Under the pieces are notes generated by a model. That model ran no database searches, was not told the origin of the DNA, and saw only the letters and a list, made by a program, of their open reading frames with translations. From NCBI GenBank assembly GCA_961205875.1, contig OY540811.1, positions 36,053,340 to 36,117,339 on the forward strand: a stretch of DNA of 64,000 nt. The letters are read 5' to 3'. A program made the translations under genes and the position numbers. Position 1 is the stretch's first letter, and every line of letters begins with the position of its first letter. Below, one piece after another: positions 1 to 64,000 of this stretch. The stretch is from Sialis fuliginosa (taxonomy: Eukaryota; Arthropoda; Insecta; Megaloptera; Sialidae).

Positions 1-2319
1 TTTTCATACATTTCAATTTCAATTCTTTCATAACAAATTAATTGTTAAAGTGGTATAAAATTTTCAGTTGTGTACGGTTATTTATTTTTAAAATTTATTT
101 TAATTTTCCTACAAATTATTAAGTAAGTCAATCAATATATCACTGTTATTAAACAAACAAACATTCATACATGTTTAAACACAAAACCATTAATATCCAA
201 AAATTTCACATATGTGGGCCGACTTTAGGTGGGGCGAACCAAGGCGACCGCCCGGGGCGCAAGGCCAGGTGGGGCGGCGCACAATGGGGCATAAGTGACT
301 TTTTTGGTTCAAATCATAGTCTGTAGGATTGCGCCAAGCTGATTCCAACTTATTTGTTAATTTATCAATTTTAATTGACATTTTCGGTGATTTTTGAATA
401 TTTTTACGGAGACGGCGAAAAAATAGATCTCACCCAGGGCGCCAGACTTGCTAAGGCCGGCTCTGCATATGTGCTGGAATTATACCATTTTAATTAAATT
501 TTCAACACAGGGTACCAAATTGTATTATGTTGTCAATGGATTTGTTCTTTGTAGGAAATTATTTGCTATATAACAAGATCCATAGAAAACATTATACATC
601 AATCGCACTGGAAAAATAAATAATATTGTAGAATAATGCTTTGTTGTTAAATAATTTTTAATGTTTTAATGTTAAAGCTATTATCTATAATTAATTTTTT
701 TTATATATCATAATATGTTCAAAAAAGTTATTACCAATTTAAAACTTAATTATATTTTTTAAACATATTTGTAAAAAATAGTACATATTGCGCTTATTTT
801 TATAAATATTATTTAAAATTTCATGAAATTATAAGTCTATTGGTATTCTGGTGTAAAAAAGACATTGAGTTTTATAAAAAAAAGAAGATTTTTTTGGAAC
901 GAATTGATATGGTTTCAAGTTTCGACGTATTGTGTGGAATATGGTCTTCTGGTGAAATCATTGCTGTAAATTCATGAATGTAATATGGAATTCGATTTTT
1001 ATCATTAATTGATAAAACATAGGTATATATAGAGACTAAATTTTGTTGAGAAAACAAATGTACCTATAATCTACAATGTTTGATGTAATAATAAACTTAT
1101 TATGTTATGTTTTACAAGATTATGTAAAATGCAAGCAAATGGATTCATCATTTTATTCAGCAACTTTATGAAGAAATTTGGCTGGAATCTAGATTTTATT
1201 GTGACATTATGTGGGCAGCATTCAAGTGATTTATTTATATAAACTTTCTGAGCAGTCTTATATCGATGTACTTTTAATATGCAAATCATTCAAATAATGA
1301 CGTCCAATATACTATCATGCAAGTAATTTCCAAATACCAAATGACTCTTATTACATGTAATTTTAAATTGTATTTGTCGATGAGCGCAATATGTATCTGT
1401 TTTGTGACAAAAAATTAAAAACTTATTTTGGACAAATGACATATATTAGGTATATAATAAATTTAAAGTAAATATGTGTATTTTAAATAATTTATTAATT
1501 AATAATTAAGTTCCGCATTTCTTTAAGGTCCGCATGTCTAAGTAATAAATTATATTAAAAATATTAATAAATCTTTTTTTACATAACCTTTTAGTATTGT
1601 TTTCATAATGAAATAATTTTATAAATTTTACAAATCATTATATCATTCGAAAATACACATTATGGTTATACAGTAGAGAATCGATTATCCGAATACCGAT
1701 CAACCAATACATCGGTTAACCGAAAGCGTCCAAGTGACAACAATAATTTTTCTCTTACATTAATTAAATAATCTGATATTTAAAAAATAAAGAAACTGTC
1801 ATTTGCCAAATACACAAGACACCTGTCAAAATTTAAATGTTATTTATTGAGAACCTCCACCTTTTTTTTGAAGTCGGTTGGATGTCTATTTTTCCTAATA
1901 ATAAGAAGGTAAGTACCTACTTATTTGTTGAAAATTATATTTGTACCTATGTATATTATTATTAACATCTTATAAAACTTCTTACAATATATAAAAACTT
2001 TTTTATAATATAATTTATCAATTATGGGTTCATAATAACCTTTTTGCATAACAAAATAAACGTCAAGTAAATATATTAATTTTTAGAAAACTAACCAATT
2101 ATTGTTAATAGATAATATGTAACCATATAGATGACACCACTCGTTATATTATAGGTTTGAAACTTGAATTAACAATGTTTAAAATTTTTAAAATCATCTA
2201 GTTCGCCTTGTTTAAAAATTTTATATTGACAACTGAAATATTATTTTATAAAACAAAAAGCGTTCTGTTGAAAAGAATTTCTCAGTCGAAACAAATTAAT
2301 TACTATATTCTTACGTTTA
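1..2319. other. AT-rich intergenic DNA with repeat fragments
   Basis: No coding exon is supported here. A short GC-rich patch near 215-475 contains GGCGACCGCCCGGGGCGC and ends near CTAAGGCCGGCTCTG. It resembles a transposon end that recurs, in another orientation, near 19560-19635. The stretch 1520-1900 is an older copy of the unit duplicated at 3087-4611. The rest shows nothing I can name. Confidence 0.5.
1520..1900 (+). repeat. Diverged copy of the 3087-4611 repeat, with pogo/Tigger-like segment
   Basis: The segment shares long blocks with the tandem units at 3087-3850 and 3851-4611, in the same order. These include the stretch around CAGTAGAGAATCGATTATCC (about 1672) and the tail 'tttttttgaagtcggtt' (about 1863). 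The CAGTAG...CGATTATCCG motif resembles the terminal repeats of pogo/Tigger elements; that is family knowledge, and no transposase is visible. This copy is shorter and more diverged than the other two. Confidence 0.6.
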
Positions 2320-2343
2320 ATGCTTAATTGTGAGGAAGAAATA

Positions 2344-2947
2344 ATGGAAGTGTACGTATTAATATTAATTTTATTTATTTGTATTATTTATAAGATTTAT
2401 ATAATCAATTATGTTTATTTTAAATTTTTAATTTTTCAGAATTACAATAACAGACGATAACAAAGCTAGACAAGAAAAACAAGAAAAAGATAATAAACCT
2501 ACACAAGACAAACAACAAAAAAAAGAGTAAGCATACATTTTTTTCATAAAATAAGATTTTTGGTTTTATATGTAATTGGTTTATTCACTTTCCTGTTTCA
2601 GAAATTCAGAAAAAAAAAAGGAGAAAAACAAAGATTATTGGCGGGGCTTCAGCAACGGAAAGGCCCCAAATAAATATTGGAGAGATTCTCACCATCGACC
2701 ATCGACAAGTCGTGGTCACCGGGGAGCACCTCGAGGTGGCCACCGGAGAGCACCTCGAGGTGGTTACCGGGGAGCACCTCGAGGTGGCTACCGGGGAGCA
2801 CCTCGAGATGTTTCCCGGGGACCACCTCGAGGTGGTCACCGGGAAACATCCCGAGGTGGTCACTGGGGACCAAATAGAGGTGGTCAACGTGAACCATCTC
2901 GAGGTGGTCAACCTCAAGACGGAAAAAATATAATAATTTATATGTAA
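2344..2947 (+). CDS. Small three-exon RGG-repeat protein (146 aa)
   Basis: The exons are 2344-2351, 2440-2526 and 2602-2947. Donors are GTACGT (2352) and GTAAGC (2527); acceptors end at 2439 and 2601 after pyrimidine-rich tracts. The spliced CDS is 441 nt with consistent phase. Residues 1-45 are charged and Lys/Glu/Gln-rich, starting MEVITITDDN. A linker containing DYWRGF and KYWRD follows. The tail has about ten repeats of the type RGAPRGGY, from GC-rich 24-bp DNA repeats at 2712-2910. RGG/RG repeats usually bind RNA and are arginine-methylated; a nucleic-acid role is inference only. An in-frame ATG at 2320 would add MLNCEEEI, so the start is uncertain. The single-exon reading from 2576 ignores the acceptor at 2600-2601. 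I do not recognise an orthologue. Confidence 0.65.
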
Positions 2948-3086
2948 TGTTTAATGTTTACTTTTTACTTTTTTTATATTAATATATAAAATATTTTTTT
3001 TAAATGTGTTGTTTTTTATATATTTACTTTAATATTTCAGGTTACCTATGAAATTAAAAGAATTTTTTGTTACAACTGTCAATTAA
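2948..3086. other. 3' flank of the RGG gene
   Basis: AT-rich, with ATATAAA-type candidate polyadenylation sequence near 2985. A further possible acceptor (TTTCAG at about 3035-3040) exists, but no continuing reading frame is evident. Confidence 0.3.
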
Positions 3087-3850
3087 ATATATAAAACGTG
3101 TTGAACTGTTGAAATATCAAACAAATAAGAGAAACCATTGACAAATTGAACAAATATTAAAAATATTAATAAAACTTTTTTTACATAACCTTTTAGTATT
3201 GTTTTCATAATGAAATAATTTTATAAATTTTACAAATCATTATACAGTAGAGAATCGATTATCCGAATACCGATCAACCAATACATCGGTTAAACGAAAG
3301 CGTCCCAGTGACAGCAATAATTTTTCTCTTACATTAATTAAATAATCATATTAAAAAAATAAAGAAACTGTCATTTACTAAATACACAAAACAGCTGTCA
3401 AAATTGAAATGTTATTTGTATTTATTATAATAATTACTTAACCGATTTTAACCGTTTGTACCTTGATTGAAAGATCTTACACTCCATATGTTATATCAGT
3501 AATACAAATTCCACATTAGAAAGGTTTATCACTAAAAATTAGTAAGAGATTTTGCTTTTTATTTTTCCATAGATAACTAGAAATGTAAAATCGCGGAATT
3601 TTTTAGGTGTTTCGTTGTATATCTTCCGACTATATCATTAGATCCTGACAAAATTTACAAAAGGACCACCTGGAGAGTATTCTCTTTCAAACCAACAAAA
3701 AATTATCAAAATCGGTCCACGTAATACGAAATTATTCGTGAACATCGCTAAAAAATGAACATATATATAAATATATATACATATATATATATATATATGT
3801 ATATATACGAGTTGAATTGAGAACCTCCTCCTTTTTTTTGAAGTCGGTTA
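3087..3850 (+). repeat. Tandem unit 1 of a 764-bp duplication
   Basis: The unit starts with 'atataaaacgtgttgaactg' and ends with the 'gaagtcggtta' tail. It is repeated at once downstream with the same order and almost the same sequence, at an offset of 764 bp. It contains the CAGTAG...ATTATCCG segment (about 3245) and an AT microsatellite (3765-3808) just before the tail. No protein is encoded. Confidence 0.85.
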
Positions 3851-4534
3851 ATATATAAAACGTGTTGAACTGTTGAAATATCAAACAAATAAGAGAAACC
3901 ATTGACAAATTGAACAAATATTAAAAATATTAATAAAACTTTTTTTACATAACCTTTTAGTATTGTTTTCATAATGAAATAATTTTATAAATTTTACAAA
4001 TCATTATACAGTAGAGAATCGATTATCCGAATACCGATCAACCAATACATCGGTTAAACGAAAGCGTCCCAGTGACAGCAATAATTTTTCTCTTACATTA
4101 ATTAAATAATCATATTAAAAAAATAAAGAAACTGTCATTTACTAAATACACAAAACAGCTGTCAAAATTGAAATGTTATTTGTATTTATTATAATAATTA
4201 CTTAACCGATTTTAACCGTTTGTACCTTGATTGAAAGATCTTACACTCCATATGTTATATCAGTAATACAAATTCCACATTAGAAAGGTTTATCACTAAA
4301 AATTAGTAAGAGATTTTGCTTTTTATTTTTCCATAGATAACTAGAAATGTAAAATCGCGGAATTTTTTAGGTGTTTCGTTGTATATCTTCCGACTATATC
4401 ATTAGATCCTGACAAAATTTACAAAAGGACCACCTGGAGAGTATTCTCTTTCAAACCAACAAAAAATTATCAAAATCGGTCCACGTAATACGAAATTATT
4501 CGTGAACATCGCTAAAAAATGAACATATATATAA

Positions 4535-4567
<33 letters not shown>

Positions 4568-4611
4568 CGAGTTGAATTGAGAACCTCCTCCTTTTTTTTG
4601 AAGTCGGTTAA
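3851..4611 (+). repeat. Tandem unit 2 of a 764-bp duplication
   Basis: Near-identical copy of 3087-3850. The visible difference is the length of the internal AT microsatellite (4525-4567). High identity implies a recent duplication, by unequal exchange or tandem insertion. Confidence 0.85.
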
Positions 4612-4984
4612 AAATATAAACGTTTGCTTTAAGAATTTAAAAACTCACCTTTTTTGTTGAACATAAAAAGAAGAACATATTAAACATATGTATCTTGAAT
4701 TATAAATTGCGACCACAGTAACATAATGTACTTTCATAATACTTTTCCTCCATTACCTAGGAAAATTCTGAGTTCATCATTTACCTTTTGATATAATTTT
4801 TAAGCGTATTTTTGTAATCAAAAATATCAACTAAAAAATATAAATTGAAGGAGCGGGAGGAATCGTAACGTAATATAAGGGATGGGGTGGAGGGAGTAAA
4901 TATTATGACAATCAGGAGGAAGTGAGTCAAAATTGTATAATAAATAATTTATCCAATTTTATTTTATTTTTTCAAATTGAAATA

Positions 4985-5250
4985 ATTTTGCTTCCTCGCA
5001 AATATCTAAGATACGAGAAGCTTTATCGTTTTAAAATGAGACAAAAAAATTGTTCTCTGATTTCAAAATTCTTTGCGTTTCAGGTCTGTCTATTTGCATG
5101 TCTGTCTGGCTGTGTGTGTATGTGAGTGAGTGCTCTGAATCCATTCACACGCATAATTCATGAACCATTGAACCGATATAATAAAACTTGGTTGGATGGT
5201 TGGATCTGGCTTGAAGACGTTCCCATTTCAAAATATTCAAAATTGTGTGT
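4985..5250 (+). repeat. Interspersed repeat family F, copy 1
   Basis: Shares with 7305-7600 the order: 'cctcgca', 'gatacgagaagct', 'tgagacaaaaaa', 'ctgatttcaaaatt', a TCTGTCTG-rich stretch, 'cacacgcataa', and 'tggatggttgg'. Class unknown; no coding capacity seen. Confidence 0.6.
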
Positions 5251-5694
5251 AAGGAGGAGGGATGACATCCCAAAACTATTTATTTTTGCCGCTTGGTGCT
5301 GTTGAACGATGCGAGTGGAAATAAACAAACATGACACAGTACCTTTTGAATGACATAAGTTTCATTCACCTCTTTTTATAATAAATACTAAAAAAAAACG
5401 TACAACAACAATTTTATATTATTATTAAAATAATAACACTAGATATGTACAATGTACAATAATGTACATATATGAAAAAATATAAATTATCAGGGGAGCC
5501 TTGTGATTTTTTATAGCTAAAAAGGGGGTAGTGGGACAAATAAGTTTGGGAACCTATGGTCTAAATGGATAAATTGAACTTTGTTTGTATTTTTATGACA
5601 GAAAATTAAAACCAATCGATATTAAATTAAGGAAATATGGAGACTGCAATGTTCTCATTCAGAAAATGTAAACTTTTAAGGGAGTTACTGAAAA

Positions 5695-5860
5695 AATTTA
5701 ATATACAGGAAGATTTACAACAAGTGTAAACTTTAACAGTAGATCGAGAATGTAATTTTAAACAAAAAACTTGATGTGAACCTACATATGTCCGGAAATT
5801 CTTCGTGAGGGAGCTACAGTCTTTTGCCCAAAATTAGTGTTTATTTAATATCTAGAGCAG
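5695..5860 (+). repeat. Interspersed repeat family C, copy 1 (short)
   Basis: Contains the family block around 'ttcttcgtgagggagctac', preceded by 'acagtagatcgag' and followed by 'tttatttaatatct'. It matches 9705-9970 and 11005-11340. Unclassified; all three copies are in the same orientation. Confidence 0.6.
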
Positions 5861-6404
5861 TGTTTCTTAATTTTTTTGATAATGTCGCGACTCCCCTACA
5901 ACTCGAATTGATAACCCACGGCCCCTCTAATTTTTTTTTGGAACTCAGGTTGGTTAAAAAAAATTATTTGTTTAATGTTCACTCCTGTACAACTGTACTG
6001 CTATCACCTAATTTCTATCATGAATCGCAGGGTTGAATTCCTAAAGATCGGCTGGAATAAAAAATAATAATTACCACACATACTAAAAATATCATACAAA
6101 ATAACAATGCTGAGAAATCATGTTTAACAATAAAACTATCACATTGTTTGTAAAAGTAAAATTTATGTATGGTAGATATATGTTCTCTCTATTATTGGTC
6201 AGTTTGAAAATATAATTTTACACGATTTTTTCAATAACTACTGAATGGATTTTATTCCGGTTTTCATTAATGGACAGGTTAAGTTTAGGTATAGGTATAA
6301 TTTATGGATATTTTGTGTAAAATAAGCCGGAAAAAAACAATTGCAGTAAACCGTGTGTTGTGAGCATTTTGAGTGGGCACGTTGGGTGAGCATGTTAGGT
6401 GAGC

Positions 6405-6437
6405 ATATCGGGCGTAACACCGGGTCCAATGCGCTAG
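6405..6437 (+). mobile_element. Helitron 3' terminus (family of the 58-62 kb unit)
   Basis: The end 'gtaacaccgggtccaatgcg' followed by CTAG at 6434-6437 and then T matches the 3' terminus at 61822-61849. The subterminal hairpin looks degraded here. The 5' end of this copy was not located. Confidence 0.5.
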
Positions 6438-6702
6438 TTTATTATAAAAGGAGTTGAATGAAACTTAATATCATTCGAAAGGTACTGTGTCATAGATATG
6501 CACAAAACATGTGTGTATGTTGCTGTTAAGGCAGGTAAAATAAAGTTAACATACACACATAATATGTTTTCCCCTCTGTGTAGGGGTTAAAATTAGTTCA
6601 GATTCGGTTTCAGGGGGCAAAAATACATTGGAATATCATGATCCTATTTATGGCGCAGACCACTGGTTTTTTTGTGGGCATGTTATGTGTTATCAATGAG
6701 TA

Positions 6703-7213
6703 CGTTTACACAGTGCTTTTATTCCGGTTTAACTATAACCGATGTAATAAAACCGGGTGTAAACGGCACTTTACACCTGACATAACTTTAGTTATGCTAT
6801 TCCTCTTGGTCTACGGGAATACTATAAGTAAACCGGAATAGAGCAGGAATAAAAATGCGTGTAAACTGCATGGACACAGTTATACCTAAAAAAATATAAA
6901 TATCTACGGAGTATAGGGACTTCATCATAATGCATTTCGCATTAACATTTGAAAAAGCGTCGTCAAATAAAATATGGTTAAAACACCTGAGACAAAGAGA
7001 TGGAAAACAAAACAAACGTAATTTGTGGGACATAAAAGAGTCGAAATATTTTTGAGATTTCTTGTTGGTACACCATCGAACTTATAGCGTATTTCAAATC
7101 GGAATTATAATTCCAGCTGACGTCACTTATTGTCGTATGTGTAAACAGCACCACTTGAAACGGTTTAACTACATCGGTTATAATAAAACCGGAATAACGG
7201 CGCTGTGTAAACG
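6703..7213. mobile_element. Tc1/mariner-type MITE
   Basis: Terminal inverted repeats CGTTTACACAG..., reading on through ATTCCGGTTTAAC..., occur at both ends and are flanked by TA. The interior repeats the 'gtgtaaac' motif and encodes nothing. The TA target and long imperfect TIR suggest a Tc1/mariner-mobilised MITE. Confidence 0.7.
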
Positions 7214-7304
7214 TACAATTGTGATGTTGATGTAATTACACCAATATAACTGTCAGTACTGCCACTATGATAAGAATGATGTGCCTACGTTTTTATTTGT
7301 TTTT

Positions 7305-7600
7305 GATTCCTCGCAATATCGAAGATACGAGAAGCTATGTGATCGTTTTAGATTGATTGTGAGACAAAAAAAATGTTCTCCGATTTCAAAATTTTAAATT
7401 GATTTATCCGTTTCACGTCAAGACAAACACTTTTCGTTACGTGTCTGTCTGTCTGTCCCCGTGTGTCCGTCCGTATGTCCCCTGAATCCTTGTCACACGC
7501 ATAACTCATGAACCACTGAACCGATATTATTGAAACTTGGTCGGATGGTTGGGTTTGGTTTGAGGACGGTCCCATTTCAAAATCATCAAAATCGTGTGTA
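7305..7600 (+). repeat. Interspersed repeat family F, copy 2
   Basis: Direct-orientation copy of the 4985-5250 repeat. It includes the TCTGTCTG-rich stretch and the 'cacacgcataactcatgaac' block. It continues into 'aagatatctcaagaacgac', which the first copy lacks. Confidence 0.6.
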
Positions 7601-7800
7601 AATATTTATTTTTTCAAGATATCTCAAGAACGACACTTTACGAGAAAATTTTATAGAATATTTTTTGTAGAGCATTAAATTTCCTATAATATGGGTCTAC
7701 TACGTTTGTTGTAAAATATTCCCTTACAAAGATTTATATCAATTTATTTTAAAAATTCGTGTTTTGTTTTTCTAAATTGATATTTGATTGGATATATTAA

Positions 7801-7880
7801 ATGTAGTTTTGACGTTTTAAATGTCATTTTGGCGTTTTAAATGTCACTTTGACGTTTTAAATGTCATTTTGACATTTGCA
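7801..7880 (+). repeat. Four-copy 20-bp tandem repeat
   Basis: Four consecutive 20-bp units of the form ATGTCATTTTGACGTTTTAA cover 7801-7880 in exact register, with a few substitutions; the last unit is truncated in its second half. Each of the first three carries a GACGTTTTAA or GGCGTTTTAA core. No gene is adjacent. Confidence 0.85.
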
Positions 7881-8722
7881 TAAATTTAGATTTAGATTGA
7901 AATTGTAAAAAAATTAAAAATATATGATAAAATATTCAGGTGCGTTTTAAGAAAAATTTCGAACTAAGATTTTTTAGTAAAATTTGTATAAAAATTAAAT
8001 GGTTAACCAATGCCAGGCAATTTATCTGAACACTATTAGTTTTAGTGAATTTAGCACGAGTAAGCACTGTGTATTTACTTAGCAGATGTTTTTTTAGAGT
8101 AATCAGTTACGCGGATATTCACAGATTTTGAAATATACGCGGGCGAAGTCACTAATAAATATTAATTTTAATAAAATCTAAATAAATCACATGTACTTGT
8201 ATAAATATTCCATAACAATTCCGTTGTTCCGTTTGACAAATCTGGCGCATGCAACAAACTCAATAAGCGACACAGAGACATATACTTTATTAAAGTAATT
8301 AGATCCCATACAATCACCCTCCCACGCCGGTATAAAAAGGAATTTATTAGTACCTGTTGTCCCCCGGTGAATGTACCGCTAAATCGAATTACCCGACTCG
8401 AAGGGGTAGATTCGCGAAGGGGTCTATGATCTTTGTTAAACTGGGGATCAACTGTGTGCTGCTAGTGCAAAGAATATATAACATACATAGTTGTTAACAA
8501 TTACAGAGTAGGTACTTTAATTCAGACGAATATGTTCGTTTCATTCAATTATCTTCAATCAATTTATATTTATAGTAAAAATAAGTGCAGGGGCGGGCTG
8601 GGAACTTTTATATAACTACCTCCTTATTTAAAACAATCAAAATAGTAATGTCAGTATTTATTATTTTAATTTTATCAAACAAAAAATAATACGTTAAAAT
8701 TGTCGTATTGAATTATATCCTA

Positions 8723-9550
8723 CTAGCTGGGCCCACGCGGCTTCGCTCGCGTAGACTACGGAATTATTGTTTAGGATTTTTGAAAAATATAGTTTAAATA
8801 ATTAAGTACAAACACGATTAGTTATTATTGTAATAATAATTTATCAATACCTAAATTACCTAACAAAAACGAATCAGAAGAAAAAAGTACAAATAATTTG
8901 TGTTCTGTTTAAATTTAAATGTTAATTATTGAAAACAAAATAAACACAAACGATCAGCCGAGGGACTCCGAATATCTACCGAGCGTACGCGAATCCAGTC
9001 TGATGTACTCGCTTCGATGCGGCACGACACCATACATTTAAGATATTATCTTTATAAATATATTTTAAGATATTTTCTAAACTATACGACCAAATTGGAT
9101 GCTGTAAATGGCAAACTATATCTACATTAAGTACTTATGACGATGAAATCATTTATTTCGATATGGATTAATGTTTTGCAGGTCATAAGTCCATGTAAAC
9201 AAAACCCAAATATTTTATGTTTTCTTTGTAACATAAAAGCAGTCATTGTGGCTAAAATATAAAAGTTAGACATATGGTGTCGCGGACTTAATTGAAGAAC
9301 TTTTGATTCTACACAATTCTTTATTACATTATTTTGTTCTATATTGAACGGTTTAGGCAGCGTATTACAAAACAGCGCGCCGACGGCAAAATTTTTTCCG
9401 ACTTGATTTACTATTATCGTCACTGCTTTGTTGTTATGTTACCTAACGTAAAAAAATATAGCCTATAACCTGGCCAGAGAACGTACCTATGAATTAAAAA
9501 AAAAACTCGTAAATCGGATAAGTGGTTCTCGAGTGATAAGGTAACTAACG

Positions 9551-9596
<46 letters not shown>

Positions 9597-9625
9597 GAGA
9601 CGTTGAGCTTTATATATATTAAGGA
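8723..9625 (-). mobile_element. Helitron family A, copy 1
   Basis: On the minus strand it begins TCCTTAATATATATAAAGCT (9625 downward), followed by a TCTG microsatellite. It ends with a GC-rich hairpin (ACGCG/CGCGT), then GGGCCCAGCTAG at 8723 next to T. TC start, CTAG end, subterminal hairpin and lack of TIRs are Helitron hallmarks. No Rep/helicase is present, so it is non-autonomous. A 98-codon ORF (9127-9423, minus) is shared with copies 4 and 5. Confidence 0.8.
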
Positions 9626-9704
9626 TGAATAGCGCACTCTGCTTTGAAGTGTGTATTACTCTTATCCTATTATTTTTTTCGTATGAAATTTGATAAAATG
9701 AGCA

Positions 9705-9970
9705 TTATACAGGGTGATTTACAACTAGTGTAAAAAAATTGACAGTAGATCGAGGATGTAATTTTAAGCAATAAACCTTACATATGTCAACCTATGTCCG
9801 GAAATTCTTCGTGAGGGAGCTACAGTCTTTCACCCAAAATTTGTTTTTATTTAATATCTAAAAAACCCATTGTGCTACAAATATGAAATTTGATACAGGG
9901 TTTGGTATTAATAAGTGTTATCGATTTCCATTATCAAACAATAATAATTTAGACCAGGTGTGTGTGGAGC
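9705..9970 (+). repeat. Interspersed repeat family C, copy 2
   Basis: Starts 'tacagggtgatttacaacta' and includes 'ttcttcgtgagggagctac' and 'aacccattgtg'. It ends near 'gccagtgggcctgtcg'. Compare 11005-11340. Confidence 0.6.
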
Positions 9971-10215
9971 CAGTGGGCCTGTCGATATTTATCAAGTGTT
10001 TTTTTGATTTTTAATTTTTTCCTGAGTTCAGTTCTTGTAGAAGATTATATGACACAAAATTAGCGGTGTACCGGAACTGGAATTTTCAATTCTGGTCGGA
10101 ACCGGAATCGCTGGAATTCACAAAAAAAATCCCAAACCAGATTTTTTTTAAAAACGTTCTATTTTAATTAATAATAATAATTAAAACAATATATGTATAC
10201 GGTTTTTGGTAAATA

Positions 10216-10559
10216 CGGAGAGTCTGGGGGTCCTCTGTCAAAAACTCTGAAAATCACGTGTTGATGTGTTAGAATAGAGTAGAGTATGCTGTACCTATGT
10301 TAATATATTATTTAGTGCATAGACAGAAATTCATAAACCTAACCTAACCTACCTGAAAACGAACCAATCTATCTGGACTACTCTAACTTAAACTAAATTA
10401 TTAAATATAACACAGCTAAACGTGGCTAGTCGTTTTATAAAATGCGTGATTTATAAAAGTTGAAAACCCTCATCTAGTCACGCATGCGCATCAACTCTAT
10501 TCTGAATAACTATATACGTGATTTTTCACAAATCTGACAGAGGACCCCCAGACTCTCCG
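10216..10559. mobile_element. Mariner-type MITE with perfect TIRs
   Basis: Perfect TIRs of 25 bp begin CGGAGAGTCTGGGGGTCCTC and are flanked by TA at 10214-10215 and 10560-10561. The element is 344 bp, non-coding, with partial inverted similarity towards the centre ('gatgtgttagaatagagt' against 'gcatcaactctattctga'). Confidence 0.85.
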
Positions 10560-11004
10560 TATTAGCCCGGTTTTTTACATAGATTATCTTAAATTAATTT
10601 TTTTGTATGGTATTTCTTAAATAGTAGAGGCGTAGAGTCCTACATTAGGTATATTATAAAAAATACTAATTTTTACAAATCTTGTAATTTTTACAGCTTC
10701 GTAAGATCGATTGTTTTAAATTGTTTGCATATTATATGTTCTTTTCGATCGAATATAATTACATTTCTAATGTCACATTATAAATGTGATAAATCACAAA
10801 CAGCATCTAGACATATTCACAATAGAGAAGATTGTATACATTTTTACAGATAAAAGAATGCCTACTACTACTGCATTATCTTAATACTATAGTTCAGATA
10901 TTTTTTGAAAAAAACATATTAAGGCCTATAGTATTATTAAAAAATTCAGAACAAGTCTTATTTTTACACCATAACAATTGGGAATTTAAAAAAATCTTTG
11001 ATAT

Positions 11005-11340
11005 ACAGGGAGAGTCATATCAGGTGGAACAAACTTGAACAGTTTATTAAGAAAAAAATCATATAAACATATATCCGGAAACTCTTCGTGAGGGAGCTAC
11101 AGACTCTCAAAGATTTTGTCTTAAATTAGTTTTTATTTAATATTTTGAGAACCCATTGTGATACAGTACTTAAATTTGACACTCTGTTTAATATTATACG
11201 TGCATGTTATCGATTTCCAGTATCAACCAATGATTATTTAGACCTGCGATATATGCGGCCAGTCCGACCAGTGGGCCCATTGAGTTATATCTAGTTTGTT
11301 TTTGTTCTTAATTTTTTTCGTAAATAAATCAGTTTTTCTC
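11005..11340 (+). repeat. Interspersed repeat family C, copy 3
   Basis: Contains 'ctcttcgtgagggagctac', 'aacccattgtga', 'tatcgatttccagtatcaa' and 'cagtgggcc', in the same order as 9705-9970. It is the most diverged copy. Confidence 0.6.
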
Positions 11341-12601
11341 CATGTGGCCGTCTGAACTGGAACCCAGAGCAGTCGTCCAGCCTCCCTCCCTAAATTCAAC
11401 ATTGCTGTTATACATTAACAAAATAAGCAACGAATTTTAATAAATATAAACATTTTAAACATCAAGTATTCTTTTTTCCAAAGCTTACTTGACTTTTTAT
11501 TATTGCACTCGAGTGATTGTTGTAGTTTTGGCTGACGCCTCGAATAGTATTCCATGGCAATTGTGATTTTTATTCAATAATGAATAAAATAATGCGTTGT
11601 ATCTTTGTTAAGAGTTGTTTTATTATCGAACATACGATACTTTGAATGGCGTCTGAACTATTAGTACAAAACGAACCATCATAATAACTTTATTACACAT
11701 TTAGCGATTTTAATTAAATAGGAAGAGAAATTCGTCAGATGTACCATTTAAGCATGAATGCATAGGACGCAGATATAGATATCCAGTTTCAATTATGCAC
11801 GTAATAGCGTGTAGAGCCGGTGCCGGTCGATTTAGTGCCGCGCTGACATTTATCCGGCGGCGGCATTTGGAGCGCTTTTGTGGTGACGCGATCAGTCCAT
11901 TAGGGTCGCGACAAGCCCGGATGACTCTCGTGACCTTTACGCTAGGGTCACGTGGTTTGTTTAGTATTTAGTACATATATATGTACCTACGTTACAATAT
12001 ATCAGTGATCGTTAAACATTTTACACTTTACCAATGCAAGTATATCATAAATTCAATATCTGCCACGGGTCTTTCTTATACGTAATCATGCCAGTAAACT
12101 AGGAAACCTTATAGTTTCGCCATGTCCGTCATCAAAAATGTTAAGCCGATTAAGATGAAACTTGGTATACGGACGAAGACTGATAACACAAAAACAGAAA
12201 TGATAAAATTTTTGAAAAAAATAAATTTGTTTGGATTCCCATTTTTTTTCACTTACCCCATTGAGTGGGATGTCATTAGATAGGTCTCCTAAAATACAAC
12301 AAAAAATGTTAAATGATCTTTTAATATATGTGCATTTAAATGTCGTTATCAGAGCGTCCCCTCCCGCCTTCTACTTTCTAAACTATCGATGCAAAAAATC
12401 TAAAAAAAAATCCGGAATGTAGCTTTTAGTTAGTACTTTGAATGAAAATTATAACGAACACTAGAATAGTTTATAAAAAATATTGAAATATCTCTTGTTT
12501 ATAAATCGTAATGACTACGATAACCTATCATGTGCGTGCCCAACACGCACTTCGTCGTTTTATTTTTTATTAAAACACATTTCTGACAAACTAATCCTTA
12601 A
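11341..12601. other. Gene-free stretch with one GC-rich island
   Basis: Unannotated apart from a GC-rich, CpG-rich patch at about 11817-11957 (for example 'cggcggcggcatttggagcg' and repeated 'agggtc'/'gtcgcg'). This is unusual in DNA otherwise near 70% AT. No convincing exon was found in it. It could be an old transposon, a conserved non-coding element or part of an unseen gene. Confidence 0.35.
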
Positions 12602-12630
12602 TCCTTAATATATATAAAGCTCAACGTCTC

Positions 12631-12680
<50 letters not shown>

Positions 12681-13508
12681 CGTTAGTTACCTTATCACTC
12701 GAGAACCACTTATCCGATTTACGAGTTTTTTTTTTTAATTCATAGGTACGTTCTCTGGCCAGGTTATAGGCTATATTTTTTTACGTTAGGTAACATAACA
12801 ACAAAGCAGTGACGATAATAGTAAATCAAGTCGGAAAAAATTTTGCCGTCGGCGCGCTGTTTTGTAATACGCTGCCTAAACCGTTCAATATAGAACAAAA
12901 TAATGTATTAAAGAATTGTGTAGAATCAAAAGTTCTACAATTAAGTCAGCGACACGATATGTCTAACTTTTATATTTAAGCCACAATGACTGCTTTTATG
13001 TTACAAAAAAAACATAAAATATTTGGGTTTTGTTTACATGGACTTATGACCTGCAAAACATTAATCCTTATCGAAATAAATGATTTCATCGTCATAAGTA
13101 CTTAATGTAGATATAGTTTGCCATTTACAGCATCCAATTTGGTCGTATAGTTTAGAAAATATCTTAAAATATATTTATAAAGATAATATCTTAAATGTAT
13201 GGTGTCGTGCCGCATCGAAGCAAGTACATCAGACTGGATTCGCTTACGTTCGGTAGATATTCGGAGTCCCTCGGCTGACGTTTGAGTTAATTTTGTTTTC
13301 AATAATTAACATTTAAATTTAAACAGAACACAAATTATTTGTACTTTTTTCTTCTGATTCGTTTTTGTTAGGTAATTTAGGTATTGATAAATTATTATTA
13401 CAATAATAACTAATCGTGTTTGTACTTAATTAATTAAACTATATTTTTCAAAAATCCTAAACAATAATTCCGTAGTCTACGCGAGCGAAGCCGCGTGGGC
13501 CCAGCTAG
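12602..13508 (+). mobile_element. Helitron family A, copy 2
   Basis: Complete copy: TCCTTAATATATATAAAGCT start, (TCTG)n, the TTAGGTAACATAAC block, a 3' hairpin of ACGCG/CGCGT, GGGCCC and CTAG at 13505-13508. The region equivalent to the 98-codon ORF of other copies is broken by substitutions. It is followed immediately by copy 3, head to tail. Confidence 0.85.
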
Positions 13509-14376
13509 TATATATTAAAGCTCAACGTCTCTCTGTCTGTCTGTCTGTCTGTCCGTTAGTGCGCTTATCACTCGAGACCCACTTATCCGATTTACGTGTT
13601 TTTTTTTTTTAATTCATAGGTACGTTCTCTGGTCAGGTTATAGGCTATATTTTGTTACGTTAGGTAACATAACAACTAAACAGTGACGATAATAGTAAAT
13701 CTAGTCGGATAAATTTTTGCCGTCGGCGCGCTGTTTTGCAATACGCTGCCTAAACCGTTCAATATTGAACAAAATAATGTATTAAAGAATTGTGTAGAAT
13801 CAAAAGATCTACAATAAAGTCCGCGACACCATATATCTAACTTTTGTATTTAAGCCACAATTACTGCTTTTACAATACAAAGAAAATTTGAAATATTTGG
13901 GTTCTGTTTACGTAGACTTATGACCTGCGAAACATTAATCCTTATCGAAATATATGATTTCATCGTCATAAGTACCTACTAAATGTAATTTGCCCTTTAC
14001 AGCATCCAATTTGGTCGTATAGTTTAGAAAATATCTTAAAATAAATTTATAAAGGTAACATATTAAATGTATGGTGTCGTGCCGCATCGAAGCGAGGGAC
14101 AACAGACCGATTCGCTTACGCTCGGTAGATATTCGGATTCCCTCGACTGATTGTTTGAGTTTATTCTGTTTTCAATAATTAACATTTTAAACAGAACACA
14201 AATTATTTGTACTTTTTTCTTCTGATGCGTTTTTGTTAGGTAATTTAGGTATTGATTAGTTATTATTACAATAATAACTAATCGTGTTTGTACTTAATTA
14301 GTTAAACTATATTTTTCAAAAATCCTAAACAATAATTCCGTAGTCTACCCGAGCGAAGCCGCGTGGGCACTGCTAG
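13509..14376 (+). mobile_element. Helitron family A, copy 3 (5' end altered)
   Basis: Begins 'tatatattaaagctcaacg' directly after the CTAG of copy 2, so the first few bases of the family 5' end are missing. It ends at 'gctag' (14372-14376); the hairpin loop side is mutated ('acccgagcgaagccgcgt'). More diverged than copies 1, 2 and 4. Confidence 0.75.
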
Positions 14377-14499
14377 TAATAGATAAAATAAATGAATGGG
14401 ACATAAACTATAGATAATAGTATTCTCTACATTATATATCAAATGATTTTTTAAACGTTTTAACTAAAAATGGACGTTTGATCTTGTCAATTTTTGAAT

Positions 14500-14780
14500 T
14501 TTTGAATTATTTTTGAAATAAGAAAAAAAAATTTTAGATATGAAATATCGAGTATGTTATGATCTATAATTTATTCCCCATACATTTTTCCAACATTTAT
14601 GATTTAGCCAGAAATAATTTTTTAAAATAATTATTTAATCATCCACACTGTTCACTCTCTAAGTATTACGTATAAGAAAGTTCCATGGTATCTATGGCAA
14701 ATACGCACACTGTTCAATCTCTGTAATACGTATAAGAAAGTCCCACGACACTCATGGCAGATATTTCTTCTCTGTTATGA
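14500..14780 (+). repeat. Interspersed repeat family D, copy 1
   Basis: Shared with 28890-29180 (reverse) and 49330-49640 (same strand). Diagnostic blocks are 'tcgagtatgttatgatctat', 'cccatacatttttccaac', and two 'acgtataagaaagt' motifs about 60 bp apart. No coding capacity. Confidence 0.65.
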
Positions 14781-15174
14781 ACCATTTGAAATATATACAG
14801 GGTGGGGCAATAGTGCGTGGAAGTTCGATAGCTCGTACAGATAAAAACATTATCCTTAATATATATAACTAGCTGGGCCCACGCGGCTTCGCTCGCGTAG
14901 ACTACGGAATTATTGTTTAGGATTTTTGAAAAATATAGTTTAATTAATTAAGTACAAACACGATTAGTTATTATTGTAATAATAATTTATCAATACCTAA
15001 ATTACCTAACAAAAACGAATCAGAAGAAAAAAATACAAATAATTTGTGTTCTGTTTAAATTTAAATGTTAATTATTGAAAACAAAATAAACACAAACGAT
15101 CAGCCGAGGGACTCCGAATATCTACCGAGCGTACGCGAATCCAGTCTGATGTACTCGCTTCGATGCGGCACGAC

Positions 15175-16688
15175 TAGGGTTTGCAATCCCGCAGACTTTT
15201 TTTTCCCGCGGGATTTTTGCGGGAAATTTTCAAATCCCGCGGGATCCCGCGGGATCCCGCAGTTTTTCCAAAAATTTTGTTATTCATATTTAAAGTTACT
15301 ATTATTTAGTTAACATGACAATTAACTAATGAAAAATATTTTCATAGTGGTAACATATGATACGTAAACGTAACTCGTATTGTATAGACCGATGTAAAAT
15401 CCATAAAATACACCTGTAAATAGGAGGTTGTCTAATATGTTAGGTACAAGGACAAGATGTTACTAACTACTTTTGTCTTTTTGTTCGATTATTCATTTCA
15501 ATTTTTTTTAACTTCTTGATTGCGTATAAATTAGCCCTTGTTTTATACGTAGGTCACCTTTTACGTTGCACCGCGCCGCGCCGGTATATACTAGGGTGTT
15601 TTTTTAATTTTTTTTATTTTTATTTCTTCGATCCCGCAGGCCTATGTTTTTTTAAGATTTGGATCAAAAGTTCAGACTCATAGATCAAACCTGTGAATGG
15701 CGCAAACCGAGTCTTTTTCCCATTTGATTAACATGGGAAAAATTACTTTTTTACTTACGCGTGAATATCTCGTTGAAAACAATTTTTTTTTGAAAATTTC
15801 TCAGGGGAATATTTTGTAGGGAATTAAGTGTTCAATTCATAAATCCAATTACTTTTTATGATAATGCTTAAACGAACATATCTTTAAAAATATTCGATCT
15901 ATGATTTGAGCACTTGGAATCTTTTTTGTAAGAAATTTAATTCTCTATGATATGCTGCTGTAATAAATTAAAATAAATAAATTTTTCAACGAGATATTCA
16001 CGCATAAGTAAAAAAGTAATTTTTCCCATGTTAATCGGTTTGCGCCGTCCACAGGTTTGATCTATGAGTCTGAAATTTTGGGACAATTAACTTTTGATCC
16101 AAAGCTAAAACATAGGCTAGCGGGATCGAAAAAATAAAAAAATAAATAAATTTAAAAAAACACTCTAGTAGGTATATACGGTATGTCACGTAAAACTAAA
16201 CCACTAAATATCATTATTTACGGTTGTATTTTAGGGATAATACTGTTAAAAAAATATCGTGTAGATCGAATTTTGTGTATTAAATTTTTATGGTTAACTT
16301 TCATTTAATCTGCTATTCTTCTTCTAAATTTTTGTATTTTGTATTTTGTATTTTTTATGTTTTTTTTGTAATCTGGGGGCTGTTCGAGCTTCTTTCGTCG
16401 CCTGAGTCGCACTCAGTGTAACCACTTAACTAATCGTGAACAAGAGATATAATATACTTCACTAGTTTCATATTCAGTCATCTCAACCTTAATTTTTTTT
16501 TTCAAAATTGTTACCTTTTTTATTCATATTTACGCTTTAAAAGTATTCAAAACGCACGCGACCTACAAATTTAATGTTCAAAAAATTCCGCGCGGATCCC
16601 GCATTTTCAGTGCGGGATCCGCAGATCTCCAAAACGTGCGGGATCCCGCGGGAATGCGGGATCCCGCATTGCGGGATTGCAAACCCTA
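15175..16688. mobile_element. hAT element, non-autonomous, perfect 8-bp TSD
   Basis: The TIRs TAGGGTTTGCAATCCCGC match at both ends. The flanking duplication GGCACGAC occurs at 15167-15174 and 16689-16696. The same octamer occurs once in undisturbed Helitron copies (for example at 9022), which proves the insertion. Subterminal regions are rich in the CCCGCGGGA motif. No hAT transposase frame is present, and 15592-16167 is occupied by a nested element. Confidence 0.92.
15592..16167. mobile_element. Inverted-repeat element nested in the hAT
   Basis: The ends are TAGGGTGTTTTTTTAA and its complement. Long inverted arms share 'tagatcaaacctgtg', 'ttttcccatgtt' and 'gagatattcacgc'. An octamer GTATATAC lies immediately outside the left end and three bases outside the right end, so the exact boundary is uncertain by a few bases. 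Confidence 0.65.
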
Positions 16689-17269
16689 GGCACGACACCA
16701 TACATTTAAGATGTTACCTTTATAAATATATTTTAAGATATTTTCTAAACTATACGACCAAATTGGATGCTGTAAAGGGCAAATTATATCTACATTAAGT
16801 GCTTATGACGATGAAATCATTTATTTCGATATGGATTAATGTTTTGCAGGTCATAAGTCCATGTAAACAGAACCCAAATATTTTATGTTTTCTTTGTAAC
16901 ATAAAAGCAGTCATTGTGGCTAAATTATAAAAGTTATACATATGGTGTCGCGGACTTAATTGAAGAACTTTTGATTCTACACAATTCTTTATTACATTAT
17001 TTTGTTCTATATTGAACGGTTTAGGCAGCGTATTACAAAACAGCGCGCCGACGGCAAAATTTTTTTCGACTTGATCTACTATTATTGTCACTGCTTAGTT
17101 GTTATGTTATCTAACCTAACAAAATATAGCCTATAACCTGGCCAGAGAACGTACCTATGAATTAAAAAAAAAACACGTCAATCGGATAAGTGGTTCTCGA
17201 GTGATAAGGTAACTAACGGACAGACAGACAGACAGACAGAGAGACGTTGAGCTTTATATATATTAAGGA

Positions 17270-18114
17270 AGCTCAACGTCTCTCTGTCTGTCTGTCTGTC
17301 TGTCCGTTAGTTACCTTATCACTCGAGAACCACTTATCCGATTTACTTTTTGTATTTTTTAATTCATAGGTACGTTCTCTGGCCAGGTTATAGGCTATAT
17401 TTTTTTACGTTAGGTAACATAACAACAAAGCAGTGACAATAATAGTAAATCAAGTCGGAAAAATTTTTGCCGTCGGCGCGCTGTTTTGTAATACGCTGCC
17501 TAAACCGTTCAATATAGAACAAAATAATGTAATAAAGAATTGTGTAGAATCAAAAGTTCTTCAATTAAGTCCGCGACACCATATGTCTAACTTTTATATT
17601 TTAGCCACAATGACTGCTTTTATGTTACAAAGAAAACATAAAATATTTGGGTTCTGTTTACATGGACTTATTACCTGCAAAACATTAATCCATATCGAAA
17701 TAAATGATTTCATCGTCATAAGCATTTAATGTAGATATAATTTGCCCTTTACAGCATCCAATTTGGTCGTATAGTTTATAAAATATCGAAATATATGTTA
17801 TACAGGACATATTATTCGCGCGTTGTGACCGTGCGCGGGGTGCAGCGAGGGAACGTGCCAACACGCTGGGCAGAGCCGAACAGGCCGGTATTCTTTTGAT
17901 TGTCAATTGTTTATTTTGTTTTCAATAATTAACTTTTAAATTTAAATAGAACAAAAATTATTTTTACTTTTTGTTAGGTAGGTAATTTAAGTGTTATTTG
18001 GTTTTTATTACATTAGTAACTAATCGTGTTTGTAATTAATTCAACTATATATTTTTTAAATCCTAAACAATAATTTCGTAGTTCACGCGAGCGAAGCCGC
18101 GTGGGCCCAGCTAG
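17270..18114 (+). mobile_element. Helitron family A, copy 5 (head-to-head with copy 4)
   Basis: Starts 'aagctcaacgtctctctgtc' directly against the 5' end of copy 4, so the two copies diverge from one point and form a large inverted repeat. It ends with the hairpin and GGGCCCAGCTAG at 18114. It carries the 98-codon ORF (17433-17729). Its 3' half is the most diverged, with a GC-rich replacement near 17815-17890. Confidence 0.75.
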
Positions 18115-18920
18115 TTATAATATAAATTAATTTTTTTTCAAATAAAATAACTGCCCATAAAAACAGCATTTTATGTTTCTGTCTCGATTTCACATTGCGC
18201 ATTAGTGAATTTATATGGTTGTAAATTATTTTGGTTGTTTGTGTTCGATAAAATAATAAAACATCTGTTTGTTACCTGAAAAAAATTCATGCTATTTTAT
18301 TTTATTTGAAAAAACATTTTTTTTAGTGAATATAGTTGAATTTTGTACTTTTTGCTCAATAAATCAAAAATGATTACAAATAACCATAAGCATGTAAAAA
18401 CAAAAAATATTCGTTATGTAATTCTACATAACATCGTTAAAAAATATATAGTTTGTTCCATTTGAAATAATTGAGAAAAATAACTTCGAAGTTCTCAAAA
18501 TTTGAAAATTAATTTTGAACACCCTGTACATGGTGGCTCTAGATATTTAAACAAAAGCACCCACCACAAACTTCTACAATAAGGTACATATTTAATTTCG
18601 TCTTCAAAGCTGTGAATGTTTAAGTGGAGTAATGTAAAAGCCATTTTTTGAAAAAAATATTACGTCTAAACCGGACATCAGATGAGGCTAATATTTTAGA
18701 TATGAATAAACATCCCAAGAGAAGTGTTAAATATGCAAAAATTTTTAGGGCTTTCCATTAAAAAAAATTACCTTAAGCGTGCCACACTTTTTTGTAGCAC
18801 CCTGTATATTTGAAAATAATTTCTATGTACATATATATGTGCAATTTACATTAGAAAGATTTTTTGATCTGTTATGGTGTATGAGCTATCGAACTTCCAC
18901 GCACTATTGCCCCATCCTGT

Positions 18921-19649
18921 ATAATTTTAAATTATTTTTTTCAATTTTTTGTAAATTAAATAAAACATAAATTTTGATTATTTGTTGTTATTATTGTCCT
19001 GTGGTCTCTAATTACCTTTTTAATTAAAAAATAAAAATCCGAAATTACCTTGAGTATCTACTTTAAAAAATTCAAAGTGAGTTAAGTAAATTACACCCTT
19101 TCTGTTGACAAATGAATGCAGAACCACTTAAGAAGTACTATTTTGCACTATTTGTGTATTTACGTTATATCATTGGTTGGAATCTACTGCTCGTTTAGTA
19201 AACAATGAGGCTATAATGAGATGCGGTAAAGAGATAGAACACGGTCGCGTCTAAACATACTTATTAATTATCACTTTGCTATGCACGCTTTCTTGCTCTT
19301 CAGATTCTAATCTGCTGTGTGAAGTTGGTGTGTAATATATATATACATATATGTATATATTATTAATTATAGGGGTGGAAATATATACTCTCCCACGGGT
19401 ATATGGAATATTATCAATTATATTTCAGTTTTTAATTGGTTCTTAGTGATATACTAATATACATGTTTTTAGTTTTTATTAATATTGTATATTTTTAGAA
19501 ATATTTTTTGTTTACTCAAAAATTGCAACCTGTACACTAATTTGAAACAAAACGTTTATTTTGCTCCTTCCTGGCCTGGCGCCCCGGGCGGTCGCTCTAG
19601 TCCCCCTCCCCTAAAGCCGGCACTGACTGCAATGTTACCCATTAAAAAT
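18921..19649. other. Gene-free AT-rich stretch
   Basis: No exon is supported. It holds an AT microsatellite (19336-19362) and a GC-rich transposon-end-like patch at about 19560-19635 (GGCGCCCCGGGCGGTCGC), similar to the patch at 215-475. Confidence 0.4.
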
Positions 19650-19760
19650 AATTTGATATATCAAAATATTGCAAACGTTTGAATAAACTAATGAAATTAG
19701 TAATCACACTCAAACTTTTTAGCAGGGTAAAAAAAATGTTTATAAAAAATTCTTATATTA
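19650..19760 (+). repeat. Direct repeat, copy 1
   Basis: About 105 bp, containing 'tatcaaaatattgcaaacgt' and 'tttttagcagggtaaaaaa', nearly identical to 20554-20664. The two copies flank about 0.8 kb just past the 3' end of the LRR gene. Confidence 0.8.
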
Positions 19761-20286
19761 GTACGTCTGGTTCGTGGCAAATAAAGCCAAAACGCTGCAC
19801 TTTTTGATTGGGGTATGCCACTTTCTGTGGTCATATATAAGATCAAAAGAAAGATTTTCAGATAGGGAGCCACTTTAAAATCCATGTACTGTTATATCGG
19901 CTATTAAAGATGGCCCCCACCGTTTTTATCAAATTGGCTGTATCTCAGCTTCTAGTCATCCGATTTCAATTTTCTTTTGTTTATTTTAAAGTTCTTATTA
20001 AGAAAATTATTTTTTATCATTATTCATTTTTCTCTAAATATTGAAGGTTCCCCACAATTCTCCGAAATCTGAAGATTTCACTTTTCCTACGAACTTCATT
20101 GTTATATAACTTTTTTATTGTGCCCAATATCATTTTTTTACCTCATATAAAAAAGAAAGATATTTTTTTTCTGCGTTCCATTGATAACAAGATAATACTG
20201 TTTTAATTAACAACTTCTTTGGAAATAGCGTGTTAAACTAAGAAAAATAGACTATTTTTGGATCATTCCATGTCAAGTTTACCTGT

Positions 20287-20545
20287 ATTGGTTTCTCGGA
20301 TTCGAGATTTTGATGGAAATGTACATTTATACCTTCCCTGAATCAATTCTGACTATTTTTATCATCATGTCTGTCTGTCTGTCTGTGTGTATCTGTTTAT
20401 CTATAAACGCTGTAACTCAAAAATGACAGTACATTGAGGGGTAAAATTTTATATTTAGGATTAATTTGTTTTATGAAAGAAAACCTGATGTTTTTAAAAC
20501 CGGAAACGGATGTTTACTCTTGTAATTTTTATAATTATTCGAATT
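20287..20545 (+). repeat. Interspersed repeat family B, copy 1
   Basis: Shared with 28485-28770, 38798-39045 and (reverse) 49720-50010. Blocks in order: 'gagattttgatggaa', 'ccttccctgaatca', 'atgtctgtctgtctgtctg', 'cgctgtaactcaaa', 'ggaaacggatgtttac'. Unclassified. Confidence 0.65.
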
Positions 20546-20553
20546 ATTAAAAA

Positions 20554-20664
20554 TAATTGTATATATCAAAATATTGCAAACGTTTGAATAAACTAATGAA
20601 ATTAGTAATCACACTCAAACTTTTTAGCAGGGTAAAAAAATGTTTATAAAAAATTCTTATATTT
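20554..20664 (+). repeat. Direct repeat, copy 2
   Basis: Near-identical to 19650-19760. It lies about 140 bp downstream (in gene sense) of the LRR stop codon and past the candidate poly(A) signal. Confidence 0.8.
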
Positions 20665-20739
20665 ATATGTATATGTTTATTAAAAAAATATATAAATACC
20701 ATACAATGTAAATATATAAATCTTGCAAGAAACATTGTT

Positions 20740-20745
20740 TTTATT
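20740..20745 (-). terminator. Candidate poly(A) signal of the LRR gene
   Basis: AATAAA on the minus strand, about 56 bases past the stop codon. The region is AT-rich, so the hexamer could occur by chance; position and strand fit a short 3' UTR. Confidence 0.45.
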
Positions 20746-20800
20746 AATTACTATTAATATAATATATAAAATTACAAAAATATATCCTTTTTAAATGATT

Positions 20801-20946
20801 TTAAATATAATCATCATTATTATCAGTTCTTTGGTAAAACGTCCTTGAATATTCTGCAGGGCCTCGTCCTGTTATCAATCCAAAGAAATTTTTGCGATAA
20901 CAGAACATCAACAGCGCAAACATTATTGGTACAGTTATAATAATTC
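20801..20946 (-). CDS. LRR gene exon 7 (membrane helix and tail)
   Basis: The acceptor ATCTTTTTGCAG precedes 20946. It continues the helix (IIITVPIMFALLMFC), then gives YRKNFFG..., GRGPAEYSRTFYQ and an acidic NNDDYI terminus before TAA at 20803-20801. The tail has four tyrosines but no motif I can name. The final -DYI might suit PDZ binding; that is speculative. Confidence 0.9.
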
Positions 20947-23900
20947 CTGCAAAAAGATATGTGTCATCCCAGGAAAATTTTTTAGATCTAAAGTGATCAA
21001 ATCAGATCTTGATAGATCTGCATTTTGAAACAAAAACATATTTTTTCACTGGTTTTTGATTTGCGGAGACCTACAAAGATCTACAACGAAATTAATGAAT
21101 TTTCAACGGTTCAATCTCTATCACGATCTAAAACGATTTTCAGAGATCTTTGCAGGTCTCCACAAATAAAAAACCAGTGAAAAAATATATGTTTTTGTCT
21201 CAAAAAGCGGATCTATCAAGATCTGATTTGATCCCTTTAGATCTAAAATTTTTTCCCGGGATTTTTTTATTGTATTTTTTTAATTGATATCGGCCATAGG
21301 AGTTTTACTGTTTACATGTCCAAAAAGTTAGCCCCCCCCAAATACATGTTTTTAGTTAATTTTATGCGCAATCGTTTGATAGTGTTTGAAAGTCTTATAT
21401 TAACGTTTGATAGTTTTATTAGTTTAATTAATTTTTAATAATTAAATTTTATGAGAAAGTTAACACTCACATCAGTGAGTAGTAAGAAAATTTTTCGTGG
21501 GGGGGGGTTAATAAGCTTGGGGCTCCCAAAATATGGGGAATTATTATTATAATTTTTAATCGAATGATCTAAAATATTTAATTTGTAATCTTATGACTAA
21601 AAAAAAAAAGGTCACACAATTAATACGTAATTATTGAAGATACGTAGTTATTGAAGACATTAGTTAACTATATGATCCAAAAAAAATCATTCAATTCAAA
21701 ATTATTATTTCGCATATTTTAAGAACATTGAATATTTCGGGGGGGGGGGGGGGTGTTATAATCACAAAAAAGATCATTCCATTCAAAATTGTAATGATAA
21801 TTTCATATATTTTAAGAACATTGAATATTTCGAGGGGGGGGGGGTTCTGACCCCAAACCCCCCCCCCATTCCTGCACCACTGCCTCACATGTGATTATTG
21901 AGTTTATTTTGGATTTACAAGATTCCTTTTTTTTAAATGTTTGATAGTACAAGCCTATCGTTGCTCATAAAATTAACTTAAAATATGCATTTAAGGGGGG
22001 GGGGGTAGAATTTTAAAAACGATAAGCGCGGGAAATTTGAATATTTAATTGTTTAACAAAAATGTTAAAAATCTGCTAAGATAACAACTATTAAACAACA
22101 AGTTTGTACTATTAAACATTTTTTAAATAAAAATGAATCTTGTTTACCCAAAATAGACTCAATAATCAAATGTGGGGGGGAGAGCTAACTTTTTCATAAA
22201 ATTTAATTAATTGATACTAATTAAAGTATTAACTATCAAACGATAATATTAGACTATCAAACATTATCAAATGAATATCAAACGATTGCACATAAAATTA
22301 ATTAAAACTTAGCATTTGGGGTGGCTTACTTTTTGGACATGAGTTTTACTAGGGAGATAGCATATTTTGATATTGTATTTATTAATTGAAAACATATTCA
22401 ATAAATTGGTAGGAATATTAAACCAAAATTCATTGTAGATAATAGAGATAAAAAATTACATTTACAATGAGATATTGATTATTGATCAATTTAAAATCAA
22501 AAGAGAAAGGGAGGATCGGTTTGATTCCTTTCTGTCGATAGCAACAAAAAAAGACTTTTGTTTTGCAACCGAGACTTGAATAGACGATCTCGAAGATTTT
22601 TGGCGTGCATTTTTAGGTTAGGATATCTCAATAACCTCAGATAATTGAGAAACTTGGGGATCAAATTCGGTTTCAGCACGACAAAAACCTTTTAGGCTGC
22701 AAAAATGATGTTGACCAGTGAGTCCAGCCATTTTAGAATTTTGCTTCTAAATAAATCCTGGCGAAGAAAATTTTTTACATTCATCTTTATTTTGGCATCA
22801 TAATCATTTGTAAAAATTCCATTTCAAAATCATGTGCACGTAGTGAATTATAGTTTTTCTCGAATATTTCGTTTTCTGTTGCATGTACACAACAATCCAA
22901 ACATCCGTAGCTGGGAAACACTTACTCATCATTTCAGTTTACCTCAGTCGCAACGTCCACGGATGGGAATCAACGACTCATCATTAATTTACTTTATAAA
23001 AATGCAATGTAATATAATATGTAATTTCCTTTCAGAACTAATGTATTGTAATTTATAAAATATTGAAATCAGTCTGTAGTCAGAAAACATATTGTAAACT
23101 TCGTTTTAAATAAATAAATAACTCCTTTTAAAAAAGACTTATCCGGGAACACAACAGTTAATTTGTACGCTTATTTTGATAATCTACAAAAAGGGTTATG
23201 TATAAATTTCACGTACGATCAACAGTTTTCGAGATAAAGAGCTTTACATTTTTGGTGTCAGGCGCATACTTCACTAGGTCAGTATAAATCGATTTTTGAA
23301 CACAATAATTTCTTCATCAACGAAAATATGTAGTTTTATAATTTATACCTACACTAAGAAACCGATGAGTGTCGACCAAGGCGTGCAAACGTAGTTTGAC
23401 AGGGGGTGTAAGGGGTAAAAAATGTTTTTCATGAATAACATCAAAACGGCTAATTTTATTGAATTTTCTTTTCTTGTTGTAACTCTTTATTAGACCGACC
23501 TTTAATTTTTTTCTAAGTTTATGCGCGGATAGATGATAACTGACTTTTTGTCGGTGCCCGTTGTCTCGAAAACCGCTAGTCGTACGTGAAATTTGTAAAT
23601 AACTCTTTTTGTAGATAATTTTCATGTGAACAATTTTAATTTTGACCAAAATAAGCATACAACCAGTAGAAAATGAGATATTCACGAAAATCTTTTGCAA
23701 TCTTAGACCTTAAATAATTCACTTCGCGTATATGATTTTGAAATGGACATTTTGCCCATTGTTTATGATGCCAAAATAAAGATGTCTGTAAAAAAATTCT
23801 TCACCAGGATTAATTTAGAAGTTCATGTCTAAAATGAACATACTATACTCTATTTGATTTAAGAGTGCAGTGGTTGCCGGGGTTTTGACGGTACGAATCG

Positions 23901-26900
23901 TGCATTTTACCGTCAAAAACCACGGCATTCTTAAATCAAATAGAGTATAGTGTTATTTTCCTTAACAATAACTATACTGTAAAGACACCAGTTATGGCCG
24001 CTATAAGAGCAAGTTTTCGTTTTTTTTGGATTAATGGGCTTGTTTTTTGTAATTCTCATGAACTCATGTTACTAATTATATAATCAATTTAATTAATAAA
24101 GTCCACAAATGTAGTTTGTTTTTTAAATTATAGTCTTTTATTTTGTTCATGTTTTTTCTCCAGTAAAGGATAACGTAAAACCAGTAATGAGCACCCAGTG
24201 ATGGACAATTGTTAATGATTACAAAATGATAACTACTACGACACAAAAGATATAAAAGAAAGAATCATTAAATTTGAAACAATGTAAAGCAGTTGCTATG
24301 ATAATATAATAATTAATAAATAAATTATACTAATAATTAGTTTTAATGTCCACCATTTTGACACCTATTGGCCGATTGTCATCAAATCACGCTGTAAGAC
24401 AGTTAAATGTATATAGATTAATATTCAGAAATAGTAGTAATCAAATATCAACAGATATTTCTAATTCAGTAGATTTAATTAAATATTTTCCATTACTGGG
24501 GTACTTGCCAAGACTGGTGCCACTACCTTATGTAAATTTAACAAATTGCACGTAACAAAAATAATCTCGATTAGTTTAGTTTAGGATTTAAAAACAGACG
24601 ATTGTAAAACAACTGTGATTATTTTTGCTTTGTGCAACCCACTTGCTACAAATGTACCATATAATATAATACTATGTTTTTATTTACCTACGAACATCCC
24701 AATAAGAATAGAGCCATCTTTTTCTGGCCTATTTCCATATTTGTCAAGACATCTCATAATTACAGATTCAGTATGTAAAGATGAAAAATTCTTTCCTTTC
24801 ATTTCAACGGGATGTTCACACCTAAACAAATTACATAAACATATTGAAAATCTTTAAAACCGTTAATCAACGTTTAGAATTCAACTGCGAAAAAAATAGC
24901 AGTCAGCTGAATTTTTGTATACACCTTCGTTACGGTGTAACGTGTAAAAAGTTCCCAACGATATCGTGTCGGCGTTGCGAGATATTGAAGATCTAATGTC
25001 ACGAAAAACGGTTATACGCGAATATCTCGCTTCCTATAACTCAGAGGTCAATGGGGATTATAATATAAATGGTGTATTATTAAATTCTTAAGAAAAAAGG
25101 TCATTTCCATTTTTTTTTAAAACAACCGTTTTCGTGGTAGATCGCGAAGAAAGTACAGGTACATTCGCATACGGTATGACGCACTCTATGGCAATTGATT
25201 ATTTATATATGACTATTTACACGTGAAAAATTACAGGACAAAAATTAAAAAGTAGACAATTCTCTATAAGGTGTGCAATCCGGATATATTAAAAAATTAT
25301 TTTTAATCAATTTTAATCATATTTAGTAGAACTACACACAGCGATTTATGAAAAATTACCATTCTTGTCCAATTTTGTGTTCAAAATTTACTCCTAAGCT
25401 TTTGCAAAGTTATTTAATGGTTCTACTAAAAAAAGCTTTGGTCATATTGACCAAGAGAAGAGAGATAATTCTGTTAAATTGACCTGCACTTAACAATAGG
25501 TACGTCAAAAATTAAAAAATCGAAAAAAAAAAATGGAAAAAATAGACTCGCCATAAAATTTAGAATAATAAACAATAAATCATTTTTTACTAAATTTTAT
25601 ATTTTCCATGTAATTGGGAGTCAAAATCAACGAATATTGGACGATAACAAGAAAAATGGTGTCCGCGCGATTCTTTTTTGTTTTATAAAAAAACTGCATC
25701 GAGATATAGGAACATGAAATTCGGTACATCAAAATCTCCTCTTCAAAAACAGACGTGACGCCACTCTCAATTCTTATTCGGTCCCAATTTTATAAAACAA
25801 AAAGAATCGTGCGGACACCATTTTTCTTGCTATCGTCCAATATTCGTTGATTTTGACTTCCAATAACACGGAAAATATAAAATTTAGTAAAAAATGATTT
25901 ATTGTTTATTATTCTAAATTTTATGACGAATCTATTAAATCTAACGTTTTTTAATTTGAAGGTTTGCATATCAAATAGGAGTTATCAAGAGATCCTGCGG
26001 TAGTATGAATTTCTATTCATACTAGCAAAAAAATAATAAAAAACATGTTTGTAGCCTAAAAACATTTATAACTTTAGTGTTTAGTCATATTTATAACATA
26101 AGTAGAATTTATGAAAATGACCATTTTTAATGTTTTTATTTTTGATTTCGAGGTTTTAGGTCATTATATAAATAAAATAGTTATATAAGATATCACATTA
26201 ATTAAAAAACTTAAATACGCTTAAATAAACTAACAATTTACATTTTATTTTCAAAAAATTGTTTTGAGATATTTGTAAAATACTGTTTTTGCGAACTTTG
26301 ACCCCGCGTAATGGACCTTTGCAGTGGTCAAATCGATTAGAAACTTTCACAAATTATTAAAAACTCTAATACTAAGATGTATGCAAAAATTTAGCCCGTT
26401 ACAGATTTTTTTCCGATCTTTAATAATTTTATGTCTATTTTTCCTAAACTTTTACCTACTGAAGATTAGGGTTTAGTTTTTGTAAACCCTGACATGTAAA
26501 TGAAGACCCCTTTTTTATTTTGTTTTATCTTTTTTAATTTTATTTTTATTTTCATGAAATTTATTACCAAATCTGCACTTTTGCACCCCCTGCTCTATTT
26601 TTGAGGACCTTTTTTTCAGTCGTCATCGTTTTTCATTTATTTGCAAAACCCGTATAAATTGCACCGAAACCCTGAACCCGGAGATCCAGTATGCAAGACC
26701 TGAGACTCCGGGTCAAAACCTGTCACCCTACTGAAGATTGGTAGTTCGTATAAACAAATTAAAATGTCTTACACAAATCCAGTCAATAGGTCGTGATTAT
26801 CTCTTTGTATCAAAGGCGTCAGTTTCGTGATCATGAACTGTTCTTCACAATCACAGATCCACGGATTGTAACGTAAATCTATGACCTCTAGTTTCTCCCA

Positions 26901-29900
26901 ATCGTATAGCAACATCTCGTCAAGTCTGGATAAATTATTGTTTTGTAAGTACAACTGGAACAGGTAATAAAGTTTTTTTTGCAATATTAAAAAAAAGACC
27001 CTGCACATTTTTTATGGAAAATGGCTTTTGGTGAAAAAATCGCCATTTTTTTTATATGTTGTAGCTTATGTATAGCTCATAGGTACAACATCGAAATATG
27101 ACCCGTTTCAGTGATAAAAATTTTTAAAGATGGAAAATTGAAATTAATGTTTCATTAAATTTTTTATTTTTTTTAATGCTTTTTTTCGCTATTTAAGTTT
27201 TTAATTAATGATGTTTATGAGGTATGTTGTAATTAATGATATTACAATGATGAAAAAAGTAAATACATATGAGTTAATTTTTTTGAAGGTATTTGGAACT
27301 GATTTTTTCTCAAAACATATGTTTTTTTAAACACATAATATTTCAGGGGGGGTTTCGTCACTGATGCCAAACATGTTTCACGGACTTCCGGCAATAGTTT
27401 CGCGGACCCTAGTTTAAGAACCGCTGATTTATAGTATATAAATTATGATGTTTCGCTGTGTTACAAATTGAGAAAAACAATACAGTCATATTCACAAGTA
27501 ATTTGGAACATTTTACAAATAATTTTATTTAATTTTTTATTTATTATTTTTTATTTATATAATGAAGATTTCCACTGCAATGTGTGACGAAACGCTGATC
27601 GATAATACGACCATATTGACGCTGTTTAAACCCAAAAACCAAGATCCATCCATATTCAGATCACCCTCAAAACTTGTATAATATATATAATATCTTATAG
27701 TTCATTTTGATGTATTTAATATTGTAAAAGGTGGAAATAAATAGTGCTAATTGCTAAAAACTAAATTGTTATAACCTCTGAAAAATTAAGATTTAGTATT
27801 CTGGTACTTAGCCAAGATTCTGATGTTATTACTTACTTAAAGTGTTAAAGGAATAATTTTTTTTTTTTAAATTTAACTTATTGGCCATCGGACCAGACTT
27901 GATATAAAAACTTAAATATAACATTAATTTAAATTTTTATCGCTAAAACGGCTCATTTTTTGAAGAATTTTTTGCAATTTTTACTGAAAACCATTTCCCA
28001 TAAGAAATGTATGGAGTCCTATGTTTAAAACCAAGGAAAATAAGAATTTTTCTGCGAAAAAAATCCAAGTGAAATTTTCTCACCGGGATTATCTTTATTT
28101 GGGCATAAGAAATAACGTGTGAAAAGTCTATTGCGAAATCGTGTGCGCAAAAAAAGTTATTCAAGGTCAAAGGTCGCGAAAATCGTTTTTTTCAAATATC
28201 TCGTAAACTATTGGTTTTACGGCAATTTTAGTTATTATAAAATTTGTTCTTCAGCTAATTTTACACAGAAAAAGTCCTATACAAAATTTCCGTAGGAGTA
28301 ATAGTCTCGAGATATACGGCTGAGAAAAATTGGAGTAAAGCGCGTACTCCACTACATATGTTTCAGTGGTGATATACTTATAATATATGGCTTTTATGCT
28401 TAGGAGAGTTGTTTAGTTTACACATTCATATTTTTACTTTCTTATACCATCTATATGAAATATACATTAGTATAAGTAAGTATAGTGAAGCCGATTTTTT
28501 TCGAACCTCGGATTTTGACGGAATTATCTATTTTGACCTTCCCTTAATCCATTCTGACTATTTTCGCCATGATGTCTGTGTGTCCGTCCGTCTGTCTGTC
28601 TGTCTGTAAGCGCTGTAACTCAAATACGACAAATCGTAGAAGGGTGATATTTTATATTTAAGATTAATTTTTGGCTGGGAAGAAAACGTCTTATTTTTGA
28701 AAACTATCTTTCAACCGGATACGGATGTTTACCTACGTCGATTTTTTAATTTTTCGAATTACTCTGAAACAGTGCAAAATAGAGAAAAATGGTCAAGTTA
28801 AAAAATGTAGGTAATATCTATATCTATAATTTATGTTCTATTCATTTTTTCGTAAAAACGAATTTTTGAAAAAAAAATATTTATTATAATTCAAATGGTT
28901 CATAACAGAGGAGAAATATCTGCCATGAGTGTCATGGGACTTTCTTATACGTATTACAGAGATTGAACAGTGTTTGTATTTGCCGTCGGTAACATGGGAC
29001 TTTCTTATACGTAATACTGAGAGTGAACTGTGTAGGTGAATCTAAATAATTACATAAAAAAATTCTTTCTGGCTAAATCATAAATGTTGGAAAAAAATGT
29101 ATGGGGAATAAATTATAGATAATAACATACTCGACATTTTTTATCTAAAACATTTTTTTTTATTTCAAAAATAATTCAAAAATCCAAAAATTTACAAGAG
29201 TAAACATCCGTTTCCGGTTATTACGTTAAAAAAATCACTTGTTATATAAATATAAAATTATTCATTTTGTTCTTTCTTGTTAGTTTGTTTTAAATGTTTT
29301 AATAAACAAAGAATCACGTATACAATTCACTGTTAGGTTAGGTTAGGTATAAGAAAGTCCCGTGGTTCCCAAGGCAGATATTTTTGTCTGTAGTGTTTCA
29401 TATAGAAATATTTTGTATTACTATTATAATGGCATTGTTCCTACGAAAATTTTGTATAGAACCTTTTTTGTGTAAAATTAGCTAAAAAAACAAATTTTAT
29501 AATTACGATCAATAGTCACGATCGATAACGTTTCACTACAAATGAAACAAGAATTATTTGCCATTATAATAGTAATACAAAATATTTCTTTATGAAATAC
29601 CACAGACAAAAAAAATATGAATGTGTAAAATATACCTATTATACATAAGTACATATGTATATATATGTATTAGTATCGCTACTGTACGTAACATGTAGTG
29701 GAGTACGCGTTTTACTTCAATTTTTCTCAGCCTTATATCTCGAGAACTATTGCTGCTATGGAAATTTTATATAGGACTTTTTTGTGTAAAATTACCTAAA
29801 TAACAAATTGCCGTAAAACCAATAGTTTACAGTTTCTCCGTTTTTCCAGTAATAGTTTATGAGATATTCGGAAAAACACGATTTTCGCGACCTTTGACCT

Positions 29901-32900
29901 TGGATAACTATTTTTGCGCACACGATTTCGCAATGGACTTTTTACACGTTATTTCTTATGCTCAAATAAAGATAATCTCGGTGAGAAAAATTCACTTGGA
30001 TTTTTTTCTCACAACGACTGTTTTTTCGAAAATATCCTGGGCTATTAGAAAGTTTTTGCGACGAAAATTACCTTGTGAATTTCAGGCCACTCCGTATGGT
30101 TCTCAAGCACTCTACTAAACGCGTCTGGATGTATTTGACACAGCGCGTGATTATCGGTCATCTTTAATTCCTGTAGTGCTAGAAGACCGCTGAATGCACC
30201 TTTTCCGATTTCATGCAAGTTTTGGAGAAATGACATTTCCAGTGTTTTTAGTGAATTCATTACCGGGAACAAACTGTTGTATGTATTAATGTAATGTTAT
30301 CCAAATTGTAGCCCCCCCTTCCGCTACCATGGGAATCATTGGAAGAGGGGCAGTGGCATAGCCAGAATTTTTTTTAAGAGGGGTCAACATTTTTTATGGA
30401 GGACCATTGATATACCGAGTTTTCCATTTAAATTCCACCAGGTCAATATCTCGAAAACTAAGCAAGTTGGAAAAAATGTTTTAGACAAAAGTTGTAGCAT
30501 TTCGAGGGGGACGTTTAATAATGCTATGGGTTTTTATAATTTATGGGATTTTATAGGGTAACTTTTTTTTTCAAAGGTAACATATTTTTTATTGCAGATT
30601 CGTAATATACGGGGAAAACATCACTTTTTTACGATATTAAGGCTAAAACTAAAAAGTGGTTGATTTTTTTCTTGAATGCGAAAAAGATTTTGAAATTTTT
30701 TTAGGGCTATAATGTACAAAGTTCGTTTGCAATGATAAAGAACTTTATCAACTTGATGAAAAAGTTCGTAAAATATCAGTGTTACATAAAAAAAACATCG
30801 TAAAATATTTATATTTTCCAAATAAATATTTCCTACAAATGTTTTTCCGCAGATTATGAATCTGAAATAAAACACCAGTCACCCCATAAACTATAAAAAA
30901 AACCTACAGCATTATTAAATGTCCCCTTTGAAATGCTACAACTTTTGTCTAGAACATTTTTTACCATCTTGCTTAGTTCTCGAGATATTAGCCTGGGAAA
31001 ATTGAAATGGAGCATCCGGTATAACATTTTGCCCCTAGTTGGTTACAAGACTGCGAGGGATCCGGGCCCCTTTGCCATCCCTGCCCACTTGTTACGCCAC
31101 TGAGGAGGGGTGTAAAGCAATTATCAAAAAAAATATTATATAAATAATGACCTAAGAATGTTATTTACGGTATAAATTTTACAAATAATAAAGATTACTT
31201 ACTTTGTATCGACTAGGTTTTGTAGAGGGTTGTTACTGAGCGACAGCCACTGAAGATTTTTTGCATCTCCTAGTGTACTCGGTATTATTTCAATTTGATT
31301 TCCAGTTAAATTCAATATTTCTAAGTAGCGGGGTGTGTGCAGCATGTACTCAGGCAACGTCTTTAAACTGGCGTAACTTAAGTCAAGCACCTATAAGGTG
31401 AAAAAAGGGGTCAACATCGGAATGAAAGATAATAAGCTACAAACTTGTATAAATCTTTGTTTTGACATTTTATAAGTTGGCTCAAAAGTACCATAGAATC
31501 TCGTCAAAATATTCAAAGCCAAAGGTCGCAAAACCCGTTTTTTTGTAAATATCTCGTTACATTTGCTTTAAATATATTATTATATATTGCTCATTTAGGT
31601 ACTACAAATCTCACAACAATTTAGGAGCAATTTTTTTATATGTCATTTTATTTCTTTGCTGAACAAAAGTATTTTCTTAGCGCTAGTTTATATTAACTAT
31701 TGCTAAAACACAAAAAATACTGTTCCATATTGTTAGAATAGTTTAATTAATGCTCTTCACTATTCTCTTTTCATTTATAATAGCGCGTTTATTTTGTTCT
31801 ATATACATATACATGTGTATATTATATACAGGGCTTTTTTGTCATAGAACGTGGTGGAACGGTGTTTCGACACTTTTTTTTCGTAGAATAGGAAAAACTG
31901 CTTTAAATTTAATTCAAATGATATTTCAATAGATAAAAACGTTGATTCATATGTACAATAATGTACATTACGGTGGTGCTTATATGGGGTTAGGACGAAT
32001 TTTGACCGGGCCGCCCCCCAAATCAACTCTAAATAATTTTTAAAAATGTGGAAAAAGTTTCAGCCCTCTATCTTGAAAAATGGCCACTACCAGAGGGGGG
32101 TGATTTTCACATTTAAAATACACGTGTTCTTTCGATTTTTCAAAGACCTGAGTACTAGAGTGTCTTAAACTCTTTCTAAAAATCTAGAATACTCATGAAA
32201 GCATCCCTGGTATTCATATTCCATATCTAAATGAATAAATTAAATTTGTGATTCAACGCTGACAGCTATATGGTCATTTCATCAAGAGAAAATTTTTAAC
32301 AATTTTTTTTGGTATAATTTCTAGATCATTTTGTGAGAAAAATGTTTGACAATAAAAACATTGATCTTGAAATAAAAAAAAATTGATTCTAAAATCAAAA
32401 AAGATCATTTCATATCAATTTTTAACTTGCTCAACAAATTTTTTTTTTGTTAATTTTAATTTTAAAATCAACATTTTTTATTTCAAGATCAATATTTTCA
32501 TTGTCAAACGTTTTCCTGACAAAATTATCCAGAAGTTATACAAAAAAAAATGTTAAAAATTTTCTCTTGATGAAATGACCAAATGGCCCATATAGCTGTC
32601 AACGTTGAATCACAAATTTAATTTATCTGTCTAGATATGGAATATGAGTACCAGGAATGCTTTCATATAAGAACCACCCTAATGTACATATGTGAGATTA
32701 TCACGCCTAAACCACTGGACATATCGAACGTCGTTTGGTGCTTTGATAAGTTTTTTTTGGATCCGGTAGGTGGTGCTGGGGTCGAGATATTTACGAAAAT
32801 TTGTATTTATGGTCTGATTTTTAAACAATCAGTTTTTTCGGCAGAATAACGGGTCTGCTAGTTTGAATATGACAAGAAGTGAGTTCCGGTACCTTTTTTT

Positions 32901-35900
32901 TTAAAAAAAACCCTTATATACTAGGGCATACAAAAACCCGAAAAAATTACAAAACCCGGTTTTCGGTTTTTCATAAAGTGAAAAACCGGTTAACCGGTTT
33001 TTAGTCGGGTTTTTCAATTAAGTTTAAAAAATGTTTTAAGCTATTTAAATAAAATAATAAATTAATATTAAAGAAATAAAACTTATTTAACTATACCTTT
33101 TCAAGTTCAAATTGAGACTATTCAATTTTAAAATGGGAATAATCAATTTCAAAATTAAGACTATTCAATTTCAAACTGTAAATAATCAATTTCAAATTGA
33201 GACTTATCAATTTCAAATTGGGAACTATTAATTAGTAAATTTAGTTTAAAAGTGATCTATAGGTGAAGACAGTAAATATGACTCAAACTGAGTTTCGATT
33301 ACAGTAGCTAAAAAATATTGTACGAGCAAATATCACGAAAATTATTGTTAATTGTATCCGATATGACACTCATGATATATAATATATATGATGCATTAAT
33401 TATGATTTGTTAATTTGGACAATAGTAAATAATTGAGGGCCTGATTTTAAATAAAATTAAGATTTTTTTTTTAAATATACATATGTTAACTTAATTAATT
33501 AATATTCGTAACAATAATAAGTTAAATAATAATTGCAACAGTTGCCCCTATATGAATTCGTTGGGGGGGGGGAAGGCAAGGCTCTAGCCTGAAAATAAAA
33601 GTCAGTGAATGGTATATTTACGTATTTAAATTATATTATTAATTGAATGGCCGAAAAAAAGCCTGGTCAAGAAAAAAATTCTTATGGGGTCCGCCAACAA
33701 TTCCAATCTGGGGGTTCGTCATAGTATGTGGAGGCCATAATTGCAGCTATAGCAAATATATTTTGTATTATAATACATTATGTATATTATATTGAAATAA
33801 ATTATTTATTTATTTTCATCTCAAATGTGGTATTTACAATTCCTAATCTGAAATTGATTAGTCTAAATTTGAACTTGAAATGGTATAATCTCCTTTATTA
33901 TTATAATTATTATTATACACTTCACGAATAACCCTCAAATTCCATTTAGTTCGCTATAATATTTTTATTTACACATTGCGCGTTAATTTATAGATGTCAC
34001 CTTTTTTTTAATTTAAATAAATTCACAACATAAATACTTCATGAATAACAGTAAAAAAAATAAAAATTGTCATTTAGAGAAACAAAAAATATTTATATAA
34101 TTGACTTTCGGTTTTTCGGGAAAAACCCGGTTTTACGGTTTTGGTAAATTAAACAAAAAACCGGATAACCGGCTTCGGTTAAAACCGGTTTGTATGCCCT
34201 ATTATATACCTTATACAGTATATTCCAAGTTGATTAAGACATAGGAAATTTAACAAGGGGACAATAAGAAATGTTGTAGTAACCTTTGGTCAAATTTAAC
34301 GATGTGTGTGTGATTGGTGCATTTTGAAATGACGCCTCGAAACTAACTGATCAATTTTAAATTAATCAACAGTATTTTGTTTTCATCTTTAACAAAAGAA
34401 TAAAATACATTAATGAAATTAAAGTAAACATTCTAGATAAAATTATAATAATATTTTTTGGCAGATATAAATTTGAAAACAAAATACTAATTACTATTTT
34501 ATTTTTGTGTCGGCATTTCAAAATGCACCAATCACACATCGTTAAATTAGACCAAATGTTACCACAACACTTATAATTGCCCCCATGTTAAATTTTCTAT
34601 GTCTAAATCAACTTGAAATACACTGTATATTCTCTTTAATGTAGCCTAAAAATTATAATTTGGCAATAATATAAAAATAAAGAGGTTATACTTTCTTAAT
34701 TAAGATTTATTTATTTTAATTAGGTTTATTATTAGAAAAAATAAACTGGGTTCCGAAAAAATCACAAGTGTCTCTTAAAACTTTACTCCGCCCCTTTTTA
34801 AGGGGGCAGACCCAATAAGAATTTTGAAAAAATCAATTTTTTTGCATTTTCTCAAAGTAGAATATTTCTGACCATAGACGATTCAGTGTAAGTTCCAAAA
34901 TAAATTTTTTATCTGCATGCAAATCGTACTAAAAACTTTAAATGCGTTTTTCTCGAAACCATGTTTTCAATGTCGGTGATCACTGTAACTTGAGAACGGC
35001 TTTGCCGATCGGTTTGAAATTTTTCTCACTTGATCTATACATAATTGTCCTCCGGATGAACGAAGGATTTTTTTTGACGATTATTATTTTTTTATAGCCG
35101 AAAATGCGAGTGAAATTTTAGTCCAATAAAGGACTTTGACATTCAATGTCCGCTATTTTGTGAAAATTCAAAATTTTTAAAATCCCTTCGTTCATCCGGA
35201 GCATTATGTCATTAGCTAATGATCCCTTTAGTTTTTTTTTTAATTCAGATGATCTAGTGACGAGCAGCAGTGATCACGGCAAAACAGTTTTTTTGGACCC
35301 CTCCCAAATTTGCTGTATCCCACTTATTTTTTTAATATTTTGCCATAAAAAAATTACAATGTTTTCTGTAAATACATATCTTACATGTGGAAAAACATTT
35401 GTTATTAATTATTTTAATGCGTGGCCAAAAAAAATCCTTAAAAAGAGCTTTTTTTGGAAGACCCAACTGGGTCTGCCCCCTTAAGTAAATTATATTTTTA
35501 AATTCACCTTTAAATACTGTAAGTCTCCTAAAGCTGTAATAGTGACTTTGTCTATAACTGAAAATGGGTTATTATCCAGATATAACATTTCTACATGATC
35601 AACATGTTCAAATAAATCATGCTTGAGACTGTGAAAAGCGTTTTGACTTAATCTCAGCACCTTCAGAGATCGCAATGGTTCGAAATCTTCAGGTAAATAT
35701 TGACCCTGGAATAAAAAATATATAAAAATAATAATACGTTCCGTTTTGTTTTAAAAAACATTGATTTTTTGTCGCTCACGGTGTTTACACGTTCAATTAC
35801 GATCGTTCAACTTACATTCAATTAATTGTAAGTTCAACAAAAGTAGATAGTGTTTCTACTTTCGTTGAATCGAATGACATAGTTAAATATCAAGTTGAAA

Positions 35901-38602
35901 GCTAGTTTACACGTTTAACTTCGGTTGTTCAACTAACAGTAAGTTAAACGTAAGTTGTTCAACAAAAGTTGCCCCGTGAAAACGTCGCTTGAGAGACGGT
36001 TGAAATATATTGCTTGCAGCAAGGTAGTGGCACCAGTCTTGGCAAGTACCCCAGTAATGGAAAATATTTAATTAAATGTACTGAATTAGAAATATGTGTT
36101 GATATTTGATTACTACTATTTCTGAATATTAATCTATATACATTTAACTGTCTTACAGCGTGATTTGATGACAATCGGCCAATAGGTGTCAAAATGGTGG
36201 ACATTTAAACTAATTATTAGTATAATTTATTTATTAATTGTTATATTATCATAGCAACTGCTTTACATCGTTCCAAATTTGACGATTCTTTCTTTTATAT
36301 CTTTTGTGTCGTAGTACTTATCATTTTGTAATCATTAACAAGTGTCCATCATTACGTGCTCATTACTGGTTTTACTTTATCCATTACTGGAGAGAAAACA
36401 TGAACAAAATAAAAGGCTATAATTTAAAAAACAAACTATATGTGGTAATTGGTAATTAAATTGATTAAATAAAAAGTTACTTGTTTTATTAGTAACATGA
36501 GTTCATGAGAATTACATAAAACAAGTCCATTAATTCAAAAAAACGAAAACTTCCTCTTATAGCGGCCATAACTGGTGCCTTTACCTTATTTCTGCGTTGT
36601 TTAAAATGTCGTACAATGAACCTAATCAATTTTAAGTTATCATGGAGTTAATGCCCTACGTCAGCGATTCTCAACCTTAGGGGGGCGTGATAAAACTAAA
36701 TGGGGGGTGCGAGCATATCGAGAAAAATATTATTAAACATTTTATTTGGTTTATTTACTGAAAGAAAAGCAATAAAATACATTCTGACATTATAAAAAAT
36801 AAAATACACTTTTACATTTACACTGATATAATACACTTATAAATAGGATTGTATCAGTATTTTATTTACTGTACAATGTATTAATGTATTTAATAATTAA
36901 CTTATCAATATTAAATTAAAAACAAGATGCATAATTATTAGTGACTCCCTTGGGCCTGTCTTGAAGAGCAAAATTTTTCGAAAGAAGATTTAATAAAATT
37001 ATTGTATGAGGGAGGGGGGATGACAATAGGCATGATGCCTAATTTAAAAAAAATATTCTATGATGATCTTACGTGTATCCTTTTACCAAAAAAATTCTTA
37101 TTTCTGCAGAAAATAAAGATTTAATCACTAAAATTGACCCTTTTAAAACTAATTTTGAATTTGACGCCAAAACGCTCGCAGGTGTCATGGCGCATTTTTG
37201 ACGTCACGCCTATGTAAACACTCACTGTCAACAATAATAAATCCTTGTTCCATCGCTAACGTTTCTCGGTTTTACTTTTGGTAACACAAAACTGAGCAAT
37301 TTGATAATTTAAAACTACAAAATAATTTATAAACAGTGCAGATATTAATGAAACAAAAATTATGTTTATTTAGCCGTGACGTCATCTACTCTGACTGGTG
37401 TTTTATCAAACATGGCGGATTGCTATATTTTGTGTTTTTATTTTAACAAAAATTATATTAATCTCGCTTTTAATATTTAAAATAAATACATTTTTTAGAA
37501 TCTTTTTAACCTATTTCATTATTTAAAATCATAATTTCAGTGATACTTTGTTACTGGCATCATGCCTATTGTAATTGAAAATTCGGTCGCAAATACTAAA
37601 AGGTTGAGAATCGCTGCCCTACGTACATAAGGTGACCAGGTCTCCGGTTTTGACCCGGAGTCTCAGGGTTTGCACACTGGATCTCCGGGCTCAGGGTTTG
37701 GGTACAATTTCTCCGGGGTTTGCAAAAAATGATGACTAAAAAAAAAGAAGAAAAAAGGTCGCAAAAAATAGAGCAGGGGGCACAAAAGTGCAGATTATGG
37801 TATAAATAAAAACAGGGGTCTTCATTAACATCTCAGGGTTTACCAAAACTAAAATCTGGTCACCCTATACGTACATATACAGGATAGTTCAATAGTGCGT
37901 CCGGCTTTCCTAGCGCACTTCCCGTAGGAGAAAAAAGTTTGGTACATAATATTATTGGTTTGAAAAGATCAACGTCGTAAAATTATTTACAACAATACAG
38001 GGTGTCTCATTATTGCGGTATAACAAAAACAAAGTTTTTTTTAAATGGAATACCCTGTAATGTTTTATGTCTTCCGATGTCATTTTTTAACCTCTACATA
38101 AACGTCTGTTCATTTTTTAATTAACGGGAAGTGCGCTAGGAAAGCCGGACGCACTATTGAACTACCCTGTACATATTGTCGTACATAATGAATTTTTTGC
38201 ACTTACTAAAAATATTTCAGAATCCATAACATCACTCGTTAACTGATTATCAGAGAGATCCAACTCATACATATTCTGCAGATATTTAAACGATTGTGGT
38301 TCAATTCTTGCGATTCGGTTTCGGCTCAAGTCGAGCTTTGTGAGCTTCTCAAGCTTCGGGAATGGATACACGTGAACAAGTTCATTGTTTTGGAAATTAA
38401 ATATAGCAACATCTAAAGTAACATTAGTTGAACTTTTCCATAAAGCTGTTTCGTTGAATTTTATCGTGTTTAATTTTTTGTTTGCACAATCAACGGTTTT
38501 CGGATTTCCATCTGAACATGCGCATTTGCTACAGATGTCTTGGGTTGATGTTGTGATTATTAATATTGATAAAATTAGTATAGTAAGCTGCATTCTAGCC
38601 AT
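20801..38602 (-). CDS. LRR single-pass membrane protein (7 exons, 481 aa)
   Basis: The exons join as 38602-38207, 35705-35508, 31390-31203, 30273-30072, 26954-26773, 24821-24688 and 20946-20801. All introns are GT...AG with matching phases, and the total is 1446 nt. Residues 1-21 form a signal peptide. Cysteines 24, 27, 29 and 39 form an LRRNT cap. About eleven LRRs of 23-25 residues follow (LxxLxLxxNxL), to about 358. LRRCT cysteines are 362, 364, 390 and 413. A hydrophobic helix spans about 426-449, then a 31-residue tail with RKN at its start. This is the layout of cell-surface adhesion or recognition receptors. There is no TIR or kinase domain, so it is not a Toll receptor. A neuronal or developmental role is possible but only inferred. 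I recognise no specific orthologue. Confidence 0.93.
20969..21263. repeat. Inverted-repeat MITE in LRR intron 6
   Basis: Arms of about 120 bp are complementary. Blocks include 'cagatcttgatagatc', 'aaaaacatattttttcactg' and 'gagacctacaaagatct'. The ends are CCCAGGAAAAATTTT-like and its complement. It begins about 20 bp from the exon 7 acceptor, close to where the branch point should lie. Confidence 0.75.
21310..22340. mobile_element. Long-inverted-repeat element with 10-bp TSD
   Basis: The direct repeats GAGTTTTACT at 21300-21309 and 22341-22350 flank ends reading ATGTCCAAAAAGTTAGCC-like and its complement. Inverted arms share 'caatcgtttgatag' and related motifs. The interior has several runs of 7-15 G or C and a duplicated 'aagaacattgaatatttcg' block. 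The TSD length suggests a MULE-type element; no transposase is visible. Confidence 0.7.
22740..23840. repeat. Fold-back repeat in LRR intron 6
   Basis: Inverted arms near 22740-22860 and 23725-23840 share 'tttattttggcatcataa', 'atttcaaaatcat' and 'aatcctggcgaag'. A second, inner inverted pair lies near 23160-23270 and 23545-23665 ('tttcacgtacga', 'gttttcgagataaa'). ORFs inside the arms look fortuitous. Confidence 0.6.
23845..23953. repeat. Strong 109-bp DNA hairpin
   Basis: A near-perfect palindrome. The outer 23 bp of each arm are complementary (ACTATACTCTATTTGATTTA...). The stem continues with small bulges through 'gccgtggtttttgacggta' to a loop near 'cgtgcatt'. It lies in LRR intron 6, so it would be transcribed as an RNA stem-loop. 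Confidence 0.8.
23983..24530 (+). repeat. Repeat family E, copy 1
   Basis: Inverted relative to 36020-36590, with high similarity over about 550 bp. It contains a reading frame from 24346 starting MSTILTPIGRLSSNHA that is kept for about 60 residues in both copies. The ends 'aaagacaccagttatggc' and 'gccaagactggtgccac' are imperfect inverted repeats. Confidence 0.75.
24688..24821 (-). CDS. LRR gene exon 6 (rest of LRRCT, start of membrane helix)
   Basis: Found by phase and content rather than ORF length. The acceptor TAATTTGTTTAG precedes 24821; the donor is GTAAAT at 24687. It encodes CEHPVEMKGKNF...VIMRC (Cys390, Cys413), the missing second cysteine pair of the LRRCT. A hydrophilic stalk follows, then ILIGMFV, where the membrane helix starts. 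It ends one base into Gly434. Confidence 0.9.
25545..25930. repeat. Inverted-repeat MITE in LRR intron 5
   Basis: Arms of about 145 bp share 'aatgatttattgtttattat', 'aatattcgttgattttgac' and 'atggtgtccgcgcgattctt', around a spacer of about 90 bp. Non-coding. Confidence 0.8.
26467..26730. mobile_element. hAT-type MITE, 8-bp TSD
   Basis: The TSD CTGAAGAT lies at 26459-26466 and 26731-26738. The ends are TAGGGTTTAG and the complement of TAGGGTGACAGG. It is related to 37629-37868 in inverse orientation (shared 'gactccgggtc' and 'ttgcaaaacccg'-like blocks). Confidence 0.85.
26773..26954 (-). CDS. LRR gene exon 5 (residues 329-388 plus 2 nt)
   Basis: The acceptor ATTACCTGTTCCAG precedes 26954; the donor is GTAAGA at 26772. 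It encodes the LYLQNNNLS repeat, then IDLRYNPWICDC, the start of the LRRCT cap (Cys362, Cys364). It ends two bases into Val389. Confidence 0.93.
27334..27430 (+). mobile_element. hAT 3'-end fragment
   Basis: The sequence ending 'tagtttaagaaccgctg' resembles the common hAT terminus CAGCGGTTCTTAAAC read backwards. No matching left end was found, so this is a fragment. Confidence 0.4.
28485..28770 (+). repeat. Interspersed repeat family B, copy 2
   Basis: The fullest copy of the family at 20287-20545, 38798-39045 and 49720-50010. It begins 'gaagccgatttttttcgaa', holds a GTCTGTCTG stretch at about 28575, and continues through 'ggatacggatgtttacc'. Confidence 0.65.
28890..29180 (-). repeat. Interspersed repeat family D, copy 2 (inverted)
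   Basis: Reverse-complement match to 14500-14780 and 49330-49640, with two 'actttcttatacgta' motifs. Families B and D lie side by side here and at 49330-50010, suggesting parts of one larger element. Confidence 0.65.
30072..30273 (-). CDS. LRR gene exon 4 (residues 261-328)
   Basis: The acceptor CATACAACAG precedes 30273; the donor is GTAATT at 30071. It encodes repeats with LEMSFLQN and LKMTDNHA. One extra cysteine (ALCQIHP) is unpaired with the caps. The first base completes Asn261, and the exon ends in phase 0. Confidence 0.9.
30351..31104. mobile_element. hAT-like fold-back element in LRR intron 3
   Basis: The ends CAGTGGCATAGCCA and the complement of CAGTGGCGTAACAA are imperfect inverted repeats. 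The flanks AAGAGGGG and AGGAGGGG are a one-mismatch 8-bp duplication. Inner arms (30425-30570 and 30873-31010) share 'acaaaagttgtagcattt' and 'aaaacccatagcat'-like blocks. Confidence 0.65.
31203..31390 (-). CDS. LRR gene exon 3 (residues 199-260 plus 2 nt)
   Basis: The acceptor TTCACCTTATAG precedes 31390; the donor is GTAAGT at 31202. It encodes LDLSYASL, LNLTGNQI and LSLSNNPL repeats. It leaves two bases (AA), completed to Asn261 by exon 4. Reading through the donor gives an early stop, so splicing is required. Confidence 0.92.
31969..32681. mobile_element. hAT-type MITE in LRR intron 2
   Basis: The TSD ATGTACAT (nine bases with the preceding A) lies at 31961-31968 and 32682-32690. The ends include CGGTGGTGCTTAT and the complement of AGGGTGGTTCTTAT. 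Strong inner inverted repeats ('tttgtgattcaacg', 'gtcatttcatcaagagaaaa') make most of it a hairpin. Confidence 0.8.
32690..32861 (+). mobile_element. Possible Helitron 3' fragment
   Basis: Ends 'gcagaataacgggtctg' then CTAG (32858-32861) before T, resembling the Helitron 3' ends at 6437 and 61849. It also has a 'cctaaaccactggacatat' stretch typical of such elements. The 5' end is not identified. Confidence 0.4.
32922..34201. mobile_element. hAT element, non-autonomous, perfect 8-bp TSD
   Basis: The TIRs TAGGGCATACAAA match at both ends. The TSD TTATATAC lies at 32914-32921 and 34202-34209. Subterminal regions are dense in AACCGGTT-like motifs. The interior has imperfect 27-bp tandem repeats (about 33105-33235, 'attcaatttcaaattgagac' type). 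No transposase. Confidence 0.9.
34216..34625. mobile_element. Mariner-type MITE
   Basis: TA-flanked ends begin CAGTATATTCCAAGTTGATT and CAGTGTATTTCAAGTTGATT. The inverted arms exceed 100 bp and include 'gtgtgattggtgcattttga'. It lies 15 bp past the end of the hAT at 32922-34201. Confidence 0.85.
34802..35480. mobile_element. piggyBac-like MITE with TTAA target
   Basis: TTAA lies at 34798-34801 and 35481-35484. The TIRs GGGGGCAGACCCA match at both ends, and longer subterminal repeats include 'ccttcgttcatccgga'. The TTAA target and G-rich end fit piggyBac-type mobilisation. It ends 27 bp from the exon 2 donor. Confidence 0.8.
35508..35705 (-). CDS. LRR gene exon 2 (residues 133-198)
   Basis: The acceptor TTTTTTATTCCAG precedes 35705; the donor is GTGAAT at 35507. 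Phase 0 at both ends. It encodes GQYLPEDF... and two LRRs (LRLSQNAF, LYLDNNPF). A piggyBac-like MITE ends 27 bp into the following intron. Confidence 0.92.
36020..36590 (-). repeat. Repeat family E, copy 2 (inverted)
   Basis: Reverse-complement copy of 23983-24530. The shared frame starts at 36204 and differs from copy 1 by only a few residues over about 60. The 5' flank 35760-35990 holds repeated 'agttcaacaaaagt' motifs from another short repeat. Confidence 0.75.
36662..37616. mobile_element. hAT element, perfect 8-bp TSD
   Basis: The TSD CCCTACGT lies at 36654-36661 and 37617-37624. The TIRs CAGCGATTCTCAACCTT match at both ends, a common hAT terminus. A nested inverted-repeat element occupies about 37023-37571. 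No transposase. Confidence 0.92.
37023..37571. mobile_element. Inverted-repeat element nested in the hAT
   Basis: The ends ACAATAGGCATGATGCC and the complement match over 17 bp. The interior includes 'gtgacgtcatc' and 'gacgtcacg', an outward pair of cAMP-response-like sites. Target duplication not resolved. Confidence 0.65.
37629..37868. mobile_element. hAT-type MITE, 8-bp TSD
   Basis: The TSD ACGTACAT lies at 37621-37628 and 37869-37876. The ends are AAGGTGACCAGGT and the complement of TAGGGTGACCAGAT. The interior reads 'ccggagtctcagggttt', as in the relative at 26467-26730. It landed across the right TSD of the hAT at 36662-37616. Confidence 0.87.
37880..38169. mobile_element. Mariner-type MITE at the start of LRR intron 1
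   Basis: TA-flanked ends CAGGATAGTTCAATAGTGCG and CAGGGTAGTTCAATAGTGCG are complementary for over 40 bp. It contains a second CAGGGTGTCTCATTA-type end internally (about 38007). It lies about 32 bp from the exon 1 donor. Confidence 0.87.
38207..38602 (-). CDS. LRR gene exon 1 (residues 1-132)
   Basis: Carries the signal peptide, LRRNT cysteines and the first LRRs, including LDLSRNRI and LDLSDNQL. Sequons are visible at Asn50 (NET) and Asn60 (NVT). The donor is GTAAGT at 38206-38201, phase 0. A second Met at residue 4 is an alternative start; Met1 is preferred because both feed the same signal peptide. Confidence 0.93.
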
Positions 38603-38623
38603 TGCGTTTCAAGGATTGTAACT
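38603..38623 (-). promoter_or_regulatory. Probable 5' UTR splice acceptor of the LRR gene
   Basis: Upstream of the start codon the minus strand reads 'tcttatctttatattccag' with AG at 38623-38622. This leaves 19 bases of 5' UTR in exon 1 and implies a non-coding first exon further upstream, which I could not identify. Confidence 0.5.
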
Positions 38624-38797
38624 GGAATATAAAGATAAGATTAATTAAATATTAATGAAACATAGGTACATATATTTTTAGTAGAAAGGTACTTGAATGT
38701 TTTATTTGTTATCTTTTTCTTCGATAATTTCCTCATCAATGACTCAATTTTTAATTTTTTATACATACATGAAATGTACTGTATAAATAAAGTATAG

Positions 38798-39045
38798 TGT
38801 TCGTGAAAAAATTCGAACTCCAGATTTTAACGGAATTACACGTATTGAGGGTCCCTGAATCACATACGACCATTTTCTCAATGACGTCTGTGTGTGTCTA
38901 TCTGTCTTAAACTTAAGGTTCTTGTATATTCTAGATGTGCACCTTCTATTTTTGAAAACCATCATTAAATCGAAAACGGATGTTTACTTGTGTCAATTTT
39001 TGAATTTTTCAAATTATTTTTGAAACGGTGCGCAGTAGAAAAAAA
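38798..39045 (+). repeat. Interspersed repeat family B, copy 3
   Basis: Blocks 'gtgttcgtgaaaaaattcg', 'gattttaacggaatta', 'gacgtctgtgtgtgtc' and 'cgaaaacggatgtttact' match the family. The TCTG stretch is shorter here. It lies upstream of the LRR gene start. Confidence 0.6.
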
Positions 39046-40550
39046 ATGTTTTAGATTAAGGCTGTAGCCGGGTAGCAATGTAAAATCGGCCTCAACACGG
39101 ATTTGGCTAATTTGTATTGTGAACGTTGCTCATTATGTGAGAATTCTTATGCCCAATTATTAGCCTCTAAAAGTTGATCGTTTTTGAAAAAAAAATTATT
39201 TTCAATTTTTTAAAAATATTTTTTTTTAAGAAATTTTTTTTTTGATTAAGTTCAAACTATGGTACAATGTAGAAGTTGAAAAGGTGCATATCAGGTAATA
39301 TTTTCAAGATGCTGCGCATACTCTAACAAGTAAAAAAAAAAATTTGAAATTTTGAAAAAAAAATTTTTTTGGTTGTAGTTGAGCGACAACTTCAAATATT
39401 TCATGAAATAATCTTCATACTTTAGTATTACACCCTGCAAAATCTGAATAGAATCGAAGTGGTAGAACATACTTAAAAAAAATTAAAATCATTGGAAGTC
39501 AATATTAACATGTACAAATGCTATAGAAATAATGTAATGTAAACATAGTATAAAAATGATACAAAAACAGTAATTTAAATAAAATGAACTCGAAATATTT
39601 AATAAGAACGCTTCTGTCTCCCACTGCCCGTTTATCTTACCGTCTTGGGCATACATACATTTCTTATGGTGATATACACATTATTACACATTTATAGTCC
39701 AGGCCACTACATGAAATTGAGTTTCTTGAAGTACTTCGTATAACATTTTGCAAACAAAGCTATTAAGAGTATTTTGGCCCTGCTGAATCCAAAAATCGCT
39801 GTTACCAAGCCGAAACATTGACCGGAAATTCAATATGAAAGATGGCGACCAATATGGCGTTCAAACAATAATTTTCTTATTCTTGGCAGGCTTTTGAACA
39901 AAATGAACATATCTATTTAACAACTTTGTTGTATGCTACCCTTATGTGAAATTTAAAATTTGCCACCTTTCTCCCCAAAATACAATTTAAACCCTTACTA
40001 TGTACATAGTATCTAAAACCAATTGTTCTTATTGTACTTCTTTGACTTTAAAAAATAAATGAGGTAGAATTATATAAAACAACAAAATTATTCGTTTTTA
40101 AGTGCAAAAGTTTTTTAGGGGCGCCTAAACATCCCTTATGTTTTATTATATTACATTATATTTTTCTTATACATTTATATTAATATTATTTAAATACAAA
40201 ATTACACATTTAATGATCTATCGTGTAATTTTACTACCCTTATATTAAATTAAATATTTGCACCTACCCCCTCTTCTAGTGAAGTCCAACAACGAAAAAA
40301 AAATATTGAAATAGTTTTGTTATACGAATTATTTCAAGAAACTCAATCTCATGTAGTGGCCTGAACTATATGTGTATATCACCATAAGAAATGTATGTAT
40401 GTCCAAGACGGTAAGATAAACGGGCAGTGGGAGACAGAAGCGTTCTTATTAAATATTTCGAGTTCATTTTATTTAAATTACTGTTTTTGTATCATTTTTA
40501 TACTATGTTTACATTACATTATTTCTATAGCATTTGTACATGTTAATATT

Positions 40551-42550
40551 AGTCCAGTAACTTTGTCGCCTGAATGTATGGGGTAGTATGCGTTAAATCC
40601 GGTAGTTCTGATTTTTTGCAGACTTGTTTATGATGTTGGCCTAATGAATAATCCAAGTTTGTGACCTCGAGCGCCGAACGCAACTTTGTCAAAAATCGAA
40701 AAAATCGTTATTTTTTCAAATTTTGGCGATTTTAACCCTAAAGGACTAGTTTTTGAAAAAACTTGTTTAGTACGTTTTTAAAGTAGACTAAATTTGCTAC
40801 AATATGATACTAGAATTGTCTCTGTAGACCCAATAGTTTCCGAGATTAAGCCTTTCAAAGTTTATCATTTTTTTCGAACTTCACAATTTTTTGCAATATT
40901 TTAGACGTCACTCGAATAACTCTAGCGGGATGAAGTTCCAATTACCTCCGACGGAGTGTGCTAGTATTGCTCGTGTGAAGTCACGAATCGGAACCTAGCA
41001 ACTGGTCCCCAGTGCTCCGCCATCTTGTCTATTTTGCTACTATTTTGCTACCTTACTTGCATCAATTACATATCATTCATCATTTTCTATTCTCATGTAC
41101 AATCTTCTTAAAGGTACACGCGTGGTTGGGAGTTACACTGAACCCTCTCTCCTGGGGGTAGATATCCACGTCACAAGGCCTCAACCCCAAAATGATGACC
41201 AGAGATGCAGCCCCACAACACCGCTTGCGGATGATTTCTTGTGGCTGCACGAAGGGTTGTGGGAACGCGTGCAGCTGCAGGAAGGCAGAATTAAAATGCT
41301 CATCAGTCTACAGGCACTGCAGCGGGGCCTCTTGTGACAATATACCTGATGTTGCAGAAGTAGATATCCCAGAAGGCGACGATCTGTCCGATGTCGAAAT
41401 GGAGGATGACTTGTGGGCACAAGACACTGATCTGGTATTATTTAACTGGATAGTGGATACCTTTGGAATTACTATTAAACCGGATGGCTAAATTTCATAC
41501 TTTTTCTAACAGTATCATTTCCATTTGCGCATGCGCGAGACGCAACACTGAACTCAATTTTGATATAATATAGAGGTATGTGACGTGATTCTATAGTTTC
41601 TTTATTCAATTGTTAATCAGATTTGACAGTTAATATGCATCTATGGTTGTTTATTTAGTTATTATTTGATAATTAAAATAAATTACAGGTATTCGCGTAT
41701 TTAATAAGTGTAGTTGTGTAGTTGATATACAATCGAACTTGTATGTATTTATTTATATATTTAACAATCAATTTGATAAATTTGAATTTCGAACATCCGT
41801 TGACGCATGCGCATAATCAGTTTCGGTTGTTAGGAAATATTCAATTTCAGCCATCATGTCTGACTTATCATCAGTCCAGCCATGTCAATGGCACAAGACG
41901 TCGACGATTCATCACCATCCCCTGATGGGGATATGCCATCCCAATACGTCCAGATACGGACGAACCTCAACCGGGACCTTTCAATAGGGCTAAATTAATT
42001 TAATTTTTTGATTTTGAATATTACTCAATTTCCTAACAAATAAACTTATTCACTTTTGTTGTACTTATCTTTTTTACTTCATTATTCGTAGCTTAGCTTA
42101 AACATCATCGTTCACACTTCTCATTTTCTTTTTTAACATCCCATCATAAAAGTACAGGGCTTCGATAGTATAATCAGGTTCAAAATTCATTCAGAACGAC
42201 AGAATTGCAAAAAATTGCGAAGTTCGAAAAAAATGATAAACTTTGAAAGGCTTAATCTCGGAAACTATTGGGTCTACAGAGACAATTCTAGTATCATATT
42301 GTAGCAAATTTAGTCTACTTTAAAAACGTACTAAAAAAGTTTTTTCAAAAACTAGTCCTTTAGGGTTAAAATCGCCAAAATTTGAAAAAATAACGATTTT
42401 TTCGCGGTTTTTTCGATTTTTGACAAAGTTGCGTTCGGCGCTCGAGGTCACAAACTTGGATTATTCATTAGGCCAACATCATAAACAAGTCTGCAAAAAA
42501 TCAGAACTACCGGATTTAACGCATGCGGTGATGTATAAAGTTACTGGACT
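40551..42550. mobile_element. 2-kb inverted-repeat element carrying a CXC-type ORF
   Basis: The TSD ATATT lies at 40546-40550 and 42551-42555. The TIRs begin AGTCCAGTAACTTT, and the arms extend about 390 bp with patches such as 'ctcgagcgccgaacgcaac'. The unsplit homologue at 48763-48780 shows the empty site. The interior holds the cysteine-rich ORF at 41192-41491. Superfamily not identified. Confidence 0.85.
41192..41491 (+). pseudogene. Cysteine-rich (CXC/Tesmin-like) remnant of a transposon protein
   Basis: The 99-residue ORF holds CGCTKGCGNACSCRKAELKC, then HCSGASC, the spacing of a CXC-like zinc-binding module. An acidic stretch (EGDDLSDVEMEDD) and FNWIVDTFGI follow. I know similar CRKxGLxC modules at the C-terminus of proteins encoded by insect mobile elements. 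Upstream, the same frame hits stops (for example the TAG before 41170) and the reading 'RGWEL' appears in a broken context. This suggests the end of a decayed longer protein. The ATG at 41192 is probably not a true start. Confidence 0.55.
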
Positions 42551-43095
42551 ATATTGACTTCCAATGATTTTAATTTTTTTTAAGTATGTTCTACCACTTC
42601 GATTCTATTCAGATTTTGCAGGGTGTAATACTAAAGTATGAAGATTATTTCATGAAATATTTGAAGTTGTCGCTCAACTACAACCAAAAAAAATTTTTTT
42701 TTCAAAATTTTAAATTTTTTTTTACTTGTTAGAGTATGCGCAGCATCTTGAAAATATTACCTGATATTCACCTTTTCAACTTCTACATTGTACCATAGTT
42801 TGAACTTAATCAAAAAAAAAATTTCTTAAAAAAAAATATTTTAAAAAAATTGAAAATAATTTTTTTTTCAAAAACGATCAACTTTTAGAGGCTAATAATT
42901 GGGCATAAGAATTCTCACATAATGAGCAACGTTCACAATAAAAATTAGCCAAATCCGTGTTGAGGCCGATTTTACATTGCTACCCGGCTACAGCCTTTAT
43001 AGAAAATGTTCTTATCTATAATTTTTGTTTTGTTCATTTTTTCCCTCATATTTTTTTTAGGAAATAATCGATTTTCTTTAATTTTTTGCTGATCC

Positions 43096-44062
43096 GACGG
43101 ACGGGTAACATTTTTTCATAGTTTTTCGCATTTTTCTCTGAAACCGTTCATTTTACAAATACGGCGGAAAGGACTTTTTTTGTAGAGTATAAAATTATCT
43201 TTAAAATAAGTCCAAGCTTAATAATATCGGTTTAAAAGTAACACAAGGAGTACCGGTTTTATAAAATCATAGTAAACTGAGAAAATAATTTAAATAAAAA
43301 AATAAATTAATTAAGGTAATTGAACAAAATATGTAAGATATGAAATAATTACGGTGCCTACTTTACTATTAATGAAGTAATTAATCGTTTTAATTTCCAT
43401 TTTGCGCTTCTCTATTTTTGCACCGCGTGTTTGTATCCATATATTGTAGCTGCTTAGGTACTTCCCTGTGAAAATTGACCAAAGTATGTTTTTCAACTAG
43501 AAATTAAGAATTTAGTAAGTATAAGTTGCATATATTTACAGTAAACGGGTCAATTTTTCATAGAAACGCCTGGGCCGAGATTTCCCCTTAAACTGTCTCT
43601 GAATACATCAAATATCTATTTAATGGTATTGAAGTTATTTTTAATGGAATATCATAATGATTTGAACATTTTACATCAATTCTGTAGTAGGAAGATATCT
43701 TGTTCTGATATACACTAATGTGGGGGTTAAGAATATTAACTCTCTATCCTTTACAATTATACTAATCTTGGTCATTATACGCACAAATTTATGATATTTC
43801 ATAAATATTCTATATAAAATTTTCGTAATAGCATCGAAAGTCAAGTTAAATTGAAAATAATGTGAAAAATTATTTTCTCAGTTTACTATGATTTTTAAAA
43901 ACCGGCACTCCTTGTGTTACTTTTAAACCGATATTATTATTCTTGGACTTATTTCAAAGAAAATTATATGATCTACAAAAAAAGTCATTTACGCCGTATT
44001 TGTTAAATGAACGGTTTCAGAGAAAAATGCAAAAAACTATGAAAAAATGTAACCCGTCCGCC
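43096..44062. repeat. Inverted-repeat element, about 0.97 kb
   Basis: Arms of about 195 bp begin GGACGGGTTACATTTTTTC-like. They share 'tctctgaaaccgttcat', 'gtaacacaaggagt' and 'catagtaaactgagaaaata'. The central 550 bp is unique and non-coding. Confidence 0.75.
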
Positions 44063-44727
44063 ATTTTTTCAAGATGGCGGCGGTAGCACAATTCGGATCA
44101 GATCGGACTTTTTGTGGGATGATCAGGGACACTAGTAAAACGTTTCTAACAAAAATCATTTTGGTCCGAATTAGTTCCCTATATCAGGGAATTTCATGCT
44201 AATCTTATTGGACTATAGTGACCATTTTTTTGATAAATGTAATAAGGTCTAGTTAAAATACCCCCCCCCCTCTTCCCCTCAAAAATATTCTTTGACTTTT
44301 TTTGCAAATAGGCGAAATAGGCTTATGTCGGACTTTGCAATATTTATTCTAGAAACCGCAATAATCCGGCAAATATGCATAAAAAGACAAATTCCCATTG
44401 CATTTTTACTTACATAAAAATATCCAATAAACATATTAGTTCAACTCATTTGTAATTAAAATCAAATTCAGGTATTATAGGCCCTATTGAAAATGTTCTA
44501 CGCATGTATGCCGCGCGCCTAAACTCGTGACAGTAATAGGCGCGCCTAACGGAGGGTTAATATATTTTATGATAGGGGAGATTCAAAATAATACAAGAAT
44601 ACATGTGAATTTGACTTCGTTGTATTAAATCAAAAAAATCCTCAGGAAGGGGAGATTTTACATAAGCCCCTACCCCCATCAGCCCTAGATTCAACACTGT
44701 TTTCTATTGCATGTATTCATATTTACA
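44063..44727. other. Gene-free stretch
   Basis: No exon or clear element. It includes a run of C (44261-44270) and a GC-rich patch near 44510-44560 ('gccgcgcgcctaaactcgtg'). Confidence 0.4.
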
Positions 44728-45133
44728 CAGGCCCGGATTTATCATGCAGGCAGAGTAGGCAGCTGCCTAGGGCGGCAAATTTTGGTGGAAACTTTGAAAA
44801 CTTGTTATATTCGTGGGAATTGAATTTGATTTTGATTCCATTATGGATGAGTTTGCCATCCGAAAATCGAGACGTAAAAATTTCAACCCATAAGCAATAA
44901 TTTATCTATACATGTAACTCAAGCATGACTAAAAAAAAAAGGTCTTCAGTTTTTATATTTCCTAATGTAACATAACTATAAAAATTTATAAAATTTGAAA
45001 CTGACGCAACCAAAAAAAAAAGATCCTGAGTTTTATATTTTGACATCTAATGACTTAAACTGTTAGTTTCGAGAGGGGGGGGCGGCAATTTTCGCAACTG
45101 CCTAGGGGCGGCAAATTTCTAAATCCGGGCCTG
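44728..45133. mobile_element. hAT-type MITE, perfect 8-bp TSD
   Basis: The TSD TATTTACA lies at 44720-44727 and 45134-45141. The TIRs CAGGCCCGGATTTA match. Subterminal 'agctgcctagggcggcaaat' recurs inverted as 'gcctaggggcggcaaat'. 406 bp, non-coding. Confidence 0.92.
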
Positions 45134-45438
45134 TATTTACAAATATTGATTGTTTTGATAATTGCTAATTTTAATTTTTCATTTTTCCAGTGAACAAAAT
45201 TAATTTTAATCAATATTTTTTTTATATATTTTATGTACATATACCTATGTATTATACTTGTCACAATTTGATAAGAATAGTGTTGCCAGGTGTCCGCTTT
45301 TTTCACATTATGTTCACTTTTTTTTCATAAAATAGTGGACATTTTTTTTATTTAAAAGCATTATAATGAAATGGTACATAATCTAAAGCTGTACAGTTTA
45401 AGAGAATAAGGATAGAAGAATCTACATAATGTAGAGCA

Positions 45439-45763
45439 TAGGTGTCCAACCTTTTAAACCTCTGGGGCCGCATAGCAAAAATTTTATTTAATTTAGTTTA
45501 CTGAGGGCAGCAGCTTACAATATAAAACTGAGGACCTTTTTTTTTAGTCGCTTCAATTTCAATTCTTAATTAATATTATAAATATAAATAAATAAGTAGA
45601 AAGTTAGATTAAGAAAAACCTTTTTTTTTTAGTCGTAGATACTAATTTCCATGTAAATTTATTATCATAAATTTTTTATTTTTTTTAATTATGCTCGCGG
45701 GCCGCACCAAGGGTCCTCGAGGGCCACATGTGGCCCGCGGGCCGCGTGTTGGACAAGCTTGAT
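45439..45763. mobile_element. hAT-type (Charlie-like) MITE, 8-bp TSD
   Basis: The TSD GTAGAGCA lies at 45431-45438 and 45764-45771. The left end, 'taggtgtccaaccttttaaa' with 'ggggccgcat', pairs with the right end 'gggccgcgtgttggaca'. This is the widespread hAT pattern of a GGCCGC-rich subterminus. Confidence 0.87.
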
Positions 45764-45771
45764 GTAGAGCA

Positions 45772-47428
45772 CGAATTTGTCAAACCAAAGATTTCGTTGA
45801 AGCATTATAAACATAATCATTGTTTTTATGTAAATACTATTTTTCTGTGTTCTAATTAAATCACAATGTAATTAATATCAGGTTAATCTTTAGTAATAGC
45901 CATCAGTTGAATCAGTTCTCACAATCAGTATAAAACACAAATACATAGCTTCAGTGAATTTAGCAGATTCTATACGAATTCGTGAATTCACTGAAATTTG
46001 AATTAAATCTAAATAAGTAAATTATTGTTCACATAATAATGTATAATATTATTTAAATATATCAGTTAAATAATTCGTTCATTATATAATTTTTACCTAA
46101 CCCCCCTCTCTCACCCCCCCCCCCAGGCCCATAAGAAATAATTAGCTATTGTTGAGTTTATATCACATATTCTATAAAACCGTAAATCCAGTACAAATAT
46201 TCAGGTTAGACTCACCTTGTTTTGTTAATAAACAAAAGTACATCAAGTACTCCTATATTTAACTAAAGTTAATAGATAAAAACAATCTACAATTAAAACT
46301 AATGTTAATCGTTACAATAAATAATACTAACTTAATTATTTCAACACATATTGAATCCAATTAATAATTATATATTTTATTTAATATTGATTTCAGGTAT
46401 TTTCAGCACTTATCTAGCGTTACTCATTTGTTAATATTACAATGATAATGTTTTATCTGTTTGCATAATATTTCTTGTCTATTATCTGTTACCAGTGGCG
46501 GTTCGTTGTTGTAATATTTATATCACCTGACGGAATTTGTGTTATATTTACATTTCACAAGTGATATCACTGGCGTGCGATACGGTACGCGCGTTTACCT
46601 AGGTCTATGTCAGCGGTTCCAAACCTTTATTGACTTGCGTACCCCACTTCCCTAAATTGTACCACCATATTAAAAAAAATGTTTGTAATTTACATATTAG
46701 TCCAGGCTAGAGCTGGGCGCGGGCCGTGAATTGTTCGGGTCACGACCGTGACTCGTGTGGGCGTGAGCGATTTTCAAATCTTGAATCGTGATCGTGAGTC
46801 AAATTAAAACAATCGTGCGTGAGTACATTTTTCTCGTGTGTGAGTCCGTGAGTATATTTTGAAGATAATTTTGTTTATAAACTTTTATATGGTCAGTGTT
46901 GACAACTATAACACCAAAAAAATATTTAAAAATGCAATGTAGCTTTATTTTCTTATTGTTTTGTTTGCTATTACTTGTACTAGAATGCAGTTTAGAAGAA
47001 ATAATATGAATATAAAATATACACAACATATTGCATGTAAAAAACATAAAGAGCATGGCAGGGTAAGCATGGACGATCTGCCCCTGGGGAAAGTTGGGTC
47101 AATATTTTTTTTATATAAAGGTATGACTAAAAGGTACTCTTCTACAAACTTTTGGGCCCCTGCGCCCACTAATTTTACGGGAAATATGAAAAATGTAATT
47201 TAGAAAAAAAATTTTTTTTGCTGTAATGACTTTATAAATGTCGATCTCTGCGATATATGTTGTAGCTATACCTTAGTAGTATCATATCAATTTTTTTTGA
47301 AAAATCTCCCATCAAAAATACGTAGAAATTTTCGATTCCAAAATTTTCAAAAAAAATTTTTTTTGCTTAAATGGCCTGGTACACCTACGAAATTTTTTCA
47401 TAAATACCCCTTATTATACAGAAACACA
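45772..47428. other. Gene-free stretch with TE-end fragments
   Basis: A hAT-like left end ('cagcggttccaaaccttta') starts near 46611. A GC-rich element-like start ('gagctgggcgcgggccgtg') follows near 46709, with repeated 'cgtgagt' motifs. Neither right end was paired. C-runs occur at 46102-46125. ORFs at 46799-47203 overlap on both strands and lack family features. Confidence 0.4.
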
Positions 47429-49318
47429 TATATTTTTTTCAAATTCCTACTTTGGGTGGACGGGGGGTAAAATTAAATATGTTTACTGACCTCTATTTCT
47501 ATAGTGGATTTGCATATTATGTAGTATGGTGGGTTAAAATAAGGAAATTTTCGCGGATCGAAACGTAATAGTTCCTTCTCATTAATACATACATAAAGAA
47601 AATGATTTTTTTGAAATCAGTCAATAAATATCTGGGGATCACACATTAGGTCTAAAATTTCGGAAAGGCTGTAGCCGGATAGCAATGTAAAATCGGTCTC
47701 AACACGGATTTGGCTAATTTTTATTTTTAATGTTGCTCTTTATGTGAGCATTCTCATGCCCAATTATTAGCCTCTAAGAGTTGATAGTTTTTGGAAAAAA
47801 AAAATATTTTCAATTTTTCAAAAAAATATTTTTTTTAAGAATTTTTTTATTGGATAATGTAGAAGTTGTTTTGGTTGTAGTTGAGCGACAGCGATACTTT
47901 AATATTACACCCTACAAAGTCTGAAAAGAATCGAAGTGGTAGAACATACTTAAAAAAAATTAAAATCATTGGAAGTCAATATTAACATGTACAAATGCTA
48001 TAGAAATAATGTAATATAAAAATAATATAAAAATGATATAAAAACAGTTATTTAAATAAAATTAATTCGAAATATTCAATAAGAACGCTTCTGTCTCCCA
48101 TTGCCCGTTTGTTTTAGAGTCTTGGACATATATACATTTCTTATGGTGATATACACATATTTGTAGTCCAGATCACTTTACATGAAACTGAGTTTCTTGA
48201 AGTACTTCGTATAACATTTTGCAATTAAAGCTATTAAAAGTAATTTGGTCCTGCTGAATCCGAAAATCACTGTTACCAAGCCGAAACATTGACCGGAAGT
48301 TCAATATGAAATATTTTTTGAAATGTATGCTACCCTTATGTAAAATTTAAAATTTGCCTCCTTTCTCCCCAAAATACATTTTAAACCCTTACTATGCACA
48401 TAGTATCTAAAACCAACTGTTCTTTTTGTATTTCTTTAACTTTAAAATAATAAATTAAGTAGAATTATGTAAAATATTATTCGTTTATAAGTACAAGGTT
48501 TTTTTAGGAGTGCCTAAACATCCCTTATATTTTATTATATTGCATTATATTATATTATTCTTATACATTTATATTATATTATTTAAGTACAAAATTACAC
48601 ATTTAGTGATCCATCGTGTAGTTTTCCTACCCTTATATTAAATTAAATATTTACATCCAGTGAGGTCCAACAAAAAAATTGAATATTTCGAGTTAATTTT
48701 ATTGAAATAACTGTTTTTATATTATTTTTATATTACATTATTTCTATAGCATTTGTACATGTTAATATTGTCTTCCAATGATTTTAATTTTTTTTAAGTA
48801 TGTTCTACCACTTCGATTCTTTTCAGACTTTGTAAGGTGTAATATTAAAGTATCGCTGTCGCTCAACTACAACCAAAACAACTTCTACATTATCCAAAAA
48901 AAAATTCTTAAAAAAAATATTTTTTTGAAAAATTGAAAATATTTTTTTTTCCAAAAACTATCAACTTTTTGAGGCTAATAATTGGGCATGAGAATGCTCA
49001 CATAAAGAGTAACATTAAAAATAAAAATTAGCCAAATCCGTGTTGAGGCCGATTTTACATTGCTATCCGGCTACAGCCTTTCCGAAATTTTAGACCTAAT
49101 GCGTGATCCCCAGATATTTATTGACTGATTTCAAAAAAATCGTTTTCTTTATGTATGTATTAATGAGAAGGAACTATTACGTTTCGATCCGCGAAAATTT
49201 CCTTATTTTAACCCACCATACTACATAATATGCAAATCCACTATAGAAATAGAGGTCAGTAAACATATTTAATTTTACCCCCCGTCCACCCAAAGTAGGA
49301 ATTTGAAAAAAATATATT
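47429..49318. repeat. 1.9-kb giant palindrome
   Basis: The sequence 47429-47665 is the reverse complement, almost base for base, of 49081-49318 (for example 'aggtctaaaatttcgga' against 'tccgaaattttagacct'). It flanks the inverted-repeat element 47666-49080 symmetrically. Total arm length is roughly 700 bp around a loop of about 450 bp. Confidence 0.9.
47666..49080. mobile_element. Unsplit copy of the long-inverted-repeat element
   Basis: Same termini and arm sequence as 39059-42997 (AAGGCTGTAGCCGGATAGCA...), but without the 2-kb insertion and with shortened arms near 47850-47890. It reads straight through the empty site at 'gttaatattg' (about 48762). Confidence 0.85.
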
Positions 49319-49329
49319 ACTTGTAATTT

Positions 49330-49640
49330 TTTTGAATTTTCGAATTATTTTTGAAATAAATAAATGTTTTAAATAAAAAATGTCGAGTATGTTATTATCT
49401 ATAATTTATTCCCCATACATTTTTTTCCAACATTTATGATTTAGTCAGAAAGAATTTTTTAAAATAATTATTTAGACTCAACCACATTGTTCACTCTCAG
49501 TATTACGTATAAGAAAGTCCCATGGTACCTACGGCAAACACGCACACTGTTCAATCTCTGTAATATGTATAAGAAAGTCCCATGACACTCATGGCAGATA
49601 TTTCTTCTCTGTTATGAACCATTTGAATTATAATTTAAAA
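49330..49640 (+). repeat. Interspersed repeat family D, copy 3
   Basis: Closely matches 14500-14780, with the 'tcgagtatgttattatctat' and paired 'acgtataagaaagt'/'atgtataagaaagt' motifs. Confidence 0.65.
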
Positions 49641-49719
49641 AGAAATTCAAAAATTTGTTTTTTCGAAAAAATGAATAGAACATAAATTATAGATATTGAT
49701 ATTACCTACAATTTTTAAC

Positions 49720-50010
49720 TTGACCATTTTTCTCTAATTCGCACTGTTTCAAACATTCAAAAATCGAGCTTAGTAAACATCCATATCCAGTTGAAAGATC
49801 GTTTTTAAAAAATAAGACATTTTCTTCCCAGACAAAAATTAATCTTAAATATAAAATTTCACCCTTCTACGATTTGTCGTATTTGAGTTACAGACCGACA
49901 GACACACAGACATCATAGCGAAAATAGAAAATAGAATGGATTCAGGGAAGGTCAAAATGTTTAATTCCATCAAAATCCGGATTTCGAAAAAAATCGGCTT
50001 GACAATACTT
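49720..50010 (-). repeat. Interspersed repeat family B, copy 4 (inverted)
   Basis: Reverse-complement match to 28485-28770. It ends just before the Helitron array, so the array inserted beside or into it. Confidence 0.65.
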
Positions 50011-51367
50011 ACTTAACTATTGTATATCTACTATATATAATGAAGTGCCCTGACTCACTGATAATCATTTTTTTGACCATTTCCACTCATCGGAGAACCT
50101 TGAAATTTGGTATATACATTCCTTGGGGGTAAAAAATAACAACTAGTGGGCCTTTTTTGAAAAAGTTTATAAATGGGGTGACAAGGGGCCCCCAATTTTT
50201 CAAAAAAAAAGTTAGAATTTTTTTATTATTTTTTTTATATTCCTTGGGCGATATAATGTAAGGTTCAAATTTCAGATTTAAAAAAAATGAAAAAAAAAGG
50301 AAACAAAAAGTTTTGATGTAAAAAAGTATCAAAACGAAAACCGATATTAGATTTTTTTAATTTTTTTCAAATACTTTGGTTAATTGACAACAATGAACCC
50401 GTGTCTGATTTTTGAAAAAGATATGTTAAAGAGGAGAAAATAAACAAAATACGTTTACATATAATGCGCTTTAAGCATTTACTAAATTAATTGCAAATGT
50501 CGTAACTATGGATACATTATATTTTATTGATTATTTTTAAAAATTTTAAATGTCAGTGGCCATTTAAAATTTTGAAGTGAACAATAAAATATAACAAAAA
50601 AGAAATATAAAGAACATAACGAACGAAAAAATATGCACAACTCTAATGTAATATATAATTTAAATTTTCATAAATAAATTTGACAAAAAAATTGAAGACA
50701 AACAATTACAGCATTCGGACACAATTCGACCAACATTCGGCGATAGATATGTGTTCCCGGTACAAATAAAAATTAAGTAGGTATATAATGACATTTTTTA
50801 AATCTTAAGTCATTGAATTATCAATATTTTTACTTTCATAGTTATAGGTATTTTATTATATTTATTTGTAATCATAAATATTAGAAGAATTTATATAATT
50901 TCAAATTAACATTGTAATTTTAAATGATATTATTTTAATTGTTGTTTGAAAATGTATATCTGTCATCTTTAACCTAAAATGTACATTTACAAAATTAAAA
51001 CAAGATGTTGATTTATTGCAAATTGTTACGAAAGCTTCATTCAATTGACAAGACCTATATTTGATTGTAATTAATTAATTAATTGTACAAAGGGTGTACG
51101 AGTATCTACAAGAGCTAATAATGTATTTATATAGACACATTGATGAATTTTTGAAAGACACGAGCAGAAAAACCAAAAATGAAATTATTTTTAATATTCA
51201 TAAAATGTTCAAATCATGTAAGTACATGATGTAATACAATACATGTACCAGAAGTCATAAAATAATTTTTTGTCGTTGTCATATCAGAAACAAATATCAT
51301 AATATGTATTTAGTATGCAATATATTTTCATACGACAAGAGTTGAAAACGCATCGTAAACAAATATA

Positions 51368-51656
51368 CAGGTAATCCTCGACTTATAATTGTCTTTGTCT
51401 CTTTCTTACATGCACATATTACATAAATGAAACAAACAGTTCCGGGAATTTCCCAAAAATGTAATTTATTATTATTTATGTAGATATTTTTGGGAACCCG
51501 CAACTGTTTGTTATGTATAGAAAATGCGATTCGCTTCACATCAAGGAAAACGTCCAAAGCAAAAATATGTACATATTGTACGTGTTAACTTACAACTTAT
51601 TCTATTTACGATCGATGTTTAGAAACCTATCTCGGTTGTAAGTCGAGGAATACCTG
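51368..51656. mobile_element. Mariner-type MITE inside Helitron unit 1
   Basis: TA-flanked TIRs CAGGTAATCCTCGACTTA and CAGGTATTCCTCGACTTA. The inner arms share 'acaaacagttccggga' and 'ttcccaaaaat'. Unit 4 has an unoccupied equivalent site near 61172. Confidence 0.85.
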
Positions 51657-52800
51657 TACTACGATATATAACGTATGTCTTATCAGTTTAAGCGTAAAAA
51701 ATATCAAAGTTAATATTCAATGTTTTTAAATGCTGCGAGAAGTTCAAACATGCTTGACTGATTTAAATTTACTTTTTTCCTTATTTTATATATTACTTAC
51801 AAAATAACCAAGACGTTCCATTAAAATTTCAGGATTTGTGAAGTGTTCTGTCGTAGGAAAAGTTTAGGAAGCACTGTTCTACATCATACTTCAATATCAA
51901 CCAAATTGAGTTATTGTGGGTAAAAAATATATTGAAAAAACCTCATAGAGAAACCATATTTAGTTTGTGCAATAAAGTTTTAACAGGTACGATTTTTCTA
52001 AAATATCTTAAAATTAATAAAATTAAAATTGATAAAAACCCAGCTCTAATGAATAAATAAGAAAGCACTCCGTCACAGCACTATATTATTCCGTCGCGGG
52101 AAAGTACCTACCATATAGGCCAGTCAGGATCCACTCAGGGCTAGCTACGTCACTGGTTACGATACTATATTATTGTTGGTTACGATATTTCATAAAACAG
52201 ATATCGGTGCTTAGAATACATTGTCTGGAGGAATACGATAAAAGTTTTAACAGATTTTTTAGCGGAAAAGAGAATTTTGTCGCTTATATATGAGATTTTT
52301 AGAATCGATAACTCAATTTCGCAAAAAGTGTATCTTACGATACTTTGCCTTGGAGGGGACGATATAGAAATAATTTAACCAGGTATGTTATAATTTAGGT
52401 ATATAAAAACATAGTACCTAGCCATGGAATACGGAATTTTATAATTTACGGTTTCAATATTTTATTTTATTAATTTAGGTTACTATGATTATGTCTCTTT
52501 AAAATATTTTGTCGAACAATTAAATGATTTTTGACACATATTAACAATTAAATATTTTGAAATGCCTATATTGATTGAAAATTTAAATATGAAGAAACAT
52601 TTCACTTCTATGAAAGGTAAAATATCGAAATTAATTATTAGGTTTGGTGTAAATTTTTCGAAACACAATTTTTCGAATCACAATTTTTTGAATCAAAATT
52701 CTTCGAATGAACAATTTTTCGAAAAATTTAAGTTTTATTGTTCAAATTTTAATTAGTTAATAAAATATTAAGTAAAGTAATATTTGGACATTTTACGATA

Positions 52801-53754
52801 TCCATACTAATATTATAAATGCGAAAGTGTGTTTGTCTGTCTGTTTTCTGTTTGTTACCTTTTCACGGCTAAACCGCTTTACCGATTTTGATGAAATTTG
52901 GCAGTGAGATAGCTTGCATCCCGAGGACGGACATAGGCTATTTCGTATCTTAAAAATTCAACCCCTAAGAAATTGCAAGGGGGTGGAAATTTTTTAATTT
53001 TTTTTAGTAATTATTATTTTACCCCCCGATACATATGAAGGGTTGTAAGTGGTTTTATTCGATCCGGCGGGAAAAATACCACGGGGGCGTAGGTTTTAGG
53101 GGGCAAAACAACCCTCTATCTCGCATAGGAGCCGAGATATTTACGATTTTGTATAATGAAAGAAAACTAAAAATAAGAAAAATTTAATATTTTACCCCCT
53201 GTCACATATGAAGAGTTGTAATTGATTACATTCGATCTGGCGGGCAAAAATACTACGGAAGAGGGATTATTAGGGGGACAAAACAACCCCTTATCTTACA
53301 TAGGAGTCGCGACTTATATTATAAATGCGAAAGTGTATCTCTCAGTCTGTCTATTTGTTACCTGTTCACGACTAAACTGCTTTACCGATTTTGATGAAAT
53401 TTGGCAGTGAGATGGCTTACATCCCAAGGACGGATTAAGGCTATTTCATATCTCGAAAATTCAACCCCTAAGGAATTGCAAGGGGGAGGAAAATTTTAAA
53501 TTTTTTTTAGTAATAAATATTTTACCCGTTACATATGAAGGGTTGTAAGTGGTTTTATTCGATCCAGCGGGAAAAATACCACGGGGGCGGGGGTTTTAGG
53601 GCGGAAAAACCCCTCTATCTCGCATAGGAGCCGACACATTTACGATTTTGTATAATTAAAGAAAACTAAAAATAAGATAAATTTAATATTTTACCCCCTG
53701 TCACATATGAAGGGTTTCGAAATCCACGCGAGCGAAGTCGCGGGTAGCAGCTAG
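52801..53754 (+). mobile_element. Second Helitron family (3' part of unit 1)
   Basis: Begins A|TCCATACTAATATTATAAATG with 'gcgaaagtgtgtttgtctg', 'accgattttgatgaaattt' and 'ccgaggacgga'. It ends with the CGCGA/TCGCG hairpin and CTAG. A second 5'-like segment starts near 53310, so it contains an internal partial duplication. The pattern is typical of abundant insect non-autonomous Helitrons. Confidence 0.8.
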
Positions 53755-55092
53755 TCTACTATATATAACGAAGTGCCCTGACTGACTGATAATCATTTTT
53801 TTGACCATTTCCACTCATCGGAGAAACTTGAAATTTGGTATATACATTCCTTGGGGGTAAAAAATAACAACTAGTGGGCCTTTTTTGAAAAAGTTTATAA
53901 ATGGGGTAACAAGGGGCCCCCAATTTTTCAAAAAAAAAGTTAGAATTTTTTTATTATTTTTTTTATATTCCTTGGGCGATATAATGTAAGGTTCAAATTT
54001 CAGATTTAAAAAAAAAGAAAAAAAAAGTTTTGATGTAAAAAAGTATCAAAACGAAAACCGATATTAGATTTTTTTAATTTTTTTCAAATACTTTGGTTAA
54101 TTGACAACCATAAACCCGTGTCTGATTTTTGAAAAAGATATGTTAAAGAGGAGAAAATAAACAAAATACGTTTACATATAATGCGCTTTAAGCATTTACT
54201 AAATTAATTGCAAATGTCGTAACTATGGATACATTATATTTTATTGATTATTTTAAAAAAATTTAAATGTCAGTGGCCATTTAAAATTTTGAAGTGAACA
54301 ATAAAATATAACAAAAAAGAAATATAAAGAACATAACGAATGAAAAAATATGCACAACTCTAATGTAATATATAATTAAAATTTTCATAAATAAATTTGA
54401 CAAAAAAATTGAAGACAAACAATTACAGCATTCGGACACAATTCGACCAACATTCGGCGATAGATATGTGTTCCCGGTACAAATAAAAATTAAGTATATA
54501 ATGACATTTTTTTAATCTTAAGTCATTGAATTATCAATATTTTTACTTTCATAGGTATAGGTATTTTATTATATTTATTTGTAATCATAAATATCAGAAG
54601 AATTTATATAATTTCAAATTAACATTGTAATTTTAAATGATATTATTTTAATTGTTGTTTGAAACTGTATATCTGTCATCTTTACCCAATGTACTAACCT
54701 AAAATGTACATTTACAAAATTAAAACAAGATGTTGATTTATTGCAAATTGTTACGAAAGCTTCATTCAATTGACAAGACCTATATTTGATTGTAATTAAT
54801 TAATTAATTGTACAAAGGGTGTACGAGTATCTACAAGAGCTAATAATGTATTTATATAGACACATTGATGAATTTTTGAAAGACACGAGCAGAAAAACCA
54901 AAAATGAAATTATTTTTAATATTCATAAAATGTTCAAATCATGTAAGTACATGATGTAATACAATACATGTACCAGAAGTCATAAAATAATTTTTTGTCG
55001 TTGTCATATCAGAAACAAATGTCATAATATGTATTTAGTATGCAATATATTTTCATACGACAAGAGTTGAAAACGCATCGTAAACAAATATA

Positions 55093-55381
55093 CAGGTAAT
55101 CCTCGACTTATAATTGTCTTTGTCTCTTTCTTACATGCACATATTACATAAATGAAACAAACAGTTCCGGGAATTTCCCAAAAATGTAATTTATTATTAT
55201 TTATGTAGATATTTTTGGGAACCCGCAACTGTTTGTTATGTATAGAAAATGCGATTCGCTTCACATCAAGGAAAACGTCCAAAGCAAAAATATGTACATA
55301 TTGTACGTGTTAACTTACAACTTATTCTATTTACGATCGATGTTTAGAAACCTATCTCGGTTGTAAGTCGAGGAATACCTG
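55093..55381. mobile_element. Mariner-type MITE inside Helitron unit 2
   Basis: Same element, same position and TA flanks as 51368-51656. It was copied with the Helitron rather than inserted independently. Confidence 0.85.
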
Positions 55382-56525
55382 TACTACGATATATAACGTA
55401 TGTCTTATCAGTTTAAGCGTAAAAAATATCAAAGTTAATATTCAATGTTTTTAAATGCTGCGAGAAGTTCAAACATGCTTGACTGATTTAAATTTACTTT
55501 TTTCCTTATTTTATATATTACTTACAAAATAACCAAGACGTTCCATTAAAATTTCAGGATTTGTGAAGTGTTCTGTCGTAGGAAAAGTTTAGGAAGCACT
55601 GTTCTACATCATACTTCAATATCAACCAAATTGAGTTATTGAGGGTAAAAAATATATTGAAAAAACCTCATAGAGAAACCATATTTAGTTTGTGCAATAA
55701 AGTTTTAACAGGTACGATTTTTCTAAAATATCTTAAAATTAATAAAATTAAAATTGATAAAAACCCAGCTCTAATGAATAAATAAGAAAGCACTCCGTCA
55801 CAGCACTATATTATTCCGTCGCGGGAAAGTACCTACCATATAGGCCAGTCAGGATCCACTCAGGGCTAGCTACGTCACTGGTTACGATACTATATTATTG
55901 TTGGTTACGATATTTCATAAAACAGATATCGGTGCTTAGAATACATTGTCTGGAGGAATACGATAAAAGTTTTAACAGATTTTTTAGCGGAAAAGAGAAT
56001 TTTGTCGCTTATATATGAGATTTTTAGAATCGATAACTCAATTTCGCAAAAAGTGTATCTTACGATACTTTGCTTTGGAGGGGACGATATAGAAATAATT
56101 TAACCAGGTATGTTATAATTTAGGTATATAAAAACATAGTACCTAGCCATGGAATACGGAATTTTATAATTTACGGTTTCAATATTTTATTTTATTAATT
56201 TAGGTTACTATGATTATGTCTCTTTAAAATATTTTGTCGAACAATTAAATGATTTTTGACACATATTAACAATTAAATATTTTGAAATGCCTATATTGAT
56301 TGAAAATTTAAATATGAAGAAACATTTCACTTCTATGAAAGGTAAAATATCGAAATTAATTATTAGGTTTGGTGTAAATTTTTCGAAACACAATTTTTCG
56401 AATCACAATTTTTTGAATCAAAATTCTTCGAATGAACAATTTTTCGAAAAATTTAAGTTTTATTGTTCAAATTTTAATTAGTTAATAAAATATTAAGTAA
56501 AGTAATATTTGGACATTTTACGATA

Positions 56526-57479
56526 TCCATACTAATATTATAAATGCGAAAGTGTGTTTGTCTGTCTGTTTTCTGTTTGTTACCTTTTCACGGCTAAACC
56601 GCTTTACCGATTTTGATGAAATTTGGCAGTGAGATAGCTTGCATCCCGAGGACGGACATAGGCTATTTCGTATCTTAAAAATTCAACCCCTAAGAAATTG
56701 CAAGGGGGTGGAAATTTTTTAATTTTTTTTAGTAATTATTATTTTACCCCCCGATACATATGAAGGGTTGTAAGTGGTTTTATTCGATCCGGCGGGAAAA
56801 ATACCACGGGGGCGTAGGTTTTAGGGGGCAAAACAACCCTCTATCTCGCATAGGAGCCGAGATATTTACGATTTTGTATAATGAAAGAAAACTAAAAATA
56901 AGAAAAATTTTATATTTTACCCCCTGTCACATATGAAGAGTTGTAATTGATTACATTCGATCTGGCGGGCAAAAATACTACGGAAGAGGGATTATTAGGG
57001 GGACAAAACAACCCCTTATCTTACATAGGAGTCGCGACTTATATTATAAATGCGAAAGTGTATCTCTCAGTCTGTCTATTTGTTACCTGTTCACGACTAA
57101 ACTGCTTTACCGATTTTGATGAAATTTGGCAGTGAGATAGCTTACATCCCGAGGACGGATTAAGGCTATTTCGTATCTCGAAAATTCAACCCCTAAGGAA
57201 TTGCAAGGGAGAAGAAATTTTTTAATTTTTTTTAGTAATTAATATTTTACCCGTTACATATGAAGGGTTGTAAGTGGTTTTATTCGATCCAGCGGGAAAA
57301 ATACCACGGGGGCGGGGGTTTTAGGGCGGAAAACCCCCTCTATCTCGCATAGGAGCCGACACATTTACGATTTTGTATAATTAAAGAAAACTAAAAATAA
57401 GATAAATTTAATATTTTACCCCCTGTCACATATGAAGGGTTTCGAAATCCACGCGAGCGAAGTCGCGGGTAGCAGCTAG
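56526..57479 (+). mobile_element. Second Helitron family (3' part of unit 2)
   Basis: Same junction (A|TCCATACTAATATTATAAATG) and same 3' hairpin and CTAG as 52801-53754. A few differences lie in the second half, for example near 57200. Confidence 0.8.
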
Positions 57480-58099
57480 TCTACTATATATAATGAAGTG
57501 CCCTGACTCACTGATAATCATTTTTTTGACCATTTCCACTCATCGGAGAAACTTGAAATTTGGTATATATATTCCTTGGGGGTAAAAAATAACAACTAGT
57601 GGGCCTTTTTTGAAAAAGTTCATAAATGGGGTGACAAGGGGCCCCCAATTTTTCAAAAAACAAGTTAGAATTTTTTTATAATTTTTTCTATATTCCTTGG
57701 GTGATATAATGTAAGGTTCAAATTTCAGATTTAAAAAAAATGAAAAAAAAAGGAAAAAAAAAGTTTTGATGTAAAAAAGTATCAAAACGAAAACCGATAT
57801 TAGATTTTTTTAATTTTTTTTAAATACTTTGGTTAATTGACAACCATGAACCCGTGTCTGATTTTTGAAAAAGATATGTTAAAGAGGAGAAAATAAACAA
57901 AATACGTTTACATATAATGCGCTTTAAGCATTTACTAAATTAATTGCAAATGTCGTAACTATGGATACATTATATTTTATTGATTATTTTAAAAAATTTT
58001 TAATGTCAGTGGCCATTTAAAATTTTGAAGTGAACAATAAAATATAACAAAAAAGAAATATAAAGAACATAACGAATGAAAAAATATGCATAACTCTAA
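57480..58099 (+). mobile_element. Helitron array unit 3 (620-bp 5' fragment)
   Basis: The first 620 bp of the unit only. It is cut at 'aactctaa' and followed at once by a fresh TC start. By eye it is identical to the first 620 bp of unit 4, so unit 3 is a very recent partial duplication. Confidence 0.88.
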
Positions 58100-59674
58100 T
58101 CTACTATATATAATGAAGTGCCCTGACTCACTGATAATCATTTTTTTGACCATTTCCACTCATCGGAGAAACTTGAAATTTGGTATATATATTCCTTGGG
58201 GGTAAAAAATAACAACTAGTGGGCCTTTTTTGAAAAAGTTCATAAATGGGGTGACAAGGGGCCCCCAATTTTTCAAAAAACAAGTTAGAATTTTTTTATA
58301 ATTTTTTCTATATTCCTTGGGTGATATAATGTAAGGTTCAAATTTCAGATTTAAAAAAAATGAAAAAAAAAGGAAAAAAAAAGTTTTGATGTAAAAAAGT
58401 ATCAAAACGAAAACCGATATTAGATTTTTTTAATTTTTTTTAAATACTTTGGTTAATTGACAACCATGAACCCGTGTCTGATTTTTGAAAAAGATATGTT
58501 AAAGAGGAGAAAATAAACAAAATACGTTTACATATAATGCGCTTTAAGCATTTACTAAATTAATTGCAAATGTCGTAACTATGGATACATTATATTTTAT
58601 TGATTATTTTAAAAAATTTTTAATGTCAGTGGCCATTTAAAATTTTGAAGTGAACAATAAAATATAACAAAAAAGAAATATAAAGAACATAACGAATGAA
58701 AAAATATGCATAACTCTAATGTAATATATAATTAAAATTTTCATAAATAAATTTGACAAAAAAATTGAAGACAAATTACAGCATTCGAATGACTAACATT
58801 CGGCATAACATAGGTAATACATTAAAATTTAAAACTTAAAGTTATTGATATATCAATATTTTTACCTACATAGGTATTTTATATCAGAAGTATTTATTTA
58901 ATTCACAATTAACATTGACGTAATTTTAAATGATATTTTTTTAATTGTTAGCATTTGTACATCTGTTAAGTATCCACATTTACTTATCTATGTATGCAAG
59001 CATCTGTGCATCTGTACCAATCTGTATATCATACATCTAAAATGTCAATGTGTATCTACTGTGCTCTAACTTTTAAATAGTTGAACTGATTTCAAATGAT
59101 TTATTGCGAAATGTTCGAATACAGTGACAAAATTCGTTTAATTTACAAGAATATTTGATTTAAAAAAAGGTTAATCTTTTTTAATACGAAATGTAGGTAT
59201 ATACTAATATATAGTTAATTGTAATTAATTGTAGAAAGGATGTACAACAAGAATGTATACAAGCTACTAATAATATATTTATATAGAAACATTGATTTAA
59301 TTTAGATGACTTTTTGAAAGACACGAGGAGAAAAACCGAAAATGAAATTATTTTTAATATTCATAAAATGTTATTTCAAATCATGTAAGTATATACAATA
59401 TATTTAAAAGTCAGCATTATTCCATTATCATAAAAAAGTAATTATCATCTGTAGGCTTTCATGGCTGTTCATATATGAACTTTGGTTTCCGAACTGATGT
59501 CAACGTTTAAATGTTTTTTTGTTGGCGTTGTCCATATGAACATATGTATGGCTTGATGTTTCGACTTCCATGTCGGAGTCTTTTTCATATAAGACTAAAG
59601 GTATGTGTAATACAGGGTGACAGATTAAGAGTAACCCATTCTTAATTAATAATATCGAAATAAGTAATCACTTA

Positions 59675-60489
59675 GGGTGCGTTCCAGATGGCACTTGTAA
59701 CGTTACGATCGTTGATTACATCGTTCCGTTTGGCGTTTGAAACGATCATGACGTGTCAAATATTCTGAATGATGCAATTGTAAGAACCAATGAGTGTCAG
59801 TAAAAGCCAGAAATTAAACCGGATATATCTGATACAATTCCTTATACGTATATACCAAAGTTGTAAACAACGGAGTTAGCGGACATCTGTCAGGAGAGTA
59901 AGTCCCTCCTTTTTTATAATTTAATTAAATATCCTTAAGATTCTTTGTTTACCGGGGTTCATATTTTTCATCGTTGAAATGATTTGCATTATTTTGTGAT
60001 TGTTGCAGAAATCAAAATTTGCATTTTACAATAATTTCTACAATCAAAATTATTTCTATGCCGGATAGTTAAAATATTTAAAAAAAAAACTATTATAATA
60101 ATGTTTTTTAACTGTGATATTTTTCTTTGTTCTGTATTATTTTTAGTTTTGAACGAGTTAAAATTAAAAAAATTACCAAAAAAAAACATTTATTTTTTCA
60201 GTTAATACGATAAGGAGTTAAATCTAACAGGGAATTGCTTAAGAGGTTCACGTGCGTTACTTTCCTTCAATAACAATTTCACCGAAGAACCTCATTATGT
60301 TCTGATGAAGGAAGTATTCAGTCAAACATTTGGTGTTCCTAACCACCACCCGAAGAACCAGCCGTTCTTCAATAATGTTTACACATTCAGTGTTTTGGAT
60401 AATCGTATATGGTTCAGGAACTTCCAGATACTGTCAGAAGACGGCGCTTTGGCTGAAATAGGGTCCAGATTCATTCCTGGAACGCACCC
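59675..60489 (+). mobile_element. Harbinger-like element carrying a host gene fragment
   Basis: The TIRs GGGTGCGTTCCAG match over 13 bp, flanked by TTA at 59672-59674 and 60490-60492. A 12-bp TIR with 5-bp TSD CTTAG fits equally well. TTA targets and GGG-starting ends are typical of PIF/Harbinger. The interior encodes no transposase; it holds part of a BRX1-like gene running almost to the right TIR. Confidence 0.82.
60206..60472 (+). pseudogene. BRIX1: Captured BRX1-family (Brix domain) fragment
   Basis: One open frame reads KELNLTGNCLRGSRALLSF, then EEPHYVLMKEVF, FGVPNHHPKNQPF, and LDNRIWFRNFQI...EIGSRF. This matches the central Brix domain of BRX1, a nucleolar factor for 60S ribosomal subunit assembly. 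A polypyrimidine tract and CAG (60192-60201) precede it, so genomic DNA with an intron edge was probably captured, not a processed mRNA. A TAA at 60203 lies in frame near the left edge. The frame runs into the TIR after SRF and stops at 60491-60493. It covers only about 90 of roughly 300-350 residues, so it cannot be a working BRX1. Confidence 0.88.
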
Positions 60490-60529
60490 TTAGTGGGCCT
60501 AATTTTAACTATCAAATCTTTTGTGAACC

Positions 60530-60874
60530 TTAAAGTTTTTGTAAAAATGGTGTTATGGCCGATTGATGGTTTTCGACAGACGAGTAACACAAATTCTGTT
60601 TATTCCTCTCGCCAAGAAATTGGAAATGCGCTTCGTTGCTCATAATTATGATGTTAACAAAATTATTCCCTCTATCTAAAATCCAACGACTGAAATCCAA
60701 ACATGTGTTTAAGTCATTTGGAAAAAGTTTTTGAGCGTTTTGCCATTTGTATGGATGAAAGTGTAAATCTTTCTTCAAAATTAGATTTGATTGATTAAAA
60801 TTTGCTTCAATCCTGTTTGTTTTTCTTCTCCGATACACTTCCAATTGTCTTGCGATTTGAAGCCACGGGAACAT
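60530..60874 (-). pseudogene. Tc1/mariner-superfamily transposase remnant
   Basis: The ORF has LILKKDLHFHPYK, then an NDLNTCLDFSRWIL stretch and IIIMSNEAHFQFLG...NKQN. This is the pattern around the second catalytic acidic residue of IS630/Tc1/mariner-type DDE transposases, usually S-D-E-A-H-F. Here the catalytic Asp position is Asn. Most of the N-terminal DNA-binding domain and everything after about 115 residues is missing. It is an inactive fragment of the element at 59613-61022. Confidence 0.75.
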
Positions 60875-61849
60875 TTAATTGTTGTCGGAACCACCACTGA
60901 GTCTGAATAATTTAATTGGTTAAGGTTAACAAAAGATTTTACAGTTAAAATTAGGTTCACTAAGTGATTACTGTTTTCGATATCATTAATTAAAAATGGG
61001 TCACTCTTAATTTGTCACTCTTTATATTAATTTGAAACATTTTTAATTCTATAGTTATGGCGTAAAAGTTATAAAACATTTTTTTACCGTTGTCGTATCA
61101 AAAACAAATGTGATATAAGAATGTAATATATTTTTATACGACAAGAGTTTAAAACATATCAAACAAAAACACTACGCCAATCGTTCATACTTAGGATACA
61201 CCAACATGTCAAGGTGAAATTCAACATTAAATTAAAAATTTAATTATTTGTTGATCTGGAAATTATTATATTCCAATATTAGAAGTAAATTTTTTAATGA
61301 GAGTTTCGAGTTATATAGGTTATAGTTAGGTGACATCGATAGAGAAACCATAGATGTGAACGGATTTTGATTTATCGAGATTCAACTTATAATAATGTGT
61401 GTATTTTTTTTAAATTAAATAATTTGGTGTGAATTTTGTTTTAAATTAAAATTTTGACAATAATTAACTTGGAAATTACTGTATTCCAATATAGATATAA
61501 TTGAACAGAAAAAAAATTAAATAATTTTTACTTTAGAGATTAAATTTATAAACCCGAGTAACACCGGGTCCAAAGCGTTAGTTATGTAAGGATTCCTTCA
61601 TATTCATAAAGATACAAAATAAGTACATATCATGCTGCGGGGACATATCTTATAGAAAATCGGAAGGCTCTGTAACGCGGAGACTGTATGAACTTGATTT
61701 CTGGGCTGTTATCCATGATATTGTATTAAAAAACTTGAAAATTAATTGATTCCAATATAGAAATACTTTAATTGAAAAAAATTATTACAGAATCTTTACT
61801 TTACAGATTAAATGTATATACTCGAGTAACACCGGGTCCAGCGCGCTAG

Positions 61850-64000
61850 TCTACTATATATAACGAAGTGCCCTGACTGACTGACTGATAATCATTTTTT
61901 TGACCATTTCCACTCATCGGAGAAACTTGAAATTTGGTATATACATTCCTTGGGGGTAAAAAATAACAACTAGTGGGCCTTTTTTGAAAAAGTTTATAAA
62001 TGGGGTAACAAGGGGCCCCCAAATTTTCAAAAAAAAAGTTAGAATTTTTTTATTATTTTTTTTATATTCCTTGGGTGATATAATGTAAGGTTCAAATTTC
62101 AGATTTAAAAAAAATGAAAAAAAAAGGAAAAAAAAAGTTTTGATGTAAAAAAGTATCAAAACGAAAACCGATATTAGATTTTTTTAATTTTTTTCAAATA
62201 CTTTGGTTAATTGGCAACCATGAACCCGTGTCTGATTTTTGAAAAAGATATGTTAAAGAGGAGAAAATAAACAAAATACGTTTACATATAATGCGCTTTA
62301 AGCATTTACTAAATTAATTGCAAATGTCGTAACTATGGATACATTATATTTTATTGATTATTTTTAAAAATTTTAAATGTCAGTGGCCATTTAAAATTTT
62401 GAAGTGAACAATAAAATATAACAAAAAAGAAATATAAAGAACATAACGAACGAAAAAATATGCACAACTCTAATGTAATAAATAATTTAAATTTGACAAA
62501 AAAATTGAAGACAAACAATTACAGCATTCGGACACAATTCGACCAACATTCGGCGATAGATATGTGTTCCCGGTACAAATAAAAATTAAGTAGGTATATA
62601 ATGACATTTTTTAAATCTTAAGTCATTGAATTATCAATATTTTTACTTTCATAGTTATAGGTATTTTATTATATTTATTTGTAATCATAAATATCAGAAG
62701 AATTTATATAATTTCAAATTAACATTGTAATTTTAAATGATATTATTTTAATTGTTGTTTGAAAATGTATATCTGTCATCTTTAACCTAAAATGTACATT
62801 TACAAAATTAAAACAAGATGTTGATTTATTGCAAATTGTTACGAAAGCTTCATTCAATTGACAAGACCTATATTTGATTGTAATTAATTAATTAATTGTA
62901 CAAAGGGTGTACGAGTATCTACAAGAGCTAATAATGTATTTATATAGACACATTGATGAATTTTTGAAAGACACGAGCAGAAAAACCAAAAATGAAATTA
63001 TTTTTAATATTCATAAAATGTTCAAATCATGTAAGTACATGATGTAATACAATACATGTACCAGAAGTCATAAAATAATTTTTTGTCGTTGTCATATCAG
63101 AAACAAATGTCATAATATGTATTTAGTATGCAATATATTTTCATACGACAAGAGTTGAAAACGCATCGTAAACAAATATACAGGTAATCCTCGACTTATA
63201 ATTGTCTTTGTCTCTTTCTTACATGCACATATTACATAAATGAAACAAACAGTTCCGGGAATTTCCCAAAAATGTAATTTATTATTATTTATGTAGATAT
63301 TTTTGGGAACCCGCAACTGTTTGTTATGTATAGAAAATGCGATTCGCTTCACATCAAGGAAAACGTCCAAAGCAAAAATATGTACATATTGTACGTGTTA
63401 ACTTACAACTTATTCTATTTACGATCGATGTTTAGAAACCTATCTCGGTTGTAAGTCGAGGAATACCTGTACTACGATATATAACGTATGTCTTATCAGT
63501 TTAAGCGTAAAAAATATCAAAGTTAATATTCAATGTTTTTAAATGCTGCGAGAAGTTCAAACATGCTTGACTGATTTAAATTTACTTTTTTCCTTATTTT
63601 ATATATTACTTACAAAATAACCAAGACGTTCCATTAAAATTTCAGGATTTGTGAAGTGTTCTGTCGTAGGAAAAGTTTAGGAAGCACTGTTCTACATCAT
63701 ACTTCAATATCAACCAAATTGAGTTATTGAGGGTAAAAAATATATTGAAAAAACCTCATAGATAAACCATATTTAGTTTGTGCAATAAAGTTTTAACAGG
63801 TACGATTTTTCTAAAATATCTTAAAATTAATAAAATTAAAATTGATAAAAGCCCAGCTCTAATGAATAAATAAGAAAGCACTCCGTCACAGCACTATATT
63901 ATTCCGTCGCGGGAAAGTACCTACCATATAGGCCAGTCAGGATCCACTCAGGGCTAGCTACGTCACTGGTTACGATACTATATTATTGTTGGTTACGATA
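61850..64000 (+). mobile_element. Helitron array unit 5 (runs off the window)
   Basis: Starts TCTACTATATATAACGAAGT directly after the CTAG of unit 4. It is collinear and nearly identical with units 1 and 2, including the MITE (63181-63469), up to the last base. The array must continue beyond the window. Confidence 0.88.
63181..63469. mobile_element. Mariner-type MITE inside Helitron unit 5
   Basis: Third co-amplified copy of the MITE at 51368-51656, in the same context. Confidence 0.85.

Follow-up and report, generated by a model that had tools for sequence, protein, structure and literature searches.

A BRX1 fragment captured by a Pack-type TIR element, nested in a mariner-like element and very probably spread by recent Helitron amplification

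Introduction

Pack-TIRs, in which a TIR element surrounds duplicated host sequence, have been surveyed in animals by Tan et al. (2021; PMC8277862), who report 370 of them in 100 genomes (323 being hAT or TcMariner) and none in the insect reference genomes of that study. Multicopy examples were four among the reference cases, to which Ssk-FB4 was added, and the word "Harbinger" is absent from the main text of that article. Helitrons, for their part, are described in another article (PMC4778049) as being marked by a 5' TC, a 3' CTAG and insertion at AT, with read-through reported when the hairpin is missing.

Here we analyze a stretch of 64,000 nucleotides from Sialis fuliginosa (contig C3, 36053340-36117339; hereafter, the window) along with the genome to which that stretch belongs (392 Mb, 20 contigs). 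A preliminary description, made from the letters of the window alone, had proposed that a Harbinger-like element of 815 bp had captured a piece of the host gene BRX1, after the pattern of the Pack elements. We consider it very probable that the capture by a Pack-type TIR element was followed by nesting in a mariner-like element, and that a recent amplification of a Helitron then spread the composite through the genome.

Results

The 815-bp Element and the Captured BRX1 Fragment

The TIRs and the TTA targets of the 815-bp element were confirmed as the preliminary description had given them: the 13-bp repeat GGGTGCGTTCCAG is exact at both ends, with a TTA on either side (Table 1), and at up to two mismatches this 13-mer occurs within the 64-kb window in just those two places, two matches having been obtained in 2 of 100 shuffles. 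Elements of the PIF/Harbinger superfamily generate a 3-bp TWA target duplication, with which the TTA agrees; we accordingly refer to the inner element as Harbinger-like, a name based on that 3-bp duplication together with the TIRs. In 7 of the 30 copies examined below (L007, L010, L013-L016, L018), the right TIR ends in TT and not in CC, which variant is perhaps the marker of a Helitron sub-lineage.

Table 1. Positions of the features described in the text (window coordinates, unless a locus is named).
Feature	Position	Strand	Remark
Helitron-type unit, type B, 3750 bp, the amplified unit	58100..61849	+	5' TCTACTATATATAA, 3' CGCGCTAG
Helitron-like unit of type A, lacking the mariner/BRX1 insert	50027..53754	+	repeat comparison
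Type-A unit adjoining the preceding one head to tail	53755..57479	+	repeat comparison
Truncated unit head, 620 bp, directly before the type-B unit	57480..58099	+	repeat comparison
Further type-A unit, extending past the window end	61850..64000	+	repeat comparison
Mariner-like, TA-flanked element, ~107-bp imperfect TIRs	59613..61022	.	inverted repeats; left TIR split by the inner element
Open frame of the mariner-like element	60530..60874	-	PDB and Pfam searches, see text
Inner Pack-type TIR element, 815 bp	59675..60489	+	TIRs; copies genome-wide
Left TIR of the inner element	59675..59687	+	exact 13-bp match
Right TIR of the inner element	60477..60489	-	exact, inverted
Left target site duplication TTA	59672..59674	.	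flanks the inner element
Right target site duplication TTA	60490..60492	.	flanks the inner element
Stretch shared with the C14 relative	59757..59827	+	L036 4435-4505, 91.5%
Captured BRX1 intron, 3' part, up to the acceptor CAG	60050..60201	+	= L061 1897-2041
Captured BRX1 exon	60202..60472	+	1-base deletion near the start shifts the frame
C14 element, 7456 bp	L036 1025-8480		contig C14; 933-bp inverted ends, 99.6% identical

The coding piece between these TIRs does belong to the Brix domain of the BRX1 family, the frame at 60206-60493 (+) having matched the Pfam Brix profile at 6.2e-19 and human BRX1 at 3.4e-35. To locate the parental gene, we used as query those parts of human BRX1 other than the captured exon, from which search four candidates yielded three matches: two exons of a single gene on contig C13 (locus L061), the parental BRX1, and one piece within an element on contig C14. 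Positions 376-798 of the inner element correspond to L061 1897-2313, with 87.3% identity over 424 columns, and the matched parental stretch begins with 145 bp of intron, crosses the acceptor TTTTTTCAG, and takes in most of the exon that follows. The parental exon occupies L061 2042-2325, and the captured match stops 12 bp before the donor CCG|GTAAG. In the window the clear exon match ends four bases before the right TIR—as had been seen, almost at the repeat itself—and in the family consensus three of those four bases also agree with the parent, up to the TIR. The apparent intron edge of the preliminary description was thus identified as the parental BRX1 intron, running across the acceptor into the exon; a reading of that edge as an intron of the transposon's own, which we had considered because the C14 relative contains the same stretch, was discarded once the parental gene showed the intron to be that of BRX1.

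Two findings had been named at the outset as arguing against a capture, namely, a parental locus flanked by the same TIRs or one lacking an intron at the equivalent position. Neither was encountered: the 11-base TIR core, GGGTGCGTTCC, had no match at up to two mismatches in the 4501 bp of the parental locus, and the parental intron lies at the same position. Both results support the interpretation that the fragment would have been captured from the host BRX1 by a TIR element flanked by a TTA duplication. The arrangement, moreover, is that of a Pack-TIR, with host sequence not derived from transposable elements between the TIRs and the parent elsewhere, on another contig, without them.

Nesting in a Mariner-Like Element

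Tc1/mariner elements have TIRs and are flanked by a TA duplication, and an element with both characteristics, the TA flanks lying at 59611-59612 and 61023-61024, surrounds the inner element. When the insert and one TTA were removed, the rejoined left TIR of the mariner-like element was identical to the right one in 90 of 107 columns, so that the latter, which has ACTTAGTG at the corresponding point and is free of the insert, constitutes a built-in empty site of the inner insertion. The TTA duplication and that empty site together document one insertion of the inner element by its own transposition. The open frame of the mariner-like element, which may resemble a fragment of a transposase, had no match in the PDB at E up to 10 and a weak match to an unrelated family in Pfam.

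Copy Number and Divergence

The BRX1-carrying element was found at 40 places at least, that of the window included (40 of 60 candidates scored; 42 match rows, two places being split), which number is a lower bound. Thirty copies out of those 40 places were fetched and checked for nesting (L001-L030, L002 being the window's own): in all 30, the inner element occupies one and the same site of the mariner-like element, and the sequence just outside the latter is also the same, apart from minor differences in L018 and L024. The divergence was calculated from 27 of these copies, L004, L025, and L030 having been left out because the match did not span the unit. The mean pairwise differences were 0.64% and 0.93% in the 5' and 3' parts of the Helitron-type unit, 1.25% in the 62-bp left end of the mariner-like element and 0.58% in its right part, and 1.22% in the BRX1 part as against 0.71% in the remainder of the inner element. 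So low a divergence at every level of the nesting fits a single composite unit that was recently amplified. The captured stretch, in contrast, differs from the parent by about 13%, a value which, compared with the approximately 1% among the copies, suggests that the capture would be much older than the amplification.

The Helitron-Type Carrier

The mariner-like element is contained in turn within the type-B unit of Table 1, which forms part of a tandem array. Wider flanks were retrieved for 22 of the 30 copies (L034, L035, L038-L057), and in 19 of these both ends—TC and CTAG—are present, no 5' end having been found in the other three (L046, L047, L051). Among the complete copies, 17 are between 3698 and 3770 bp long, the other two measuring 3528 and 4297 bp; and in 16 of the 19 the unit is preceded by an A and followed by a T, although in two of those 16 (L041, L043) the T is the start of another unit. 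The 14 others lie between A and T within DNA outside the unit on both sides, with 20-base flanks that differ; the remaining three complete copies directly follow the end of a type-A unit.

Helitrons usually have a hairpin near the 3' end. In type B the terminal 50 nt showed none (-1.8 kcal/mol, z 1.03), and that of type A was weak (-6.1 kcal/mol, z -0.67, 48 of 200 shuffles being as good); a weak terminator of this sort would fit the formation of tandem arrays. A genome-wide search at up to two mismatches for Helitron copies lacking the mariner-like element gave 0 matches. An LTR-like or plain satellite interpretation of the 620-bp head repeats, entertained at one point, was replaced upon recognition of the Helitron ends.

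Other observations concern the window at large. Over positions 50027-64000, types A and B share the first ~900 bp (88%), the rest being mostly different. Dense repeat clusters, both direct and inverted, occupy 8713-18131 and 39058-49632, with identities for the most part of 80-99%, and are apparently further nested repeats; and an open frame on the minus strand (38162-38608) encodes leucine-rich repeats (Pfam LRR_8, 7.4e-12), with a start that by eye resembles a signal peptide.

A Sister Capture on Contig C14

We searched the genome for exact matches to TWA followed by the 11-base TIR core, provided that the flank did not begin with C, a design that passes over diverged TIRs and flanks beginning with C. 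Outside the nested site there were three exact matches, versus one for the reversed control; two of the three are the ends of a single element on contig C14 (Table 1), and the third showed no further clear similarity. A TTAA stands on either side of the C14 element, a poor fit to a simple TTA duplication. The C14 element contains a relative of the inner element that shares the intron junction at parent position 1897, is joined at a splice acceptor to the last exon and 3'UTR of BRX1, and is partly present as an inverted duplicate; of the four genome matches to that last exon, one is the parent and three are pieces of the C14 element. The common intron junction and the common upstream sequence point to a single capture, from the intron to the 3'UTR, followed by the loss of different exons, and thus suggest one larger BRX1 capture with separate deletions in the two lineages. 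A stretch that the two elements share (59757-59827 in the window, about 4180-4510 in L036) resembles the remnant of an intron-bearing gene, which may be either a second captured host gene or a gene of the transposon itself. A 58-residue peptide read from L036 gave no useful match in Pfam.

Coding Potential and Substitutions

Past the acceptor of the captured exon, each of the three phases runs into a stop within six codons, which circumstance, along with the 1-base deletion near the exon start, makes a spliced BRX1 fusion protein an unlikely product of the copies. The main frame is open in 26 of the 27 aligned copies, as is expected at ~1% divergence. Copy and parent differ in the captured exon by 17 synonymous and 9 nonsynonymous substitutions in 85 codons, and human BRX1, compared by eye, has the parental residue at seven of the nine altered positions, so that these seven changes probably took place in the copy. 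The last exon of the C14 element differs from the parent by 9 synonymous and 5 nonsynonymous substitutions in 70 codons, and its inverted arm by 8 and 7 in 68. The two captured exons when pooled gave 26 synonymous and 14 nonsynonymous differences, where about 7 synonymous ones would be expected had the copies been neutral since leaving the lineage of this genome's own BRX1: the Poisson P, in a test that takes the nonsynonymous count as exact, was about 3e-8, or 0.003 on the assumption of a doubled mutation rate at synonymous sites. When the other C14 arm was pooled instead, the counts were 25 and 16 (P 1.3e-6, or 0.024 at the doubled rate). The middle exon taken singly gave P values of 9e-6 and, at the doubled synonymous rate, 0.016; the C14 arms, likewise, 9e-4 and 0.056 for the one, 0.022 and 0.37 for the other.

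Discussion

The following history would account for these results. A Pack-type TIR element, Harbinger-like, would have copied a stretch of the host BRX1, and the ancestor, to judge from the junction common to the two relatives, would have held at least the intron through the 3'UTR, of which the present lineage kept 145 bp of intron and one exon. The inner element then landed in a mariner-like element, within the TIR on its left, as the other TIR, being the empty site, indicates. The mariner-like element, whose position inside a non-autonomous Helitron is evident, would have come there by insertion; and Helitron transposition plus tandem formation, both recent, would finally have spread the BRX1 piece, the ends and target sites being those observed in the copies and the rolling-circle mechanism being presumed from the family.

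The spread could be conceived of in other ways. If the 815-bp element were an active Pack-Harbinger family multiplied by its own transposition, the near-intact TIRs of the copies and their presence in so many places would be readily understood, as would the 3-bp flanks, which as printed are identical in 16 of the 30 copies (in 12, a TAA at the left stands against a TTA at the right). In all of the fetched copies, however, the position within the mariner-like element and the Helitron is one and the same, a constancy that led us to reject the idea that the 815-bp element was what multiplied, and the TIR-core matches elsewhere in the genome bound one different element or lack clear similarity; we therefore regard that explanation as extremely improbable. 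A segmental or satellite-like duplication of the repeat block, without Helitron transposition, would agree with the head-to-tail units in the window and beside other copies and with the occurrence of five copies within about 0.84 Mb on contig C1; but the exact termination of most wide copies at TC and CTAG, and the entry of 14 of them into DNA outside the unit on both sides, with differing 20-base flanks, make such a process very unlikely as the source of the copies.

As to the role and the provenance of the fragment, the open frames and the preponderance of synonymous changes might speak for a functional, truncated BRX1 peptide under selection; the early stops in each phase, the agreement of human BRX1 with the parent at most of the changed residues, and the low divergence, at which open frames are expected anyway, nevertheless leave that proposal little credibility. 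If the copies gave rise to piRNAs or siRNAs against the BRX1 mRNA, these could draw on uninterrupted stretches of 50 and 29 nt identical to the parental exon, the former of which would in principle permit an antisense or small-RNA effect, and the copies are many and some of them in arrays; the identity to the parent is nonetheless 87% overall, and from the sequences we deem this effect improbable. The synonymous excess raises another question—that of whether the captured BRX1 came from an already diverged lineage, for example that of another species, by horizontal transfer of the transposon, or that of a lost paralogue. Against such a donor, the intron differs from the parent at just 15 of 145 sites, which fits a direct capture, the C14 exon by itself is weak at the doubled rate, and a faster mutation of synonymous sites might produce the same excess; a diverged donor thus appears to us doubtful, though worth bearing in mind. 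Within the history of capture, nesting, and Helitron amplification, the BRX1 piece is most likely carried along as a passenger that yields no protein.

That history would amount to a two-step route for the spreading of a host exon: capture by a TIR element, after which a Helitron bearing that element as nested cargo copies it in bulk. Gene pieces found in Helitrons may be ascribed to capture by the Helitron, and here the piece came inside other transposons. Since the copies at many sites are near-identical, the parent is known, and a sister element kept a different exon, the capture, the loss, and the amplification can be dated separately, and the case renders the small-RNA question testable for BRX1, an essential gene of ribosome assembly. 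Within the titles and abstract openings of the literature on Pack-TYPE and Pack-TIR elements, on Harbinger, and on gene capture by Helitrons—a scope to which most subscription journals and bioRxiv were external—we found no such arrangement, nor, within the same scope, any work on BRX1 together with Helitrons.

The comparison with described systems places this locus among several of them. In common with the animal Pack-TIRs (PMC8277862), of which few are multicopy, we have a TIR element around duplicated host sequence; the multicopy state, however, here derives from a Helitron carrier. Ssk-FB4 of Drosophila melanogaster is likewise a multicopy capture of a host gene by a TIR element, in a fly, but there Ssk was captured almost completely and three loci with distinct duplications indicate that the element moved by itself (PMC8277862), whereas here one exon and part of an intron were moved by another element. 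The plant Pack-TYPE transposons (PMC8903248) are non-autonomous DNA transposons that similarly capture coding DNA, though in plants, and not in an animal genome with a double nesting as in the present instance; while Turmoil-1 of C. elegans (PMC2572040), also an animal transposon with gene pieces inside it, carries them in inverted repeats and not between short TIRs. With the Helraiser Helitrons (PMC4778049), finally, the carrier shares the 5' TC, the 3' CTAG, and the insertion at AT, and members of that group also bear pieces of host genes; the locus described here differs in that the type-B 3' end is without a hairpin and in that the gene piece would have boarded inside TIR elements rather than by Helitron read-through.
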